Positions 1 to 64,000 of a DNA stretch of 64,000 bases are shown piece by piece. The translations under genes were made by a program, and so were the position numbers. Source of the DNA: Duganella sp. BuS-21 (GTDB lineage: Bacteria; Pseudomonadota; Gammaproteobacteria; Burkholderiales; Burkholderiaceae_D); contig CP097466.1 of assembly GCA_041874725.1 (NCBI GenBank), positions 124,001 through 188,000 on the forward strand, read 5' to 3'. The stretch's first letter is position 1, and the number at the start of each line of letters is the position of its first letter. The notes under the pieces are model-generated. The model was not told where the DNA came from and searched no databases. It saw only the letters and a program-made list of their open reading frames with translations.

Positions 1-2371
1 TGGCTGGTGCTCAGGGCTGCCACTTGCGCGGTGCCCAGGGCAGCGATCGAGGCGGTCTTGATGGCGGCCAGGTCGGCCGTTTCCAGCGCGGCGATGGCGT
101 CGGTGCTCAGCGCCGCCACTTGCGCGGTGCTCAGGGCGGCCGCTTCGGCGGTGCTCAGGGCCACTACCTGACCGGTGGTCAGGGCCTTGATCTGGTTGAC
201 GCTGAGGCCGGCGACGGCCGAGGTCGACAAGGCGGCGAAGTCGGCGGTTTCCAGCGCGGCGATCGCTGCCGTGCCCAGCGCCGCCACTTGCGCGGTGCTC
301 AGGGAGGCCGCTTGCGCGGTGGTCAGGGCGACGATCTGGTTGGTGCCCAGCGAAGCGATGCCGGCGGTGCTCAGCGCGGCCACTTGCGCGGTCGACAGCG
401 AGGCCACCTGGCCGGTGCTCAGACCGACCAGCTGAGCGCTGCGCAGGGCGGCGACGGCGTTGGTCGAGAGGCCGGTCAGGTCGGCCGTTTCCAGCGCGCC
501 GATGCTGTTGCTGCTCAGGGCGACGATCTGGGCCGTGCCCATCGAAGCGATCTGGCCCGAGGTCAGCGCCACCACCTGGTTGGTGCTCAGGGCGGCGATG
601 CCGGCGGTGCTCAGCGCGGCGATGGAAGCGGTGGCCAGGGTGTTGATCTGGCTCGTGCCCAGCGCGGCCACCTGGGCGGTGCTGAGGGCGGCGATGGCGG
701 CGGTCTTGATGGCTGCCAGGTCGGCCGTTTCCAGCGCAGCGATGGCGTTGGTGGTCAGCGCCGCCACTTGCGCGGTGCTCAGGGCGGCTGCTTCGGCGGT
801 GCTCAGAGCCACGATTTGACCGGTGGTCAAGGCCTTGATCTGGGTCACGCTCAGGCCGGCGACGGCCGTGCTCGACAGCGCGGCGAAGTCGGCGGTTTCG
901 ATGGCGGCAATCGCGTTGGTGCCCAGCGCCGCGACTTGCGCCGTGGTCAGCGAGGCCGCTTGTGCGGTAGTCAGGGCAACGATCTGGTCGGTGCTCAGCG
1001 AGGCCATGGCGGCCGTGCTCAGCGCGGCGACCTGGCCGGTGCTCAGGCTGGCGACCTGGCCGGTGGTCAAGCCGGTCAGGGTTGCTGCGCAGCGCGGCGA
1101 CGGCGTTGGTCGACAGGCCGATCAGGTCAGCCGTTTCCAGGGCGCCGATGCTGTTGCTGCCCAGTGCGCTTACCTGGTTGGTGCTCAGGGTCGACACCTG
1201 TTGCGAGGTCAGCGCCACGATCTGGCTGGTGCCCAGCGCGCCGATGCCGGCGCTGCTGATGGCGGCCAGGGTGGCGGTGGCCATCGAATTGATCTGGCTG
1301 GTGGTCAGGGCCGCCACTTGCGCGGTGCCCAGGTTGGCGATCGAGGTCTTGATCGCGGCCAGGTCGCCGTTTCCAGCGCGGCAACCGCGCTCACGGACAG
1401 GGCCGCCACCTGGGCGCTGTTCAGGGCGGCCGCTTCGGTGGTGGTCAGGGCCACCACCTGGTCGCTGGTCAGGGCCTTGATCTGGTTCACGCTCAGGGTG
1501 ACGACCGCATTGGTCGACAGCGCGGCGAAATCGGCCGTTTCCAGCGCGGCGATGGCGGCGGTGCTCAGTGCCGACACTTGCGCGGTGCTCAGCACCGAGG
1601 CTTGCGCCGTGGTCAGCGCCACGATCTGGGCGGTGGAGAGGCCGGCGAAGGCGGCGGTGGTCAGGGCCACCACTTGCTGGGTCGACAGCGAAGCCACCTG
1701 GCCGGTGGTCAGACCCGCCAGTTGGGCGCTGCGCAGCGCGGCGATGTGGTTGGTGCTCAGACCGGTCAGGTCGGCCGTTTCAATCGCGCCGATGCTGTTG
1801 CTGGTCAGGGCAGCCACTTGCGCGGTGCTCATCGAAGCGAATTGGCCCGAGGTCAGCGCCACCACTTGTTGGGTGGTCAGCGCGCCGATGCCGGCGGTGC
1901 TCAGCGCGGCCAGGGCGGAGGTCGCCAGGTTGTTGATCTGGCTGGTGGTCAGCGACGATACCTGGGCGGTGCTCAGGACGGCGATGGCGGCGGTCTTGAG
2001 CGCGGCCAGGTCGGCGGTTTCCAGCGCAGCAACGGCGGCGGTGGTCAAGGCGGCAACCTGGGCAGTGCTCAGGGCGGCCGCTTCGGCGGTGCTCAGGGCC
2101 ACAACCTGGCCGGTGGTCAGCGCTTTCACCGACGGTCAGCGCGGCAACCGCGTTGGTCGACAGGGCGGCGAAGTCGGCGGTTTCAATCGCGGCGATGGCG
2201 TTGCTGCTCAGGGCCACCACTTGCGCGGTGCTCAGGACCGACGCTTGCGCGGTGGTCAGGGCGACGATCTGGTCGGTGGTCAGGCCGGCGGCGGCGGCGG
2301 TGGTCAGCGCAGCCACTTGCTGGGTCGACAGCGAAGCCACCTGGCCGGTGGTCAGGCCCACCAGCTGGGCC
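1..2371 (-). pseudogene. Frameshifted 3' continuation of the octapeptide-repeat gene
   Basis: The 8-residue repeat continues to the left edge but the reading frame is broken four times. Compared with neighbouring super-repeat copies there is a 1-base deletion near 2371 (ctgggc-ctgcgc for ctgggcgctgcgc), a 5-base deletion near 2134, a 1-base deletion near 1366 (ggtcgccg for ggtcggccg) and a 2-base deletion near 1078. There is also an in-frame codon loss near 1345. The losses sum to nine bases, so the original frame is restored below about 1078 and stays open to position 1. Either the gene is decaying at its 3' end, or these are consensus errors in a near-identical repeat. The true C-terminus lies outside the window. 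Confidence 0.7.
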
Positions 2372-5300
2372 TGCGCAGGGCGGCGATGTGGTTGGTGCTC
2401 AGGCCGGTCAGGTCGGCCGTTTCCAGCGCGCCGATGCTGCTGCTGGTCAGGGCCGCGACTTGCGCCGTGCCCATCGAGGAGATCTGGCCCGAGGTCAGCG
2501 CCACCACCTGGTTGGTGCTCAGGGCGGCGATGCCGGCGGTGCTCAGCGCGGCGATGGAAGCGGTGGCCAGGGTGTTGATCTGGGCGGTGGTCAGCGCGGC
2601 CACTTGCGCGGTGGTCATGGCGGCGATGCCGGCCGTCTTGATGGCCGACAGGTCGGCCGTTTCCAGCGCGGCGACGGCGGATGCGGTCAGCGCGGCCACT
2701 TGGGCGGTGCTCAGGGCGGCCGCTTCGGTGGTGGTCAGGGCCACGACCTGGTCGCTGGTCAGGGCTTTCACCTGGGCCACGGTCAGGGCGGCGACGGCGT
2801 TGGTCGACAGTGCGGCGAAGTCGGCGGTTTCAATCGCGGCGATGGCGCTGGTGCTCAGTGCCACCACTTGCGCGGTGCTCAGGACCGAGGCTTGCGCCGT
2901 GGTCAGGGCGGCGATCTGGGTGTTGGTCAGGCCGGCGACGGCGGCGGTGGTCAGCGCCACCACTTGCTGGGTCGACAGCGCGGCCACCTGGCCGGTGGAC
3001 AGGCCGCTCAGCTGCGCGCTGCGCAGGGTGGCGACCTGGTTGGTGGTCAGGCCGGCCAGGTCGGCGGTTTCAATCGCGCCGATGCTGCCGCTGGTCAGGG
3101 CGTTGATCTGGCCGGTGCTCAGCGAACCGATTTGGGCCGACGTCAGGGCCACCACTTGCGCGGTGGTCAAGGCGCCGATGCCGGCGGTGCTCAGCGCCAC
3201 CAGCGATGCGGTGGCGAAGCTGTTGATCTGGCTGGTGGTCAGGGCCGCCACTTGCGCGGTGCCCAGGGCGGCGATCGACGAAGTCTTGATGGCTGCCAGG
3301 TCGGCCGTTTCCAGCGCGGCAACCGCGCTCACGGACAGGGCCGCCACTTGCGCGCTGCTCAGGGCGGCGGCTTCGGTGGTGGTCAGGGCCACCACCTGGT
3401 CGCTGGTCAGGGCCTTGATCTGGCTCACGCTCAGGGTGACGACGGCATTGGTCGACAGCGCGGCAAAGTCGGCCGTTTCCAGCGCGGCGATGGCGTTGGT
3501 GCTCAGTGCGGCCACTTGCGCGGTGCTCAGCACCGAGGCTTGCGCCGTGGTCAGCGCCGCGATTTGTGCAGTGCTCAGGCCGGCGACGGCGGCAGTGGTC
3601 AGAGCCACCACTTGCTGGGTCGACAGCGAAGCCACCTGGCCGGTGGTCAAGCCCACCAGCTGGGCGCTGCGCAGCGCGGCGATGTGGTTGGTCGACAGAC
3701 CGGTCAGGTCGGCCGTTTCCAGCGCGCCGATGCTGTTGCTGGTCAGGGCCGCCACTTGTGCGGTGCCCATCGAGGCGATCTGACCCGAGGTCAGCGCCAC
3801 GACTTGTTGCGTGGTCAGCGCGCCGATGCCGGCGGTGCTCAGCGCGGCCAGGGCGGCGGTGGCCAGGTTGTTGATCTGGCTGGTGGTCAGCGACGATACC
3901 TGCGCGGTGCTCAGCACGGCGATGGCGGCGGTCTTGATCGCTGCCAGGTCGGCGGTTTCCAGCGCGGCGACGGCGTTGGTGGTCAGCGCCGCCACTTGGG
4001 CGGTGCTCAGGGCCGAGGCTTCGCCGGTGGTCAGGGCCACCACTTGCGCGGTGGTCAGGGCTTTCACCTGGTTGGCGGTCAGCGCGGCGACGGCGTTGGT
4101 CGACAGCGCGGCGAAGTCGGCCGTTTCCAGCGCGGCGATGGCGTTGCTGCTCAGGGCCACCACTTGCGAAGTGCTCAGGACCGAGGCTTGCGCGGTGGTC
4201 AGGGCGACGATCTGGTCATTGCTCAGACCGGCCACGGCGGCGGTGGTCAGCGCCACGACCTGGTTGGTCGACAGCGACGCCACCTGACCGGTGGTCAGGC
4301 CCACCAGTTGGGCGCTGCGCAGGGCGGCGATGTGGTTGGTCGAGAGGCCGGTCAGGTCGGCGGTTTCCAGCGCGCCGATGCTGTTGCTGCTCAGGGACGC
4401 CACTTGCGCCGTGCCCAGCGAGGAGATCTGGCCCGAGGTCAGCGCCACCACCTGGTTGGTGCTCAGCGCGGCGATGCCGGCCGTGCTCAGGGCCGCCAGC
4501 GAGGCGGTGGCCAGGGTGTTGATCTGGGTGGTGGTCAGCGCCGCCACTTGCGCGGTGCTGAAGGCAGCGATCGAAGCGGTCTTGATGGCCGACAGGTCGG
4601 CCGTTTCCAGCGCGGCGACGTTGGTGGCCGACAACGCGGCAACCTGGGCGCTGCTCAGGGCGGCCGCCTGGGCGGTGCCGAGGGCGACGATCTGATCGGT
4701 TTCCAGGGCCTTGATCTGGTTGGCGCTCAGGGCGGCAATGGCGTTGGTCGACAGCGCAGCCAGGTCGGACGTTTCCAGCGCGGCAACGGCGTTGGTGGTC
4801 AGGGCGGCGGCCTGCGCGGTGCTCAGGATGCTGGCTTGCGCGGTGGTCAGCGCGACAACCTGGTTGGTGGTCAATGCGGCGATGCCGGCGCTGGTCAGGG
4901 CGGCCACTTGCGTGGTCGACAACGACGCCACCTGGCCGGTGGTGAAGGCCGCCACTTGCGCGCTGCGCAGCGATGCGATGTCATTGGTCGACAGGCCGCT
5001 CAGGTCGGCGGTTTCCAGTGCGGCCACCGAGCTAAGCGACAACGCGGCGACCTGGGCGGTGCTCAGGCTGGCGATCTGGCCCGACGTCAGGGCGACGGTC
5101 TGGTCGGTGCTCAGCGCAGCCAGGCCGGCGGTGCTCAGCGCGGCCAGCGAAGCGGTCGGCAGCGAGTTGATCTGTGCAGTGGTCAGGGCCGCGACCTGCG
5201 CGGTGCTGAAGGCGGCCAGGCTGGCGGTCTTGATGGCGGCCAGGTCGGCCGTTTCCAGGGCCGCGACGGCCGAGGCGGTCAGAGCCGCGACCTGAGCGCT

Positions 5301-7200
5301 GCTCAGGGTGGCAGCGCCGCTGGTGGTCAGGGCCACGACCTGGTTGGTGCTCAGGGCCTTCAGTTGTGAGGCGCTCAGGGTGGCGACAGCGCCGGTCGAC
5401 AGCGCGGCGAAGTCGGCGGTTTCCAGCGCGGCGACGGCGTTGCTGCCTAGCGCGGCAACCTGGTTGGTGCTCAGGATGCTGGCCTGGGCCGTGGTCAGGC
5501 CGGTGATCTGGCTGGTCGACAGGCCGGCGAAGGCGGCCGTGGTCAGGGCCGCCACCTGGTTGGTCGACAGGTTGGCCAGCTGGTTGGTTGACAGGCCGGC
5601 CAGTTGCGCGCTGCGCAGCACGGTGATGTCGTTGGTGCTCAGGCCGGCCAGGTCGGCGGTTTCAAGCGCGCCGATGCTGTTGCTGGTCAGGGCGGCGATC
5701 TGGCCGGTGCTCAGGCTCGAAATCTGCGCCGAGCTCAGGGCCACGATCTGGTTGGTGGTCAGGGCGGCGATGGCGGCGCTGCTGATGGCTACCAGCGAGG
5801 CGGTCGGCAGGGAGCTGATCTGGCTGGTGGTCAGCGCGGCAACCTGCGCCGTGCTCAGGGTGGCGATCACGCTGGTTTTCAGCGCGGCCAGGTCGGCCGT
5901 CTCCAGCGCGGCAACGGCGCTGGCGGACAGCGCGGCCACCTGGGTGGTGCTCAGGGTGGCGGCATCGGCGGTGGTCAGGGCAACGATCTGGTCGGTGTCG
6001 AGGGCCTTGATCTGGTTGGCGCTGAGAGCGGCGATGGCGCCGGTGCTCAGGGCGGCCAGATCGGCCGTTTCCAGCGCGCTGATGGCGTTGGTGGTCAGGG
6101 CGGCCGCTTGCGCGCTGCTCAGGATGCTGGCCTGGGCGGTGCTCAGGGCGACGATCTGGTTGGTGGTCAGCGCGGCGACGCCGGCGCTGGTCAGGGCCGC
6201 GACCTGGTTGGTCGACAGCGAACTGATCTGGCCAGTGGTCAGGGAAGCCACCTGCGCGGTGCGCAGGGCGGCGATGTCATTGGTCGACAGGCCGGCCAGG
6301 TCGGCGGTCTGCAGCGCGGCCACGGCGTTGGTCGATAGCGCCGCCACTTGCGCGGTGCTGAGGGCGGCGAGGTGGGCCGAGCTCAATGCCACGGCCTGGT
6401 CGGTGCTCAGGGCGCCGACGGCGGCGGTGCTCAGGGCCGCCAGCGAGGCGGTCGGCAGCGAGCTGATTTGTGCGGTGGTCAGGGCCGACACTTGCAGCGT
6501 GCTCAGCACGCCCAGGGCGGCGGCCTGGATCGCGGCCAGGTCGGCCGTTTCCAAAGCGCTGACCAGGGTGGTCGACAGTGCGGCGACCTGGGTGCTGTTC
6601 AGGGTGGCGGCCTGGGCGGTGGTCAGGGCCACGATCTGGCTCGAGTCGAGCGCCTTGATCTGGTTGGCGTTCAGCGCGCCGACGGCGCCGGTCGACATGG
6701 CGGCCAGGTCGGCCGTGTCCAGCGCGCCGACGGCGTTGGTGCTCAGGGCGGCGGCCTGGTTGCTGCTCAGGATGCTGGCCTGGGCGGTGGTCAGGGCCAC
6801 CACCTGGTTGGTCGACAGCGAGGCCACCTGGCCGGTGCCCAACGCGGCGACCTGGTTGGTCGACAGCGCCGCCACCTGGGCAGTGGTCAGGCCGGTCAGC
6901 TGGCTGGTTTTCAGGGCCACGATATCGTTGGTGGACAGGCCGACCAGGTCGGCGGTGTCGAGGGCGCCCAGCGCCTTGCTCGACAGTGCGGCGACCTGGC
7001 TGGTGGTCAGGCTGGCGACGGCGGCCGAGGTCAGCGCGACGGCCTGGTCGGTGCTCAGCACGGCGATGGCGCCGGTGCTCAGGGCGGCCAGGGCGGCGGT
7101 CGGCAGGACATTGATCTGGGCGGTGGTCAGGGCCGACACTTGCGCCGTGCTCAGCAGGCCGAGGGCGGAGGTCGGAATCGCCACCAGGTCGGAGGTTTCC
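1..7200. repeat. 648-bp higher-order tandem repeat of 24-bp units
   Basis: The same marker (ag of the sequence gctcagga/gctcagca) falls at 301, 949, 1591, 2234, 2881, 3529, 4177, 4825, 5473, 6121 and 6769. Spacing is exactly 648 bases wherever the frame is intact (six consecutive periods from 2881 to 6769). It is 647, 643 and 642 where the deletions described for the 3' part lie. 648 bases is 27 units of 24 bases. Units within one super-repeat diverge, while corresponding units of different super-repeats are much more alike, so the array grew by duplication of the 27-unit block. Copies near the 3' end resemble each other more than those near the 5' end. Confidence 0.9.
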
Positions 7201-7631
7201 AGGGCGGCGATGCTATTTGTGGTCAGCGCCACCAGCTGGTTGCTGCTCAGCTGCGTGGCCTGCGCGGTGGTCAGCGCGACGGTCTGGTTGGTGGTCAGCG
7301 CGCGGATCTGGCCGGTGGTGATGCCGGCGATGGCCCCGGTCGACAAGGCCGCGATGTCGGCCGTGCTGAGCACCGCGAAGCTGGCGCTCTGCAGCGCGCC
7401 GAGCTGGCTCGACAGCAGCACGCTCATTTGCGCGGTGGTCAGATATTGGGCTTGGGTGGTGGTGATACCGGCTGCTAACTGGGCGGTAGTAAAGGCAGGA
7501 ATTTGCTGGGTGGTGAACGCCGCAAGCTGATCGGACGAGAAGGCCGCGATATCCTCGGTGGCCAAAGTGCTGATCAGATCGGTGCTCAGCGAGGCAATTT
7601 GCGACGTCGTTAACGAAGATGCGAAACCCAT
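2352..7631 (-). CDS. Giant octapeptide-repeat protein (N-terminal 1759 codons)
   Basis: Starts MGFASSLTTSQIASLSTD with a good ribosome binding site (CAGGAG, about 7 bases upstream). After the first ~90 residues the whole protein is an 8-residue repeat of the form A-L-S/T-T-x-Q-V-A, with every second to fourth unit degenerate. Units recur in a fixed order of 27 (216 residues), with marker units such as ALETADLA and ALTTAQAS. Leu at position 2 and Val/Ile at position 7 are nearly invariant, and Thr/Ser, Ala and Gln dominate. That is what a stacked beta-solenoid or elongated fibre would show, but the fold is inference. There is no N-terminal signal peptide, Cys or membrane segment; type I-like export with a C-terminal signal beyond the window is possible. 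No function is known to me. The frame breaks near 2371 and continues as the next entry. Confidence 0.75.
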   Translation of the reverse strand: MGFASSLTTSQIASLSTDLISTLATEDIAAFSSDQLAAFTTQQIPAFTTAQLAAGITTTQAQYLTTAQMSVLLSSQLGALQSASFAVLSTADIAALSTGAIAGITTGQIRALTTNQTVALTTAQATQLSSNQLVALTTNSIAALETSDLVAIPTSALGLLSTAQVSALTTAQINVLPTAALAALSTGAIAVLSTDQAVALTSAAVASLTTSQVAALSSKALGALDTADLVGLSTNDIVALKTSQLTGLTTAQVAALSTNQVAALGTGQVASLSTNQVVALTTAQASILSSNQAAALSTNAVGALDTADLAAMSTGAVGALNANQIKALDSSQIVALTTAQAATLNSTQVAALSTTLVSALETADLAAIQAAALGVLSTLQVSALTTAQISSLPTASLAALSTAAVGALSTDQAVALSSAHLAALSTAQVAALSTNAVAALQTADLAGLSTNDIAALRTAQVASLTTGQISSLSTNQVAALTSAGVAALTTNQIVALSTAQASILSSAQAAALTTNAISALETADLAALSTGAIAALSANQIKALDTDQIVALTTADAATLSTTQVAALSASAVAALETADLAALKTSVIATLSTAQVAALTTSQISSLPTASLVAISSAAIAALTTNQIVALSSAQISSLSTGQIAALTSNSIGALETADLAGLSTNDITVLRSAQLAGLSTNQLANLSTNQVAALTTAAFAGLSTSQITGLTTAQASILSTNQVAALGSNAVAALETADFAALSTGAVATLSASQLKALSTNQVVALTTSGAATLSSAQVAALTASAVAALETADLAAIKTASLAAFSTAQVAALTTAQINSLPTASLAALSTAGLAALSTDQTVALTSGQIASLSTAQVAALSLSSVAALETADLSGLSTNDIASLRSAQVAAFTTGQVASLSTTQVAALTSAGIAALTTNQVVALTTAQASILSTAQAAALTTNAVAALETSDLAALSTNAIAALSANQIKALETDQIVALGTAQAAALSSAQVAALSATNVAALETADLSAIKTASIAAFSTAQVAALTTTQINTLATASLAALSTAGIAALSTNQVVALTSGQISSLGTAQVASLSSNSIGALETADLTGLSTNHIAALRSAQLVGLTTGQVASLSTNQVVALTTAAVAGLSNDQIVALTTAQASVLSTSQVVALSSNAIAALETADFAALSTNAVAALTANQVKALTTAQVVALTTGEASALSTAQVAALTTNAVAALETADLAAIKTAAIAVLSTAQVSSLTTSQINNLATAALAALSTAGIGALTTQQVVALTSGQIASMGTAQVAALTSNSIGALETADLTGLSTNHIAALRSAQLVGLTTGQVASLSTQQVVALTTAAVAGLSTAQIAALTTAQASVLSTAQVAALSTNAIAALETADFAALSTNAVVTLSVSQIKALTSDQVVALTTTEAAALSSAQVAALSVSAVAALETADLAAIKTSSIAALGTAQVAALTTSQINSFATASLVALSTAGIGALTTAQVVALTSAQIGSLSTGQINALTSGSIGAIETADLAGLTTNQVATLRSAQLSGLSTGQVAALSTQQVVALTTAAVAGLTNTQIAALTTAQASVLSTAQVVALSTSAIAAIETADFAALSTNAVAALTVAQVKALTSDQVVALTTTEAAALSTAQVAALTASAVAALETADLSAIKTAGIAAMTTAQVAALTTAQINTLATASIAALSTAGIAALSTNQVVALTSGQISSMGTAQVAALTSSSIGALETADLTGLSTNHIAALRRPSWWA

Positions 7632-8031
7632 TGTATTTCTCCTGGAGGTACTACTTAGTTTTATGCACAGAAAGCAACCCGTTCACCGCCTGATACGGCG
7701 CCGGGCGAGATTCTTATTTTTGCTGCGGCCATCCAGTACATAACGACGGCTGCGAGACTTCTATTAAGTAAACTTTTTGATTGTTGAATTTTCTTACTCA
7801 ACCGCCCACAAGCGCAGTCTGGCCGCTATTTTGGATCTTTAATTATATCTGAGAAACTTGCCCTAAATTAACTTTTTAGGCGGCCTGTCGTGCCGGCGCA
7901 ACCTCTACAGGAGAATGTTTATTTATTAAAAAAGTTGGATTTCGTCTAAGTTCGTGTTCCCATAGGGATACGTTCGTATTTTGACGAAAACATGTGACAA
8001 CCGGATGACGGAGCAGCGGGGTAAATCGCTG
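7632..8031. other. AT-rich intergenic region upstream of the repeat gene
   Basis: This 400-bp gap is markedly AT-richer than its surroundings (for example 7740-7980) and carries no convincing ORF on either strand. It holds the leader and ribosome binding site of the repeat gene at its left end and must contain that gene's promoter. I could not pick one -35/-10 pair with confidence. The composition suggests a region bound by nucleoid proteins or acquired separately, which is inference. Confidence 0.5.
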
Positions 8032-8418
8032 TCAGTTTGGCAATTTGACGCGCCAGGCGAGCACGGCGCAGGTGGCGGCGAGCAGCGCGGCTGCCACCAT
8101 ATTAAGCACCAGAACGGCGCTGTGGAAGTGCATCACCAGGCCGATGCTGAGGCCGGCCTTGACGCTGAAGTGCCAGCTGCCGTCCGCCGGATAGTAGCTG
8201 GCAAGTTGCAAAGCATAGTACAGCGCCCCACCCCACAGGCCGATCACGGAACGCTTGAGCGAGAACACCGCCGACAGGAAACCCCGCAGGGCGGCGCCGA
8301 ACACGACGTAGCGGGCATCGTCGGCCAGCGGCGCGCCCAACAGGCCCAGCACAACGCCCAGCGCCAGCGCGCTGTTCAGCAGTAATACCCGGGCCAACCA
8401 TGTCTCAAATTCACGCAT
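8032..8418 (-). CDS. Small integral membrane protein, unknown function
   Basis: Encodes about 128 residues starting MREFETWLARVLLLNSALAL. The open frame extends further upstream, but that part overlaps the 3' end of the regulator gene and is low quality, so the Met at 8418 is preferred. Three or four hydrophobic segments are visible (about residues 9-28, 36-50, 58-75 and 95-118). The gene starts 10 bases after the stop of the AraC-type regulator and runs the same way, so the two are probably co-transcribed. I do not recognise the family. Confidence 0.65.
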   Translation of the reverse strand: MREFETWLARVLLLNSALALGVVLGLLGAPLADDARYVVFGAALRGFLSAVFSLKRSVIGLWGGALYYALQLASYYPADGSWHFSVKAGLSIGLVMHFHSAVLVLNMVAAALLAATCAVLAWRVKLPN

Positions 8419-8428
8419 ACAGTTCCAT

Positions 8429-9409
8429 TCAGCCGAAGCGGGCCTGGTAGTCGCTGGGCGCGACGCCCAGTTGCGCGGCAAATGCGCGCCGCAGATTGTA
8501 CTCGCTGCCGAAGCCGCTCTGGTGGGCGGCACGCTTGACCGTCATGCCGGGACGCTCCAGCAGCGCGCAGGCGGCCTCCATGCGCAGCCGCTGCAACAGC
8601 TGGGCCGGAGAAATGCCGGCCTCCTGCTGCAGGCGCCGGTGCAGGGTGCGCACCGACAGGGCGAAGGCGGCCGCCATCTGTTCCACGTCCGGCTGCTGCT
8701 GCAGGCGCGCGCGCAGCCAGCCGGTCAGCCGGCCGTGCAAGCCCTGCGGATCGGCCTGCGCCAGCAGTTCCGAGCTGAACTGGCGTTGGCCGCCCGGACG
8801 CTTGAAAAAGATCACCAGCCGCTTGGCCGCCGCCAGCCCGGCGGCGCGGCCCTGGTCCTGCTCCACCAGGGCCAGCGCCAGATCCATGCCGGCGGCAATG
8901 CCGGCCGAGGTGTAAAAGGCGCCGTCGCGTACATAAATAGCATCTGCCTGCACCGTGATGGCAGGGTGCTGGGCCTGCAGGGCGGCGGCGTCCAGCCAGT
9001 GGGTGACGGCGCGACGGCCGTCCAGCAAGCCGGCGCGCGCCAGCACGAAAGCGCCGGTGCAGACCGCGCAGCAGCGGGCGAGGCCGTCGGCGGTGGCGGC
9101 GGCCCGTACCCAGTCCAGCACCGCCGGGGCCAGCGCCGGGCTGTCACCGTTTTCCAGGCCGCGCCCGCCGGACACCAGCAAAGTGGCGCCGGCCAGTGCT
9201 TCCGCCGGCGGCAGCGCTTCGGTCAGCACGCTGACGCCGGCGGTCGAGACGACGGCGCCGCCGGACGGCGACACCATGCGGATGCGATACGGTTCGGGAC
9301 GGCCGGCGTCGCGCGCCTCGTCATTGGCGGTGCAGAACACCTGGGCGGGGCCGGTGGCGTCCAGCAGCACGAAGCCGGGATACACCAGTAGCCAGAGTGT
9401 GGTTGTCAT
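8429..9409 (-). CDS. GlxA-family transcriptional regulator (DJ-1/PfpI domain plus AraC HTH)
   Basis: 326 residues from the ATG at 9409 (MTTTLWLLVYPGFVLLDATG); a TTG five codons upstream is also in frame but has no better ribosome binding site. Residues 1-190 form a DJ-1/PfpI-like domain with the elbow-Cys region CCAVCTGAFVLARAGLLDG followed by THW. Residues about 215-326 are a double AraC helix-turn-helix (RTLHRRLQQEAGISPAQLLQ; later SGFGSEYNLRRAFAAQLGVA). Regulators of this layout usually sense small nitrogenous or reactive metabolites, though the ligand here is unknown. It is divergent from a DJ-1 enzyme gene at 9491 across an 81-bp gap, so it probably controls that pair. Confidence 0.88.
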   Translation of the reverse strand: MTTTLWLLVYPGFVLLDATGPAQVFCTANDEARDAGRPEPYRIRMVSPSGGAVVSTAGVSVLTEALPPAEALAGATLLVSGGRGLENGDSPALAPAVLDWVRAAATADGLARCCAVCTGAFVLARAGLLDGRRAVTHWLDAAALQAQHPAITVQADAIYVRDGAFYTSAGIAAGMDLALALVEQDQGRAAGLAAAKRLVIFFKRPGGQRQFSSELLAQADPQGLHGRLTGWLRARLQQQPDVEQMAAAFALSVRTLHRRLQQEAGISPAQLLQRLRMEAACALLERPGMTVKRAAHQSGFGSEYNLRRAFAAQLGVAPSDYQARFG

Positions 9410-9490
9410 GTGGCAGATATTCAACCATGAATGTCATTTGTGTCAATCGCGGCGATGGCACCATGCAGTGATCACAACCGGAGGCAGCAC

Positions 9491-10075
9491 ATGACACGCA
9501 CCATAGGCATTTATATATTCGACAAGGTTGAAGTGCTGGACTTTGCCGGACCTTACGAAGTATTCACCTGCGCCGCGCGCGTGGCTGGAGGTCAGCCTTT
9601 CCGCGTCCGCACCATCGGCGCCAGCCGCGCGCCGGTGGTCGCCCGCGCCGGGCTGGAACTGCGGCCGGAATCCGATTTCAGCGATTGCGGTGAGATCGAC
9701 GTGCTGATCATCCCCGGCGGCGTAGTCGGCGCCGAACTGGCCCGGCCGGACGTGATCGCCTGGATCGCCGGCATGGCGCGCAAGAGCGAACTGACGGCCT
9801 CGGTCTGCACCGGCGCCCTGCTGCTGGCCGAAGCCGGCCTGCTGGACGGTCAGCCAGCCACCACCCACTGGGAAGACCTGGGCCAACTGCGCCAGGGCTG
9901 GCCCCAGGTCGAGGTGCGCAGCGACCGCCGCTGGGTCGACAACGGCCGCGTGGTGACCTCGGGCGGCATCTCGGCCGGCATCGACATGTCGCTCCACCTG
10001 GTGGAGCGGCTGGCGGGTCGCGAACTGGCCGTGCGCACCGCGCGCCAGATGGAATACGACTGGAACGAAGGGTGA
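9491..10075 (+). CDS. DJ-1/PfpI family protein (isonitrile hydratase-like)
   Basis: 194 residues from ATG 9491, which has GGAGG six bases upstream. The longer frame beginning at 9431 has no such site. The sequence is a single class-I glutamine-amidotransferase-like domain: IYIFDKVEVLDFAGPYEVF at the start, then LIIPGG, then the nucleophile-elbow ASVCTGALLLAEAGLLDG and TTHW. This elbow matches the isonitrile hydratase/ThiJ-like branch more than proteases or chaperones. The cupin gene that follows overlaps its stop by four bases. Substrate is unknown; the divergent GlxA-type regulator is the likely controller. Confidence 0.8.
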   Translation: MTRTIGIYIFDKVEVLDFAGPYEVFTCAARVAGGQPFRVRTIGASRAPVVARAGLELRPESDFSDCGEIDVLIIPGGVVGAELARPDVIAWIAGMARKSELTASVCTGALLLAEAGLLDGQPATTHWEDLGQLRQGWPQVEVRSDRRWVDNGRVVTSGGISAGIDMSLHLVERLAGRELAVRTARQMEYDWNEG

Positions 10076-10383
10076 AGGTGGTGCGCAGCAGCGCGTTCAC
10101 GGCCACGCGCGCCTGGGGCGCCGAACAGATCGCCGCCATTCCCGACGCCAGCGTGCGCCTGCACTGGACCGACCAGCCCTACCGCTGGCATGTCAACGAT
10201 GGCGACGAAGTGTTTGCCGTGATGGACGGCGTGGTGGACATGCACTATCGCGTCGATGGCGTCGAACACGTGGCGACCCTGCAAGCCGGCGACATCTTCT
10301 TCGCGGCCGAAGGCGACGCCCATTGCGCCCACCCGCGCGGCCAGGCGCGTATCCTGGTGATCGAGCGGGCCGGCAGCGCCTGA
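10072..10383 (+). CDS. Cupin-domain protein
   Basis: 103 residues, GTG start overlapping the previous stop (GTGA), so translation is probably coupled. A single conserved-barrel cupin: HVNDGDEVFAVMDGVVDMHY is cupin motif 1 and LQAGDIFFAAEGDAHCAHP is motif 2. The metal-ligand pattern is partly kept (H, E, H). Small cupins paired with DJ-1 proteins are usually binding or sensing modules or small-molecule isomerases or dioxygenases; nothing here decides which. Confidence 0.8.
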   Translation: MKVVRSSAFTATRAWGAEQIAAIPDASVRLHWTDQPYRWHVNDGDEVFAVMDGVVDMHYRVDGVEHVATLQAGDIFFAAEGDAHCAHPRGQARILVIERAGSA

Positions 10384-10402
10384 CCAGCACGGCCACGCCG
10401 GG

Positions 10403-10434
10403 GCCGGCCCACTGGGCCGGCGGGGCGAAGCCCC
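10403..10434. terminator. Double hairpin between convergent cupin and kinase genes
   Basis: GCCGGCCC-ACT-GGGCCGGC (10403-10421) is a perfect 8-bp stem with a 3-base loop. It is followed at once by GGGGC-GAA-GCCCC (10422-10434). There is no long U tract, so it may act weakly or with Rho, but it sits exactly between two convergent genes. Confidence 0.55.
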
Positions 10435-10481
10435 TATCCAGACCCTGGTCGGACCCGTAAGCGGTCAAGCATGCGGCTAGG

Positions 10482-11855
10482 TTAAAGCGCGCGGGGTAGG
10501 AACACGCTCACCAGCAGGCCCACCCCGCCCTCCGCGCGGGACAGGGTGATGGTCCCGCCATTACGCTCGGCCGCGCGCTCGGCGATCGCCAACCCCAAGC
10601 CGCTCCCCAACTGCTCCTGCCCCGGCACCCGGTAAAACCGCTCGAACACCTTCTGCTGCAATTCCGCCGCTATCCCCGGCCCCTGGTCGGCGATGGTCAG
10701 CCGGCAGCCATCGCCCTCGGCCCGCAAGCCCACCACAATCCGCCCATTCTCCGGCGAATACTTGATCGCATTGCTGATCAAATTATCCAGCAACGCCGCC
10801 ATGCTCTCCACGTGCAAGGCCATGCCGCACTCGGCCTCCGACTGGAACTCGATCTCGATCCCGCGCTGCATGGCCAGCGGCACCGCCGACGCCAGCCGGC
10901 TGCGCACAAACCCGCCCAGCTCCGTATGCGGCGGCGGTTCCGCGCTCGGCTCCGCCCGCGCCCGCTCAAACGCCAGCAATTGATGCACCATGTGCGTGGC
11001 CCGCGCCACACCTTCACGCAAGCCCTGCCCCGCCTCGGCATGACGCTCTGCGTGCTCGGCCACACTACGGCTCAACAACAGATGCGCATTGATCTGGATC
11101 GCCGCCAGCGGCGTCTTCAACTCATGCGCCGCATCGGTCAGGAACTCATGCTCGCGCTCGATGCGCTGGCTGAGCCGCATCATCAGGCGGTTGATGGCGT
11201 CCACCAGCGGCGACAATTCCCGGTACGGCGAGGCCGGCAACGCCGTCAGGTCCGACACCGCGCGCGCTTCGATCTGCTCGGCGATGGAGCGCAACGGCCG
11301 CAGCCCGATGCCGACAATCAGCCACGCCGGCAACAACAGCAAGGGCAAACTGAAGATGGTCGACGATAGCAAGAAACTAACGCCGGAAAAACTCAGCATC
11401 CATTCATCATCGACCTCATGGCTGCGCTCGACCACCAGCCCGCTGACCGCATCGCGCTCGACCGCGCTGACCCAGGCGTTGGCCCTGCCGGCCGCCGCCG
11501 TGCCCGCCGTCGGCAACAGGTCGGGCAGCGCCGGCAGCGAGTTGTACACCAGCGCGCCATGCTGCCACACGCGCAGCCGCACGCGCGAGTGATAATCGAG
11601 CTCGCGGAACATGTCGCGCCGCACCGCTTCCAGCGTGGCCGCCGCGCGCTGCACCCGCACCCGGTCGCCGGCAATTTCGCTCAGGTGCAGCAGCACTTCG
11701 CGCGTGTGCGCGGCGTTCTCGCTGGCGGTGCGGGTGCGCTGCGTGATCTTGGCTTCCACCGCGACATAGGTGAAACCGGCCAGCGCCACCAACGCGATCA
11801 CGGCCGAGAAGCCCAGCATCAGCCGGCGGAACAGCGACGAGGGCAGCTTATTCAT
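10482..11855 (-). CDS. Sensor histidine kinase (QseC/TctE-like)
   Basis: 457 residues. The first membrane helix covers about residues 12-33, followed by a ~125-residue periplasmic sensor. The second helix (about 160-183) leads into a short HAMP-like linker, then the HisKA box DAAHELKTPLAAIQ (phospho-acceptor His244) and a HATPase domain. That domain shows the N box DNLISNAIKYSPENG, the G1 box DQGPGIA and the G2 box GSGLGLAIAERAAERNGG. All catalytic motifs are present. The gene overlaps the upstream response regulator by eight bases. The stimulus cannot be read from the sequence; QseC-like kinases often respond to metals, acidic peptides or autoinducers. Confidence 0.92.
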   Translation of the reverse strand: MNKLPSSLFRRLMLGFSAVIALVALAGFTYVAVEAKITQRTRTASENAAHTREVLLHLSEIAGDRVRVQRAAATLEAVRRDMFRELDYHSRVRLRVWQHGALVYNSLPALPDLLPTAGTAAAGRANAWVSAVERDAVSGLVVERSHEVDDEWMLSFSGVSFLLSSTIFSLPLLLLPAWLIVGIGLRPLRSIAEQIEARAVSDLTALPASPYRELSPLVDAINRLMMRLSQRIEREHEFLTDAAHELKTPLAAIQINAHLLLSRSVAEHAERHAEAGQGLREGVARATHMVHQLLAFERARAEPSAEPPPHTELGGFVRSRLASAVPLAMQRGIEIEFQSEAECGMALHVESMAALLDNLISNAIKYSPENGRIVVGLRAEGDGCRLTIADQGPGIAAELQQKVFERFYRVPGQEQLGSGLGLAIAERAAERNGGTITLSRAEGGVGLLVSVFLPRAL

Positions 11856-12504
11856 GCGGACGCTGCGCCATGTAGCCGACTCCGCGCACGGTGCGGATCA
11901 GCCGTTCGCCGATTTTCTTGCGCAGGTTGGAGATGTGCACGTCCAGCGTCTGCCCTTCGCTGTGCGGCAGCACACCCTGCTCCAGCTCGGCGCGCGTGAG
12001 CACCCGGCCCGATTCCTTCACCAGGGCCAGCAGCAACGCAAACTCGGTGCGCGACAAGGCCACCGGTGCGCCGGCGCGCGTGACCAGCATGCGGCCTTCG
12101 TCCAGCACCAGTTCGCCGAAACTCCAGCCGCCGTTGGCGTTGCCGTTGGCGCGCCGCACCACCGCGCGCAGCCGCACCAGCAGTTCGGGAATTTCGAACG
12201 GTTTGATCAGGTAATCGTCCGCGCCTGTGTTAAAACCGTTGAGGCGGTCTTCCAGGCTGTCGCGTGCGGTCATGATCAGCACCGGCAGGCTCAGGCCCAG
12301 CGCGCGCAGTTGCCGCAGCAGTTGCGCGCCGTCGCCGTCCGGCAGGCCGAGGTCGAGCAGCACGGCGTCGAAAGTTTCGGCCTGCAGACGCGCCAGCACG
12401 CCGTCCGCCAGGCGCAGCCACACCACCGCATGGCCCTCGTCCTGGAACACCGCCAGCAAGGCGCGGCCGATGGCCAGGTCGTCTTCTATCATTAGTATTT
12501 TCAT
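11848..12504 (-). CDS. OmpR/PhoB-family response regulator
   Basis: 218 residues. The receiver domain has the acidic pair IEDD near residue 7, phospho-acceptor Asp51 (LLDLGLPDGDG), T79 (IMTARD) and Lys101 (LIKPFE). A winged-helix DNA-binding domain of the OmpR type follows (LSRTEFALLLALVKESG; LRKKIGERLIRTVRGVGYM). It is the partner of the downstream kinase. It is the first gene of the pair and is divergent from the glucan locus across 195 bp, so it could also act on that promoter, which is inference. Confidence 0.93.
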   Translation of the reverse strand: MKILMIEDDLAIGRALLAVFQDEGHAVVWLRLADGVLARLQAETFDAVLLDLGLPDGDGAQLLRQLRALGLSLPVLIMTARDSLEDRLNGFNTGADDYLIKPFEIPELLVRLRAVVRRANGNANGGWSFGELVLDEGRMLVTRAGAPVALSRTEFALLLALVKESGRVLTRAELEQGVLPHSEGQTLDVHISNLRKKIGERLIRTVRGVGYMAQRPHE

Positions 12505-12699
12505 GCTGAAAGTGTAGCAAGCTTTGTAGTTAAATTACGGCGACGTCTGCAAAACGCCACAAGGCAGGTTCTGCCGCGAAATCAGGGACTTGGCGATCAA
12601 CCTTCACGCTTCCTTTAGCCGCAGGCCACGCCGTCGTTGACCATGTTTTAGTGCTGTTACAACATGCGTCCTGCAATCACAATAATTCTTAGGAGACGT

Positions 12700-15549
12700 A
12701 TGACCACCATGACCTCATTCCGGCTCAGCCCGCTGGCTGCCGCCTGCGCACTGATGCTGCTGGGCGCTAGCGCCCACGCCCAGACCGCCCAATCCGCCCA
12801 ATCCGCTGACGAGCAGAAAGACGCCAAAGCCGCTCCGGCTCCGGCCGACGGCGAGCTGGCCACCGTGACCGTGGCCGGCATCCGCCGCGGCATCGAGCAA
12901 GCCATCTCGATCAAGAAGAACGCCAGCTCCATCGTCGAGGCGATCTCCGCCGAAGACATCGGCAAGCTGCCCGACAACACCGTGGCCGAGTCGATCTCGC
13001 GCCTGTCCGGCGTGACCACCCAGCGCAACAAGACCAACGGCAAGGCCACGGAAGTGTCGGTGCGCGGTCTGTCGCCGAGCTTCAACGGCGCCCTGCTCAA
13101 CGGCCGCGAGCAAGCCTCCACCAGCGACGCCCGCAGCCCCGAGTTCGACCTGTTTCCGTCCGAGCTGACCGGCTCGGTACTGGTGTACAAGACGCCGGAC
13201 GCCAGCCTGATGGGCCAGGGCCTGGCCTCGACCATCGACCTGCGCACCCTGCGCCCACTCGACTTCGGCCAGCGCGTGCTGGCGGCCTCGGCGCGCAAGG
13301 AGCGCATCGGCTTCGATTCCGGTTCGGACCTGGGTTCCGGCCACCGCACCACCTTCAGCTATGTGGACCAGTTCGCCAACCGCACGATCGGCCTGTCGAT
13401 CGGCCTGACCTCGTTCAAGCAGGACAACGGCGGTGAACTGAAGTTCGACAGCTGGGGCGGCGGCACCACCGACATGGCCTACAACGGCGGCACCGCCAAG
13501 GCGCCATCCGGCTTCCTGGCCGAGACCGCACGCCGCAAGAGCGACCGCGACGGCGCCGCGCTGACCCTGCAATACAAGCCCAATCAGAAATTCCGCTCGA
13601 CCCTGGACGTGTTCTACTCGCGCGGCGACGAGAGCACCAAGAAAACCGGCATCGAGGGCGCGGTGGCCGGCAGCACCGGCCTGTACGATCCGAACGGCGT
13701 GCTCAGCAACGCGGTGGTGGCCAACGGCATCGCCACTAGCGGCACCATCAGCAATTACAAGGCCGACGTGCGCAACCACCTGTACGGCGCCAAGGACAAG
13801 CTGACCTCGATCGGCTGGAACAACGAACTGAAACTCGACGACCAGTGGCGCGTGGAAGGCGACCTGTCGTACTCGCACGGCGTCAAGCGCATCTCGAACT
13901 ACGAGACCACCGCCGGCCAGCCGGGCAACACCCCGGCCGGCCAGTTGGCTTCGGTGTCCTACACCGGCTTCGACGGCAAGAACTTCGCCGACGTCAAGTA
14001 CACGCCGAGCATCAGCTACGCCGACCGCAAAGTGGCGCTGCTGACCGACGTCGACGGCTGGGGCGGCGGACCGCTGACGCCGCAAGCCGGCTATGTGGCC
14101 CTGCCGACCATCGACGATACGGTCAAGGCTGCCCGCCTGAGCGCGCACCGGGAGCTGGAATGGGGACCGCTGACCAACGCCCATTTCGGCCTCAACTTCA
14201 CCAAGCGCGACAAATCGCGCGTCGGCCAGGAAGGCCGCCTGTCGGTCAAGGGCGGCGACGGCTACGCCAGCGCCGCCATCCCGGGCACGGCCACGGAAAT
14301 GGCCGGCGCCTCCGGCATCCCGGTCGCCTCCTTCGATCCGACCGGCACCTTGGGCACGATCTATGAACTGAACCGCTGGGTCGATTCGACCGTGCTGGCG
14401 CGCGACTGGACTGTGGGCGAAAAGGTGGCCACCGCCTACGCCATGGCCGACCTCGACGGCAAGCTGTGGTCGCTGCCTTACACCGGCAACCTCGGCCTGC
14501 AGATCGTCAACACCAAGCAGGAATCGACCGGCAACCAGGTCGACCTGGCCAACTGCAAGGGCATCACGGTCGAGACCTGCCCGTACAAGGTGCGCAGCGA
14601 CGGCACCAGCTACACCAACGTGCTGCCATCACTGAACGTGGCCTTCGACCTCGGCTACGAGCAGAAGCTGCGCCTCGGCGCCGGCAAGCAGATTTCGCGC
14701 GCCAACCTGGACAACATGAAAGCCGGCCTCGACTTCTCGGTGCAGAACGCGACTTCGCTGGCCCCGGCGCTGTCCGGCTTCGCCGGCAACCCGCAGCTGA
14801 AACCGTACCAGGCGCGTTCGCTTGACCTGTCCTATGAAAAGTACTTTGGCAAGAAAGGCTACGTCAGCGCCGCCGCCTTCGTCAAGAAGCTGGACAACTA
14901 CATCATCAACGCGCCGATGCAGTTCGACTTCAAGCCTTACACCAGTGCCAGCACGCCGCTGCCGACCACCGGTCCCTACGCCGGCTCCACCATCGGCTTC
15001 CTGACCATGCCGCAAAACGGCACGGGCGGCAATATGCACGGCTACGAAATGGCGGTAAATGTGCCGTTCTCGCTGGCCACCGACTGGCTGGACGGTTTCG
15101 GCGTCGCCGCCAACTACTCGTTCACCGACAGCTCGGTGCGGCTGCCGACCAGCGGTTTCGTGTCGCCGTCGAACAGCCCGGTGTTCAACAACGCCGTCGC
15201 CGAGATCGGCCTGCCGGGCCTGTCGAAACACGTCAGCAGCGTGCGCGTCTACTACGAGAACCACGGCGTGCAACTGGCCTGGGCCGCGCACCGCCGTTCC
15301 GACTTCGTGGGCCAGATCCTGGACTACCGCAGCGATTCACAGTTCACCTTCATCAAGGGTGAAACCATCGTCGACCTGCAGGCGTCCTACGAGTTCCAGA
15401 GCGGCTGGCTGAAAGGCACCTCGGTGTTCGTGCAGGGGCATAACTGGACCAATGAACCGTTCCAGGAGTTCACCAGCGATCCGAAGCAGATCACCAACAA
15501 GGTGGTATACGGCCGTACCTACACCTTTGGCCTGACCTACAAGTTCTGA
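12700..15549 (+). CDS. TonB-dependent receptor (Xanthomonas/Caulobacter type), alpha-glucan uptake
   Basis: 949 residues from ATG 12700, with AGGAGA just upstream. The longer frame from 12664 lacks a site and places a charged stretch before the signal peptide. Signal peptide about residues 1-27 (ending ASAHAQ). The plug domain begins VEAISAEDIGKLPDNTVAES and the plug signature VSVRGLSPSFNGALLNGRE is present. A ~22-strand barrel follows and ends in the outer-membrane signature GRTYTFGLTYKF with terminal Phe. Its stop overlaps the amylase start by one base. Receptors of this class import oligosaccharides; the neighbours point to maltodextrins or starch fragments. Confidence 0.93.
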   Translation: MTTMTSFRLSPLAAACALMLLGASAHAQTAQSAQSADEQKDAKAAPAPADGELATVTVAGIRRGIEQAISIKKNASSIVEAISAEDIGKLPDNTVAESISRLSGVTTQRNKTNGKATEVSVRGLSPSFNGALLNGREQASTSDARSPEFDLFPSELTGSVLVYKTPDASLMGQGLASTIDLRTLRPLDFGQRVLAASARKERIGFDSGSDLGSGHRTTFSYVDQFANRTIGLSIGLTSFKQDNGGELKFDSWGGGTTDMAYNGGTAKAPSGFLAETARRKSDRDGAALTLQYKPNQKFRSTLDVFYSRGDESTKKTGIEGAVAGSTGLYDPNGVLSNAVVANGIATSGTISNYKADVRNHLYGAKDKLTSIGWNNELKLDDQWRVEGDLSYSHGVKRISNYETTAGQPGNTPAGQLASVSYTGFDGKNFADVKYTPSISYADRKVALLTDVDGWGGGPLTPQAGYVALPTIDDTVKAARLSAHRELEWGPLTNAHFGLNFTKRDKSRVGQEGRLSVKGGDGYASAAIPGTATEMAGASGIPVASFDPTGTLGTIYELNRWVDSTVLARDWTVGEKVATAYAMADLDGKLWSLPYTGNLGLQIVNTKQESTGNQVDLANCKGITVETCPYKVRSDGTSYTNVLPSLNVAFDLGYEQKLRLGAGKQISRANLDNMKAGLDFSVQNATSLAPALSGFAGNPQLKPYQARSLDLSYEKYFGKKGYVSAAAFVKKLDNYIINAPMQFDFKPYTSASTPLPTTGPYAGSTIGFLTMPQNGTGGNMHGYEMAVNVPFSLATDWLDGFGVAANYSFTDSSVRLPTSGFVSPSNSPVFNNAVAEIGLPGLSKHVSSVRVYYENHGVQLAWAAHRRSDFVGQILDYRSDSQFTFIKGETIVDLQASYEFQSGWLKGTSVFVQGHNWTNEPFQEFTSDPKQITNKVVYGRTYTFGLTYKF

Positions 15550-16919
15550 TGAAGACGCTCCTGATGGCATTGCTGCTGTCAGGAGCGGTGTTGGCGCCCG
15601 CCACCGCCGCTCCCGACGCCTACCAGCCGAAACCTTACGTCCAGTTCCAGCACGCCGACTGGACCAAGAACGCCAGCATCTACCAGATCAACACCCGCCA
15701 GTTCACAGCGGAAGGCACGTTCCGCGCGGCCGAACGCGAGCTGCCGCGCCTGAAGGCGCTCGGCGTCGACATCCTCTGGCTGATGCCCATCCATCCCATC
15801 GGCCAGGTCAAGCGCAAGGGCGCTTTAGGCAGCCCGTACGCCGTGCGCGACTACCTGGGCGTCAATCCTGAATTCGGCACGCTGGCCGACTTCAAGCACT
15901 TCGTCGACGCCGCGCACGCGCAAGGCCTGCACGTGATCCTCGACTGGGTCGGCAACCACACCTCGTGGGACAACGTGCTGCGCACCAGCCACCCGGAATG
16001 GTACGAGAAGGACCGCAAGGGCCAGCCGCATCCGACGCCGTGGTATGACTGGGACGACATCATCGATCTCGATTACCAGCAGCCCGGCCTGCGTCGCTAC
16101 ATGACCGACGCCATGCGCTACTGGGTACGCGACATCGGCGTAGACGGTTACCGCGTCGATGCCGCCGGCCTGACGCCGCTCGACTTCTGGGAGCACGTGG
16201 CGGCCGAACTGCGCGCCGTCAAACCGGTGTTCCTGCTGGCCGAATGGGAAAGCCGTGACCTGCACGCGAAAGCCTTCGACGCCAGCTATGCCTGGACCTG
16301 GTGGGACGGCCTGCGCGCCGTCGCCGAAGGCAAGGCCGATCCCACCTCGCTCTACACCTACTACGCCTGGAAACAGAAGTTCTACCCCAAGCAGGCCTAC
16401 CGCATGCTGTACACCACCAACCATGACAAGAACGCGTGGGACGGCACCGAGTTCGAAATCTTCGGGCCGGCGGTGGATGCGGCCATCGTGTTCTCCTTCG
16501 TCAGCGAAGGCATGCCGATGATTTACAACGGCCAGGAAGCGGGCAACCGCAAACGGCTGGCCTTCTTCGAGCGCGATGCGATACAGTGGCAGGCGTCGCC
16601 CTACACCGCGCTGTACACCAAGCTGCTGGCACTCAAAAAGCAGAACAGCGCACTGTGGAATGGAGAATGGGGCGCCACCATGGAACAGGTGCCGAACAAC
16701 GCGCCGAAGCAGGTATTCAGCTTCGTGCGGCAGAACGCCAAGGACAAGGTATTCGCAGTGTTCAACCTGAGCGCGCAGCCGGTGCAAGCCGGCTTCCGCG
16801 ACGATCTGCACGTCGGCAGCTACCGCGATTTCAGCACCGGCGAGACCGTGCGCGTGGACAGCACGACGCAGTTCCAGATGGCGCCGTGGAGCTACAGGAT
16901 CATGATAAAGGCAGAATAG
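15549..16919 (+). CDS. GH13 alpha-amylase family glycosidase, exported
   Basis: 456 residues with a clear signal peptide (about 1-20, cleaved after ATAA). All four GH13 regions are present: DWVGNHTSWD (region I), GYRVDAAGL (region II, nucleophile Asp), LLAEWES (region III, acid/base Glu) and TNHDKN (region IV). Length is short for a maltogenic enzyme with extra domains, so it is a single-module enzyme acting in the periplasm or outside. It is in an operon: one-base overlap with the receptor gene and zero spacing to the halogenase homologue. It probably cleaves alpha-1,4-glucans into oligosaccharides for the receptor or for GH97. Confidence 0.92.
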   Translation: MKTLLMALLLSGAVLAPATAAPDAYQPKPYVQFQHADWTKNASIYQINTRQFTAEGTFRAAERELPRLKALGVDILWLMPIHPIGQVKRKGALGSPYAVRDYLGVNPEFGTLADFKHFVDAAHAQGLHVILDWVGNHTSWDNVLRTSHPEWYEKDRKGQPHPTPWYDWDDIIDLDYQQPGLRRYMTDAMRYWVRDIGVDGYRVDAAGLTPLDFWEHVAAELRAVKPVFLLAEWESRDLHAKAFDASYAWTWWDGLRAVAEGKADPTSLYTYYAWKQKFYPKQAYRMLYTTNHDKNAWDGTEFEIFGPAVDAAIVFSFVSEGMPMIYNGQEAGNRKRLAFFERDAIQWQASPYTALYTKLLALKKQNSALWNGEWGATMEQVPNNAPKQVFSFVRQNAKDKVFAVFNLSAQPVQAGFRDDLHVGSYRDFSTGETVRVDSTTQFQMAPWSYRIMIKAE

Positions 16920-18419
16920 ATGGAGACCATCAAGAACGTAGTGATCGTCGGCGGCGGCACCGCCGGCTGGATGACGGCGGCGGCGCTGTCGCGCGTATTG
17001 GGCGACAAGGTAAACATCACGCTGGTGGAGTCGGAAGACATCGGCACCGTGGGCGTGGGCGAGTCGACCATCCCGATGATCAAATTGTTCAACGCGGTGC
17101 TGGGCATCGACGAGAACGAATTCGTGCGCGACACCCAGGCCACCTTCAAACTGGCCATCGAGTTCAAGGACTGGGGCCGCATCGGCGACGAGTACATGCA
17201 CGGCTTCGGCATCTTCGGCCAGGACCTGGCGACGCTGCCGTTCTACCAGTACTGGCTGCGCATGCACCAGGCGGGCAAGGCGCCGGACCTGGAGCAGTAT
17301 TCGATCAACCGCAGGGCCGCCAAGGCCGGAAAATTCATGCGCGCCGACCGCTCGCACGGCAACTCGCCGCTGGGCGACATCGTCCACGCCTTCCACTTCG
17401 ACGCCGGCCTGTATGCGCGCTACCTGCGCAAGTACAGCGAGGAACGCGGCGTACGCCGCATCGAAGGCAAGGTGGCGGACGTGCTGACGCGCACCTCCGA
17501 CGGCCATGTCGAGGCGGTGCGCATGGAAAACGGCGACTTGATCGGCGGCGAATTGTTCATCGACTGTTCCGGCTTCCGTGGCCTGCTGATCGAACAGGCG
17601 CTGCACACCGGCTTCGAAGACTGGTCGCACTGGCTGCCGTGCGACCGCGCCTATGCGGTGCCGTGCGAACTCGGTGGCGGTTTGACGCCGTACACGCGCG
17701 CCACGGCGCGGCCGGCCGGCTGGCAGTGGCGCATCGGCCTGCAACACCGCACCGGCAATGGACACGTGTACGCGTCGAAGTTCATGAGCGACGACGAAGC
17801 GGCGTCCATCCTGATGGCCAATCTCGATGGCCGCGCGCTGGCGGAGCCCAAGCAGTTGCGCTTCACGGCCGGCAAGCGCAAGCAGGTGTGGAACAAGAAC
17901 GTGGTGGCGGTGGGTCTTTCGTCCGGCTTCCTGGAGCCGCTGGAGTCCACCAGCATCCACATGATTCAGTCCACCATTGCGCGGCTGATCACCTTCTTCC
18001 CCGACCAAGGCTTCAGCGCGCCCGATATCGCCGAGTTCAATCGCCAGTGCGATTTCGAGGTCGAGCGCATCCGCGACTTCATCATCCTGCATTACCACGC
18101 CACCGAGCGCAACGACACGCCGTTCTGGGATTACGTGCGCACCATGGAGATCCCGGACACGCTGCGCGCCAAGATGGACTTATGGCGCTCGCGCGGGCGC
18201 ATCGTCCGCGTCGACAACGAACTGTTTGCAGAAGTGGGCTGGCTGCAGGTGCTGCACGGCCAACGCGTGCCGGTGGCGGGACATCATCCGATGGCCGACC
18301 TGATGGATGAACAAGAGATCACCGAATACCTGGGCGACATCGCCTCGGTGATCGGCAAGTGTGTAGATCAGATGCCGACGCACGAGGCCTTCATCAAGGC
18401 CAACTGCGCGGCCAGATAG
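16920..18419 (+). CDS. Flavin-dependent tryptophan halogenase family protein
   Basis: 499 residues. FAD-binding GGGTAGW at residues 11-17. The catalytic Lys of tryptophan halogenases (Lys79 of PrnA) aligns with Lys77 in ATFKLAIEF, and the conserved Glu is in SGFLEPLEST. The halogenase WxWxIP motif is altered to WQWRIG (Pro replaced by Gly). It sits inside an alpha-glucan operon with no natural-product genes nearby. In Caulobacter- and Xanthomonas-type sugar loci such homologues recur without a shown halogenation role. Here it may act on a glycan, a lipid or an aromatic, or be an FAD enzyme of other function. No flavin reductase gene is visible in the window. Confidence 0.88.
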   Translation: METIKNVVIVGGGTAGWMTAAALSRVLGDKVNITLVESEDIGTVGVGESTIPMIKLFNAVLGIDENEFVRDTQATFKLAIEFKDWGRIGDEYMHGFGIFGQDLATLPFYQYWLRMHQAGKAPDLEQYSINRRAAKAGKFMRADRSHGNSPLGDIVHAFHFDAGLYARYLRKYSEERGVRRIEGKVADVLTRTSDGHVEAVRMENGDLIGGELFIDCSGFRGLLIEQALHTGFEDWSHWLPCDRAYAVPCELGGGLTPYTRATARPAGWQWRIGLQHRTGNGHVYASKFMSDDEAASILMANLDGRALAEPKQLRFTAGKRKQVWNKNVVAVGLSSGFLEPLESTSIHMIQSTIARLITFFPDQGFSAPDIAEFNRQCDFEVERIRDFIILHYHATERNDTPFWDYVRTMEIPDTLRAKMDLWRSRGRIVRVDNELFAEVGWLQVLHGQRVPVAGHHPMADLMDEQEITEYLGDIASVIGKCVDQMPTHEAFIKANCAAR

Positions 18420-18435
18420 TATTCAAGGAGTAGCT

Positions 18436-20499
18436 GTGCATCATATCAATTCCCTGCAAGTCCGCTGGATCTCCGCCGCCTGCATGATGCTGGGCGTGTA
18501 CGCCAGCGCGGCGGCCGAAGTGCTGGCCACCGTGTCGTCACCGAACCGCGCCATCAGCGTGGCGGTGCAATTGGCAGAAGGCGGACGCCTGAACTACGAG
18601 GTGCAGCGCAACGGCAAGCCGCTGATCGCGGCCTCGCGCCTGGGCTTTTTGCTGGCCAACGCGCCGCAGATGGACAACGGCTTTTCGCTGGCCTCGCAAG
18701 CCGTCAGCGAGCATGACGACACCTGGGAACAACCGTGGGGCGAACGCCGCTACGTGCGCAACCACTACAAGGAACTGCGGCTGGAGCTGGTGCAGAAGGC
18801 GCTGGACAACCGCCGCATGGCGCTGGTGTTCCGCGTGTTCGACGACGGCGTCGGCTTTCGCTATGAATTCCCGGAGCAGGCGCAATTGCCGGAGGCGCGC
18901 ATCAGCGACGAGTTGACCGAGTTCGTGGTGGCGCCGCAGGCGTGGGCATGGTGGCAGCAGGCCGGCGAGCAGGCGGCGCTGGAGTATGCGATCCAGAAAT
19001 CGCCGTTGAGTGAAGTCGGCATGGCGAATACGCCGCTGACCATCCGTACCAAGGACGGCACGCACATTGCGTTTCACGAGGCGGCGTTGGTTGATTATGC
19101 GTCGATGTGGTTGCGCAAGGTCGACGGCCAGAAGCTGCGCGCGCATTTGACGCCGTCGGCTTTCGGTCCGGCTGTGCAGCGGCGCGGCGCCTTCACCACG
19201 CCGTGGCGCACCATGCAAATCGCCGACACTGCGGCCGGCCTGTATATGTCGGACCTGGTGCTGAATTTGAACGAGCCGAATAAGCTGGGTGATGTGTCGT
19301 GGGTGCATCCGTCCAAGTTTGTCGGCGTGTGGTGGGAGATGCATCTGGAGAAAAGCACCTGGGGCTCGGGCGCCAAGCATGGCGCCACCACGGCCAATAC
19401 CAAACGCTATATCGATTTTGCGGCGGCCAACGGCTTCCGCGGCGTGCTGGTGGAGGGCTGGAACCAGGGATGGGATGGCAACTGGTCGGGCAGCGGTTCG
19501 CAATTCAGCTTTACAAAATCGTATTCAGACTTCGATCTGGCGGCGGTGAGCGCGTATGCGCAACAGAAGGGCGTGCGGCTGATCGGCCATCACGAGACCG
19601 GCGGCAATATCGCACGCTATGAGCAGCAGATGGATGCAGGTTATCAGCTGTATGCCAAGGTGGGTGTGGACAGCATCAAGTCCGGCTATGTGACGGATGC
19701 CGGCGCAGCATTGTTTGCGGATGCGGATGGCGGCACGCATTTCGGTTATACCGATTCGCAGGAGGGTGCGCGCCATTTCCTGAAGGCGGTGACCGAGGCG
19801 GCGCGCTACAAGCTGGCGATCGATACGCATGAACCGATCAAGGATACGGGCTTGCGGCGCACGTACCCGAACTGGATTTCGCGCGAGGGTGCGCGGGGCA
19901 TGGAGTTCAATGCATGGGGATCGCCGATCAATAGTGTGGATCACGAGGTGAATCTGGTCTTCACGCGCATGCTGAGCGGGCCGATGGATTACACGCCGGG
20001 GATTCTGAGCCTGGAGGGTGTGAAGGGACGGCCGATCAATTCGACGCAGGCCAAGCAGCTGGCGAGCTTTGTGGTGATTTATTCGCCGGTGGTGATGGCG
20101 GCGGATTTGATCGAGAACTATGAGAAGTATCCGGGACCGTTCAAGTTCATCAAGGACGTGCCGACCGATTGGAGCGACACGCGCGTGCTGCACGGGGAGT
20201 TGGGGGAGTACGCGACCATTGCGCGCAAGGATCGCAAGTCGGATGATTGGTATCTTGGTTCGGTCACCGACGGCAATGCGCGCACGCTGGCGCTGCCATT
20301 GACCTTCCTCGATCCGGGCAAGCGCTATGTGGCGGAGATTTATCGCGATGGTGACAAGGCTGACTATCGCACGGTACGGCGTTTCGATATCGTTATCGAG
20401 AACAAGACCGTCACCGCCAAGACGGTCTTGCAGCTCAAGCTGGCGCCGGGTGGTGGACAGGCGATTCGCTTTTACCCCGCACTGCCAGGTGGGGTCTGA
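18436..20499 (+). CDS. GH97 family alpha-glucosidase (SusB-like, inverting type)
   Basis: 687 residues, GTG start at 18436 preceded by AAGGAG. The N-terminus carries a signal peptide (helix about 12-25, ASAAAE). The GH97 N-terminal beta-sandwich starts VSSPNRAISVAVQL. In the barrel are the motifs carrying the calcium and catalytic Glu residues of the inverting subgroup: GHHETGG, THEPIKDTG and REGARGMEF. That predicts an inverting alpha-glucosidase releasing glucose from non-reducing ends of maltodextrins. It is the last gene of the receptor-GH13-halogenase-GH97 operon; its TGA stop (20497-20499) is part of the terminator stem. Confidence 0.92.
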   Translation: MHHINSLQVRWISAACMMLGVYASAAAEVLATVSSPNRAISVAVQLAEGGRLNYEVQRNGKPLIAASRLGFLLANAPQMDNGFSLASQAVSEHDDTWEQPWGERRYVRNHYKELRLELVQKALDNRRMALVFRVFDDGVGFRYEFPEQAQLPEARISDELTEFVVAPQAWAWWQQAGEQAALEYAIQKSPLSEVGMANTPLTIRTKDGTHIAFHEAALVDYASMWLRKVDGQKLRAHLTPSAFGPAVQRRGAFTTPWRTMQIADTAAGLYMSDLVLNLNEPNKLGDVSWVHPSKFVGVWWEMHLEKSTWGSGAKHGATTANTKRYIDFAAANGFRGVLVEGWNQGWDGNWSGSGSQFSFTKSYSDFDLAAVSAYAQQKGVRLIGHHETGGNIARYEQQMDAGYQLYAKVGVDSIKSGYVTDAGAALFADADGGTHFGYTDSQEGARHFLKAVTEAARYKLAIDTHEPIKDTGLRRTYPNWISREGARGMEFNAWGSPINSVDHEVNLVFTRMLSGPMDYTPGILSLEGVKGRPINSTQAKQLASFVVIYSPVVMAADLIENYEKYPGPFKFIKDVPTDWSDTRVLHGELGEYATIARKDRKSDDWYLGSVTDGNARTLALPLTFLDPGKRYVAEIYRDGDKADYRTVRRFDIVIENKTVTAKTVLQLKLAPGGGQAIRFYPALPGGV

Positions 20500-20517
20500 C
20501 CCTGCGGGTCAGACCCC
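20491..20517. terminator. 12-bp perfect hairpin terminator overlapping the GH97 stop codon
   Basis: GGGGTCTGACCC (20491-20502), loop TGC, GGGTCAGACCCC (20506-20517). The stem is fully complementary and includes the TGA stop of the GH97 gene. It stands between that gene and the convergent czcA, so it probably serves both strands. No U tract follows. Confidence 0.75.
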
Positions 20518-20541
20518 TAAGTGGCGACGCTGGCGTCGAGG

Positions 20542-23500
20542 CTAAGGCTTGCGGGGTAGGTGCATGAGACGGTAAAGCAGCGGAAGCATCAACAACGTCA
20601 GCGCCGTCGAAGACAGTATTCCCCCGATCACCACGGTGGCAAGGGGTCGCTGTACTTCGGCACCCGTGCCGGTGGCGATCGCCATGGGGATGAACCCCAG
20701 CGATGCCACCAGCGCCGTCATCAACACCGGCCGCAGTCGCGCCAGCGCGCCCTCCCTCACCGCCTGATCCACGCTACACCCCTCCTCGCGCAGTTTGCGG
20801 ATGGCCGTAATCAGCACCAGCCCATTCAGCACCGCCACGCCCGACAGGGCAATAAACCCCACCGCCGCCGATATCGACAACGGTATGCCGCACAAGGCCA
20901 GCGCCGCCAGTCCTCCCGTCAGCGCGAACGGTATCCCGCTGAACACCAGCAGCCCATCCTTCACATTCCCGAACATGGCGAACAGCAGCAGCATCACCAA
21001 CCCCAACGCCGCCGGCACCACGATCTGTAATCGCTGCGTAGCAGATTGCAGCTGCTCGAACTGTCCGCCCCACGTGGTCCAGTACCCGGCCGGGATCTTC
21101 ACCTCCCGCAGCCGCTGCTCCGCCTCGGCCACGAACGAACCGATATCGCGCCCGCGTACATTGGCGCTGATGACCACGCGCCGCTTGCCATTCTCCCGGC
21201 TGACCTGGTTCGGCCCCGGCGCAATGCTGAACGTCGCCACCTCACCCAGCGGAATGAAGTTGCCGCCGCCCGGCAACGGTAAGGGCAGGCGCTTGACCTG
21301 ATCCAGATCGCTGCGCAAAGCCTCCGGCAGCCGCACCACGATGCCGAAGCGGCGGTCACCCTCGAACATCGCCCCCGCCTCCTTGCCGCCAATGGCGGTC
21401 GCAATCACATCCTGCACGTCGCCGACATTCAAGCCGTAGCGCGACGTCTTCTCGCGGTCGATGTCCACCGTCAGCACCGGCAGGCCATCGGTCTGCTCCA
21501 CTTTGACCTCCTGCGCGCCGTCGATTTTCTCCAACGCCGCCGCAATGCGTGCGGAGGTCGCATTGAGCACCTCCGCGTCGTCGCCGAACAGCTTGACCGC
21601 CACATCGCTGCGCACGCCCGAAATCAATTCGTTGAAGCGCAGCTGAATCGGCTGTGAAAACTCGTAGGCATTGCCCGGCAGTTGCGCCACCGTCCCCTGT
21701 ATCGCCGCCAACAGCTCGGCGCGAGACTTCTTAGGCTTGGGCCACTGCGCTTCCGGCTTGAGCATGATGTAGCCGTCCGAGATATTCGGCGGCATCGGGT
21801 CGGAGGCGATTTCCGCCGTGCCGGTGCGTGCGAACACGCGTTCGATCTCGGGGAACTTGCGCATCAGCGTGACTTCGATCTGCTTCTGCATCTCCACCGA
21901 TTGCGTCAGGCTGGTGCCGGGGATGCGCAAGGCTTGCATGGCGATGTCGCCCTCGTTCAGCGACGGTACGAACTCGCTGCCCATGCGCGTTGCCAGCAGC
22001 ACCGACAACGCCACCGCGATGCCGGCAAAGCTCAGCACCACCGGCGCATTGGCCAGCGCGCGTTCCAGCAACGCGCCATACCAGTTGCTGAGACGCGGCG
22101 TGTGCTTCTCCACTACGCTGTCGCCGATGAACAGCGCCACCGCCGCCGGGATGAAGGTGACCGACAACAGCATGGCACCGGCCAACGCCATCACCACCGT
22201 CAGCGCCATCGGGTGGAACATGCGTCCTTCCACGCCGCTCAGCGCGAAGATCGGCAGATAGACCACCATGATGATCAGTTGACCGAACAGCAGCGGCCTA
22301 CGCGCCTCCTTGGCCGCGCCGAAGACTTCCTCGAATTTCTCCGCGCGCGTGAGCGGCCGTCCCAACGTGGCCTGCGCATGCGCCAGGCGCCGCACGCAGC
22401 TTTCCACGATGACCACCGCGCCATCGACGATGATGCCGAAGTCCAGCGCGCCGAGGCTCAGCAAATTGGCGCTGACCTTGTACGCCACCATGCCGCTGAA
22501 GGTGAACAGCATCGCCAGCGGGATCACCATGGCCGTGATCAGCGCGGCGCGCAGATTGCCGAGGAAGAGGAACAGCACCGCGATCACCAGCACCGCGCCT
22601 TCCAGCAGGTTGCGCTTGACCGTGCGGATCGCCTTGTCCACCAGCGCCGTGCGGTCGTAGACGGTGATCGCCACCACGCCCTTCGGCAGGCTGCGGTTGA
22701 TGGCGGCCATCTGCTTGTCCACCGCCTGCGCCACGGCGCGGCTGTTTTGGCCGATCAGCATGAACACGGTACCCAGCACCACCTCGCGGCCGTTCTCGGT
22801 GGCGGCGCCGGTGCGCAGTTCGCGGCCGATGTCGACCTCGGCGACGTCGCGCACCCGCACCGGCACGCCGTCCACGCTACGCAGGATGATGTTGCGGATG
22901 TCGTCCAGAGAACGCACCTGTCCCGGTGCGCGCACCAGCAGCTGCTCTCCGCGCCGTTCGATGTAGCCGGCGCCGGCGTTGCCGTTGTTGCGCTCCAGCG
23001 CCGTCACCACGTCGCGCAAGGTCAGGCCGTAGGAGGCCAGGCGCTGCGGCTGCGGCGCCACGTGGTATTCCTTGGCATAGCCGCCGATGGAGTTGATCTC
23101 GGTGACGCCGGCCACGTTGCGCAGCTGCGGCTTGACGATCCAGTCCTGGATCTCGCGCAGGTCGGTCGGCGTGTAGGGCGTGCCGTCGGCTTTCAGTGCG
23201 CCGGGCAGCGCCTCCACGGTCCACAGGTAAATTTCACCGAGGCCGGTGGAGATCGGACCCATGGACGGCGTGATCCCGTCCGGCAGCCGCGCACGCGCTT
23301 CCTGCAGGCGTTCGCTGACCATCTGGCGGGCGAAGTAGATATCGGTGCCGTCCTTGAACACCACGGTGATCTGCGACAGGCCGTAGCGCGACAGCGAGCG
23401 CGTTTGCTCAAGGCGCGGCAGGCCGGCCAGCACGGTCTCCAGCGGCAGCGTGACGCGCTGCTCGGTTTCCAGCGGCGAGTAGGCCGGCGCGGAGGTGTTG

Positions 23501-23646
23501 ATCTGCACCTGGACATTGGTGATGTCGGGCACGGCGTCGATCGGCAGCTTCTGGTAGCTGTACACGCCCAGTGCGGCCATGGCGGCCACCAGCAGCATGA
23601 CCAGCCAGCGCTGCGCGATGGCGTAGCGGATGATACGTTCAAACAT
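20542..23646 (-). CDS. czcA: CzcA/CusA-type heavy-metal efflux RND transporter
   Basis: 1034 residues from ATG 23646, which has GGGAG seven bases upstream. The frame to 23664 would overlap the adaptor stop without a better site. Topology is that of HME-RND pumps: a helix at 12-31, a large periplasmic loop, helices 2-7, a second loop and helices 8-12. The fourth helix carries DFGIIVDGAVVIVES, the proton-relay motif of divalent-metal (Co/Zn/Cd, Ni) members, which differs from the Cu/Ag type. The order czcI-C-B-A in one direction supports the Zn/Co/Cd assignment; the exact metal is not proven. Confidence 0.9.
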   Translation of the reverse strand: MFERIIRYAIAQRWLVMLLVAAMAALGVYSYQKLPIDAVPDITNVQVQINTSAPAYSPLETEQRVTLPLETVLAGLPRLEQTRSLSRYGLSQITVVFKDGTDIYFARQMVSERLQEARARLPDGITPSMGPISTGLGEIYLWTVEALPGALKADGTPYTPTDLREIQDWIVKPQLRNVAGVTEINSIGGYAKEYHVAPQPQRLASYGLTLRDVVTALERNNGNAGAGYIERRGEQLLVRAPGQVRSLDDIRNIILRSVDGVPVRVRDVAEVDIGRELRTGAATENGREVVLGTVFMLIGQNSRAVAQAVDKQMAAINRSLPKGVVAITVYDRTALVDKAIRTVKRNLLEGAVLVIAVLFLFLGNLRAALITAMVIPLAMLFTFSGMVAYKVSANLLSLGALDFGIIVDGAVVIVESCVRRLAHAQATLGRPLTRAEKFEEVFGAAKEARRPLLFGQLIIMVVYLPIFALSGVEGRMFHPMALTVVMALAGAMLLSVTFIPAAVALFIGDSVVEKHTPRLSNWYGALLERALANAPVVLSFAGIAVALSVLLATRMGSEFVPSLNEGDIAMQALRIPGTSLTQSVEMQKQIEVTLMRKFPEIERVFARTGTAEIASDPMPPNISDGYIMLKPEAQWPKPKKSRAELLAAIQGTVAQLPGNAYEFSQPIQLRFNELISGVRSDVAVKLFGDDAEVLNATSARIAAALEKIDGAQEVKVEQTDGLPVLTVDIDREKTSRYGLNVGDVQDVIATAIGGKEAGAMFEGDRRFGIVVRLPEALRSDLDQVKRLPLPLPGGGNFIPLGEVATFSIAPGPNQVSRENGKRRVVISANVRGRDIGSFVAEAEQRLREVKIPAGYWTTWGGQFEQLQSATQRLQIVVPAALGLVMLLLFAMFGNVKDGLLVFSGIPFALTGGLAALALCGIPLSISAAVGFIALSGVAVLNGLVLITAIRKLREEGCSVDQAVREGALARLRPVLMTALVASLGFIPMAIATGTGAEVQRPLATVVIGGILSSTALTLLMLPLLYRLMHLPRKP

Positions 23647-23660
23647 GGTCGTCTCCCGCT

Positions 23661-24863
23661 TCAATGCGCATGTTCTGCACTGCCCTTGCCCAGCTCCGCC
23701 TTCAGCACGTAGCTGTTGGCGGCGGCGTATTGCGCGCCGGCGGGCAGGCCTTGCAGGATTTCGGTGAGCTTGCCGTCGCTGCGGCCGAGCGTCACCGGAT
23801 GCACCTCGAAGCCGCTGGCGGTGCGCACCAAGACGGCGGGCTGGCCGTCCACCGTTTGCACGGCTTCCGCCGCCACGGTGACGCCGGCCGCGCTCAGGCC
23901 GGATTGCACGTCGACATTGACGAACAGGCCGGGACGCCAGGCGCGTTCAGGATTGATCAAGGCCACGCGGGCGTTGGCGGTGCGGGTCTGTTCGCCCAGC
24001 AGTGCGCCGACGTAGGTGATTTTCCCGCTGGCCTGCGCGGCGAAGGCGGTGGCGCGCACGGTGACGGTGTCGCCGACGCGCACCCGGTTCAGGTCTTGCG
24101 GTGGCACGGCGAAGTCGGCCCACACGGTGGACAGGTCGGAGATGGTGAAGACGTTGGCGTCTTCCTTGATGGCTTCACCCAGCGCCAGGTGCTTTTCCAT
24201 CACCACGCCGGCGAACGGTGCGCGCAGTTCCAGCTGGTTCAGTTGCGCGCCGGCTGCGGCGCCGGCGCCGAGCACGCTGAGTTTCTGGCGCGCGTTCAAC
24301 AGCGCCAGCTCGGCTTCGCTGTGCGCCTGGCGGGCTTGCAGGTAGTCCTGTTCGGCGGAGATCTTGTCTTGCCATAGCTTGCGCTCACGTTCCAGCGTGG
24401 TGGCGGCCAGCGTCAGGCGCTTTTGCGCGGAGAGCAGTTCGCTGCGTTGTTCGGACAGGGCGCTGCTGGCCAGCACCGCCAGCAGTTGGCCGCGCTCCAC
24501 GCTTTGGCCCAGTTGCACATGCACCGCGCTGACCACGCCGGCCAGTTTTGGCACTACGTGGGCGGTGCGGTCGTCGTTGAAGCGGATCTCGCCCGGCAGG
24601 GTGAGTATGGTGCTGATCTGCGCCGGCGCGGCGGTCGCCAGCACGATGCCGGCGGCCTTGATCTGCGCCGCCGTCAGCGCGATGGCCTCCAGCTTGCCGG
24701 CCGGCGCGGTCGCTGCAGCTTCCGTATGCCCGGCTTCGCCGTGGCCCTCCTCGCCATGCTCGTCGCCGCCGCGCGGCTTGAGGATGAACGCCGCCAGCAG
24801 CAGCGCAACGGCCACCATGACGGCAATGATGATCGTCTGTTTCTTGTTCAGATACTTATTCAT
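23661..24863 (-). CDS. czcB: CzcB-like periplasmic adaptor subunit
   Basis: 400 residues from ATG 24863 (GGAGCGG upstream); the frame upstream is inside czcC. The N-terminal membrane anchor (about 9-27) is followed by a His/Glu-rich stretch GGDEHGEEGHGEAGHTE, a metal-binding-like feature typical of CzcB. Then come barrel-sandwich lipoyl halves (GVVSAVHVQLGQSVERGQLL) around a coiled-coil hairpin (residues ~135-190), and the beta-barrel domain. It overlaps czcC by eight bases and ends 15 bases before czcA starts. It bridges the RND pump and the outer-membrane channel. Confidence 0.88.
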   Translation of the reverse strand: MNKYLNKKQTIIIAVMVAVALLLAAFILKPRGGDEHGEEGHGEAGHTEAAATAPAGKLEAIALTAAQIKAAGIVLATAAPAQISTILTLPGEIRFNDDRTAHVVPKLAGVVSAVHVQLGQSVERGQLLAVLASSALSEQRSELLSAQKRLTLAATTLERERKLWQDKISAEQDYLQARQAHSEAELALLNARQKLSVLGAGAAAGAQLNQLELRAPFAGVVMEKHLALGEAIKEDANVFTISDLSTVWADFAVPPQDLNRVRVGDTVTVRATAFAAQASGKITYVGALLGEQTRTANARVALINPERAWRPGLFVNVDVQSGLSAAGVTVAAEAVQTVDGQPAVLVRTASGFEVHPVTLGRSDGKLTEILQGLPAGAQYAAANSYVLKAELGKGSAEHAH

Positions 24864-26088
24864 GTTCCGCTCCGAGTATGCGCGAAATGGCTGCCTGCGC
24901 GCGATGCGCGTCGGCCAGCGTGGTGAGATAGTGCGATTGCGCCTGCAGCAGCGTGCGCTGCGCGTCGAGCACGTCGAGGAAGCCGAACTTGCCGTAGTCG
25001 AAGCCGGTGCTGGTGGCTTCATAGGCGCTGCGAGCACCCGGCAGGATTTCATCGCGCAGGGTCTGCGCTTGCGCCCGCGCCGACGCATAGTCTTCGCGCG
25101 CCTGCACCAGCTCCGTCTCCAGTCGCGCCGCCGTCGCCGCCAGCCCATCGCGCGCTTTGTCGGTGCGGCGTGCCGCCTCCAGCAGCGCGCCCTGGTTGCG
25201 ATCGAACAGCGGCAACGGCACCGACAAGCCGATCACCGCCTGCGAGCGGCCCAATTCCTCCGAACGCCGGCTGCCGACGGTGAGCGCCACGTCCGGCGCG
25301 CGACGCGAGCGTTCGACCTGCGTCAGGGCCTGGCGTCGCTCCAGCTCCACCTGCGCGACCTGCATGGCGGGCGCCCGCGCCAGCAAGGCGCGCTGCGCTG
25401 CCAGCGCCGGCAATTCGGGCAAGGCCTCGAACTCGCCCGCTACCTGTTCAAAGCGCGGCGAAGGATTGCCCCACAGCGCCGCCAGCCGCGCACGCGCAGT
25501 CGCCAGCGTGCTTTGCGCGCGGATCAACTCCAGCCCCACCGTGGACGCGGCCACCTGCGCGCGCGTCTCCTCCACCGGCGACACCTTGCCCGCCACCACG
25601 CGCCTGCCGGTTGCCGACGCCACGCGCCGCGCCAGTTCGGAGGCCTGCTGCGCAAGGCGCAGTTGCTCCTGCGCCGCCAGCACGGCAAACCATGCGGCCG
25701 CCGTCTCCGCCCGAACTTCAGCGCGACGCTGCGCCAGCGCAGCCGCAGCACCTTCACGTCCACGTTGCGCCGCCTGCACGCGCGCGGCGCGCTTGCCGCC
25801 CAGCTCCAGCGGTTGGCTCAGTAACACGGTGGTTTCCCGGCGGTCGTCGCCACCGTCGCGCCGTCGGTCGACGCGCTCCATGGATAGCGAGGGATTGGGC
25901 AGCAGGCCGGCCTGCTGCACTGCGCCGTCCTCCGCCAGCAATTCATGCCGCGCCGCCGCCAGATCGGCGTTGGCGCCGTCGGCCAGCGCCAGCGCTGTGG
26001 ACAGCGTCAGTGGCGTGGACGGCTCAATACCGGCCTGCGCGCACGCAGACCACGCCGCTAACCATAGCGGCAAAATAAATTTGAACAT
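24856..26088 (-). CDS. czcC: CzcC-like TolC-family outer-membrane channel
   Basis: 410 residues with a signal peptide (cleaved after about ACAQA). It has the duplicated outer-membrane efflux fold: two long alpha-helical halves rich in Ala/Gln/Glu (for example LADGANADLAAARHELLAED and the repeat near residue 230). The motif LLPNPSLSMERV at the first strand is typical of metal-efflux CzcC/CusC proteins. First structural gene of the efflux trio. Confidence 0.87.
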   Translation of the reverse strand: MFKFILPLWLAAWSACAQAGIEPSTPLTLSTALALADGANADLAAARHELLAEDGAVQQAGLLPNPSLSMERVDRRRDGGDDRRETTVLLSQPLELGGKRAARVQAAQRGREGAAAALAQRRAEVRAETAAAWFAVLAAQEQLRLAQQASELARRVASATGRRVVAGKVSPVEETRAQVAASTVGLELIRAQSTLATARARLAALWGNPSPRFEQVAGEFEALPELPALAAQRALLARAPAMQVAQVELERRQALTQVERSRRAPDVALTVGSRRSEELGRSQAVIGLSVPLPLFDRNQGALLEAARRTDKARDGLAATAARLETELVQAREDYASARAQAQTLRDEILPGARSAYEATSTGFDYGKFGFLDVLDAQRTLLQAQSHYLTTLADAHRAQAAISRILGAEHE

Positions 26089-26155
26089 CGAATACTCCGA
26101 TTGAATGGATATTCGACGAGACGTGAAATGGAATGTAAGTCAGGCCTCGTCGCGC

Positions 26156-26500
26156 TCAGGCGACGAGCATCCAATTGGGCCGTGGCGGCCCGTCGGCGAT
26201 AAAGGAGTAGTAATGCAGCGCGCCCGGCGGCGCATAGGAGGGAGCCGGCGCCACCGCCAGCAAGGCATCGGCGCCAGGCACCGAGAGCTGTACCGCGTGA
26301 TGACAGACTTCGCAGTCGCCATGCAGCTTGCCCGGCTTGGTTTTGCCCGCATCATCATCGGCTTGCGCCTGATGTTCGTGGCCGTGGTGGCCGAAGTGGG
26401 TGACCTTGCTGTCCTCGTGCTGGCAATAGACGGCCGCCATCGACCAGGAGTACTGGATCGGCAGGATGGTCAGCAGCAGGATGAGCAATAGCTTTTTCAC
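26156..26500 (-). CDS. czcI: CzcI-like small metal-responsive exported protein
   Basis: About 114 residues. GTG at 26500 gives MKKLLLILLLTILPIQYSWS, a signal peptide. The mature part has the YCQHE start, the FGHHGHEHQ histidine cluster and the CEVCHH motif characteristic of CzcI, which accompanies czcCBA and is proposed to modulate its metal response. It lies 67 bases upstream of czcC on the same strand. The start (GTG 26500 or TTG 26503) is uncertain because neither has a strong ribosome binding site. Confidence 0.78.
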   Translation of the reverse strand: MKKLLLILLLTILPIQYSWSMAAVYCQHEDSKVTHFGHHGHEHQAQADDDAGKTKPGKLHGDCEVCHHAVQLSVPGADALLAVAPAPSYAPPGALHYYSFIADGPPRPNWMLVA

Positions 26501-26535
26501 CAAGCTATTGTAGCAGCCTGCCGCCGACTATGCTC

Positions 26536-28701
26536 CTAAGCCTTCTTCAGCAGCTCCGCGCGCAGCGGCAGTTCGCGCACGCGCACGCCGGTGGCGGCGA
26601 ACACCGCATTGGTCAGCGCCGCGCCGACACCGGCTGTTCCCGGCTCGCCGATGCCGCCGGGCGCCTCGCTGCTGCGCACCAGCTCCACATCGATCTTCGG
26701 CGCCTGGCTCATGCGCAGGATCGGGTAGTCGTGGAAATTGCTTTGCTCCACGCGGCCGTCCTTCACCGTGATGGCGCCGAACAGGCCGGCCGTCAGGCCG
26801 TAGTTGATGCCGCTCTGGATCTGCGCCACCACCGTGTCCGGATTGACCACCTGGCCGCAATCGACCGCGCACACCACGCGCTTGACGGCCACTTCGCCGT
26901 CATCGCCGACCGTGACATCGACCACCTGCGCCAGGTAGGTACCCCAGGCGCGCATCAGGGCGATGCCGCGTCCACTGCGCGCCGGCAGCGGCTCGCCCCA
27001 GCCGGCCTTCTGCGCCGCCAGTTTCAGCACATGCGCCGCGCGCGGCTCCTTGCCCAGCAGCGCCAGACGGTAGGCCAGCGGGTCCTGCCCGGCCTTGAGC
27101 GCCAGTTCGTCCATGAAGCTTTCCAGCACCGTCATGTTGCGGGTGGGGCCGACGCCGCGCCAGAAGGCGGTCGGCACCGGGCCGTCCTCCTGGGTGTACT
27201 CGCTGCGCATGTTGGGGATATCGTAGGAGAAGATATCCGAACCTTCAACGTTGTCGATATCGAGACCGTCCTTGAGCCAGCCCGGCGCAAACGCCGCCAG
27301 GTTGGACGGCCCGGCGATCTTGTGCGAGAACGCCACCGGCTTGCCGGCCGCGTCGAGCGAGGCCGATACCGTATGCGCGTACAGACCACGGAACAGGCAA
27401 TGCTGGATGTCTTCCTCGCGGCTCCACACCAGCTTGACCGGCGCCTTGACCTGCTTGGCCACCTGTGCCGCCTGCACCACATAGTCCGTGTACAGCCTGC
27501 GACCGAAGCCGCCGCCGATCAAATGGTTGTGCAGCGTGACCTTCTCCGGCGCCAGGCCCAGCGCCTTGGCCGCGTCGTCGCGCGCGCGCGCCGGCACTTG
27601 CGAGCCGGTCCAGATTTCGGCCGTGCCGTCGCCTTTCACATGCACCGTGCAGTTCATCGGCTCCATGGTGGCGTGGGCCAGCATGGGATTGATGTACAGC
27701 GCCTCGACACGCTTGCCGTCGGCGGCCAGCGCCTTCAAGGCGTCGCCGTCGTTGCGGGCCACGTGACCAGGCTTTTGCAGCGCCGCCACCATGGTCTTGC
27801 GCACGTCGTCGGTGGAGAGTTTGGCGTTGGCGCCGTCGTCCCATTTGATGTCGAGCGCGGCCAGGCCCTGCTTGGCGTACCAGTAGTTATCAGCCACCAC
27901 GGCCACCGCGTTATCGAGCTTGACGATCTGGCGCACGCCGCGCAGCTTGCGCGCCTTGGCGTCGTTGACCGATTTGAGCTTGCCGCCGAGGACCGGGCTG
28001 GCCGCCACCACCGCTACCTTCATGCCTTTGACCTGGGCATCGATGCCGAATTGCGCCGTGCCGTCGGTTTTTCCCTTAGCGTCCAGGCGCTTGAGCGGCT
28101 TGCCGATCAACTTGAAATCTTTCGCGTCCTTGAGCGCCACTTTCTGTGGCGCCGGCAGCTTGGACGCGGCGGCCGCCAGCTTGCCGTACTTGAGGCGACG
28201 GCCGCTGGCCGGATGCAGCACCTCGCCGTGTTCGGCGCGGCAGCTGTCCGGCGCCACCTGCCATTCGTTGGCGGCGGCCTGGATCAACACCATGCGCGCG
28301 GCGGCGCCGGTCTGGCGCATCGGCTCGAACATGGTGCGGATGGTCAGCGAACCGCCGGTGAACTGGTCGCCAAACGGCGCGCCGTAGACCTTGGCGTCCG
28401 CTGGCGCATGGCGCAGCTGGATCTTGTCCATGTCCACTTCCAGCTCTTCTGCGATCAGCATCGGGATCGAGGTGTAGGTGCCCTGGCCCATTTCGACCTT
28501 GGGCATGGTGAGCACGATGCTGTCATCGGCGCCGATGGCGATGAAGGCGTTCAGGTCGGACGGTGCGGTGACGGCGGTGGCAGCCGCCTCGCCGGTACCA
28601 GGCCAGAAGCCGACCATCAAGCCACCGCCGGCTGCGGCAGCCACTTTCAGGAAACTGCGGCGCGACACGGCGCCCGGAGCGTAAGGGGTATCCATGCTCA
28701 T
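26536..28701 (-). CDS. Xanthine dehydrogenase-family molybdopterin subunit (IorB-like), Tat-exported
   Basis: 721 residues. The N-terminus has a twin-arginine signal ([15 protein letters not shown], about 13-27), placing the enzyme in the periplasm. The protein is of the one-chain IorB/aldehyde-dehydrogenase type of the xanthine oxidase family: [15 protein letters not shown] is the conserved Q-loop, [20 protein letters not shown] and [14 protein letters not shown] are cofactor-binding segments, and [11 protein letters not shown] near the end carries the active-site Glu. Its ATG overlaps the stop of the 2Fe-2S subunit gene. Substrate unknown; relatives oxidise aldehydes or N-heterocycles and pass electrons to a c-type cytochrome, which is not visible here. 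Confidence 0.9.
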
Positions 28702-29168
28702 GCTCCTTTCAGCACTGGCGAGGCGGCGGCATCCTTGATCGCCTCGCGGATGCGGCTATAGGTGCCGCAGCGGCAGATATTGCCGGCCATGGCATCGTCG
28801 ATCTCGGCGTCGGTCGGCTTCTGGTTCTTGGCCAGCAGCGCGGCGGCCGACATGATCTGGCCGGATTGACAGTAGCCGCACTGCACCACCTCCACCTTCA
28901 GCCAGGCGGCCTGGGTCGCCTTGCCGGCCGGCGTGGCGCCGATGCCCTCGATGGTGGTGATCTTCTTGCCCGCCACCGCCGAGACCGGCAACACGCACGA
29001 GCGCGTGGCTTCGCCGTCGACGTGCACGGTGCAGGCGCCGCACAGCGCCATGCCGCAGCCGAACTTGGTGCCGGTCATGTGCGCCTCGTCGCGCAGCACC
29101 CACAGCAGGGGCATATCGCCCGGTACGTCGAACTGGCGCGGCTTTCCATTGATGGTGAGCTTGATCAT
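28698..29168 (-). CDS. 2Fe-2S subunit of molybdenum hydroxylase (IorA-like)
   Basis: 156 residues from ATG 29168 with GGAGACCG upstream; upstream residues of the longer frame are not family-like. Plant-type ferredoxin cluster ([17 protein letters not shown] ... C) and the C-terminal 2Fe-2S helical domain ([21 protein letters not shown]) are both complete. No signal peptide, as usual: it is co-exported with the Tat-signal-bearing large subunit. First gene of the pair. Confidence 0.93.
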
Positions 29169-29406
29169 GAGCGGTCTCCGTGGACAAAACGCCACTATAG
29201 CCACATATGTACGCTTCATGACACTAGCCAATGTGGATACAGAAACAACTGATAGTTGCAAATCCTCCATAGTCGTTAAGCAATACCAATTTGGCATAGC
29301 AGCATAATATTTTCGTCTGGAAGCGCTGCCATGCGATTTAGGTCACCGGGCTGTCATATGCGCTCCTTACCCTGTGGCCTTTTTCCAACTGACCACGGAC
29401 CCTGAC

Positions 29407-31356
29407 ATGCATCTTCTTCCCGCCCGCCCCCTGATGATGGCCCTGAGCATAGCCCTGGCGCTGAGCGCCTGCGGCGGCTCCAACTCCGAAGCACCGCTGA
29501 TGATCCCGGCGGCGCCGGCCGATCAGGGCGCGGCGGAAGCCGTGGCCGTGCCATCGGCTACCGCCTTCGTCGACACCGTCGCCACCAACCAGCGCGGCGA
29601 CGCCCGCTACGCCACCCTGAACACCAATGCCGCCGTGCGCATCCTGGGCGGCTTCCTCAACGTCTGGAAGCCGCTGACCGAGATCGTCGACGCCGGCGTG
29701 ACGGCGCCGGCGGTGGACGGCTTCCCGGCCGTGGTGGCTTCGACCTGGACCGGCGTGCCCGGCGACGGCACGCCGGACGGCAAGGTGGTCAACGCCGCTG
29801 TGCACCAGGCCAATATCGACTACGTGGTCAAGGCCACCACCGGCCGCAGCGCCGAGCAGGCCGTGCAAGCCTACCTGGACGACCGTCGCGGCAAAGGCTA
29901 CAGCGTGACCGAAGGCCTGGGCCCGCTGACCGCCGCCTGGCGCGCCGCCGCCCAGCAGACCACCAGCATCAACAGCGTGGCGGCCGACGCCACCAGCGTG
30001 CTGTACAACGACAGCGGCAACAACACCGGCGTCGGTGGCAGCGCCAACGCCAGCTTCGGCAGCGTGGTCGACCTGGTCAACCTGGTCGGCAACAACGCCT
30101 CCACCGAGCCGGCCAAGCGCTTCTACAAATACGCGCGTCCCTACCGCTGGAGCAGCAGCGTGGTGGTGCTGCCGACCCTGGTGCCGGCCAAGAGCAGCAC
30201 GCCGGCCACCGACGGCGGCTTCACCAGCGGCCACTCGGCCGAAGCCACGCGCGACGCCGTCGCCATGGCCTACGCGCTGCCGGAACGCTTCCAGGAAATC
30301 CTCAGCCGTGGCCTGGAACTGGGCGAATCGCGCATCCTGGCGGGCATGCACTCGCCGCTGGACGTTCTGAGCGGCCGCATCCTCGGCCAGGCCAGCGCGG
30401 CCGCCAACCTGGCCGATCCGGCCAACGCCGCCAAGAAGGCCGCCGCCGTCACGCAGGCGCACACGGCGCTGATGGCCGCCACCGGCACCACCGCCGCCAA
30501 CTTCGCCGCCTACGCCCAATCGGGCACGGCGGCCAACGACCGCTTCGCCAATTACGCGACCAACAAGGCTAACTACCTGCGCCGCAGCACCTACGGCTTC
30601 GCGCCGATCGCCGCCACCACCGCAGCTGCCGCCGTGCCGAAGGGCGCCGAAGTGCTGCTGGAAACGCGCCAGCCTTACCTGAGCGATGCGCAGCGTCGCG
30701 TGGTGCTGAAAACCACCGCGCTGGCCTCGGGCTATCCGGTGATGGACGATCCTGAAGGCTGGGGCCGCCTGAACCTGTTCGCGGCGGCCGACGGCTACGG
30801 CGCCTTCAGCGGCAACGTCGCCATCGTAATGGATGCGGCCAAGGGCGGCTTCCACGCCTTCGACCGCTGGCGCAACGACATCGGCGGTGCGGGCAAGCTG
30901 GTCAAGCAAGGCACGGGCACGCTGGCCCTGGCCGGCGCCAACAGCTGGACCGGCGGCACCGAGCTGACCGCCGGCACGCTGCAGGCCGACTCGGTGGCCG
31001 CCTTGGGTGGTGGCGACGTGTATGTGAGCGGCGGCACGCTGGTGGCCAACGCACCGTCGGCGCTGAAACTCGGCGCGCGCTACACCCAGCTGAGCGGCAG
31101 CACCACGCTGGAACTGGACCTTGGCGGCGCGGCGGCGGGCAGCGCCGGCAGCCTGACGGTGAGCGGCATGGCCACCATCGGCGGCGGCACGCTGCGCATC
31201 AAGTTCGTCAACGGCTACAAGCCGAAAGCGGGCGAGGTGCTGACCGTGATCACAGCCGGTGGCCTGCAGGGCAAGTTCAACACCATCACGGTAGACGGCT
31301 TCAGCAACGTGACGCCGACCTACAGCGGCACCACGCTGACGCTGACCATCGGCTAG
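29407..31356 (+). CDS. Lipoprotein PAP2-type phosphatase/haloperoxidase with beta-strand repeat tail
   Basis: 649 residues from ATG 29407. Lipobox LSAC at about residues 16-19 predicts a lipoprotein. Residues ~200-330 carry the complete acid-phosphatase/vanadium-haloperoxidase signature: K-x6-RP as KRFYKYARP, then TSGH in GGFTSGHSAEA, then SR-x5-H-x3-D as SRILAGMHSPLD. The tail (~490-649) is an autotransporter-associated beta-strand repeat (GTGTLALAGANSWTGGTEL) but has no autotransporter barrel. So it is probably a periplasmic or surface phosphatase with a passenger-like stalk. The same architecture recurs in other Burkholderiales as far as I know. Substrate unknown. Confidence 0.82.
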   Translation: MHLLPARPLMMALSIALALSACGGSNSEAPLMIPAAPADQGAAEAVAVPSATAFVDTVATNQRGDARYATLNTNAAVRILGGFLNVWKPLTEIVDAGVTAPAVDGFPAVVASTWTGVPGDGTPDGKVVNAAVHQANIDYVVKATTGRSAEQAVQAYLDDRRGKGYSVTEGLGPLTAAWRAAAQQTTSINSVAADATSVLYNDSGNNTGVGGSANASFGSVVDLVNLVGNNASTEPAKRFYKYARPYRWSSSVVVLPTLVPAKSSTPATDGGFTSGHSAEATRDAVAMAYALPERFQEILSRGLELGESRILAGMHSPLDVLSGRILGQASAAANLADPANAAKKAAAVTQAHTALMAATGTTAANFAAYAQSGTAANDRFANYATNKANYLRRSTYGFAPIAATTAAAAVPKGAEVLLETRQPYLSDAQRRVVLKTTALASGYPVMDDPEGWGRLNLFAAADGYGAFSGNVAIVMDAAKGGFHAFDRWRNDIGGAGKLVKQGTGTLALAGANSWTGGTELTAGTLQADSVAALGGGDVYVSGGTLVANAPSALKLGARYTQLSGSTTLELDLGGAAAGSAGSLTVSGMATIGGGTLRIKFVNGYKPKAGEVLTVITAGGLQGKFNTITVDGFSNVTPTYSGTTLTLTIG

Positions 31357-31417
31357 GCGGACGCAAGCGCGTCGGCAAGATGTATGATGGAGGCATCGTC
31401 CACTTGCCGACCGCGCC

Positions 31418-31981
31418 ATGAATCAAGCTGAACTCGATCTCTTCAACGACAAGCTCGACGCCCACGCCAAAGAGGTGGAGCGCTTTCATGGGGAAGTGGC
31501 GAACGTCACGCGGCAGATCGCCAACTGCGACAAGCTGGTGCGGCTGGCGAATGCCGGCCTGAGCCAGATCGACGGCAAGATCGTCGAAGCGATCCGCATC
31601 AGCGCCGAAGCGCGGCAGATCGCCGACAGCGCCGGTGCGCAAGCGAGCGCGGCGGCCACCGCCGCCACCCAGGCCGCCGTCAACGACATGGTGCAGGCGC
31701 TGGGCGTAGCCACCGAATCGGCGCGCAAGACTGGCATGGCGCTCAACATCCTGCAATTTAAGACCGGCGCCTGGATCGCCATCTACACCGTACTGGTGTT
31801 GCTGTGCTGCCTGGCGACCGGCTTCATCACCAGCTGGGCCTTTCGCGGGAACGCCCTGACGCCGGAGCAAGCCCACTACATCGAACTCGGCAAAGCCCAT
31901 GAAGCCCTGCTAGCCAACGCCAGCGACAAAGAACTCAAACAACTCAACGCCATCCGCACCCGCGAACCCAAGACTAAATAA
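31418..31981 (+). CDS. Single-span coiled-coil membrane protein, unknown
   Basis: 187 residues. Residues 1-110 are charged and Ala-rich with heptad character (coiled coil). One membrane helix follows at about 127-148 (WIAIYTVLVLLCCLATGFI), then a short polar tail. There is no signal peptide and no family I recognise. It starts 61 bases after the phosphatase gene and ends 14 bases before the pentapeptide gene, so it could be transcribed with either. Confidence 0.6.
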   Translation: MNQAELDLFNDKLDAHAKEVERFHGEVANVTRQIANCDKLVRLANAGLSQIDGKIVEAIRISAEARQIADSAGAQASAAATAATQAAVNDMVQALGVATESARKTGMALNILQFKTGAWIAIYTVLVLLCCLATGFITSWAFRGNALTPEQAHYIELGKAHEALLANASDKELKQLNAIRTREPKTK

Positions 31982-31995
31982 GCAAGCAGACATTC

Positions 31996-32766
31996 ATGAA
32001 ATGGCCTGTCGTTATACTTATACTGTTTTCTGCGCTTGTCCTCACAATTACAGCAGGGTGGGACTTTGTTTCCGCGATCGTGTTTCCGAATACCACAGTG
32101 GGCCTGTATTCAAAAGACTTTTTCGAAAACGTATTGGTAGAAGCACACGGGATGATTTTAGATATCGCTGTGCTAGGCGTTGTATTGCTCTGGTTCGAAA
32201 AGCGCGGAGCGACCGTTCAGTTGGTCGCACAAAACAAGAAAGCCATTGCATATCTAAAGTTTTACCGCGGCGTGGATGCCTCGTTCCGGGTGTATGAGGC
32301 GGTGCGGAACCTACAGGAACTAAAATGTAAAACCATCGCTCTGCCCAACGCCAATCTGACCGATCTTCAAATTCAAGAGTTAAACCTGGAAAAGGCGAAT
32401 CTGCAAAACTGTAATTTCTCAAGATCGACTCTGGAGAAGTGCGAGTTTGTCGATTGCGAGGCAGACGCAGCATTGTTCATTGACGCCAAGCTAAAACAGA
32501 CCAAGTTCGTTCGCACCAAGCTGCGGCGGGCAAAATTCGTCAATGCAAAACTGAATGGTTGCGACTTCACCAGTGCCGAAATCACGAATGCTGATTTCAC
32601 CAAAGCTGACCTGCGAAGTGCAATCTTCAAAGGAGTTGACTGCAGAGGTATTCACTTTGATCACGCGGATTTAACAGCAGCCAACTTCATTGGCGCTTTA
32701 AATCTGACGCAGCAGCAGAGGGATAGTGCCGAGTCCTGTAAAAACGCTAAATTCGGACAGGGATAA
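31996..32766 (+). CDS. Pentapeptide-repeat membrane protein
   Basis: 256 residues. Two N-terminal membrane helices (about 5-27 and 50-68), a linker, then from about residue 110 a run of A(N/D)Lxx-type pentapeptides (ANLTD, ANLQN, AKFVN, ADFTK, ADLRS, ADLTA) predicting a right-handed quadrilateral beta-helix in the cytoplasm. Codon use is clearly AT-richer than that of neighbours (aaa, gat, ttc/ttt mixed), suggesting transfer. Function is not deducible; pentapeptide domains often bind proteins or mimic DNA. Confidence 0.78.
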   Translation: MKWPVVILILFSALVLTITAGWDFVSAIVFPNTTVGLYSKDFFENVLVEAHGMILDIAVLGVVLLWFEKRGATVQLVAQNKKAIAYLKFYRGVDASFRVYEAVRNLQELKCKTIALPNANLTDLQIQELNLEKANLQNCNFSRSTLEKCEFVDCEADAALFIDAKLKQTKFVRTKLRRAKFVNAKLNGCDFTSAEITNADFTKADLRSAIFKGVDCRGIHFDHADLTAANFIGALNLTQQQRDSAESCKNAKFGQG

Positions 32767-32777
32767 GGAGGATAAAG

Positions 32778-32860
32778 CGGAGGGGGAATCGAACGCCCCA
32801 TGCCGAGTTTCCCCGGTAGCACGCAGCCCGCTGAATTCCCAATCTACAGGATACCGCCGC
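32778..32860 (-). other. tRNA-like structured segment, probably not a working tRNA
   Basis: Read on the minus strand, this 83-base stretch ends in GTTCGATTCC, a perfect T-loop consensus, then CCCTCCGC. The last seven bases CCTCCGC pair with GCGGCGG at its 5' end with one mismatch. A hairpin CCGGG-GAAA-CTCGG lies where a long variable arm would be. The D arm and anticodon loop do not fit (no U before the best anticodon position, no GG in the D loop) and no CCA is encoded. It may be a degenerate class-II tRNA or another structured RNA. Confidence 0.3.
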
Positions 32861-32869
32861 ATGGGTCAA

Positions 32870-32914
32870 CCGGGTCAGGTTGAGGCCGCGTCGCATGGCC
32901 CCACCTGATCCCGA
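32870..32914 (-). terminator. Hairpin directly downstream of the cysteine desulfurase gene
   Basis: CGGGTCAGGTTGAGGCC pairs with GGCCCCACCTGATCCCG with small bulges, around a 9-base loop. It begins four bases after the desulfurase stop. No U tract; it may terminate or stabilise the encapsulin operon mRNA. Confidence 0.5.
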
Positions 32915-32917
32915 CGT

Positions 32918-34939
32918 TTAGGTACGGCGCTGTGCGGCCAGCCGGCGGACCACGGTGACCAGGCGGTCGATTTCGTCGTAGGTGTTGTAGAACGCCAGCG
33001 ACGGCCGCACCGTGGTTTCGACGCCGAAGCGGCGCAGGATCGGTTGCGCGCAGTGGTGGCCCGTGCGCACGGCGATGCCTTCTTCGTTCAGCGCCTTGCC
33101 GACTTCTTCGGTGCTGTAGCCTTCCAGCACGAAGGACATCACGCTGGCCTTGTCCGCCGCCGTGCCGATCAGGCGCACGCCTTTGATTTCCTTCAGCTTC
33201 GCCGTCCCGTACACCAGCAGGTCGTGCTCGTAGCGCGCGATGTTTTCGATGCCGATGCGGTTGACGTAGTCGATCGCCGCGCCCAGGCCCACCGCGTCCG
33301 CGATGTTGCCGGTGCCCGCTTCAAACTTGTTGGGGATAGGCTGGAACACGGTTTTTTCGAACGTGACGTCGGCGATCATGTTGCCGCCGCCTTGCCATGG
33401 CGGCATGTCTTCCAGCACTTCGCGCTTGCCCCAGACGACGCCGATGCCGGTCGGGCCGAACACCTTGTGGCCGGAGAAGACGAAGAAGTCCGCCCCAAGC
33501 TCCTGCACGTCGATGCGCATGTGCGAGATCGATTGCGCGCCATCGACCAGCGCCTTGGCGCCGGCACGGTGCGCCAGTTCGACGATTTCCTTGATCGGCG
33601 TGACCGTGCCCAGCGCATTCGATACCTGCGTGACAGCCACCAGCTTGGTGCGGTCGTTGAGCAGCTTGCGGTATTCGTCGAGCAGGATCTGGCCGCTGTC
33701 ATCCACCGGGATCACGCGCAGCTTGGCGCCCTTGGCGGCGGCCAGCTGCTGCCAAGGCACGATGTTGGCGTGATGCTCCAGGTTGGAGACGATGATTTCG
33801 TCGCCTTCGCCGATGTGCTGAGCACCCCAGCTTTTCGCCACCAGGTTGATCGCCTCCGTAGTGCCGCGAACGAAGATGACTTCGTTGACGTCCGGCGCAT
33901 TGATGAAGCGCTTGACGCGTTCGCGCGCACCTTCGTAGGCGTCGGTGGCGCGCGCCGCCAGTTCGTGCGCGGCGCGGTGGATATTGGAGTTTTCGTGCTC
34001 GTAAAAGTAGGCGATGCGGTCAATCACCGCCTGCGGCTTGTGCGTCGTGGCGGCGTTGTCGAACCATACCAGCTGACGGCCGTTGACGCGCTCCTGCAAA
34101 ATCGGGAAGTCGCGCCGCACGGCGTGGACGTCAAACGGTGGATGGCGATCGCCGCCGGCCAGTGGCACCGTGCCATGCGGCTGCGGCTTGGCCGGCGTGA
34201 CGTAGCCGCTTGGCAGTACCACGGCATCTACAAAATAGTATTGCGGACGGTCGGAGGCCGATGGTGCGGCAGACGCACCGGGAGCGGACGGCGTGGCCGG
34301 CAAGCCGGTTGCCGGCGGTGCGCTCAGGTTGCGCGCTGCCGATACCGGCGCTGCGCCAGGGAACAGACTGGCTTCCGGTACCTGAAAGTCTGCGCCTGGC
34401 ACGCCGTTGCCCGGCTGGCCGTAACGCTCGCTCAGGAAATAATACGGCGATGCGCCGGCAGACGGCGTTGACGAACCAGCACCCGCCGCTTGCGGCACGC
34501 CCAGCACGGCGCCGCCGCTACGTGGTTCGTAGGCAGGCACGGCAGAGTAGATCTTATCCGGCACGCCATTGCCTGCCGGTGCCACCGGCGCCAGGGCTGG
34601 CGCACGATTACCCAGCGACAGCACTTGCGTCGGCGAGGCCGGAATCAGGTTGGTGCCTGGCACCTGGCCTTGCGGAATCGGCGTTCCCGGCACGCCGGGA
34701 CCAAAGCCCGCCGGGCTCACCAGCGGCGAACCGGGCGGTGCGATGTTGCCGGGCGCCTGCACGCCGTGCACGCCCAGCGGCGTACTGAACGGCGCAGCAG
34801 GCGGCGTTGCCGGACCGAAGGCCGGCCCGGCGCCGGGCTTCGCGCTGAAGAACTCATTGGCCAACCGCGCCAGCGCAGCCGGATCGAACGGCGCGCCCTG
34901 CGGCTCTGCCTGCGGCAGCGAGGGAGATGGAAGGCTCAC
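32918..34939 (-). CDS. Encapsulated SufS-type cysteine desulfurase (cargo)
   Basis: 673 residues, GTG start with AAGGA upstream, 9 bases after the encapsulin stop. Residues ~268-673 are a complete group II (SufS-like) desulfurase: NLEHHANIVPW, PLP-Lys at about 492 in SGHKVFGPTG, and catalytic Cys about 630 in RTGHHCAQP. Residues 1-~265 are a Pro/Ala/Gly-rich, presumably disordered extension absent from housekeeping SufS. It holds spaced conserved-looking islands: FDPAALARLANEFFSA at 18-33, two NGVP motifs (124-127, 178-181) and two YYF motifs (166-168, 234-236). Such extensions load the enzyme into Family 2A encapsulins. It takes sulfur from cysteine; no SufE/SufU partner is nearby. Confidence 0.93.
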   Translation of the reverse strand: MSLPSPSLPQAEPQGAPFDPAALARLANEFFSAKPGAGPAFGPATPPAAPFSTPLGVHGVQAPGNIAPPGSPLVSPAGFGPGVPGTPIPQGQVPGTNLIPASPTQVLSLGNRAPALAPVAPAGNGVPDKIYSAVPAYEPRSGGAVLGVPQAAGAGSSTPSAGASPYYFLSERYGQPGNGVPGADFQVPEASLFPGAAPVSAARNLSAPPATGLPATPSAPGASAAPSASDRPQYYFVDAVVLPSGYVTPAKPQPHGTVPLAGGDRHPPFDVHAVRRDFPILQERVNGRQLVWFDNAATTHKPQAVIDRIAYFYEHENSNIHRAAHELAARATDAYEGARERVKRFINAPDVNEVIFVRGTTEAINLVAKSWGAQHIGEGDEIIVSNLEHHANIVPWQQLAAAKGAKLRVIPVDDSGQILLDEYRKLLNDRTKLVAVTQVSNALGTVTPIKEIVELAHRAGAKALVDGAQSISHMRIDVQELGADFFVFSGHKVFGPTGIGVVWGKREVLEDMPPWQGGGNMIADVTFEKTVFQPIPNKFEAGTGNIADAVGLGAAIDYVNRIGIENIARYEHDLLVYGTAKLKEIKGVRLIGTAADKASVMSFVLEGYSTEEVGKALNEEGIAVRTGHHCAQPILRRFGVETTVRPSLAFYNTYDEIDRLVTVVRRLAAQRRT

Positions 34940-34948
34940 GGCGCGTCC

Positions 34949-35881
34949 TTATTTGTAGGTATCTGGATAGTCGTGGTATTTGCCGATTTCAACGTCATCG
35001 AGCACCGCCAGCGCATCCGGGGTCAGCACCGCCAGCGAGCAGTACAGCGAAATCAGATACGACGAAATCGCATGGTTGTTGATGCCCATGAAGCGCACCG
35101 ACAGCCCAGGGCTTTGCTCACCCGGCAGGCCAGGCTGGAACAGGCCGACCACACCCTGGCGCTTGTCGCCCACGCGCAACAGGATGATCTTCGATTTGCC
35201 ATCGGCGACCGGTACTTTGTCCGAAGGGATCAGCGGAATACCGCGCCAGGTGATGAACTGCGAGCCGAACAGGCTGATGGTCGGCGGCGGCGTGCCGCGA
35301 CGCGTCGCTTCGCGGCCGAAGGCGGCAATCGCCAGCGGATGGGTCAGGAAGAAGGCCGGCTCTTTCCACACCTTGGTCAGCAGCTCGTCCAGGTCGTCCG
35401 GGGTCGGTGCGCCGGTCAGCGGGAAGATGCGTTGCTCATCGGTTACTTGCGCCAGCAGGCCGTAATCCGGGTTGTTGATCAGCTCGGATTCCTGGTTTTC
35501 CTTGATGGTCTCGATGGTCAGGCGCAGCTGTTCCTTGATCTGGTCGTGCGGGCTGCTGTACAGATCGGACACGCGGGTATGCACGTCGAGCACGGTGGAG
35601 ACGGCGTTGAGGAAATACTCGCGCGGATTTTCTTCGTAGTCGACATAGGTACGCGGCAGCTGGTTTTCTTCTTGGCGCGCGGTGCAGGTGACCTTGATCG
35701 ATTCCGGATTCTTCACCTTGTTCAAGCGATAGATACCGGCTTCCACCGGCACCCATTGCAGCAGGTGCGTCAACCAGCGCGGGCTGATGGTCGACAGCTG
35801 CGGAGCGGTCTTGGTTGCGTTTGCTAATTGCCGTGCGGCGTTATCGCCCAGCGCCGTGGTACCACCTACAGTTGCCGACAT
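34949..35881 (-). CDS. Family 2A encapsulin shell protein (SrpI-like)
   Basis: 310 residues, ATG with GGAG seven bases upstream. The sequence matches Family 2A encapsulins, HK97-fold proteins first named SrpI in cyanobacteria. Visible marks are the long N-terminal arm (ALGDNAARQLANATKTAPQL), the core PRTYVDYEENPREYFLNAVS, the LFGSQFITWRGIPLIPSDKV segment, and the E-loop/C-terminal part QGVVGLFQPGLPGEQSPGLS. No cNMP-binding insertion, so it is subfamily 2A rather than 2B. It should self-assemble into an icosahedral shell enclosing the desulfurase encoded next. In studied homologues the compartment stores elemental sulfur. Confidence 0.93.
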   Translation of the reverse strand: MSATVGGTTALGDNAARQLANATKTAPQLSTISPRWLTHLLQWVPVEAGIYRLNKVKNPESIKVTCTARQEENQLPRTYVDYEENPREYFLNAVSTVLDVHTRVSDLYSSPHDQIKEQLRLTIETIKENQESELINNPDYGLLAQVTDEQRIFPLTGAPTPDDLDELLTKVWKEPAFFLTHPLAIAAFGREATRRGTPPPTISLFGSQFITWRGIPLIPSDKVPVADGKSKIILLRVGDKRQGVVGLFQPGLPGEQSPGLSVRFMGINNHAISSYLISLYCSLAVLTPDALAVLDDVEIGKYHDYPDTYK

Positions 35882-35967
35882 CGTGACTCCGATCCAGATT
35901 GGTTAATATGAAAAACGAATAAGCTAGTTTGCGGTTTGCATAACGTTTACTCAACAGGCTATAGCCA

Positions 35968-36219
35968 TCAGCCGGGCGGGCGCTGCGCCTCACTGTGTGT
36001 GAGCAGCTCGGAAGGCGACAGCTGCAGCGCGGCCGCCAGCTTCTCCACGGTGAGCAGCGAGGCGATCACCACGCCGCGTTCGATCTCGCCGATGTAGGAG
36101 CGGTTCAGGTTGGAATTCTCGGCCAGCCGCTCCTGCGACCAGCCCTGCGCCTCGCGCAACTGGCGTACGCCGGCGCCGAAACTCCGCACCAGCGTGCTCG
36201 ACACACCGGCCGCGCTCAT
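35968..36219 (-). CDS. XRE-family DNA-binding regulator
   Basis: 83 residues, almost only a helix-turn-helix of the Cro/C1 type: VRQLREAQGWSQERLAENSN then LNRSYIGEIERG. The start overlaps the serine acetyltransferase stop (ATGA), and the encapsulin gene begins 86 bases after its end. Its place inside the operon suggests autoregulation of the sulfur compartment genes, possibly through that 86-bp gap; this is inference. Confidence 0.88.
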   Translation of the reverse strand: MSAAGVSSTLVRSFGAGVRQLREAQGWSQERLAENSNLNRSYIGEIERGVVIASLLTVEKLAAALQLSPSELLTHSEAQRPPG

Positions 36220-37139
36220 GACGCACCGATGCCGTTGGCGAACGCGCCCTCGCGCGACTCGGCCTGCGCCACGCGGCCGCCTGCCGGCACGTCGTGCGTG
36301 AGCCAGACATTGCCGCCGATGACAGCGCCCTTGCCCAGCGTGATGCGGCCGAGGATGGTGGCGCCGGCGTAGATCACCACGTCGTCCTCCACTACCGGAT
36401 GGCGCGGCCAGCCTTTTTGCAGATTGCCTTCGGCGTCGGTCGGGAAACGCTTGGCGCCCAGGGTGACGGCCTGATACACGCGCACGCGCTCGCCGATGAC
36501 GGCGGTCTCGCCGATCACCACGCCGGTGCCGTGGTCGATGAAGAAACCGGCGCCGATCTGCGCGCCGGGATGGATGTCGATGCCGGTGGCGCTATGCGCC
36601 AGCTCGGCCACGATGCGCGCCAGCAGCGGCAGGCCCAGCACGTACAGTTGATGCGCCAGGCGGTAATGAATCATGGCCAGCACGCCGGGATAGCACAGCA
36701 GCACCTCATCGACGCTGCGCGCGGCCGGATCGCCCTGGTAGGCGGCCAGCACGTCGCTGTCGAGCAGGCTGCGAATGCCTGGCAGCGCAGCGGCGAAACT
36801 GCGCACGGCCGCCAGCGCTTCTTCCTCGACCGGACGGCCGGCCTCGCCATGCAGGCCGGCGTTATAGGCCAGCTCGCGCTTCACCTGATGCAGCAGTGCG
36901 TGCAGCGAAGCATCGAGCGCGTGGGCGACATGGAAGTTTTCGCTTTCCTGGCGCAGGTCGGGCGGACCGAGGCGCATCGGGAACAGCACGCCCTTCAGGC
37001 AATCGAGGATGGAAGAGAGTGCGTCGCGCGACGGGAACTCGCGGTTGCCGGCTTCGCTGTTGCGGCTCTGCGTCAGGCGCCAGCTGTGACGCGCCTCGTG
37101 CAGCGCCTGTACCACGCCGGGGATGTCGAAGGTGGCCAT
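36216..37139 (-). CDS. Serine O-acetyltransferase (EpsC/SrpH type)
   Basis: 307 residues from ATG 37139 (AGGA nine bases upstream, 4-base gap after the rhodanese stop). Residues 1-190 are helical and longer than in short CysE forms. The C-terminal left-handed beta-helix has the serine acetyltransferase signature AHSATGIDIHPGAQIG, FFIDHGTGVVIGETAVIG and the acetyl-CoA loop ILGRITLGKGAVIGGNVWLT. It makes O-acetylserine, the acceptor for sulfide in cysteine synthesis. Homologues sit beside Family 2A encapsulins in other bacteria. Not necessarily feedback-regulated: the C-terminal tail is unlike that of CysE. Confidence 0.92.
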   Translation of the reverse strand: MATFDIPGVVQALHEARHSWRLTQSRNSEAGNREFPSRDALSSILDCLKGVLFPMRLGPPDLRQESENFHVAHALDASLHALLHQVKRELAYNAGLHGEAGRPVEEEALAAVRSFAAALPGIRSLLDSDVLAAYQGDPAARSVDEVLLCYPGVLAMIHYRLAHQLYVLGLPLLARIVAELAHSATGIDIHPGAQIGAGFFIDHGTGVVIGETAVIGERVRVYQAVTLGAKRFPTDAEGNLQKGWPRHPVVEDDVVIYAGATILGRITLGKGAVIGGNVWLTHDVPAGGRVAQAESREGAFANGIGAS

Positions 37140-37143
37140 GATG

Positions 37144-37608
37144 TCAGTCCTGTATCCAGGGCAGGCCATGGAAACGCCAGCCGTCGGCCTTGCCGCGCTG
37201 CTGGCCGGCGTCGATCTCGCCTTCAAAGCCTTCCAGCACGTTGAAGACATGGACCAGACCGGCCTTGGTCGCCGCCTCCGCCGCCAAGATGGAACGCTTG
37301 CCGCTGCGGCACAGCAGCAGGGCGATCGCCTCCTTGCCGCCGATCTTGGCTTCCAGCTCGCGGGCGAAGCGCGGATTGCGGGTCAGCGCGGTGCCGGTGG
37401 CCCAAGGCACATGAAGGCTGTTCGGCACGTGGCCGACGAATTTGCGCTCCTCGGCGGTGCGCACATCGACCAGCAGCGCCTGGCCGGTTGAAAACAACTC
37501 CCAAGCCAGCGCCGGCGGCACGCCACCCGCATACGGCAGGCCCGTGGACTCAGCGTGGGATTGAATTGCTGCCAGTTGTTCCGGCAGATCGAGAACGACT
37601 TCCGACAT
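37144..37608 (-). CDS. Rhodanese-like sulfurtransferase
   Basis: 154 residues, first gene of the sulfur operon. Single rhodanese domain with LLVDVRTAEER and the active-site loop LLLCRSGKRS, in which Cys100 would carry the persulfide. The loop length (CRSGKRS) is that of sulfur-specific members. No signal peptide. It could pass sulfur to or from the encapsulated desulfurase. Confidence 0.92.
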   Translation of the reverse strand: MSEVVLDLPEQLAAIQSHAESTGLPYAGGVPPALAWELFSTGQALLVDVRTAEERKFVGHVPNSLHVPWATGTALTRNPRFARELEAKIGGKEAIALLLCRSGKRSILAAEAATKAGLVHVFNVLEGFEGEIDAGQQRGKADGWRFHGLPWIQD

Positions 37609-37735
37609 GACTAACCTCTATGCGTTGATGGCGATAGACCACAGCATACGGTTGGTCAAAACGAAACAGAACGAATAAAAACAACTTCACAAAAGTGGAA
37701 AACGCATAACACCCCTTGCCTTGGTGTTCCTCCGG

Positions 37736-38215
37736 CTAGGACTGATCAAGTGGGCTGATCACCCCTTTTCCGCCTCGGTTCAGCACGTGCGTGTAGATCA
37801 TTGTCGTACTCAGGTCTTTGTGACCGAGAAGTTCCTGAACCGTTCGGATATCGTATCCCGCCTGTAGCAGGTGGGTGGCAAATGAGTGCCGCAAGGTATG
37901 CGGCGTGGCAGGCTTGGTGATACCGGCGTCGCGTGTGGCTTGTTTCATGGCGCGTTGAATCGCCTTTTCATCGGCGTGATGCCGGCGGAACGCACCGGAG
38001 CGCGGGTCGACTGAACGCCGCGTTGATGGAAAGGCATACTGCCAGCCCCATTCCCGGTTCGCCGTTGGATATTTTCGAGCGAGCGCGAACGGCAGCCAGG
38101 TATCGCCGAAGCCATCGGCAAGGTCTTGCTCGTGCAATTTCTTCACCCGTTCAAGATGCGAACATATCGGCGCCAATAGTGACTCCGGTAACATCGTGAT
38201 CCTCGTTGAACGCAC
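37736..38215 (-). pseudogene. intI: Integron integrase, C-terminal half only
   Basis: About 156 of the usual ~320-340 residues remain, from RITMLPESL to [15 protein letters not shown]. The integron-specific stretch [20 protein letters not shown] is intact, as are catalytic box II ([12 protein letters not shown]), GHKDLSTT and the nucleophile Tyr (TMIYTHV). The N-terminal DNA-binding domain and the first catalytic Arg are missing, so it cannot recombine. Homology stops at about 38204, exactly where a truncated cassette gene on the other strand begins, so the two were joined by deletion or recombination. Confidence 0.85.
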
Positions 38216-38327
38216 AAACGGTGAGCTTCGTGTTTTGGGTCCTCGGTATGAGGAGAGGCTAGCGCAAATCGAGAAAGAGCTTCCTGCTGCATGTATGCTT
38301 GCAAAACCGGAGAAGCCGCAATGGTAA
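38205..38327 (+). pseudogene. Truncated integron cassette gene (3' end only)
   Basis: Open frame on the plus strand reading [19 protein letters not shown] and ending KPEKPQW with TAA at 38325-38327, directly before an attC-type site. It has no start because it is fused to the broken integrase at about 38204. Forty codons remain; family not recognised. Confidence 0.5.
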
Positions 38328-38400
38328 GCTCTAACAAACTAATCAACCGGACTGCTTACGCGCTGCGCGCTTCAGCTGACTGTTATCGTACACGTTAGCC
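38328..38400 (+). other. attC recombination site (first)
   Basis: About 73 bases running from a TCTAAC-type R'' box (38330-38335, in gctctaacaaac) to the R' box GTTAGCC (38394-38400), with internal imperfect complementarity (gcgctgcgcgc in the centre). This layout and the box sequences are those of integron attC sites. The next cassette gene starts at 38402. Confidence 0.65.
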
Positions 38401-38401
38401 C

Positions 38402-38809
38402 ATGAAATCACGCTTCTTGCTACTCACGTTGACTTCGCTTGCTGTCAGCGCCCATGCTGGCCCGATCGACTATGTTGCTGCCTCAAACCGCTTTCTTTCG
38501 GAAGAACTTCCGAAGATGGAAGCTGCCGTGGCAGCAAAGGATCGACGCTACTTTACCTCCGGGCTGGAACGCATGAAGACCTTTGTAAATGATCATTGGG
38601 CTGATTTGGATAAGTTCCCGGCCTGTACAAATGCAATCACCGATTTCCTCATCGTGGGCCTATGTCGGATTTCGCAGCCAGGGACACTTTGCGAACCCGA
38701 GACGTTCTTTCCCAAATTTGAAGGCAATTTAGCGAATTGCCGAGCAGCCGCTAAGGCTGACCAAGGCAATCCAGCCGACGCTTCCGGCGCGGCTGAACTG
38801 AGACGTTAG
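38402..38809 (+). CDS. Integron cassette gene 1: exported protein, unknown
   Basis: 135 residues with a clear signal peptide (MKSRFLLLTLTSLAVSAHAG). The mature part has four or five Cys and no family I recognise. The last codons and the TAG stop lie inside the following attC site, as is usual for cassettes. Lower GC than the flanking genome. Confidence 0.6.
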   Translation: MKSRFLLLTLTSLAVSAHAGPIDYVAASNRFLSEELPKMEAAVAAKDRRYFTSGLERMKTFVNDHWADLDKFPACTNAITDFLIVGLCRISQPGTLCEPETFFPKFEGNLANCRAAAKADQGNPADASGAAELRR

Positions 38810-38811
38810 AT
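38748..38811 (+). other. attC recombination site (second)
   Basis: Closely resembles the classic ~60-bp attC: the inner part AGCCGACGCTTCCGGCGCGG followed by CTGAACTGAGAC and the R' box GTTAGAT (38805-38811). The left R'' box is degenerate (near 38748, CGCTAAG), so the left boundary is approximate. Confidence 0.65.
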
Positions 38812-38815
38812 TTCC

Positions 38816-39151
38816 ATGCGACTTGAACCCGTATCAAACGTCAAAAACAAGCGAACTACCGGTGAACGCTTGAGTAATGTCGTCGACGCGATACTTTCGT
38901 GGGATACCTTGCTTTGGCTTGGAGCTCTGATCGTTGGCCTGGGATTGGTGGGCTACGTAACAAGCACGTGGGTTTTATTTTTCGTCCACCACGGTAGTTA
39001 CGTTGCCGCTGGCTTCCTCACACTGGTGTCTTGTTCGCTTGGCATTCTGGCGATTCTCCGTGTGCCGGTAGCGCTTGTCTTAGTGTGGGCTGGAGCGGCC
39101 ATTTGTGCTACGGCTTTTCTTTCCGGTTATACCTATGTGCTCCTGCCCTAA
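38816..39151 (+). CDS. Integron cassette gene 2: small membrane protein, unknown
   Basis: 111 residues with three hydrophobic helices (about 34-54, 60-82 and 86-108) and no recognised family. The start lies five bases after the R' box of the second attC, the normal cassette position. The TAA stop is within the next R''-like box. Confidence 0.6.
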   Translation: MRLEPVSNVKNKRTTGERLSNVVDAILSWDTLLWLGALIVGLGLVGYVTSTWVLFFVHHGSYVAAGFLTLVSCSLGILAILRVPVALVLVWAGAAICATAFLSGYTYVLLP

Positions 39152-39200
39152 CCATTCATGTATTCAGACGCGCTAAAGCGCGCCAGTTATCAATTCGAAG
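39145..39200 (+). other. Degenerate attC-like site (third)
   Basis: GCCCTAACC (39145-39153) is a good R'' box and GCGCGCT-type palindromic DNA follows (39168-39184). No matching GTTAGGG-type R' box is found; instead a fragment of an unrelated gene begins. Probably the truncated end of the cassette array. Confidence 0.35.
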
Positions 39201-39204
39201 GTAA

Positions 39205-39321
39205 CCTAATGGAATGCGCATGCGGTTGTGGCGAGAAGCCTGTCGCGTGAGCGATCACTTGCCGGTGCAGATCGAGTTCGGCATCAAGGATAGTGATGCC
39301 AAACTCGACTCTCCACACTAA
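39205..39321 (+). pseudogene. C-terminal fragment of an endonuclease/exonuclease/phosphatase-family gene
   Basis: The frame reads MRLWREACRVSDHLPVQIEF and continues to a TAA at 39319-39321. The SDHLP motif is the C-terminal catalytic His motif of this metal-dependent phosphodiesterase family. Only about 38 codons are left after an in-frame stop at 39202. It marks the right border of the integron remnant and touches the stop of the convergent protease gene. Confidence 0.5.
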
Positions 39322-41438
39322 CGCTTGCTGATGGTCACTGGAATCACTGCACTGGCGCTGGCTCCTGTGCTGTCGGTGGCAGTCACTTTTAGCTGATAGC
39401 TGCCAGCCACCGGCGTGGCCCACGACACCACCACATTCATGCCACTGGCGGCGAACATCATGCCCAGCGGTGCGCCGGTGATGCTGATGTTCACCGTGCC
39501 GCTGTTGCTGATCTTGATACCGACGGTGCCGCTCAGCGCCTTGCCGACCACACCGGTCAACGCGGTGGCGGTAATCACCGGCGGCGTCGACGATGTCTTG
39601 GTGTTGGTCGTGCTGCTGCTGCCTGCCGCCGCGATCACCACGCTGTACACGCCCTGCCCGCTCAAGCCGTTGACGCTGTCCTTGGCGGTGACCGTCACGC
39701 TATACGTGCCGGCCACCGGCGCAGCCCAGCTCACCACGCCGGCGCTACTGATGCCCATGCCCGACGGTGCACCGGTCAGCGCATACGTGACCGCATTACT
39801 GGCCGTGACCGACGCCGTGAAGCTGAGCGCCGTGCCGGCCTTGCCGCTGATGGTGGCGGCCGTGACCACCGGCGCCGTCTGCACCGTCAGGCCAGATAGC
39901 GTCGACAGCAGCGCGCTGGCGTTCGGCGTACCGAGGCCGGTGGCCTGGTCGTAACCGGTTTCACCGCCGCATGCCGCGCACGTGCCGTGGCTGCCCTTGG
40001 TGATGTCGGCGAAGGTGCTGGCGTAGGTGCCGGCCACGGTGGCGACATTGGTGTACAGCGCGGCGTGCGGCGCGGCCAGCGCAGCCTTGCCGTTGACCGC
40101 ACGCAGCGCATTGGCGATGGCGATCAGGCCGGCCCACTGCGGTGTCGACAGGCTGGTGCCGCCGACGCTGGTCCATTTCACGGTGCTGCTACCGGAGGCG
40201 ATGACCGCCACGTACTGGCCGCTGTTCGGATCGGCGTTGAACGCCACGTCCGCCACCGTGCGGCGAGTGGCCGTGCCCATGCCGGGAACGACCGTGCTTT
40301 GGTAGGCTGGCGTCGCCACATATTGGCTGACGCCGCCGCCGGTGCTGGACCACACCACTTCGGAACGGGTGCCGCCGCTGTAGGTCAGCGTGGTGCCGCC
40401 CACCGCCAACACCTTGGCCGAGACCGACGGCCAGGCGACGCCGGCGCCGGAATCGCCGGTGGCGGCGAGGTAGGTCATGTTGGCGCCCGAGAACACGCTG
40501 TCGGCGGCGCTGGTGCCGCTGCTCTCGCTGCCGCCAAAGCTCATCGAAACGATGCCCGGTCCCATATTGTTGGCCAGGCGCACGCCGCCCAGCAGGTTGT
40601 CGTAACTGGCGCTGTTGGCTTCGATCAGCACGATGCGCGCCAGCGGCGCGGTGGCGTGCGCCCATTGGACGTCGAGCGCGATTTCGGTGGCCCAGCCGGC
40701 ATCGTAAGCGGGTGCGGTGCTGGTCATGCCGCCGGTCGAGGTGCTGTAGACGATAGCCAGTTCGCAGCCGGTGCCGGAGGCGGTGGCCAGCGGCAGGCTG
40801 GCGTTGCTGGCGATGGTCTTGGTGGTGCAGGCCGGCAGGCCGAACTTGGTGTTGAAGGCCGACAGTTCGGCCGCCACGTTGGGGTTGTGCTGGGCATCGA
40901 CGATGTAGATGGTCTGGCCGGCGCCGAGCTGGGCGGCCTGGGTTGCGCTCAGGCCGGTGTAGCTGGTTGGCAACGTCGGCAAGCCGTAGGCGGCGCGGAT
41001 CTGTGCCGGTGTGTAGGTCGCCACCGTGGTGGCGGTGGCCAACGGCGTGGCCGAGGACGTGTCGGTGTCCGCACTGAGACTGCGGTTGGCCTGCACCTGG
41101 CGCAGCGCGTCCACCGTTAGTCGGCGGGAATCGAGACGGCGGAACCCCGAGGGCACTGTTTGCGTATGGACCGTGGTTGGCGCGGCATCGCCAGCGGCGG
41201 CATCGGCCGGCGCGTCGAGCAGCAGCGGCGCCATGTGGAACGACGGCAGCGCGAACTGCTGCGCATCGTCTGCGGGCAAGGTGCCGTCGTCGAGTTGCAG
41301 AATGGTGGCGGCGGTCGCTAGCGGGGCGGCGGCTTGAACGGTATCGGAACTGCTGTCGCTGCTGCTACCGCAAGCGCTTAACAGCGCGGCGATGCAAGTG
41401 AGCGGCAGCGCCAGCAGGCAACGCGAAAATTGGGGCAT
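39318..41438 (-). CDS. Sedolisin-type (S53) serine-carboxyl protease, lipoprotein
   Basis: 706 residues from ATG 41438; an upstream in-frame Met lacks signal-peptide logic. Lipobox LLSAC at about residues 19-23. The catalytic set fits sedolisins: Glu and Asp in TEIALDVQW, the oxyanion Asp region ATGDSGAGVAWPS, and the nucleophile Ser in GGTSLSTPQWAG. The sedolisin TGLGTPNAS end motif is present. Two C-terminal Ig-like putative domains (~550-620 and ~635-706, each ending with a VSWAxPVAGxY pattern) could bind polymer or cell wall. Works outside the cytoplasm, probably at acid pH. Confidence 0.88.
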   Translation of the reverse strand: MPQFSRCLLALPLTCIAALLSACGSSSDSSSDTVQAAAPLATAATILQLDDGTLPADDAQQFALPSFHMAPLLLDAPADAAAGDAAPTTVHTQTVPSGFRRLDSRRLTVDALRQVQANRSLSADTDTSSATPLATATTVATYTPAQIRAAYGLPTLPTSYTGLSATQAAQLGAGQTIYIVDAQHNPNVAAELSAFNTKFGLPACTTKTIASNASLPLATASGTGCELAIVYSTSTGGMTSTAPAYDAGWATEIALDVQWAHATAPLARIVLIEANSASYDNLLGGVRLANNMGPGIVSMSFGGSESSGTSAADSVFSGANMTYLAATGDSGAGVAWPSVSAKVLAVGGTTLTYSGGTRSEVVWSSTGGGVSQYVATPAYQSTVVPGMGTATRRTVADVAFNADPNSGQYVAVIASGSSTVKWTSVGGTSLSTPQWAGLIAIANALRAVNGKAALAAPHAALYTNVATVAGTYASTFADITKGSHGTCAACGGETGYDQATGLGTPNASALLSTLSGLTVQTAPVVTAATISGKAGTALSFTASVTASNAVTYALTGAPSGMGISSAGVVSWAAPVAGTYSVTVTAKDSVNGLSGQGVYSVVIAAAGSSSTTNTKTSSTPPVITATALTGVVGKALSGTVGIKISNSGTVNISITGAPLGMMFAASGMNVVVSWATPVAGSYQLKVTATDSTGASASAVIPVTISKR

Positions 41439-41559
41439 GGCGATCTCTCGGAGGCGGTGGGAGGGGATGAGAGATGCTAGCAAATTCCCTCTTGGAAATA
41501 TATTGGCAGCTCGCCAAGAGCAGCCGGAATCCGCGTAAATTCAGGTAAAGACTCCCAGC

Positions 41560-42459
41560 TCAGATGGCTGGAATCGTTTCGTTCAACAGAAAGTCGCGCA
41601 GCAGGCGGGCGCTGGGGCCGATGCGTTGGGAGTGGACCAGGAAAATTTCCAGCGGCGCGGTTTCCACTTCGGGCAGCACGCGCACCAGCTCGCCGGAGGC
41701 TAGCAACGCGCCGGCGTCGTAGGCTGGCAGGCGGGCGATGCCTTCGCCGGCCAGCACGAAGGCCAGGCGCGAAGCCGCGCTGTCGGTCGCCACGTCGCCT
41801 TTGACGGCGATCTGCATTTCCTTGCCGTCGACCCGCACCGTGGCCGCGCGCTGCGTGGGCGGATACAGCACCCAGCGATGCTGCGCCAGTTCAGCCGCCG
41901 TCAGCGGCGCGCGATAACGCCGCAGATAGGCCGGCGCCGCGCACAACATGGTCGGCTCGCGCACCAGGCGCCGCGCCACCAGCGATGAATCGGCCAACGG
42001 CCCGGCGCGCACCGCCAGCTCGATGCCGTGCTGGACCAGATCGACATTCGAATCGTTCATCGCCACATGCAAACGGATGGCCGGGTAACGGCGGCGGAAC
42101 TCCAGCAGCGCCGGCATGATGCGCTTGCTGCCGAAGTGGTGCGAGCAGGTGATGCGCACTTCGCCGCGCGGTTCTGCGCGCAGCAGCTCCATGCCACGAA
42201 TGCCGTCGTGCGCTTCGTCCAGCAGACGTTCGCAATGGACGCGGAAAGCCTCGCCGGCCGGCGTCAGGCTGAAGCTGCGCGTGCTGCGCTGGGCCAGTGG
42301 TACGCCCAGCTTGGCTTCCAGCGCACGGATGTGATGGCTGACCACGGCGCGCGTCAGGCCCAGCGAGCGTCCGGCTGCCGCGAAACTACCGGCGCGCACC
42401 ACCGTGGCAAACACCGCCATGGCGCGCAATTCGTCGAGGATAGGCGATGGATCGCTCAT
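41560..42459 (-). CDS. LysR-family transcriptional regulator
   Basis: 299 residues. N-terminal winged helix-turn-helix (FATVVRAGSFAAAGRSLGLT, VVSHHIRALEAKLGVPL, FSLTPAGEAF) and the C-terminal effector domain of the group that includes aldehyde- and quinone-responsive regulators. It is divergent from the DJ-1 protein gene at 42582 across 122 bp, the usual arrangement with its target. Confidence 0.92.
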   Translation of the reverse strand: MSDPSPILDELRAMAVFATVVRAGSFAAAGRSLGLTRAVVSHHIRALEAKLGVPLAQRSTRSFSLTPAGEAFRVHCERLLDEAHDGIRGMELLRAEPRGEVRITCSHHFGSKRIMPALLEFRRRYPAIRLHVAMNDSNVDLVQHGIELAVRAGPLADSSLVARRLVREPTMLCAAPAYLRRYRAPLTAAELAQHRWVLYPPTQRAATVRVDGKEMQIAVKGDVATDSAASRLAFVLAGEGIARLPAYDAGALLASGELVRVLPEVETAPLEIFLVHSQRIGPSARLLRDFLLNETIPAI

Positions 42460-42581
42460 GATTGTATTACTCCATTTGACATTGCGTCATCTTAGCAGTA
42501 TCTACTGGCGAGCGACGAACCGGCCTATATTTAGCACATGCCCGGAACGCAAGGGCCAACTTGATAAATCAGGAGCTCGCC

Positions 42582-43262
42582 ATGAAAACCAAACACGTAC
42601 TGTTTATTTTGACAAACGCCGCCGAGATCGGTCCGAACAAACGCGCCACCGGTTACTTTTTCCCGGAAGTGGCCCACCCATACGAGGTGTTCGACCAGGC
42701 CGGCATCGCCGTGGAATACGCCTCGCCACTGGGCGGCGTGATTCCCGAAGACGGCTACGACGCCACCGATCCGTCGCAGCTCGCCTTCCGCAACAGCGCC
42801 GCGATCCGCCGCCTGAACCACAGCCGCAAGCTGTCCGAAGTCGATGTGCGCGACTACGACGCCATCTTCTTCCCCGGCGGCCTGGGCCCGATGGTCGACA
42901 TCGCCGGCGATCCAGACGTCAAGCAGGCCGTGCTGGCCGCGTGGGAAGCCGGCAAGATCGTCGCCGCCGTCTGCCACGGCCCGGCAGCCTTCTTGGGCGT
43001 GAAGCTGGAAGACGGCACGCCGCTGGTCTACGGCCGCAAGCTGACTTCCTTCTCCAACGATGAGGAAGCCGGCTACGCCCAGGCCGACGTGCCCTTCAAC
43101 CTGGAAACCGCGCTGCGCGCCGAAGGCGCCGAGTACGTCTCGGCCGATGTGTGGCAAGAGAAAGTGGTGGTCGATGGCCGTTTGATGACGGGCCAGAACC
43201 CTGCCTCCGGCGGTGCGCTGGCCAAGGAAATGGTCAAGGCCCTCAAAGGGGAAGCATCATGA
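42582..43262 (+). CDS. DJ-1/PfpI type 1 glutamine amidotransferase-like protein (HSP31/glyoxalase III type)
   Basis: 226 residues from ATG 42582 (AGGAG six bases upstream). Start KHVLFILTNAAEIGPNKRATG, the triad-Glu region TGYFFPEVAHPYEVF, and the nucleophile elbow AAVCHGPAAFLGVKL match the large DJ-1 subgroup with glutathione-independent glyoxalase or deglycase activity. It is followed with a four-base overlap by a monooxygenase gene and is probably switched on by the divergent LysR regulator in response to reactive carbonyls; the inducer is inference. Confidence 0.83.
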   Translation: MKTKHVLFILTNAAEIGPNKRATGYFFPEVAHPYEVFDQAGIAVEYASPLGGVIPEDGYDATDPSQLAFRNSAAIRRLNHSRKLSEVDVRDYDAIFFPGGLGPMVDIAGDPDVKQAVLAAWEAGKIVAAVCHGPAAFLGVKLEDGTPLVYGRKLTSFSNDEEAGYAQADVPFNLETALRAEGAEYVSADVWQEKVVVDGRLMTGQNPASGGALAKEMVKALKGEAS

Positions 43263-43555
43263 GCGCCGGCGTGATGACGGTGGCGGCGCGCTGGCAACCG
43301 GCCGATGGCAAGCTCGGCGAGGTGTTGGCGATCATCGCGGAAATGCGGCCCAAGTCGCTGGCCGAGCCGGGCTGCCTCGGCTACGAGGTGTACCGGGGCG
43401 TGGACTTGCAGCATCAGTTGCTGCTGCTTGAGCACTACAGCGACGCCGCCGCGCTGGAAGCGCACAAGCAGTCCGAGCATTACCAGTCGCTGGTGATCGG
43501 ACGCGCCGTGCCGCTGTTGGCCGAGCGTCAGGTCGAGGTGCTACAGGCACGCTAA
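43259..43555 (+). CDS. Antibiotic-biosynthesis-monooxygenase (ABM/YgiN-like) domain protein
   Basis: 98 residues, ATGA overlap with the DJ-1 gene. One ferredoxin-like ABM domain: VAARWQPADGKLGEVLAIIA, EPGCLGYEVYRG, LLLEHYSDAAALEAHKQSEH. Relatives are quinol monooxygenases or dimeric dissipators of reactive quinones. The pairing with DJ-1 suggests detoxification. Confidence 0.85.
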   Translation: MSAGVMTVAARWQPADGKLGEVLAIIAEMRPKSLAEPGCLGYEVYRGVDLQHQLLLLEHYSDAAALEAHKQSEHYQSLVIGRAVPLLAERQVEVLQAR

Positions 43556-43607
43556 GCCGGTCTATGGTACTTTGTTGCCCAGTAAAGCAAGCGAGGACTG
43601 GAGCAAG

Positions 43608-44567
43608 ATGAAGCTAACCTTGGTGGTATTGGACGGCGTCCAGGCGCTTGATGTGGCCGGCCCCCTGGACGTGTTTGCGGAAGCCAACCGCTTCCTGCCC
43701 AGGAAAGATCACTACGACATCACCCTGGTCGGCGGACGGCCGGACGGGGTGATGTGCTCCAGCGGCATGGAATTCAAAGTGCACCACGACTACCGCAACT
43801 ATCCCGTCGACGGCGAGCTGCTGCTCGTTGCCGGCGGGCCGCGCTATCCGGAGTACCGGCCGGAGCCGGACTTTTCGCACTGGCTACGGCAGCGTGCCCA
43901 TGGCGCGCGGCGCGTCGGCGCCGTCTGCAACGGCGTGTTCCTGCTGGGCCACGCCGGCCTGCTGGAGGGACGCGAAATCACCACTCACTGGGACCATGCG
44001 GAGCGCCTGTCCAGCCAGTTCCCCGATGCGCGCGTCCGGCCCGACAAGATCTTTATCCGCGATGGCAACCTGTTCACCTGCGGCGGCGTTACCGCCGGCA
44101 TCGACCTGTGCCTGGCCTTGATTGCCGAGGACTGGGGCCAGGACCTTGCGGTCAAGGTCGCCAAGCAGTTGATCGTCTACATTCGTCGCGACGGTGGCCA
44201 GTCCCAATACAGCCCTTACCTGGCGGTGGGGCCGGACCCGGATTCGCTGGTGGCGCGGGTGCTGAGATACGTGACCGATCACATCGGCGACGACCTCACC
44301 ATCGAAGACATCGCGGACGCAGTGGGTGTCAGCCGCCGCACCTTCTCGCGCGCCTTTGCCAAGCACGCAAACGTGACGCCGTCGGTGTTTGTCGACCAGG
44401 TGCGCGTCGACTTCGCGCGCAAGCTGCTGGAGGAGACCGACGTGCCGCTGAAAACCATCGCCTTCCGCTGCGGCTTCGACAATCCAACGCGCATGCGCAT
44501 GATCTTTTCGCGCCAGCTGCAAACCACGCCTAAACTCTACCGGGAGCGGTTTCGGGACAAGCAGTAG
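43608..44567 (+). CDS. GlxA-family transcriptional regulator (DJ-1/PfpI domain plus AraC HTH)
   Basis: 319 residues from ATG 43608 (GGAG six bases upstream). DJ-1-like domain 1-190 with the elbow GAVCNGVFLLGHAGLLEG and THWDHAE. AraC double helix-turn-helix about 215-319 (AVGVSRRTFSRAFAKHANVT; later RCGFDNPTRMRMIFSR). Second such regulator in the window. It is 52 bases downstream of the monooxygenase gene and may be part of that response group. Confidence 0.88.
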   Translation: MKLTLVVLDGVQALDVAGPLDVFAEANRFLPRKDHYDITLVGGRPDGVMCSSGMEFKVHHDYRNYPVDGELLLVAGGPRYPEYRPEPDFSHWLRQRAHGARRVGAVCNGVFLLGHAGLLEGREITTHWDHAERLSSQFPDARVRPDKIFIRDGNLFTCGGVTAGIDLCLALIAEDWGQDLAVKVAKQLIVYIRRDGGQSQYSPYLAVGPDPDSLVARVLRYVTDHIGDDLTIEDIADAVGVSRRTFSRAFAKHANVTPSVFVDQVRVDFARKLLEETDVPLKTIAFRCGFDNPTRMRMIFSRQLQTTPKLYRERFRDKQ

Positions 44568-44643
44568 CGATTTTGGGCCACAACGCGCACGACTGCCTTG
44601 GCCTCGGGCAGTATCCCTGCATCCAATCATGCAAGGAGTCATC

Positions 44644-45633
44644 ATGGAATCTGTTCCCCTCGGCGCCGCGCCTGCGGCGCGTGCGCGGCCTTCGCTGCGC
44701 TACCTTCCTGTCAGTTTGTTCGGCTCGGTGATGAGCGTGGCCGGCCTGGCGTTGGCCTGGCGACTGGCCGCCGCCAGTTACGACGCCGGCGCTGCGGTGT
44801 CGAACGCCGTCGGCGTGGCGGCGCTGGTGCTGTTCACTGTGCTGGCCGCCGCTTATCTTGCCAAAGTCATCCAGCATCCGCAGCTCGTGCGGCAGGAGTT
44901 CAACCATCCTGTGGCCGGCAGCTTCTTCGGCACAATCGGCATCAGCATCCTGCTGCTATCAAGCGTGCTTGGCGCCTACAGCGCGGCCGCCCAGTTGGCG
45001 GCGTGGAGCGTCGGCGCGTTGGCCACGCTCACACTGAGCGCGGTCATGCTCTCGCGTCTGCTGAACGGCAACGCGGCGCCGGCCAGCGTGGCGCCGGCGT
45101 GGTTGATCGCCGGCGTCGGCAGTCTCGATATCGTGGTCACCGGCGCCGCGCTGCAGGCGGAGTGGACGCACGAGATCAATCTGCTGGCAGCCGCAGTGGG
45201 CGGCGTTAGCGCCATCGTTTTCTTCGTGCTGATCTTTTCACGGCTGATCCATCAGGAACCGCTGGCGGCGCCGATGCGGCCATCGAAAATGATTCTGGTG
45301 GCGCCATTTGCGGTGGGCTTCATCGCCTACGCCAACCTGGTCCAACGCATCGACATGTTTGCCGCACTGCTGTTTTATTTCGGACTGTTTTTGTTCGTCA
45401 TCGTCGCTTGGCGGCTGGTACGGCGGCCGGCGCCGTTCTCGCCGGCGTGGTGGGCCATCGGCTTTCCGCTGGCGGCGCTGAGCTGCGCTGCCACGATGTA
45501 TGCCAACGCGGCCGGCGGCACCGGCCTTCGACTGATCGCCTTCCTGCTGCTGGTGCTACTGACGGTGGCGATCGCCGCCCTCGCCGCGCGCACGCTCTAC
45601 GCGCTGTGTTCCGGCCGCTTCCTCACTGCTTAA
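44644..45633 (+). CDS. TDT/SLAC1-family membrane transporter
   Basis: 329 residues from ATG 44644 (AAGGAG upstream; the Met at 44629 has none). Ten hydrophobic helices. The pattern YLPVSLFGSVMSVAGLALAW at the start and NHPVAGSFFGTIGISILLL is that of tellurite-resistance/dicarboxylate transporters and SLAC1 anion channels. The substrate (small anions such as sulfite, malate or tellurite) is unknown. Confidence 0.82.
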   Translation: MESVPLGAAPAARARPSLRYLPVSLFGSVMSVAGLALAWRLAAASYDAGAAVSNAVGVAALVLFTVLAAAYLAKVIQHPQLVRQEFNHPVAGSFFGTIGISILLLSSVLGAYSAAAQLAAWSVGALATLTLSAVMLSRLLNGNAAPASVAPAWLIAGVGSLDIVVTGAALQAEWTHEINLLAAAVGGVSAIVFFVLIFSRLIHQEPLAAPMRPSKMILVAPFAVGFIAYANLVQRIDMFAALLFYFGLFLFVIVAWRLVRRPAPFSPAWWAIGFPLAALSCAATMYANAAGGTGLRLIAFLLLVLLTVAIAALAARTLYALCSGRFLTA

Positions 45634-45642
45634 AGGACCGAT

Positions 45643-45858
45643 ATGCGCTTGCAACTGAACCTCAACCAGAACCTCGACAACTACGAGGATTTCTACGACA
45701 TGCTAAGTGACTCGCACAACGATCTCGACGACGGCCAAAGCAGGATGCTGGACGCCGAGCTGGTGCTGCTGCTGTCGAACCACATCGGCGACCTGAACGT
45801 GCTGCGCCAGGCGTTTGCCCTGGCGCGCGTGAACGTGGAGCGGGCGCTGCCGCGATAG
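45643..45858 (+). CDS. DUF2783-type small protein
   Basis: 71 residues with AAAGGA before the ATG. LNLNQNLDNYEDFYDMLSDS, a Q-S-R-M-L-D block and LVLLLSNHIGDLNVLRQAFA match the DUF2783 pattern. It is helical and acidic, function unknown. Starts nine bases after the transporter gene, so probably co-transcribed. Confidence 0.75.
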   Translation: MRLQLNLNQNLDNYEDFYDMLSDSHNDLDDGQSRMLDAELVLLLSNHIGDLNVLRQAFALARVNVERALPR

Positions 45859-45873
45859 CGAACGACCTGCCGG

Positions 45874-46365
45874 TTAGCGCGCTGCGCTGCGTCGCAGCTG
45901 CACCATCTGGTAGACCGTGCCGAGCACGAACAGCACGAACACGCCGGCCAGGGCCATCTGCACTGGTGCAGAGTCGGGACCGTTGCCGATCGGGTGGCCG
46001 GCCGGCAGACGGCTCAGCGTCTCGTTCGTGCCGGGCACCATCAGCAGCATGAAACTGAACGACATCAGCGCCACTTGCACATACTTGGCGGCGCGGCCGA
46101 GGAAGGCGACGCGGGTAGCCAAGGTGCCGATCGCCATGACGCTCAGCGCCATCAAGCCCAGCGCATGGCCCGGATTGAAACCGCCCGTGCTCGACAGGCC
46201 GAAGGCGGTCAGCACCGAAGCGGCCATGCCGATCCAGTACACCTTGCCGGCGCCGGTGGCCGGATCGATCTTGCCGTAGCGTGTGAAGGCGACCAGGCCG
46301 GCCACCAGGGGAATCAGACTCAATATCGTGTGAACAACGCCGACGGCGGACATAGGATGGGCCAT
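45874..46365 (-). CDS. Four-helix membrane protein, TetR-controlled
   Basis: 163 residues with four hydrophobic helices (about 7-27, 43-60, 68-84 or 97-113, and 136-155) and no catalytic motif I know. The promoter region carries a copy of the palindromic site also found in front of the adjacent TetR gene (46384-46400 and 47045-47060), so it is the likely target of that regulator. Confidence 0.65.
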   Translation of the reverse strand: MAHPMSAVGVVHTILSLIPLVAGLVAFTRYGKIDPATGAGKVYWIGMAASVLTAFGLSSTGGFNPGHALGLMALSVMAIGTLATRVAFLGRAAKYVQVALMSFSFMLLMVPGTNETLSRLPAGHPIGNGPDSAPVQMALAGVFVLFVLGTVYQMVQLRRSAAR

Positions 46366-46383
46366 GGTAAAACTCCTTTTGAT

Positions 46384-46400
46384 CTACTAGTTGGTAGGTT
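46384..46400. promoter_or_regulatory. Probable TetR operator before the four-helix membrane protein gene
   Basis: CTACTAGTTGGTAGGTT; its reverse complement shares the core TACCAACTAGTAG with the site at 47045-47060. It lies 19 bases upstream of the membrane protein start. Confidence 0.6.
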
Positions 46401-46457
46401 AAGAGATTCAATAAAAGGCCATGGAACACATGGCCGAAAATTACTGCCTGAAACGAA

Positions 46458-47033
46458 TTACTTGCTATGCAACCGGTCAATTGCTGCGCCGACGATGCGG
46501 GCGAAAACATCGGCATCGCCATACACGCGCGCCGACAGCATGGCGCCATGGGCACTGGCCATGAACGATTCGGCCTCGAACGCCGCGCCGCGCGGCAAGC
46601 TCAACCGGCCTTGCGCAGCGCCTTTTTCCAGCGTGTTGGTCAGCCAAGCCGCGAGATCGCCGAAATACGCTTTTACTTCGGCCGCTACATCCGGCGGCAG
46701 CGACAGCAGTTCGGACGCCAGCATCGCGCACAGGCAGAACGGCGCCGTGTCGTCGCGGATGCATTGCTCCCAGTAACCGGCGTAGGCACGCAGCTGCGCC
46801 ACCGGATCGGGCACTTGCACCGAAAGCTGCTCCAGGTTGACCTTCACCGTATCGCGATAGCGCAGCAACAACTGCCGCACCAGCTCGGATTTGGTGGCAA
46901 AGTGAAAATGGATGCTGGGCTTGCTGATACCGACCACTTCCGCAATATCGGCATAACTGAACGCGTTAAAGCCCCGCGTCACAATCAGGCGCTGGGCGGT
47001 ATCGAGGATGCGGTTGGCAGTATCGGAGCTCAT
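46458..47033 (-). CDS. TetR-family transcriptional regulator
   Basis: 191 residues from ATG 47033 (preferred over the longer frame, which runs into the operator). N-terminal HTH: ILDTAQRLIVTRGFNAFSY, IAEVVGISKPSIHFHFATK. The ligand domain contains FCLCAMLASELLSLP with two Cys, a pattern of thiol- or electrophile-sensing subgroups near AcuR/NemR. Likely represses itself and the membrane protein downstream. Confidence 0.9.
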   Translation of the reverse strand: MSSDTANRILDTAQRLIVTRGFNAFSYADIAEVVGISKPSIHFHFATKSELVRQLLLRYRDTVKVNLEQLSVQVPDPVAQLRAYAGYWEQCIRDDTAPFCLCAMLASELLSLPPDVAAEVKAYFGDLAAWLTNTLEKGAAQGRLSLPRGAAFEAESFMASAHGAMLSARVYGDADVFARIVGAAIDRLHSK

Positions 47034-47044
47034 GCAACTCAATA

Positions 47045-47060
47045 TACCAACTAGTAGGTT
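47045..47060. promoter_or_regulatory. Probable TetR operator before its own gene
   Basis: TACCAACTAGTAGGTT, a near-palindrome, 12 bases upstream of the TetR ATG. Matching core at 46384-46400. Confidence 0.6.
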
Positions 47061-47111
47061 GGCACGCAAGCGATTTTTTTGAACGCCCGACTACCATCAG
47101 TCGCACATGGT

Positions 47112-47148
47112 TATAATGCGCATGACACCCTACATTCCTGATGCGCAT
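47112..47148 (+). promoter_or_regulatory. ccdAB promoter -10 and paired palindromes
   Basis: TATAAT at 47112-47117 overlaps the first of two identical palindromes ATGCGCAT (47116-47123 and 47141-47148), spaced 25 bases start to start. The -35 region is weak. This is the arrangement expected for a CcdA-CcdB autoregulated promoter, but the operator role is inference. Confidence 0.45.
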
Positions 47149-47157
47149 TGGATCATC

Positions 47158-47409
47158 ATGAAACCTTCCCTCACTTCGTTGAAGCCTTCTGCAAAAAAAG
47201 CTACCAACATCACGCTGTCAATGGATGTCTACCAAGCGGCGAAAAGCTTGGGCATCAACATCTCCCAGGTCTGCGAGCAGCGCTTGCGTGAGGAAATTCA
47301 ATTGCGTAAGGAGCAGCAGTGGAACGAGGAGAACGCCGATTTCCTGGCAGCCTACAATCGGAAAGTGGAGGAAGAAGGCCTGGCGCTTGAAGAGTGGCGG
47401 GCCTTCTGA
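47158..47409 (+). CDS. ccdA: Type II antitoxin CcdA
   Basis: 83 residues from ATG 47158. Ribbon-helix-helix N-terminus (ATNITLSMDVYQAAKSLGIN, ISQVCEQRLREEI) and the C-terminal toxin-binding tail with the CcdA pattern NEENADFLAAYNRKVEEEGL and a W before the end (EEWRAF). The stop overlaps the toxin start (TGATG), so the two are translationally coupled. It neutralises CcdB and represses the operon. Confidence 0.92.
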   Translation: MKPSLTSLKPSAKKATNITLSMDVYQAAKSLGINISQVCEQRLREEIQLRKEQQWNEENADFLAAYNRKVEEEGLALEEWRAF

Positions 47410-47726
47410 TGAGTCGCTTCGACATTTTCGCCAACCCAGGCAAAAATCGCGGCAATATACCTTTCCTCATTGATGTGCAAAGCAATGTGATCAGCGGCCT
47501 GGCTACGCGGGTAGTGGTTCCGCTTCGTCCACTGTCGGCATTTGCGTCGATGACGCCTCCGCCGGAGCTATTCCCGATCATCGATGTCAATGGCGAGGAT
47601 CACGTCATGGACACTCCACAACTTGGCGCCATCCCATCAAGCGAGCTGAAATCCAACGTCGGCTCAGCCCGAGTACATCAATTTGAGATCCAGAGCGCCC
47701 TGGACAGACTCTTCGGGGCGTACTGA
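47409..47726 (+). CDS. ccdB: Type II toxin CcdB (gyrase inhibitor)
   Basis: 105 residues. FDIFANPGKNRGNIPFLIDV at the start, VVVPLRP in the core, and the C-terminal helix QSALDRLFGAY. Family CcdB ends in W-G-I; this one ends in G-A-Y, so the exact gyrase-contacting tail differs, though the family length (about 101-105) is kept. Poisons DNA gyrase when free. A chromosomal copy at the edge of an accessory island suggests it stabilises that island. Confidence 0.9.
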   Translation: MSRFDIFANPGKNRGNIPFLIDVQSNVISGLATRVVVPLRPLSAFASMTPPPELFPIIDVNGEDHVMDTPQLGAIPSSELKSNVGSARVHQFEIQSALDRLFGAY

Positions 47727-47760
47727 GCAAGCGCCGCCGACCTGTGGATCAATGATCTCA

Positions 47761-47922
47761 CTAGCGGACGGGCTTGGCCGCGAGCACCGCGCCGGCGCGC
47801 AGGCCCATCGGCCGCAGCAGCTTTTCCACCGTCTCCAGCGCGACATCCCCCACCAAAGTGAGCGCAGCGGCGTCGTGCCATGCTCCCTCCAGGAAGACCT
47901 GCAATGTGCACACATTATCCAT
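47761..47922 (-). pseudogene. Short fragment, HipA-like N-terminus
   Basis: 53-codon frame beginning MDNVCTLQVFLEGAWHDAAA and ending AVLAAKPVR. The first ~20 residues resemble the start of HipA-type toxins and the rest does not. Codon use looks genuine. No ribosome binding site. Most likely a remnant of a larger gene in the accessory region. Confidence 0.3.
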
Positions 47923-48022
47923 ATACACAGTTTAATATCACTAAAATAGGGATTGTCGAGCTTAATTACGTTGGTTTGGTGTGTAAGTATCGGGGTGGTA
48001 CATCAAAAAACAAGAAGCCATG

Positions 48023-48055
48023 TGAGTATTCTCATCAAGCCGGACTGTGATTCTC
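48023..48055 (+). repeat. Inverted repeat, left copy, bounding the 48-51.7 kb island
   Basis: TGAGTATTCTCATCAAGCCG and the next 13 bases match, inverted and with three mismatches in 33, the stretch at 51672-51704. The two copies face each other across 3.6 kb. The rest of 47923-48208 holds the first 80-bp repeat copy and no gene. Confidence 0.65.
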
Positions 48056-48106
48056 CTATCAGGCCCCGCTCGCGTAGCAAATGACGCGGAGGTCAGATCT
48101 ACTCGC

Positions 48107-48187
48107 CCAAGCGTGGAACTGTGTGATATTTTCAATTCAGCAAGCTGGTATCCTGTTGCCTTGGGCCGAAATCGGCCAATAACAGAC
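48107..48187 (+). repeat. 80-bp direct repeat, copy 1
   Basis: Shares with 51110-51191 the beginning CCAAGCGTG, the invariant AGCAAGCTGGTATCCTG (48139-48155) and the end TCGGCCAATA-C-GAC. It ends just before the gene at 48209. Shorter relatives of the end motif occur at 48638 (CGGCCATATACGGGC) and 49193 (CGGCCATTAGCAGAC), each between two island genes. Confidence 0.65.
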
Positions 48188-48208
48188 CTTACGTGATGGA
48201 AAAAATCA

Positions 48209-48637
48209 ATGCCAAACTCTTTCGCTCATAAGCTGGTGACTGGGTTATTCGTGGCCTGCTTTATGACGTTGGCTCAAGCCCAAGAAGTAGGTAGTAGGTG
48301 GCTACTGCAGCTTCAGGACGTAAAGCATACAACTAAGGTCGAAGCGACGATCCGATTTACGAGCGAACCCGCTACTGAGTCCTGTATGGCTGGAGAATGG
48401 CGTCGGATAGTTATTGAGAAAATGACTACCCAGGATGAAAAATTTTTCCCGTTGACAGGGCCATTAGCATACATATTCGATCGCGATTCACTCACACTAG
48501 GTAGAACAAATGTATGTGATGCATACTTATTCTTGTCCGGTAAGCCTGATTCCTCCAGTATTCAGGGACAATTCAACTTTGGAGGCATCATGGGCGGTCA
48601 GAAGCTTGGCGATTTCTCCTTGAAGCGTATTCGCTAA
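48209..48637 (+). CDS. Exported protein, unknown (island gene 1)
   Basis: 142 residues with a signal peptide ending TLAQAQ. The mature part is beta-rich with Cys pairs (ESCMAGEW, NVCDAY). Low GC and different codon use from the flanking genome. No family recognised. Confidence 0.6.
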   Translation: MPNSFAHKLVTGLFVACFMTLAQAQEVGSRWLLQLQDVKHTTKVEATIRFTSEPATESCMAGEWRRIVIEKMTTQDEKFFPLTGPLAYIFDRDSLTLGRTNVCDAYLFLSGKPDSSSIQGQFNFGGIMGGQKLGDFSLKRIR

Positions 48638-48691
48638 CGGCCATATACGGGCGTTGCAAAGTTTCACCTGCATTTTCCTGAAAGGTTTTCG

Positions 48692-49138
48692 ATGAGGCGA
48701 GTTCGTGAGTACGAGATTTGGAACTGCCCTGGTAACATAACTGTTGACCCAGACAGCATCGTGGCTGAAATAGCTATTGAACTAGGACTTAGTAGTGAAA
48801 CGATCATCCCGATTCATCAAGTTCCAGACTCAGTGGACTGCCAAAATCTAAGAATAGCCTTTGCGGAGCGCGAAGTGTTCTCGGATGAGTTGGCAAAGTT
48901 CTGCTCTAAGTCGGTCTATTCCGCAAACTCCAATGATCCGACGGTCGCATATCACTTCTTGAACTACTCATACGGACAGTCCCTAGCTTGGATTCATTTG
49001 GATGAAGAAGATGACAATGATGTGAATCGCTCTCGCATTTTCACAGCAGCGCGGCGGAGAGAGCTAGCGCTAGTCGACGCAGACCACTTATTTTGTTTAG
49101 TATTTTTTGAGAAAGTCCAATCTTTTTCAGAACTATGA
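48692..49138 (+). CDS. Unknown protein (island gene 2)
   Basis: 148 residues, acidic, no signal peptide or membrane segment, low GC. The ATG has GAAAGG seven bases upstream. The repeat-like motif CGGCCATATACGGGC lies just after the previous gene. No family recognised. Confidence 0.55.
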   Translation: MRRVREYEIWNCPGNITVDPDSIVAEIAIELGLSSETIIPIHQVPDSVDCQNLRIAFAEREVFSDELAKFCSKSVYSANSNDPTVAYHFLNYSYGQSLAWIHLDEEDDNDVNRSRIFTAARRRELALVDADHLFCLVFFEKVQSFSEL

Positions 49139-49238
49139 GATTGCGATCAGTACCGTTCGCATGGGTTGGCAATGAGCGGCCTTGATAGCCCGCAACCGGC
49201 CATTAGCAGACGGAATCGACTGAAAGAGCAAAGTAACA

Positions 49239-49658
49239 ATGGATATCCTTGAGTTTCTCTCTAATTTTCCACCGACCGAGAAGTGGTTTTTTATCGGGGT
49301 ACGGTGGCTAGGACCAGACTTATCCTTTTTCAAGGCATTAAAGCAAATTCAGTCGGGCCGAAGCATAGCTGACATGTCTCAGTGGGGAGGCGGCGAGCGC
49401 CAAATTCTGGCAGAAAAAATCTCGCAGATATTGCACAAGCAGCTCGGCTGGCGCTCAGCAATATTTGTTCCACAGGACGTTGCAACGGTTGCCTTTTACG
49501 GCCCTAGCTTTGGCATTATTGATGCAGATATCGCCTTTGATGATATGGTTGAGATGCTGCGTAAAGACTACTCAATGAATCCCACGATTTCTTTTTGGGA
49601 ATCAATGGAGAATTCGACGCTTGGACAATTGATAGATGGTCTGCTTGCATTGCGCTGA
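49239..49658 (+). CDS. Unknown protein (island gene 3)
   Basis: 139 residues, soluble, aromatic-rich start (FPPTEKWFFIGVRWLGPDLS). No recognised family. It is preceded by CGGCCATTAGCAGAC at 49193. Low GC like its neighbours. Confidence 0.55.
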   Translation: MDILEFLSNFPPTEKWFFIGVRWLGPDLSFFKALKQIQSGRSIADMSQWGGGERQILAEKISQILHKQLGWRSAIFVPQDVATVAFYGPSFGIIDADIAFDDMVEMLRKDYSMNPTISFWESMENSTLGQLIDGLLALR

Positions 49659-49707
49659 CCGCATGCGGCCACTATGAGACCGTTGCGAATGCCATGGTCT
49701 ATACTCT

Positions 49708-50445
49708 CTACTTAATGTATTCGGGTGGTTCCGGGAATACCGGCGTACCATCATCGCCTATGGACACTGGGGTGTAGGGTGGTTCGTCTTTTCGTGCCGG
49801 ATTGGATTTCGGTATAGATGCTGCGAATGCAATAAATTGTTGTTTCTTTCCTTTTAAAATCACGTTTGCATCCAACCACAACTCATACATGCGGCGACCT
49901 TCGTTCCAACTAATTACTGAAACAGCTTTCCCACCAGGAGTTTGAAGTACTATTAACCGTGCTGGAGAGTCATTGACACGTTCTGGTTCATCTTTTGGGT
50001 TTCGATACGAATGCACGCCGTCGGCTGACATATCGTGCTCAAATAACGTGACAGTGTGGCCGTCTGGCATCTTGAAGCTTCGGTACAGACGCGATTTGAT
50101 ACCAGATACTGATTCGGCAACTGCACCTAGAATTGAAAAGTAGTTAAATGGCGTGGCTGTCAAATCGACTGGCTGGAAGTCCAGCTTCGAAACCACCACA
50201 GCAAACGGACGAAGCTTGGAACGGATATCGTACCGGGCAAGGTTACCGTCACACACAATTTCGTACCCGGTCTGTTGCACTTCTGCCTGCTGCCGGGCCT
50301 CAAAGGCTGCAAACTCTTTGGAGCCAGGAGGTGGCCCTAGGCCGCACGCTATCTCTTTTGGTGCCCTGGCCAATGACAGCAATGCATACCCGCATGCCAA
50401 GGCTACGACGAAAACAACCGCTAGAAGGCGAATTTTCTTTTTCAT
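49708..50445 (-). CDS. Membrane-anchored or exported protein, unknown (island gene 4)
   Basis: 245 residues from ATG 50445 (MKKKIRLLAVVFVVALACGY), a signal anchor or lipoprotein-like signal (the Cys at 18 is not in an ideal lipobox). The rest is soluble and ends in a proline-rich tail (YTPVSIGDDGTPVFPEPPEY). The only island gene on the minus strand. No family recognised. Confidence 0.55.
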   Translation of the reverse strand: MKKKIRLLAVVFVVALACGYALLSLARAPKEIACGLGPPPGSKEFAAFEARQQAEVQQTGYEIVCDGNLARYDIRSKLRPFAVVVSKLDFQPVDLTATPFNYFSILGAVAESVSGIKSRLYRSFKMPDGHTVTLFEHDMSADGVHSYRNPKDEPERVNDSPARLIVLQTPGGKAVSVISWNEGRRMYELWLDANVILKGKKQQFIAFAASIPKSNPARKDEPPYTPVSIGDDGTPVFPEPPEYIK

Positions 50446-50617
50446 GTGTATGCGTCGATCAAATTGCCCGAATCTCATGTTGCTTATATTATAATCTAGT
50501 ATCGATTACGCGTACGGGCTTCCAGATGCTGTTGGCACGCGCCAGACCGAAACCAACCAGAAGCGGTCCCTCGCGATTCGACGGAATCAATCAAAGTAGC
50601 TGAACGGAGGTTGACGT

Positions 50618-51082
50618 ATGCCTACAGGGGCGCACCTTACGAATATTGCTAACGGTTTGTGCGGTTCATTCACCAGCCGGAACAATGAGCTGGATGGTTA
50701 TTGGGCAATCGGCAAACTGCGTTCGCTGGCAGAGAAGTATGGTCAGACCACGGTATTACTTAACTTCCTGACGTCGTCCATTCACCCGCCCGCGTCCGAG
50801 TTCGCCCCTATGTTGGCGCGCTATCGCAACCTGCTCGCAAAGCTGGCAGAGGTCTCGCGAATTCCACTTGAGGAAATTACGACGGCACACATCATGCTTG
50901 ACTTCGCACCTCCACCCTGGCCTAGAATCATCTACTACAAGCTGCAATGGGGTGATCAGTTTACCCTGACCGTGACCATTAACGCGGACCATAGGGCTGT
51001 TGGTAGCGTGCGTCATGCCGGCTATTGTCGGCCGCACAATCCAGTCCAAGAGATTCGGTCAATTCGCTCAGCAATTTGCTAA
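50618..51082 (+). CDS. Unknown protein (island gene 5)
   Basis: 154 residues, soluble, GC somewhat higher than the other island genes. Start preceded by GGAGG. No recognised family. Its end leads straight into the second 80-bp repeat copy. Confidence 0.55.
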   Translation: MPTGAHLTNIANGLCGSFTSRNNELDGYWAIGKLRSLAEKYGQTTVLLNFLTSSIHPPASEFAPMLARYRNLLAKLAEVSRIPLEEITTAHIMLDFAPPPWPRIIYYKLQWGDQFTLTVTINADHRAVGSVRHAGYCRPHNPVQEIRSIRSAIC

Positions 51083-51109
51083 CGCGAGGACCGTTCTGGG
51101 GCCTTTCCA

Positions 51110-51191
51110 CCAAGCGTGAGAATATGTGAGTTTTGCAGATGAGCAAGCTGGTATCCTGAATGCCATCGGCCGCGCTCGGCCAATAGCGGAC
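51110..51191 (+). repeat. 80-bp direct repeat, copy 2
   Basis: Same orientation as 48107-48187; AGCAAGCTGGTATCCTG at 51142-51158. After this copy only a 19-codon frame (from 51221, MGQIPFIFQPRWKEQLVCQ) is seen before the MITE-like element, so a former gene may be truncated here. No complete gene lies in 51083-51720. Confidence 0.65.
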
Positions 51192-51287
51192 TATTGAATT
51201 TAAAAAGAGATTTCTAGTCGATGGGACAGATACCATTTATTTTTCAACCACGTTGGAAAGAGCAGTTGGTATGTCAGTGAAATCTAA

Positions 51288-51425
51288 ATTCGGGGTCAGC
51301 TCTGTCATTTGGACAGCCAGTTCAGATCTTTGATCTCTATCAATACGTGAAAATGCTGGAATTAACGTATTGAGATAAATCAAACAATTGGTTCGGATGT
51401 CCGAATGACAGAGCTGACCCCGAAT
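51288..51425. mobile_element. 138-bp MITE-like element with 27-bp terminal inverted repeats
   Basis: Ends ATTCGGGGTCAGCTCTGTCA (51288 on) and its inverted copy (to 51425) agree in 26 of 27 bases. The interior is also self-complementary (CAATACGT near 51340 with ACGTATTG near 51365), so the whole element can form one long hairpin. No coding capacity. The terminal sequence is of the kind that flanks REP-associated tyrosine transposase genes, so mobilisation in trans is likely (inference). Confidence 0.7.
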
Positions 51426-51473
51426 CGGGTCCTGGATCGTTTTTACCGGCCAAGCCCAGAAGGCATGAGAGCC

Positions 51474-51553
51474 CGTCATTCCCGCGAAAGCGGAAATCTA
51501 TGCTGAAGCAACACGTCGCTGACTTATGGGTTCCCGCTTTCGCGGGAACGACG
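51474..51553. repeat. REP-type inverted pair
   Basis: CGTCATTCCCGCGAAAGCGG (51474-51493) and its inverted counterpart (51534-51553, one mismatch) with a 40-base loop. This CCCGCGAAAGCGG hairpin is a widespread intergenic palindrome in proteobacteria. Confidence 0.75.
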
Positions 51554-51671
51554 ACCGGCGGCTATGGGGCGTAAGCGGGCTTTCCCATCGCTTACGCTCT
51601 GATGCACTTTGATATCCGGTTAGGAGAACAGATGTCAGGTTTGAAATGCCATTCGGTGTCCGTCTTGTCGT

Positions 51672-51704
51672 GAGAATCGCTGTCCGGATTGATGAGAATA
51701 CTCA
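51672..51704 (-). repeat. Inverted repeat, right copy, bounding the island
   Basis: Inverted partner of 48023-48055 (30 of 33 bases). It lies 17 bases from the ssb terminator, so the island ends where the conserved chromosome resumes. Confidence 0.65.
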
Positions 51705-51720
51705 GTCATGCTTCAAATGT

Positions 51721-51761
51721 AAAAAGGCCCCGTAACTTCAATGAGCTACGGGGCCTTTTTT
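51721..51761. terminator. Rho-independent terminator of ssb
   Basis: AAAAAGGCCCCGTA (51721-51734) pairs with TACGGGGCCTTTTTT (51747-51761) around a 12-base loop, with T tracts on both strands, so it can work bidirectionally. Confidence 0.9.
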
Positions 51762-51783
51762 ACAACTTAGTCCGTGAACCGGC

Positions 51784-52287
51784 TTAGAACGGAATGTCGT
51801 CGTCCATGTCCGAGAAGTTCGGTGCTGGACGTGGGGCCGGGCGTGGCGCCGGCGCCGGGGCAGCCATTTGTGGACGTGGGGCCGGTGCCTGGCGCTGTGG
51901 CGGGGCTTCGTAGCCGCCGCTGTCGTCCATGCCGCCGCCTTCACCCATGCCTTGACGGCCACCCAGCATTTGCATTTGCTCGGCGATGATGTCGGTTGCG
52001 TACTTCTCTACGCCGTCCTTGTCCGTGTATTTACGGGTCTGCAGGCGGCCTTCGACGTAGACCGACGAACCTTTTTTCAGGTATTGGCCGACGATTTCCG
52101 CCAGGCGGCCGAAGAACGAGATGCGGTGCCACTCGGTCAGCTCTTTCTGCTCGCCGGTGTTGCGGTCCTTCGATTTGTACGATGTCGCCACTGCAATGTT
52201 GGCGATCGCGTCACCGCTAGGCATGTAGCGAATTTCCGGATCGCGACCCAGATTGCCGACGATGATGACTTTGTTGACTGATGCCAT
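51784..52287 (-). CDS. ssb: Single-stranded DNA-binding protein
   Basis: 167 residues from ATG 52287 (AGGAG eight bases upstream; longer frames lack it). OB-fold part [20 protein letters not shown] to QMQMLGGRQ, then a Gly/Pro/Gln-rich linker and the acidic protein-interaction tip MDDDIPF. Binds ssDNA in replication, recombination and repair. Divergent from uvrA with a LexA box between, as in many proteobacteria. Confidence 0.97.
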
Positions 52288-52424
52288 GTGTGAAACTCCT
52301 GAGTAACGACGGCCGTCCCGTGGGACGGGCAATGTATGGAAAAACTAAACGACGATTATAGACGAAGCCACCGGAGCGCCTACAAATTTCCGTAGCGATC
52401 AAGTTGAAACGGCGCAATGGAATA

Positions 52425-52440
52425 CTGGTATTATATACAG
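52425..52440. promoter_or_regulatory. LexA (SOS) box between ssb and uvrA
   Basis: CTGGTATTATATACAG, one change from the CTGT-N8-ACAG consensus and AT-rich in the centre. It is 94 bases from the uvrA start and 138 from ssb, and probably controls both. Confidence 0.8.
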
Positions 52441-52533
52441 TGTACAGCCGCGCGAGCACGATCCAGCGCAAGCCCGGCGCAAGTAATCAAACCCGGCTAT
52501 AGTGACGGGTTGACTCTAAAGGCCAAATACTCC

Positions 52534-55380
52534 ATGGAACAGATCCGCATTCGCGGCGCACGCACGCACAACCTGAAAAACATCAATCTCGATCTGCCAC
52601 GCAACAAGCTGATCGTGATCACCGGCCTGTCCGGTTCCGGCAAGTCCTCGCTGGCGTTCGACACGCTGTATGCGGAAGGTCAGCGCCGCTATGTGGAATC
52701 GCTGTCGGCCTACGCCCGCCAGTTCCTGCAGCTGATGGAGAAGCCGGATGTCGACCTGATCGAGGGCCTGTCCCCGGCCATTTCGATCGAGCAGAAAGCC
52801 ACCTCGCACAATCCGCGTTCCACCGTCGGCACCGTGACCGAGATCCACGATTACCTGCGCCTGTTGTACGCCCGCGTCGGCACGCCGTATTGCATCAACC
52901 ACCCGGACCACGCGCTGGCCGCGCAGACCGTGTCGCAGATGGTGGACGCCGTGCTGGCGCTGCCCGCCGACACCAAGCTGATGATCCTGGCGCCGGTGGT
53001 GGCCAACCGCAAGGGCGAGCACCTGGACCTGTTCGAGTCGATGCAGGCGCAGGGCTTCATCCGCTTCCGCGTGCAGAGCGGCACGCATGCCGCCAAGATC
53101 TACGAAGTGGAAGACCTGCCGAAGCTGAAGAAAACCGAGAAGCACACCATCGACGTGGTGATCGACCGCGTGAAGGTCAGCGCCGACATCAAGCAGCGCC
53201 TGGCCGAGAGCTTCGAGACCGCGCTGCGCCTGGCCGACGGCCGCGCCGTGGCGCTGGAGATGGATACCGGCTCGGAGCACGTTTACTCCAGCAAGTTCGC
53301 CTGCAATGAGTGCGGCTATTCGCTGCAGGAGCTGGAACCGCGCCTGTTCTCGTTCAATAACCCGATGGGCGCCTGCCCGGAGTGCGACGGCCTCGGTCAT
53401 ATCGAGTTCTTCGATCCGAAGCGCATCGTCGCCTTCCCCAACCTTTCGCTGGCTTCCGGCGCGGTGAAAGGGTGGGACCGCCGCAACCAGTTCTACTTCC
53501 AGATGCTGTCCAACCTGGCGGCCTATTACGAATTCGACCTGGACCTGCCGTTCGAGCAGTTGCCGAAGGCGTCGCAGGAAGTGATCCTGCACGGCTCGGG
53601 CAAGCAGCACATTCCGTTCACTTACATCAATGAGCGCGGCCGCACCGTGGTCAAGGAGCACGCGTTCGAAGGCGTGGTCACCAACCTGGCGCGCCGCTAC
53701 CGCGAAACCGATTCAATGGCGGTGAAAGAGGAACTGGCGAAGTTCATCAACGAGAAAAAATGTCCATCGTGCGATGGTGCGCGCCTGCGCGTGGAAGCGC
53801 GCTACGTCAAGGTCGGCAGCGGCAAGCAGGAACGCGCGATTTACGAGATCGCCGAGAAGCCATTGCGCGAGACGCTGTCCTTCTTCGAGCAGCTGAAACT
53901 GAAGGGCGCGAAAAAAGAGATCGCCGACCGCGTGGTGAAGGAGATCATCTCGCGCCTGCAGTTCCTGAACAATGTGGGCCTCGATTACCTGTCGCTGGAC
54001 CGCAGCGCCGACACCCTGTCCGGCGGCGAAGCGCAGCGCATCCGCCTGGCCTCGCAGATCGGCTCCGGCCTGACCGGCGTGATGTACGTGCTCGATGAAC
54101 CGTCCATCGGCCTGCACCAGCGCGACAACGACCGCCTGATCGAAACGCTGAAGCACCTGCGCGACATCGGCAACAGCGTGCTGGTGGTGGAGCACGATGA
54201 AGACGCGATCCGCACCGCCGACTACATCGTCGACATGGGACCTGGCGCCGGCGTGCATGGCGGCGACGTGATCGCCGCCGGCTCGCTCAAGGACATCCTG
54301 AAGAACAAGAAGTCGCTAACCGCGCAGTACCTCAACGGCTCGCTGAAAATCGAAGTGCCGAAGAAGCGCCACGTGGCCGATCCCGACAAGCAGCTGGTGA
54401 TCACCGGCGCCACCGGCAACAACCTGAAGAAGGTCACCCTGAAGCTGCCGGTCGGCCTGATGACCTGCGTGACCGGCGTCTCCGGTTCCGGCAAATCGAC
54501 GCTGATCAACGACACGCTGTACCCGGCCCTGTCGCGCCACCTGTATGGTTCGCAAACCGAACCGGCGCCGCACGACACCATCAGCGGCCTGGAACACTTC
54601 GACAAGGTGATCTCGGTCGACCAGGCGCCGATCGGCCGCACGCCGCGTTCGAACCCTGCCACCTACACCGGCCTGTTCACGCCGATCCGCGACCTGTTCG
54701 CCACCGTGCCGACCGCGAAGGAACGCGGCTACAGCGCCGGCCGATTCTCGTTCAACGTCAAGGGTGGCCGCTGCGAAGCCTGCCAGGGCGATGGCGTGAT
54801 CAAGGTCGAGATGCACTTCCTGCCGGACGTCTACGTGCCGTGCGACGTCTGCCACGGCAAGCGCTATAACCGCGAAACGCTGGAAGTGCAGTACAAGGGC
54901 AAGAACATCACCGAGATCCTCGACATGACGGTGGAGGACGCGCACGAGTTCTTCAAGCCGGTGCCGCTGATCGCGCGCAAGCTGCATACGCTGCTGGACG
55001 TGGGCCTCGGCTACATCAAGCTCGGTCAAAGCGCGACCACGCTGTCGGGCGGCGAGGCGCAGCGCGTCAAGCTGTCGCTGGAGCTGTCCAAGCGCGACAC
55101 CGGCCGCACGCTGTACATCCTGGACGAGCCGACCACCGGCCTCCACTTCCACGATATCGACCTGCTGATGAAAGTGATCCATCGTCTGCGCGACCAGGGC
55201 AACACGCTGGTCATCATCGAGCACAATCTCGATGTGATCAAGACCGCCGACTGGGTGGTCGACCTGGGGCCGGAAGGCGGTGCGGGCGGCGGCAAGATCA
55301 TCGCCAGCGGTTCGCCTGAAGACGTGGCGGCCAATCCGGCCAGCGTCACCGGCAAATACCTGGTGCCGCTGCTGAAGTAA
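52534..55380 (+). CDS. uvrA: Excinuclease ABC subunit A
   Basis: 948 residues from ATG 52534 ([20 protein letters not shown]); upstream codons are promoter sequence. Two ABC ATPase halves: Walker [11 protein letters not shown] (N half) and [10 protein letters not shown] (C half), signature LSGGEAQRI and LSGGEAQRV. Zinc modules CNECGY...CPEC and CEACQGDG...CDVCHGK. Damage recognition in nucleotide excision repair with UvrB. Length is normal for the family. Confidence 0.98.
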
Positions 55381-55397
55381 AGCGCGACAGGCCCGCC

Positions 55398-56285
55398 ATG
55401 AAGATCAACAAGAAACGCGTGGTGCCGATTGGCGTCGTGCTGTTCGTGCTGGCCATCGGCGGGCTGATCGCCGACATCGCCTGGACGGTGAGGCAGCAGC
55501 AGCTGGACCTCATCACCAACTTCTACAGGGACCATCTGTCGCGGCCGGATAAGCGGCAGGCGAGCCAGGTGCCAACAGGATCGTTCTACACCAAGGAGCT
55601 GGAAGCGCTGGTCGACGCCAACCTGCAGCTGTGCGACAGCCTCTCGCGCGGCGATGATATCTGCGGCTACGGCGCCGACGGCGATGTCTTCCTCGACGCG
55701 CAGGAAGTCCCGCCCAGCCTGGACTTCGAACGATCGCACTTCAGCGTTGAACGCGTCGGCAACCAACTCGTTGAAGCCACTTTCAACATCAATCCGGACA
55801 TGGGCGCGGCCCATGAACGCCACATCCGCTTCGTGCTGGTCGATGAAGACCCGGGCTGGCGCGTGGACGACATGCTGTATGGCGAGGGACGCTCGATGCG
55901 CCAGGAGATCGCGCGCGAAAACCAGGCCATCGTGGCGCGCGCCAGCGAGTTGGCCGACGCCGCCGGCTGGGTATTCAACTACCTGCGCAACGACGACATG
56001 CTGGACCGCGTGGTGCGCTTCATCGCCTTCCCGGTGCAGGTATGCGACCAGTATGGCGTATGCACCGCCATGAAGCGCGACGACATGCGGCTGCTGCAGG
56101 CGCTCGACGCGCTGGCCGACAGCGGTGTAGGCCAGGAGACGCTGCCCAAGCCGGGCCAAGTCGTCGCCGCTGAAGGCAAGGTCGTCGCATTGCACGCCCT
56201 TGACTTCACCTTCAGGAACAAGGCCTGGTGGGTTACGAAGATAGACCTGCGACGCGCTTCTTCTCCGCCGTTACCCAATCCTTGA
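55398..56285 (+). CDS. Membrane-anchored protein of unknown function (DUF3828-like)
   Basis: 295 residues, one N-terminal membrane helix (about 8-28), then a soluble periplasmic part with a pattern like DUF3828 (FYTKELEALVDANLQL, FVLVDEDPGWRVDDMLYGEG). The first ATG follows uvrA by 17 bases. Its 3' end overlaps the convergent DUF885 gene by 53 bases. Confidence 0.6.
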   Translation: MKINKKRVVPIGVVLFVLAIGGLIADIAWTVRQQQLDLITNFYRDHLSRPDKRQASQVPTGSFYTKELEALVDANLQLCDSLSRGDDICGYGADGDVFLDAQEVPPSLDFERSHFSVERVGNQLVEATFNINPDMGAAHERHIRFVLVDEDPGWRVDDMLYGEGRSMRQEIARENQAIVARASELADAAGWVFNYLRNDDMLDRVVRFIAFPVQVCDQYGVCTAMKRDDMRLLQALDALADSGVGQETLPKPGQVVAAEGKVVALHALDFTFRNKAWWVTKIDLRRASSPPLPNP

Positions 56286-58035
56286 TGCGGGTTTCCAGCA
56301 CGTCCAGCGGCAGGGCGCCCGCGCCCAGCACCTGGTCGTGGAACTTGCGGATGTCGAAGCCGGCACCGAGTTCCTTGCGGGCGTAGTCACGGAGTTCAAG
56401 AATCTTCAACTGGCCGATCTTGTAGCCCAGCGCCTGGCCCGGCCACACGATGTAGCGATCGGTCTCGCTCTGCACTTCCACTTCCTCGATGCCTGAATGG
56501 TCATGGAAGAAGTCGACCACCTGCTGGCGGTTCCACTTCTTGGCGTGCAGGCCGGTGTCCACCACCAGGCGGATCGCGCGCAGCATCTCATCCTGCAAAT
56601 GGCCGTAGTAGCTGTAAGGGTCCTTGAAGAAGCCCAGCTCTTCGCCCAGGCGTTCCGAATACAGCGCCCAGCCTTCCACATAGGCCGTGTAGCCGCCTTG
56701 CTGGCGGAAGTCCGGCAGGCCGGCGATCTCCTGGGCGATGGTCAGCTGCATGTGGTGGCCAGGCACGCCTTCATGCAGCGCCGTGGTTTCGATGCCGATG
56801 GTGGAGCGGTGCTCGAAGTCGCCGGTGTTGACCATCACGCGGCCCGGACGCTTGCCGTCCGGCGAGCCGGTCATGTAGGCGGCGCCGGAAGCGCCCTTCT
56901 CGCGGAACTCCTCCACCGATTTGATTTCCACTTTCCCCTTCGGTAGCACGCCGAACTGGTTGGTCAGTTGGGTGTACATCTGGTCGGTGAATTTCTGATA
57001 CAGGTCGATGATCTCCTGGCGCGATTTCGGACGTAGCGCAGGATTGTCAGCCAGCGCCTTGTTGAAGGACTTCAGATCGCTGTAGCCCAGCTTTTTCGCA
57101 GTCTCCAGCATCTGGCCTTCGATGCGCGCCACCTCGGACAGGCCCAGTTGGTGGATCTGCTCCGGCATCATATCGGTGGTGGTGGACGAGCGGGCCTTGA
57201 AGGTATAGCGCGCATCGCCATCAGGCAGCGACCACATGCCGACGTCCTTGCGGCCATGCGGCAGGTACTTGGTCTTGGTGTAGACAGCCAGCTTCTTGTA
57301 CGCCGGGACCACGTCGTTCTTCACCGCCGCCAGCAGCTCCTTGCTCAGGCGCGCCTTGTCGGCGGCCGAGAACTCTTTCGGGAAGCGTTTCAGCGGTTCG
57401 GCATACGGCGACTCGGCCGGCTTCATGGCCGCCACGTCCTCGCACTGCTTGACGATTTTCGGGATCAGGAACTGCGGCGGCATCAGCTTGTCCTTGACGC
57501 CGTTATCCATCTGCACGCGGGTCTGGTCAAACAGCTTGGGCAGCGTGCGCAGGCGCTTGATGTAGTCCTCGTAATCCTTCACCGTTTCAAACGGCAGCGC
57601 GGAGACGATTTGCGGCGTGTCGATATGCACGCCGGAGTTTTGCGCCAGCGGCATCTCCCAATCCTTGAAGCGGGCGCCTTCTACGCCCTGGCGCAACTGA
57701 CGCACCATCAGTTCGCGGTTCAACTGCTCCTGCAGCGGGAAGCCGGTGGTGTCCACCGCCTCGAAGCGCTTGAGGAAATCTGCGCTGGCCTTGATGTCCT
57801 GGTCGATCCCGGCCTGCGAAAAGTCGGACCATTTATCGTTGTAGCGCTTGTCGCCCAGCAGCGAAGCCCATTCCGGGCTGTTGCGCATGGTGTATTCCCA
57901 CTGCTCTTTGATCAGATTATTCAGGGTCGAACGGCGCGCTTCCAGGTCGGGAGCGGCGGTATCGGCATGGGCCACGCCCAGGATCAGGGTAAACAACAAG
58001 GCGCTGGCGGCGCCGATACGGGTAGTCGTTGTCAT
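56233..58035 (-). CDS. DUF885 family metallopeptidase-like protein, exported
   Basis: 600 residues with a signal peptide (about 1-24, GVAHADT). DUF885 features: LLGDKRYNDKWSDFSQAG early and the zinc motif HEGVPGHH (an HExxHH variant with Glu following His). Later TAYVEGWALYSERLGEELGF supplies the downstream Glu ligand. So it is probably a zinc peptidase or carboxypeptidase of the periplasm; substrate unknown. Confidence 0.85.
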   Translation of the reverse strand: MTTTTRIGAASALLFTLILGVAHADTAAPDLEARRSTLNNLIKEQWEYTMRNSPEWASLLGDKRYNDKWSDFSQAGIDQDIKASADFLKRFEAVDTTGFPLQEQLNRELMVRQLRQGVEGARFKDWEMPLAQNSGVHIDTPQIVSALPFETVKDYEDYIKRLRTLPKLFDQTRVQMDNGVKDKLMPPQFLIPKIVKQCEDVAAMKPAESPYAEPLKRFPKEFSAADKARLSKELLAAVKNDVVPAYKKLAVYTKTKYLPHGRKDVGMWSLPDGDARYTFKARSSTTTDMMPEQIHQLGLSEVARIEGQMLETAKKLGYSDLKSFNKALADNPALRPKSRQEIIDLYQKFTDQMYTQLTNQFGVLPKGKVEIKSVEEFREKGASGAAYMTGSPDGKRPGRVMVNTGDFEHRSTIGIETTALHEGVPGHHMQLTIAQEIAGLPDFRQQGGYTAYVEGWALYSERLGEELGFFKDPYSYYGHLQDEMLRAIRLVVDTGLHAKKWNRQQVVDFFHDHSGIEEVEVQSETDRYIVWPGQALGYKIGQLKILELRDYARKELGAGFDIRKFHDQVLGAGALPLDVLETRIKDWVTAEKKRVAGLSS

Positions 58036-58228
58036 GTTGGCCTATCTTGTGAAAAAAATGGTGAGCGTGCACTGTAACGGGCGAAACGGCAAACCTCAGG
58101 CCAATTGTGACGAAATGCTAAAACTGCAGCCTCGATTGCAGAATCAGGCAACCATGCTGCAGGAACCGCACTGATGCGTCGGACGGCGGATTTCTAGAAT
58201 GGCTCCATCAACTTACCGAGGAGCCACC

Positions 58229-59575
58229 ATGCACACCATCGATCAAATCTATATCAACGGGCAGTTCGTCACGCCGCACGGCGCGGAAATGTTCGACCTG
58301 ATCAATCCGACCACCGGCCAGCGCGATGGCCAGGTGCGGCTGGGCGACGCGGAGGACGCGCGACGCGCGATTGCCGCCGCCAAGGCTGCGTTCCCGGCGT
58401 TCTCGCGCTCCAGCAAAGCCGAGCGTGGCGCAATCTTACAAAGATTGCACGATGCCGTGCTGGCCCGCGCAGGCGACTCGGCCATCGCGCAGGTCGAGGA
58501 ATATGGCGGCCCGGTCAACACCAGCTCGGCCCGCTCACGCTACACGCCCGCAATGTTTCTGGATGTGAAGAAGATGGAGGAGCACGCCTTCGTCAAAACC
58601 ATGAATACCGCCAAGGTGGTGCTGGAGCCGGTGGGCGTGGTCGGCATCATTACGCCGTGGAATTCCAGCGCGTGGTTCATCGCCAATAAAGTGGCCACGG
58701 CCATCGCCGCCGGCTGCACGGTGGTCGTCAAGCCAAGCGAACTGAGCGCGCGCCAGAACCAGATCCTGACCGAATATTTCCACGCAGCACAGCTGCCGCC
58801 AGGCGTGGTGAACATCGTCAATGGCCGTGGCGATGTGGTGGGTGCCGAGCTGAGCGCGCATCCGGAGGTTAATAAAATCTCCTTCACCGGATCGACTGCG
58901 GTCGGTAAAAGTATCGCCCGGCTCGGCGTCGATACGATGAAACGCATCACCTTGGAATTGGGCGGGAAAAGCGCCAATATTATTCTCGACGATGCCGATT
59001 TTGAAAAAAGCCATTCCTGCAGCGGTGCAAGCCTGCTTCATGAATAATGGACAGGCTTGTATTTCCGGCAGCCGCTTGCTGGTGCCGGAACATAAGCTGG
59101 AGCAGGTGAAGCCGTTGGTGAAAGCAGCTGTGGCGGCGATTAAAGTGGGCGATCCGCGTAATCCCGACAACACGCTCGGCCCGCTGCTAAATCAAAAGCA
59201 ATTCGAACGCGTGCAACGTTACATTCAAATCGGGATGGATGAAGGTGCCGAGTTAATCGCGGGCGGAGTCGGGAAACCTGAGGACTCGAATCCGGTTACT
59301 TCATCCTCCCGACCGTATTCACGAATGTCACCAATAACATGACGATAGCACGTGAGGAAATATTCGGTCCGGTTCTTTCCATTATCAGCTATAAAAATGA
59401 AGAGCAAGCAATTGAAATCGCCAACGACACGCCGTACGGTTTGCAAGCCTATATCAGCTCGACTAATCTGGGAAGCGCCAACCGGATGGCGCGGGAAATA
59501 CTAGCGGGCCGGGTTCATATCAACGGTATCCATGACGATTTGATCGAACCTGAAGCAGGCCTTTTCATGCCATAA
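58229..59575 (+). pseudogene. NAD-dependent aldehyde dehydrogenase, frameshifted and C-terminally deleted
   Basis: Begins HTIDQIYINGQFVTPHGAEM with GAGGAGC upstream. Conserved parts: GVVGIITPWNSSAWF, KPSELSARQ, FTGSTAVGKSIARLG, LELGGKSANII and the Cys region NNGQACISGSR. An extra A in a run (59001-59006, six As) shifts the frame; a missing G near 59281 restores it. The last part (REEIFGPVLSI ... INGIHDD) then jumps to LIEPEAGLFMP, lacking about 25 residues normally holding PFGGFKQSG. That deletion shows real decay, not only sequencing error. Aldehyde substrate not deducible. Confidence 0.85.
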
Positions 59576-59609
59576 ATTGGCACGAAAAGGCCAACATCCA
59601 GCATGGCTC

Positions 59610-59723
59610 CTAGTAATACACCAGGTCATCGTTGGTGTCTGGCAGCGCGCGCAAAATCTGCCACAAGTCGCTGCGCAGGATCAGATACAGGGCAGCGGGG
59701 ATTATCAGTAATAAGGTCAGCAT
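59610..59723 (-). CDS. 37-residue membrane microprotein, TetR-controlled
   Basis: Not a long frame, but well supported: ATG 59723 has GGAG six bases upstream and encodes MLTLLLIIPAALYLILRSD, one hydrophobic helix, then a soluble tail ending DDLVYY with TAG at 59610-59612. An ATG four codons upstream (59735) would destroy the ribosome binding site as a leader. A perfect copy of the operator found before the TetR gene lies 13-34 bases upstream. Function unknown. Confidence 0.6.
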   Translation of the reverse strand: MLTLLLIIPAALYLILRSDLWQILRALPDTNDDLVYY

Positions 59724-59735
59724 CGCAATCTCCAT

Positions 59736-59757
59736 ATTTCGCACAGGTGTGCGAAAT
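59736..59757. promoter_or_regulatory. TetR operator at the microprotein gene
   Basis: ATTTCGCACA-GG-TGTGCGAAAT, perfect 10-bp arms with a 2-base spacer. The same sequence with one change is before the TetR gene (60426-60447). Confidence 0.75.
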
Positions 59758-59799
59758 TAGTTTAAATAAAACCGCAGGACGGACCTGCGGCGTTGGGTA

Positions 59800-60417
59800 C
59801 TAATCCGGATCGTTAAAACTCTTATAGGTCGATATTAATCTGCTGAAAGCACGCTGCATATGGCGCTGCGCTGGTTCGTCGCGCAGGAAGCGGGTATCGT
59901 GAATTAATCCCACGATCAGGCTGTATATTTCAAATACTAATTGACCGGGCTCGGTATCGGGACGCAGCTGGCCTAATTCGATAGCTTGCAATATGGTTTT
60001 ACGCAGCGATGCACGCCATGCGTCTACACCTTGCTGCAAACGGTCGCGCAACGGCCCGCTCTGGTCGTCGAATTCAAAGGCGCCGGCGCTATATAAACAG
60101 GAATTACGCAAGCCTTCGCCAGCCGCACGATGAGACCATGCATTCACCTGGGCGATCAGGCGCGGCAGGCCCTTGGGTAATTGCAGCGATGGCAGGAATA
60201 TCTCCGCCCCAAAGCGCCGGTCATATTCGTCGAGTACCGCGGCTTGCAAAGCCTCCAGCGAACCGACGCGGGAAAATACCCCGCTTTTACTGATGCCGGT
60301 GCGCTTGGCCAATTCACCCAGCGACAACTTGCCGATGCCGTCAGCGGCCGCCATGTCCAACGCGGCGTCGATGATGGTGGCGTAGGTCGCCTCGCTTTTT
60401 GCTGTCAAAGTATCCAT
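59800..60417 (-). CDS. TetR-family transcriptional regulator
   Basis: 205 residues. HTH: IIDAALDMAAADGIGKLSL, ELAKRTGISKSGVFSRVGSL. The C-terminal domain resembles the YcdC/TetR_C_13-like group (FEFDDQSGPLRDRLQQGVDA; VFEIYSLIVGLIHDTRFL). Operators are found before its own start and before the microprotein gene just downstream, so both are probably repressed by it. The adjacent dehydrogenase pseudogene may have been its former metabolic target. Confidence 0.92.
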   Translation of the reverse strand: MDTLTAKSEATYATIIDAALDMAAADGIGKLSLGELAKRTGISKSGVFSRVGSLEALQAAVLDEYDRRFGAEIFLPSLQLPKGLPRLIAQVNAWSHRAAGEGLRNSCLYSAGAFEFDDQSGPLRDRLQQGVDAWRASLRKTILQAIELGQLRPDTEPGQLVFEIYSLIVGLIHDTRFLRDEPAQRHMQRAFSRLISTYKSFNDPD

Positions 60418-60425
60418 GGATGAAC

Positions 60426-60447
60426 TTTAGCACACCTGTGCGAAATT
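60426..60447. promoter_or_regulatory. TetR operator at its own gene
   Basis: TTTAGCACA-CC-TGTGCGAAAT, 9 bases upstream of the TetR ATG; one change from the palindrome at 59736-59757. Confidence 0.7.
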
Positions 60448-60553
60448 ACTACGGAATTTTATAGCGATGACTATCAAATAAGTTAACTGATTGGAGATTA
60501 TTGTAATTTCGTCTATAGTTTGATCATTTAACAATGACGAAAGAAGGCAGGAC

Positions 60554-62839
60554 ATGACCCTGAAACTCACATGTTTGACCATGCTGCTAGCAGCGGCGTA
60601 TACGGCAGAGGCCAGCAATGCCTGGCCGGAGCTCAAAAGTAACGATCTTCAGATCGTTGCCGGCAGCCCGCTGGACTTCAGTGCCTTGACACCGGCGGGC
60701 GAAGCGGGTTCCTACGGCCGCATCAACATAGCGTCAGGGCGGCTGTCGTTTTCGAACACGCCCAATACACCGGCACCGCTGCAATGTGCATCGTTGGCCT
60801 GGAGTCCCATTACCGGCTCCTTCCCGGACCACGACACTGCCGAACTGTATGCCGAACAACTCAAGCGACATGGCTATAACCTTGTGCGTTTCCACTATAT
60901 TGAGGGGACGCTGATGCACGGGGTGAGTGTCAACACCCAGTACAACGCTATTCAGCTTGACCGCTTTTACTACCTGCTGAAGCAACTGAAGAATCGCGGC
61001 ATCTATTGGATGATCGATATGATGTCGTCCGAAAATGGTTCTATAGGCGACACGGAAGCTAACCGCTGGGTTTCCCATCAAGATCTTAAATTCCGCGTAC
61101 AGATCCCGAGCGACGAAGTCGCACGACAGGCATGGAAGGACCAAGTTTACTCCATTTATGCCCGCATCAATCCGCATACGCAGCAATCTACCTTGAGTGA
61201 TCCAGCGTTGGCCGGCGTCGTGTTGGTCAATGAAGGCGAGATTAGCTACCTGTCCGAGCAGGACAATCCCGATGGCACGAAACGCACTGAATATAGGCCG
61301 CAATTGAAGGCGCTGTTCAATACCTACCTCCAGGGGAAATTCTCATCCGATAGCCAGCTAGCCACGGCGTGGACGACCGGCGACCAAGTCGGCATGCTGC
61401 GTTCGGATGAGCATTTGGCTAGCGGCAATATCGATATGCCGAAGCTGAAGGAGTTATCGCTTCGCATGAAAACCTTCCAAGACTTCCTCGCTGGTCTGGA
61501 GGTCAACACCACGATGTGGATGAAGGATTACCTGCGCACCAATGGCTATCCGGGGGTGGTCACTTCTTACAACAACTGGGACCGTATCACTGCAAATAAA
61601 ATGCGCTCAGCGAGAGAGCCACTCAATGCGTCGGCACCGGCACTGGACCTGATTGACGCCCATGGATACCTGTCACCGCCGCCGGCATTTGTTACAAATA
61701 CTTATATGCCTCAGATAAGTATGTCGGATGCCAACAGCATGAATGAAAATCCTGCGATGCGCCTCGCCGCAGTACGTCAGGCGGGCATGCCCCTGGCGGT
61801 GACCGAGTACGGCCAGGTCTTCTGGAATCAATACCGCTTCGAAGCATCGGCAATGGTACCGGCCGTCGCCGCGTTGCAGGGCTGGGACTTCATGTGCATG
61901 CACGCGGAAGGCGCTATCGATCTGAAATACGACAGTAGCGGTCCCGCTCGCAAACGTTCGCTTGGCCCCTACGGCGTGGGCCTTGATCCAGTGCTGCGTG
62001 CCGGTGAAACACTGTCCGCACTTCTGTTCCTGCGTGGCGACGTAGCACCATCGCCGAATCGCGCCACGGTAGTCTATTCGTCGAGCACACCCGATCAGAA
62101 GTACGACTCAGGCAATGCCGTACCCGCCGATTTGCGACCTCTCGCTTTGCTGACCGCCTTGGAACTCAAGTACCCAGAGCAAACCGCAACTGCAGCAACG
62201 CACAACGTCACGTTCGAACCGCGATTGGCTAATCAAAGTTTGACTGAACGGGTAGCGGCGCTGAGTACTGCCAACATCATTTCCAGCCCTACCAACCTGA
62301 CCAACGTAGCTAACAAACTGTTCCACAGCGACACCGAACAACTGCTGCTGGATCAGAATAACCGACGCTTTACTATCAAAACGCCGCGCACAGAGGCATT
62401 GACTACCGCCGTCTCGCTCAGCAACGTCAACTTGAACGCTCTCAAGATTCAAAGCATCGACAGTGCCGCGCTGCTTTCGGCCAGCACCTTGAATCGCGCC
62501 GACACGCTCGGTAGCAGCAAGAATATTTTGTTGATCTTTGCCACCGACGCGGTGAACACCAACATGACGTTCAAGGGAGACAAGCGCGAGATCCTGGATG
62601 CCGTTGGCACGTTGCCGGTTCGCATTCGTCCGGGATTGGCCAAGGCGTCGATCCAGCTACAGCACAAGACTCCAATGCGCATGTGGAGCCTTAGCCAAAC
62701 TGGCGTGCGCCAACGCGAAATCATGCTGACGCCAGTTGAAAGCGAAAGCAGCATTGAATGGAAGTTTGAGCTGAACAACACTGACAGTGTATTCGGCCCG
62801 ACGACCTTTTTTGTAATGGAAGAAGTTACCGCTTCTTAA
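60554..62839 (+). CDS. Exported clan GH-A (GH5-like) glycosidase-like protein
   Basis: 761 residues with a signal peptide (about 1-20, TAEASN). Barrel motifs of clan GH-A: RHGYNLVRFHYIEGTL, GIYWMIDMMSSENG, the acid/base NE in GVVLVNEGEISYL, and the nucleophile Glu in AVTEYGQVFWNQYRF. About 260 further residues form beta-rich domains. The length and the beta-rich C-terminus fit large glycan hydrolases with cell-surface targets; the polymer is unknown. Flanking genes give no pathway. Confidence 0.72.
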   Translation: MTLKLTCLTMLLAAAYTAEASNAWPELKSNDLQIVAGSPLDFSALTPAGEAGSYGRINIASGRLSFSNTPNTPAPLQCASLAWSPITGSFPDHDTAELYAEQLKRHGYNLVRFHYIEGTLMHGVSVNTQYNAIQLDRFYYLLKQLKNRGIYWMIDMMSSENGSIGDTEANRWVSHQDLKFRVQIPSDEVARQAWKDQVYSIYARINPHTQQSTLSDPALAGVVLVNEGEISYLSEQDNPDGTKRTEYRPQLKALFNTYLQGKFSSDSQLATAWTTGDQVGMLRSDEHLASGNIDMPKLKELSLRMKTFQDFLAGLEVNTTMWMKDYLRTNGYPGVVTSYNNWDRITANKMRSAREPLNASAPALDLIDAHGYLSPPPAFVTNTYMPQISMSDANSMNENPAMRLAAVRQAGMPLAVTEYGQVFWNQYRFEASAMVPAVAALQGWDFMCMHAEGAIDLKYDSSGPARKRSLGPYGVGLDPVLRAGETLSALLFLRGDVAPSPNRATVVYSSSTPDQKYDSGNAVPADLRPLALLTALELKYPEQTATAATHNVTFEPRLANQSLTERVAALSTANIISSPTNLTNVANKLFHSDTEQLLLDQNNRRFTIKTPRTEALTTAVSLSNVNLNALKIQSIDSAALLSASTLNRADTLGSSKNILLIFATDAVNTNMTFKGDKREILDAVGTLPVRIRPGLAKASIQLQHKTPMRMWSLSQTGVRQREIMLTPVESESSIEWKFELNNTDSVFGPTTFFVMEEVTAS

Positions 62840-62842
62840 ACC

Positions 62843-62882
62843 AAAAAAAACGGCGCGCAGCGTTTGACCGCTGTGCGCCGTT
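62843..62882 (-). terminator. Rho-independent terminator of pckG
   Basis: AACGGCGCGCAGCG and CGCTGTGCGCCGTT pair with one wobble around TTTGAC. On the minus strand the stem is followed by eight Ts. It also faces the end of the convergent glycosidase gene. Confidence 0.9.
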
Positions 62883-62901
62883 CCTGTCTCCTCCGGCCGG
62901 C

Positions 62902-64000
62902 TTATTTTGCCAGGCGCTTCTCGAGGTCGGCTTTGACCGCTTTCAGTTCTTCAGGCAGGCGGTAGGCCAGCTTGGTGAACAATTCTTCGTGCAGGCCCAG
63001 CTCTTCGCGCCATGCATCCTTGTCGATCGAGGTGATGGTTTCGAACTCTTCCGGCGAGAACGGAATGCCGTCCCACTTCAGGTCGCCAAAGCGCGGGGTG
63101 GTGCCGAAGATGTTTTCGATACCGCCGGCCGTGCCTTCGATACGTTCCAGCATCCATTTCAGCACGCGCATATTGTCGCCGAAGCCAGGCCAGACGAAGT
63201 GGCCCTGCTCGTCGGTACGGAACCAGTTGACGCAGAAGATCTTCGGCAGGGTGGCGCCATCGATCTTGCCCAATTTTTCGCCCAGGTTCAGCCAGTGCTG
63301 GAAGTAGTCGCTCATGTTGTAGCCGATGAACGGCAGCATCGCGAACGGATCGCGCCGCACGATGCCCATCTGGCCGGCGGCGGCGGCCGTGGTTTCCGAA
63401 CCCATGGTGGCAGCCATGTACACGCCTTCCACCCAGTTGCGCGCTTCGGTCACCAGTGGCACGGTGGTCGAACGACGGCCGCCGAAGATGAAGGCCGAGA
63501 TCGGCACGCCGGCCGGATCGTCCCAGGCCGGATCGATCACCGGATTCTGGGTCGCCGGCACGGTGAAGCGGGCGTTCGGGTGGGCCGCCTTGCCGGTCGA
63601 CTCAGGCGTCCAGTCCTTGCCCTGCCAATCGATCAGATGCTGCGGCGCCGGCTTGCTCAGGCCTTCCCACCAGACATCGCCGTCGTCGGTCAGCGCGACG
63701 TTGGTGAAGATGGTGTTCTCGCGCAGCGAGGCCATGCAGTTGTAATTGGTTTTTTCGTTGGTGCCAGGGGCAACGCCGAAGTAGCCGGCTTCCGGATTGA
63801 TCGCGTACAGGCGGCCGTCGGCGCCCGGCTTGATCCAGGCGATATCGTCGCCGATGGTGGTGATCTTCCAGCCTTTGAAGCTTTCAGGCGGGATCAGCAT
63901 GGCGAAATTGGTCTTGCCGCAGGCCGAAGGGAAGGCCGCCGCGATGTAGTGCTTCTTGCCTTCCGGCGATTCCACGCCCAGGATCAGCATGTGTTCAGCC
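62902..64000 (-). CDS. pckG: Phosphoenolpyruvate carboxykinase (GTP), 5' part outside the window
   Basis: The last ~366 codons of a ~615-residue enzyme. The frame continues past 64000 ([16 protein letters not shown]). PPi/GTP-binding P-loop [12 protein letters not shown], kinase-2 IGDDIAW, and the GTP-type motifs [14 protein letters not shown] and MGSETTAAA are intact. It converts oxaloacetate to phosphoenolpyruvate in gluconeogenesis. Confidence 0.97.

Follow-up and report, generated by a model that had tools for sequence, protein, structure and literature searches.

The five genes of the operon

The window analyzed here, a 64,000-nt stretch of Duganella DNA, contains five genes on the minus strand in the order rhodanese, serine O-acetyltransferase (SAT), XRE regulator, encapsulin shell, and cysteine desulfurase, at the positions already given by an earlier, sequence-only reading. 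The rhodanese gene (37144-37608, minus strand; 154 aa) matches PF00581 at 45.9 bits and carries the catalytic-loop motif CRSGKRS with Cys100. After a 4 bp gap comes an EpsC-type SAT gene (36216-37139, minus strand; 307 aa), for which the ATG at 37139 was chosen as the start, the open frame extending to 37250; its product exceeds the cut-off of NF041874 (161.9 bits, cut-off 150) and stays below that of the cysE model TIGR01172 (173.1 bits, cut-off 210.65). A 4-bp overlap joins SAT to the XRE gene (35968-36219, minus strand; PF01381 at 58.1 bits), in whose 83-aa product no domain besides the helix-turn-helix was matched. The shell gene (34949-35881, minus strand; 310 aa; PF19307) follows after 86 bp, and the cargo desulfurase gene (32918-34939, minus strand; 673 aa, GTG start) after a further 9 bp. 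The sequence-only reading had described one strand with overlaps or tiny gaps, which holds for the strand and for the close spacing in general but not for the 86 bp between XRE and shell, where most of the predicted shell promoter sits. Its left edge for the operon, 32870, was placed too far out, lying 48 bases past the last stop codon (the desulfurase gene ends at 32918).

The assignment to the family 2A encapsulin/desulfurase operons stands, as both shell and cargo score above NCBI curated cut-offs (NF041162, 528.7 bits, cut-off 380; NF041166, 949.2 bits, cut-off 800), and the compartment therefore belongs to an already known type. The shell also passes the family 2B model NF041163 (415.7 vs. 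400), at a lower score than for NF041162, and a Pfam scan of its 310 residues found no further Pfam domain and no cNMP domain. The best match among solved structures is 8t6r (562.3 bits), with SrpI (6x8m) at 480.0 bits. About 260 aa at the N terminus of the desulfurase make up its loading region, in which the loading motifs LARLANEFFS (residue 23) and SPYYFL (residue 164) occur; QYYFVD is additionally present at residue 233. The active-site motifs of the enzyme are SGHKVFG (Lys492) and TGHHCAQ (Cys630), the Lys and Cys presumably being the catalytic residues as in SufS-type enzymes; together with the rhodanese loop, they agree with the claim that the active-site residues are present.

Elemental sulfur may be stored in the compartment, by analogy with published work on homologues. 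Sulfur storage is reportedly the subject of Benisch 2024. Per the available text of an encapsulin survey (PMC8346489), SAT and rhodanese are the most enriched accessory genes of family 2A desulfurase operons, and both are present here (PF00581 for rhodanese, NF041874 over its cut-off for SAT). They are probably the sulfur acceptor and cysteine-supply partners, the role of the rhodanese being proposed from published homologue work. The statement that no SufE/SufU or IscU partner lies nearby was confirmed for the nine flanking ORFs scanned (28698-42459), and no match to SufE (PF02657) was found across the 6.49-Mb genome, the same model being positive in 5 of 14 control genomes.

No RNA families or tRNAs were detected in the 64,000-nt window, and weak RNA-family matches around the operon were at chance level. 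The stretch 32780-32860 looks tRNA-like by eye, without support from ARAGORN or Rfam. Membership of the operon in an integron, given the adjoining integrase remnant, was considered and rejected: at least six loci of the genus (L116, L117, L118, L120, L122, and L124) align on both sides of the operon, and the remnant stretch does not.

Two palindromes and the predicted promoters beside them

We examined 81 loci from close relatives (shell identity 87-99%), 74 of which have the XRE gene. A palindrome close in sequence to TTGRTGGCTATAGCMTGTTGA lies directly 5' of the shell gene in all 74. In the window it takes the form of candidate operator A, CTGATGGCTATAGCCTGTTGA (35951-35971, minus strand), which shares 4 bases with the 3' end of xre and also runs into the -35 box of a predicted shell promoter (35926-35954, minus strand; -35 TTGAGT at 35949-35954, a 17 bp spacer, and -10 CAAACT at 35926-35931). 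The shell transcript would start at 35919, judged from the -10 only. A score of at least 16/21 was reached in 74/74 XRE-bearing loci as against 0/7 XRE-less loci, and also in none of five class-level XRE-less loci and in 3 of 972 resampled regions, the consensus having been built on the loci used in this test and the resampling being first-order Markov rather than exact dinucleotide shuffling (as it was for operator B and the T-rich box below). Across loci, operator A terminates in a -35-like box with a poor -10 some 17-18 bp further on, its axis lying at about -42.5; hexamers of the form nAnnnT follow TTGANN at 17 bp in 59, at 18 bp in 16, and at 19 bp in 12 of the 74 loci. The placement of the site relative to the xre stop varies (56, 11, and 7 of the 74 loci) while its DNA is kept, so that it is also xre coding sequence in 56 loci and lies wholly or mostly past the stop in 18. 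Where it is coding, loss of xre would delete operator A anyway. No tandem operator pair was found, the flanks of operator A being little conserved beyond the -10 in the 74 loci; there is one site per promoter.

The second site, candidate operator B, CTGTGGTCTATCGCCATCAA (37625-37644, minus strand), covers the inferred rhodanese start, which would fall at 37636 as judged from the predicted -10 TATGCT alone (37643-37648, minus strand); the axis of the site is at about +2.5 relative to that start. Operator B is less uniform: of the 72 XRE-bearing loci, 48 score at least 16/20 and the remaining 24 below 16, with 0/948 resampled regions reaching 16; a correctly placed -10 of the form TANNNT accompanies it in only 28 of 46 loci. 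Upstream of the rhodanese promoter lies a conserved T-rich box, TTTTTATTCGTT (37670-37681, minus strand), which reaches at least 12/14 in 45/72 XRE-bearing loci, 2/7 XRE-less loci, and 4/790 resampled regions. The exact 11-mer taken from it, TTTTATTCGTT, has a single genomic match, against two for the reversed control, and a loose genome search (three mismatches) gave no signal, with 97 matches vs. 113 for the reversed control. The box was also considered as a CysB site; in three stretches of the same genome near PAPS-reductase-family and sulfate-binding-protein genes, the best match was 11/14 and lay inside a long open frame, which speaks neither for nor against CysB.

When the fully symmetric operator was searched for in the operon's own genome with up to three mismatches, nothing was found, and even the window's own sites were missed. 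The asymmetry of operator A made this search too stringent, and the observed form was therefore used for the genus and order searches. Among 74 genus genomes (reversed-pattern control, 0), the operator A pattern occurs once each in 21/21 with shell and XRE, in 0/2 with the shell and without XRE, and in 1/51 without the shell, the single exception being a decayed operon. At the order level, the pattern was found in 8 of 399 genomes, and all eight matches lie between the xre and shell genes. In one genome (G059), the xre gene is divided between two reading frames, with an intact operator.

A probable controller-like regulator and competing readings

The best solved relatives of the XRE protein are the restriction-modification controller proteins C.AhdI (6.1e-12) and C.BclI (6.7e-10). 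Since operator B sits over the inferred rhodanese start, a putative repressor position, XRE should repress rhodanese-SAT-xre; since operator A abuts or overlaps the -35 box with its axis near -42.5 and is followed by a weak -10, a position suited to an activator, XRE should activate shell and cargo. The suggestion that XRE controls the operon from sites in the intergenic stretches before shell and rhodanese is well supported by this comparison and can be refined to two predicted promoters, with operator A reaching 4 bp into xre. We give a probability of roughly 0.66 to the reading of a family 2A operon in which XRE acts through two operators, negatively on its own unit and positively on shell and cargo. 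On this view XRE would be a controller-protein-like dimer dedicated to the operon and would recognise two related palindromes, each centred on TATA. Bound to operator B, it would repress rhodanese-SAT-xre, and at operator A it would help RNA polymerase to switch on shell and cargo, so that these would rise only once the XRE co-produced with rhodanese and SAT exceeds a threshold. The shell would package the SufS-type desulfurase through the N-terminal region of the latter.

XRE might instead simply repress both promoters until some sulfur or redox signal relieves it, with operator A blocking the -35. The overlap with the -35 box would suit such a role, and so would what the available text of PMC12565409 says of XRE regulators, the majority of which control their own genes and contact palindromic DNA as dimers. 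We nevertheless regard this as unlikely, because the axis near -42.5 and the poor -10 fit activation better, and because an 83-aa protein with only a helix-turn-helix matched has no evident signal-sensing part. It is more doubtful still that a different regulator, such as a global sulfur regulator, recognises the palindromes, with XRE as a passenger. Operator B is indeed kept in two of the seven XRE-less loci (19/20 in L012 and 16/20 in L071), yet operator A, unlike a global site, is found, in the genomes searched, only at the operon or its remnant (22 genus and 8 order matches) and is absent from the 7 + 5 XRE-less loci and from genomes G045 and G053. That operator A is a conserved C-terminal peptide of XRE and not a regulatory site is highly improbable: although the site is the coding end of xre in 56/74 loci, the same DNA lies wholly or mostly beyond the stop in the other 18, its isoleucine is fixed as the rare codon ATA (56/56 in-frame loci vs. 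58/3535 isoleucines of neighbouring genes), and a related palindrome stands at the other promoter.

Relation to known systems

One close described counterpart is SrpI/CyD of Synechococcus elongatus, which, per the available text of PMC8049743, has the same shell family and a SufS-type cargo whose N-terminal loading region is disordered and contains LARLANEFFS and YYFL. To that system the Duganella locus adds the rhodanese, SAT, and XRE genes and two predicted XRE-type operators; the available portion of that paper names no regulator. Compared with the family 2A operons of PMC8346489 as described in its available text, SAT and rhodanese are shared, and what the present analysis adds is the regulator inside the operon with its putative operators; the word XRE is absent from the main text of that survey, whose available passages name no dedicated regulator. 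The novelty would thus lie in the regulator and its putative operators, the compartment itself being already known.

Per the available text of PMC4041747, PMC3115060, and PMC3758141, C.AhdI, C.BclI, and C.Esp1396I resemble XRE in being about 80 aa long with a helix-turn-helix only, and their operators resemble the candidate operators A and B in the palindromic form, the TATA centre, and the outer TG/CA, and in the placing of one site where it would activate and of another at a start site. C.Esp1396I dimers, as described in the available text of PMC4041747, sit centrally over TATA, with activation from OL and repression at the start-site operator. According to the same sources, the half-sites differ (G(G/T)C/GCC here vs. 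GAC/GTC), as does the arrangement, with one operator per promoter here vs. tandem OL-OR in the controller systems. The controlled genes would differ too, being those of a nanocompartment here vs. restriction-modification there; no restriction or methyltransferase domain was found in the nine flanking ORFs scanned (28698-42459).

We would tentatively propose, at somewhat less than even odds, that a controller-type switch of restriction-modification systems was recruited in the Burkholderiales to time the nanocompartment, such that sulfur acceptor and cysteine supply would already be in place when the capsid shuts around the desulfurase. The operator A pattern may also help to spot this variant of the operon by a short signature, every match in the genomes searched having fallen at such an operon or at a remnant of one. 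If the reading with two operators is true, a regulator with two defined operators would make the control of encapsulin shells directly testable, and controller-protein-like logic would be shown outside restriction-modification.

Gene content and neighbourhood of the encapsulin operon

The five genes that the sequence-only reading had described as an operon (rhodanese, serine acetyltransferase (SAT), XRE regulator, encapsulin shell and cargo desulfurase) were found on the minus strand where it had placed them, and its identification of a family 2A shell and desulfurase was borne out by profile searches, in which both proteins exceeded the NCBI curated cut-offs (shell, NF041162, 528.7 bits against 380; cargo desulfurase, NF041166, 949.2 bits against 800). 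The shell also passed the cut-off of the family 2B model (415.7 against 400), with a lower score than for the family 2A model. The same type of search assigned the rhodanese to PF00581 and the SAT to the EpsC type, and matched a helix-turn-helix as the sole domain of the XRE protein. Among solved structures, the best match of the shell was 8t6r (562.3 bits; SrpI, 6x8m, scored 480.0) and that of the catalytic part of the cargo was 8kg1. The cargo carries two loading motifs, LARLANEFFS and a form of SPYYFL, as published (excerpt of PMC8049743), and a further YYF stretch. A SufE partner had been reported missing nearby; none was found among the nine flanking ORFs scanned, and a search of the whole genome returned no member of the SufE family, which is in keeping with, and no proof of, the mechanism proposed below. 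The nanocompartment itself is of an already known kind.

Gene order, whose comparison had been proposed earlier, was examined in 81 loci, i.e., the window and the top 80 among 591 genomic locations that encode a shell relative, a set biased to close relatives (shells 87-99% identical, named records nearly all Burkholderiales). With presence scored by phmmer (domain score >40), the XRE gene lies between SAT and shell in 74 of the 81 loci and is missing from seven (L012, L041, L071, L072, L073, L078 and L079). A Variovorax plasmid record is annotated with five genes in identical order, the third a helix-turn-helix regulator, and has an operator of the type described below as well. In five class-level loci from outside the genus (L160-L164), SAT precedes the shell gene and there is no XRE gene. 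The rhodanese-SAT spacing in L071, L075 and L078 is 1027, 1071 and 1055 bp, respectively, leaving room for another gene.

Directly upstream of the rhodanese promoter, 37736-38215 (-) encodes an integron integrase remnant, its C-terminal half (160-314 of the 315 positions in TIGR02249; 249.3 bits, below the cut-off of 265), a stretch that cannot be aligned in several genus relatives sharing the outer flanks. On the other side, a pentapeptide-repeat protein gene (31996-32766, +) adjoins the desulfurase, and 31967-32870 is likewise unalignable in genus relatives sharing the outer flanks. By eye, 32780-32860 resembles part of a tRNA; neither ARAGORN nor Rfam supported a tRNA there.

A conserved palindrome before the shell gene

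Reading of the upstream regions revealed one strongly conserved stretch upstream of the shell gene, a predicted palindrome at 35951-35971 (-) that we call operator A (21-position consensus TTGRTGKCTATAGCMTGTTGA). It scores at least 16/21 in all 74 XRE-bearing loci, 12-13 in all seven XRE-less loci and 11-13 in the five class-level loci. Only 3 of 972 Markov-resampled upstream regions reached 16, a test that taken alone is partly circular, as the consensus was derived from the loci on which it was tested. The palindrome forms the final xre codons in 56 of the 74 loci, starts 4 bases ahead of the xre stop in 11 and ends 28-107 bases past it in seven. In all 56 in-frame loci its isoleucine codon is ATA, which accounts for 58 of 3535 isoleucine codons in neighbouring genes. 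Because its position relative to the xre stop varies and ATA is fixed, these data point to selection on operator A at the DNA level. In three additional genus loci (L110, L125, L126) the called xre end lies 211-346 bp from the shell gene, and operator A stays at the shell gene. In L110 (genome G059) xre is broken across two reading frames with operator A intact, which may reflect either natural xre loss or an error in sequencing.

The pattern TGGCKATAGCMTGTTGA occurred once each in 22 of 74 genus genomes, and its reversed control in none of the 74. The shell exceeded its cut-off in 23 of these genomes; the pattern was present in all 21 with shell and XRE, in neither of the two with a shell and no XRE (G045 and G053), and in one of the 51 without a shell over cut-off. 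No close copy of XRE turned up elsewhere in the genomes G045 and G053 (best 27.4 and 45.2 bits; the window XRE scores 162.3 against itself). The one exception, G039, holds a decayed operon (L176, 8221-9070) with xre, SAT, rhodanese and operator A intact, followed by the desulfurase end only; the desulfurase front is missing and nothing matches the shell. Since many of the genus genomes are identical or close to the motif-discovery loci, this test falls short of full independence, and its added value is the near-absence of operator A elsewhere in the genus genomes. At the order level, GGCTATAGCMTGTTGA was found in 8 of 399 genomes, counting the window's own, each time between the xre and shell genes (8/8).

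Operator A terminates in TTGA. An nAnnnT hexamer (second base A, sixth base T) follows TTGANN at 17 bp in 59 of 74 loci, most commonly as GACACT, CACACT or CAAACT; at 15, 16, 18 and 19 bp the counts are 0, 0, 16 and 12. Provided that TTGA opens the -35 box, the axis of operator A would lie at about -42.5, the classic site for an activator contacting polymerase at -35. The poor -10 of the predicted shell promoter is as expected for an activator-dependent promoter.

The rhodanese promoter

A related palindrome, operator B (20-position consensus TTGRTGKCTATMGCCAYCAA), is predicted upstream of the rhodanese gene; in the window it lies at 37625-37644 (-) and reads CTGTGGTCTATCGCCATCAA, with TATGCT as the predicted -10 of the promoter. 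It scores at least 16/20 in 48 of the 72 XRE-bearing loci where a rhodanese was detected, in none of 948 resampled regions and in two of the seven XRE-less loci (L012, 19; L071, 16). Among the 24 XRE-bearing loci below 16, L008 probably has a misassigned rhodanese start, and five loci of Paraburkholderia type (L080-L084) have, at the rhodanese promoter, a site with the asymmetry of operator A. In 28 of the 46 loci whose operator B is on the plus strand, the final two bases of a TANNNT hexamer overlap the operator, a placement that would set the operator axis at about +2.5, over the inferred start site.

Further upstream, a T-rich box conserved across families (TTTTTATTCGTT, 37670-37681, -; 14-position consensus TTTTTATTCGTTTG) scores at least 12/14 in 45 of 72 XRE-bearing loci, two of seven XRE-less loci (L012, L073) and 4 of 790 resampled regions. 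Because it is kept in some XRE-less loci, above the resampled rate, it probably belongs to a regulator other than XRE; an attempt to tie it to CysB yielded no support.

A proposed controller-like switch

The best relatives of the 83-aa XRE protein among solved structures are C.AhdI (6.1e-12) and C.BclI (6.7e-10), both controller proteins of restriction-modification systems. Its R40 and Y42, in the recognition-helix region, are invariant in all 80 aligned homologues (74 from the 81 loci and six from genus loci), and, judged from ungapped alignment ranges and the tag length, they probably correspond to R35 and Y37 of C.Esp1396I. Operators A and B share the plan of C-protein operators but differ in the half-site; the usual C-protein form is GACTtatAGTC with outer TG...CA (excerpts of PMC3115060; see also PMC3758141). 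According to an excerpt of PMC4041747, C.Esp1396I dimers centre between the A and T of the central TATA, polymerase is recruited via OL, and repression acts from OM at the methyltransferase start site.

Among the matches listed, our search of the openly licensed literature gave no description of this regulator, which is not proof of its absence in print; in the one paper containing both terms, encapsulin and XRE, encapsulin was confined to the reference list. Comparison of sequences gives good support to a new variant in which a controller-like XRE protein, acting through the two mapped predicted operators, would serve as a switch dedicated to this operon. In the mechanism that we propose, XRE dimers at operator B would shut off XRE's own unit (rhodanese, SAT and xre), and dimers at operator A would increase shell and cargo. 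The early acceptor and supply genes would thereby be set apart from the late capsid genes, and capsid synthesis would be made dependent on the level of XRE.
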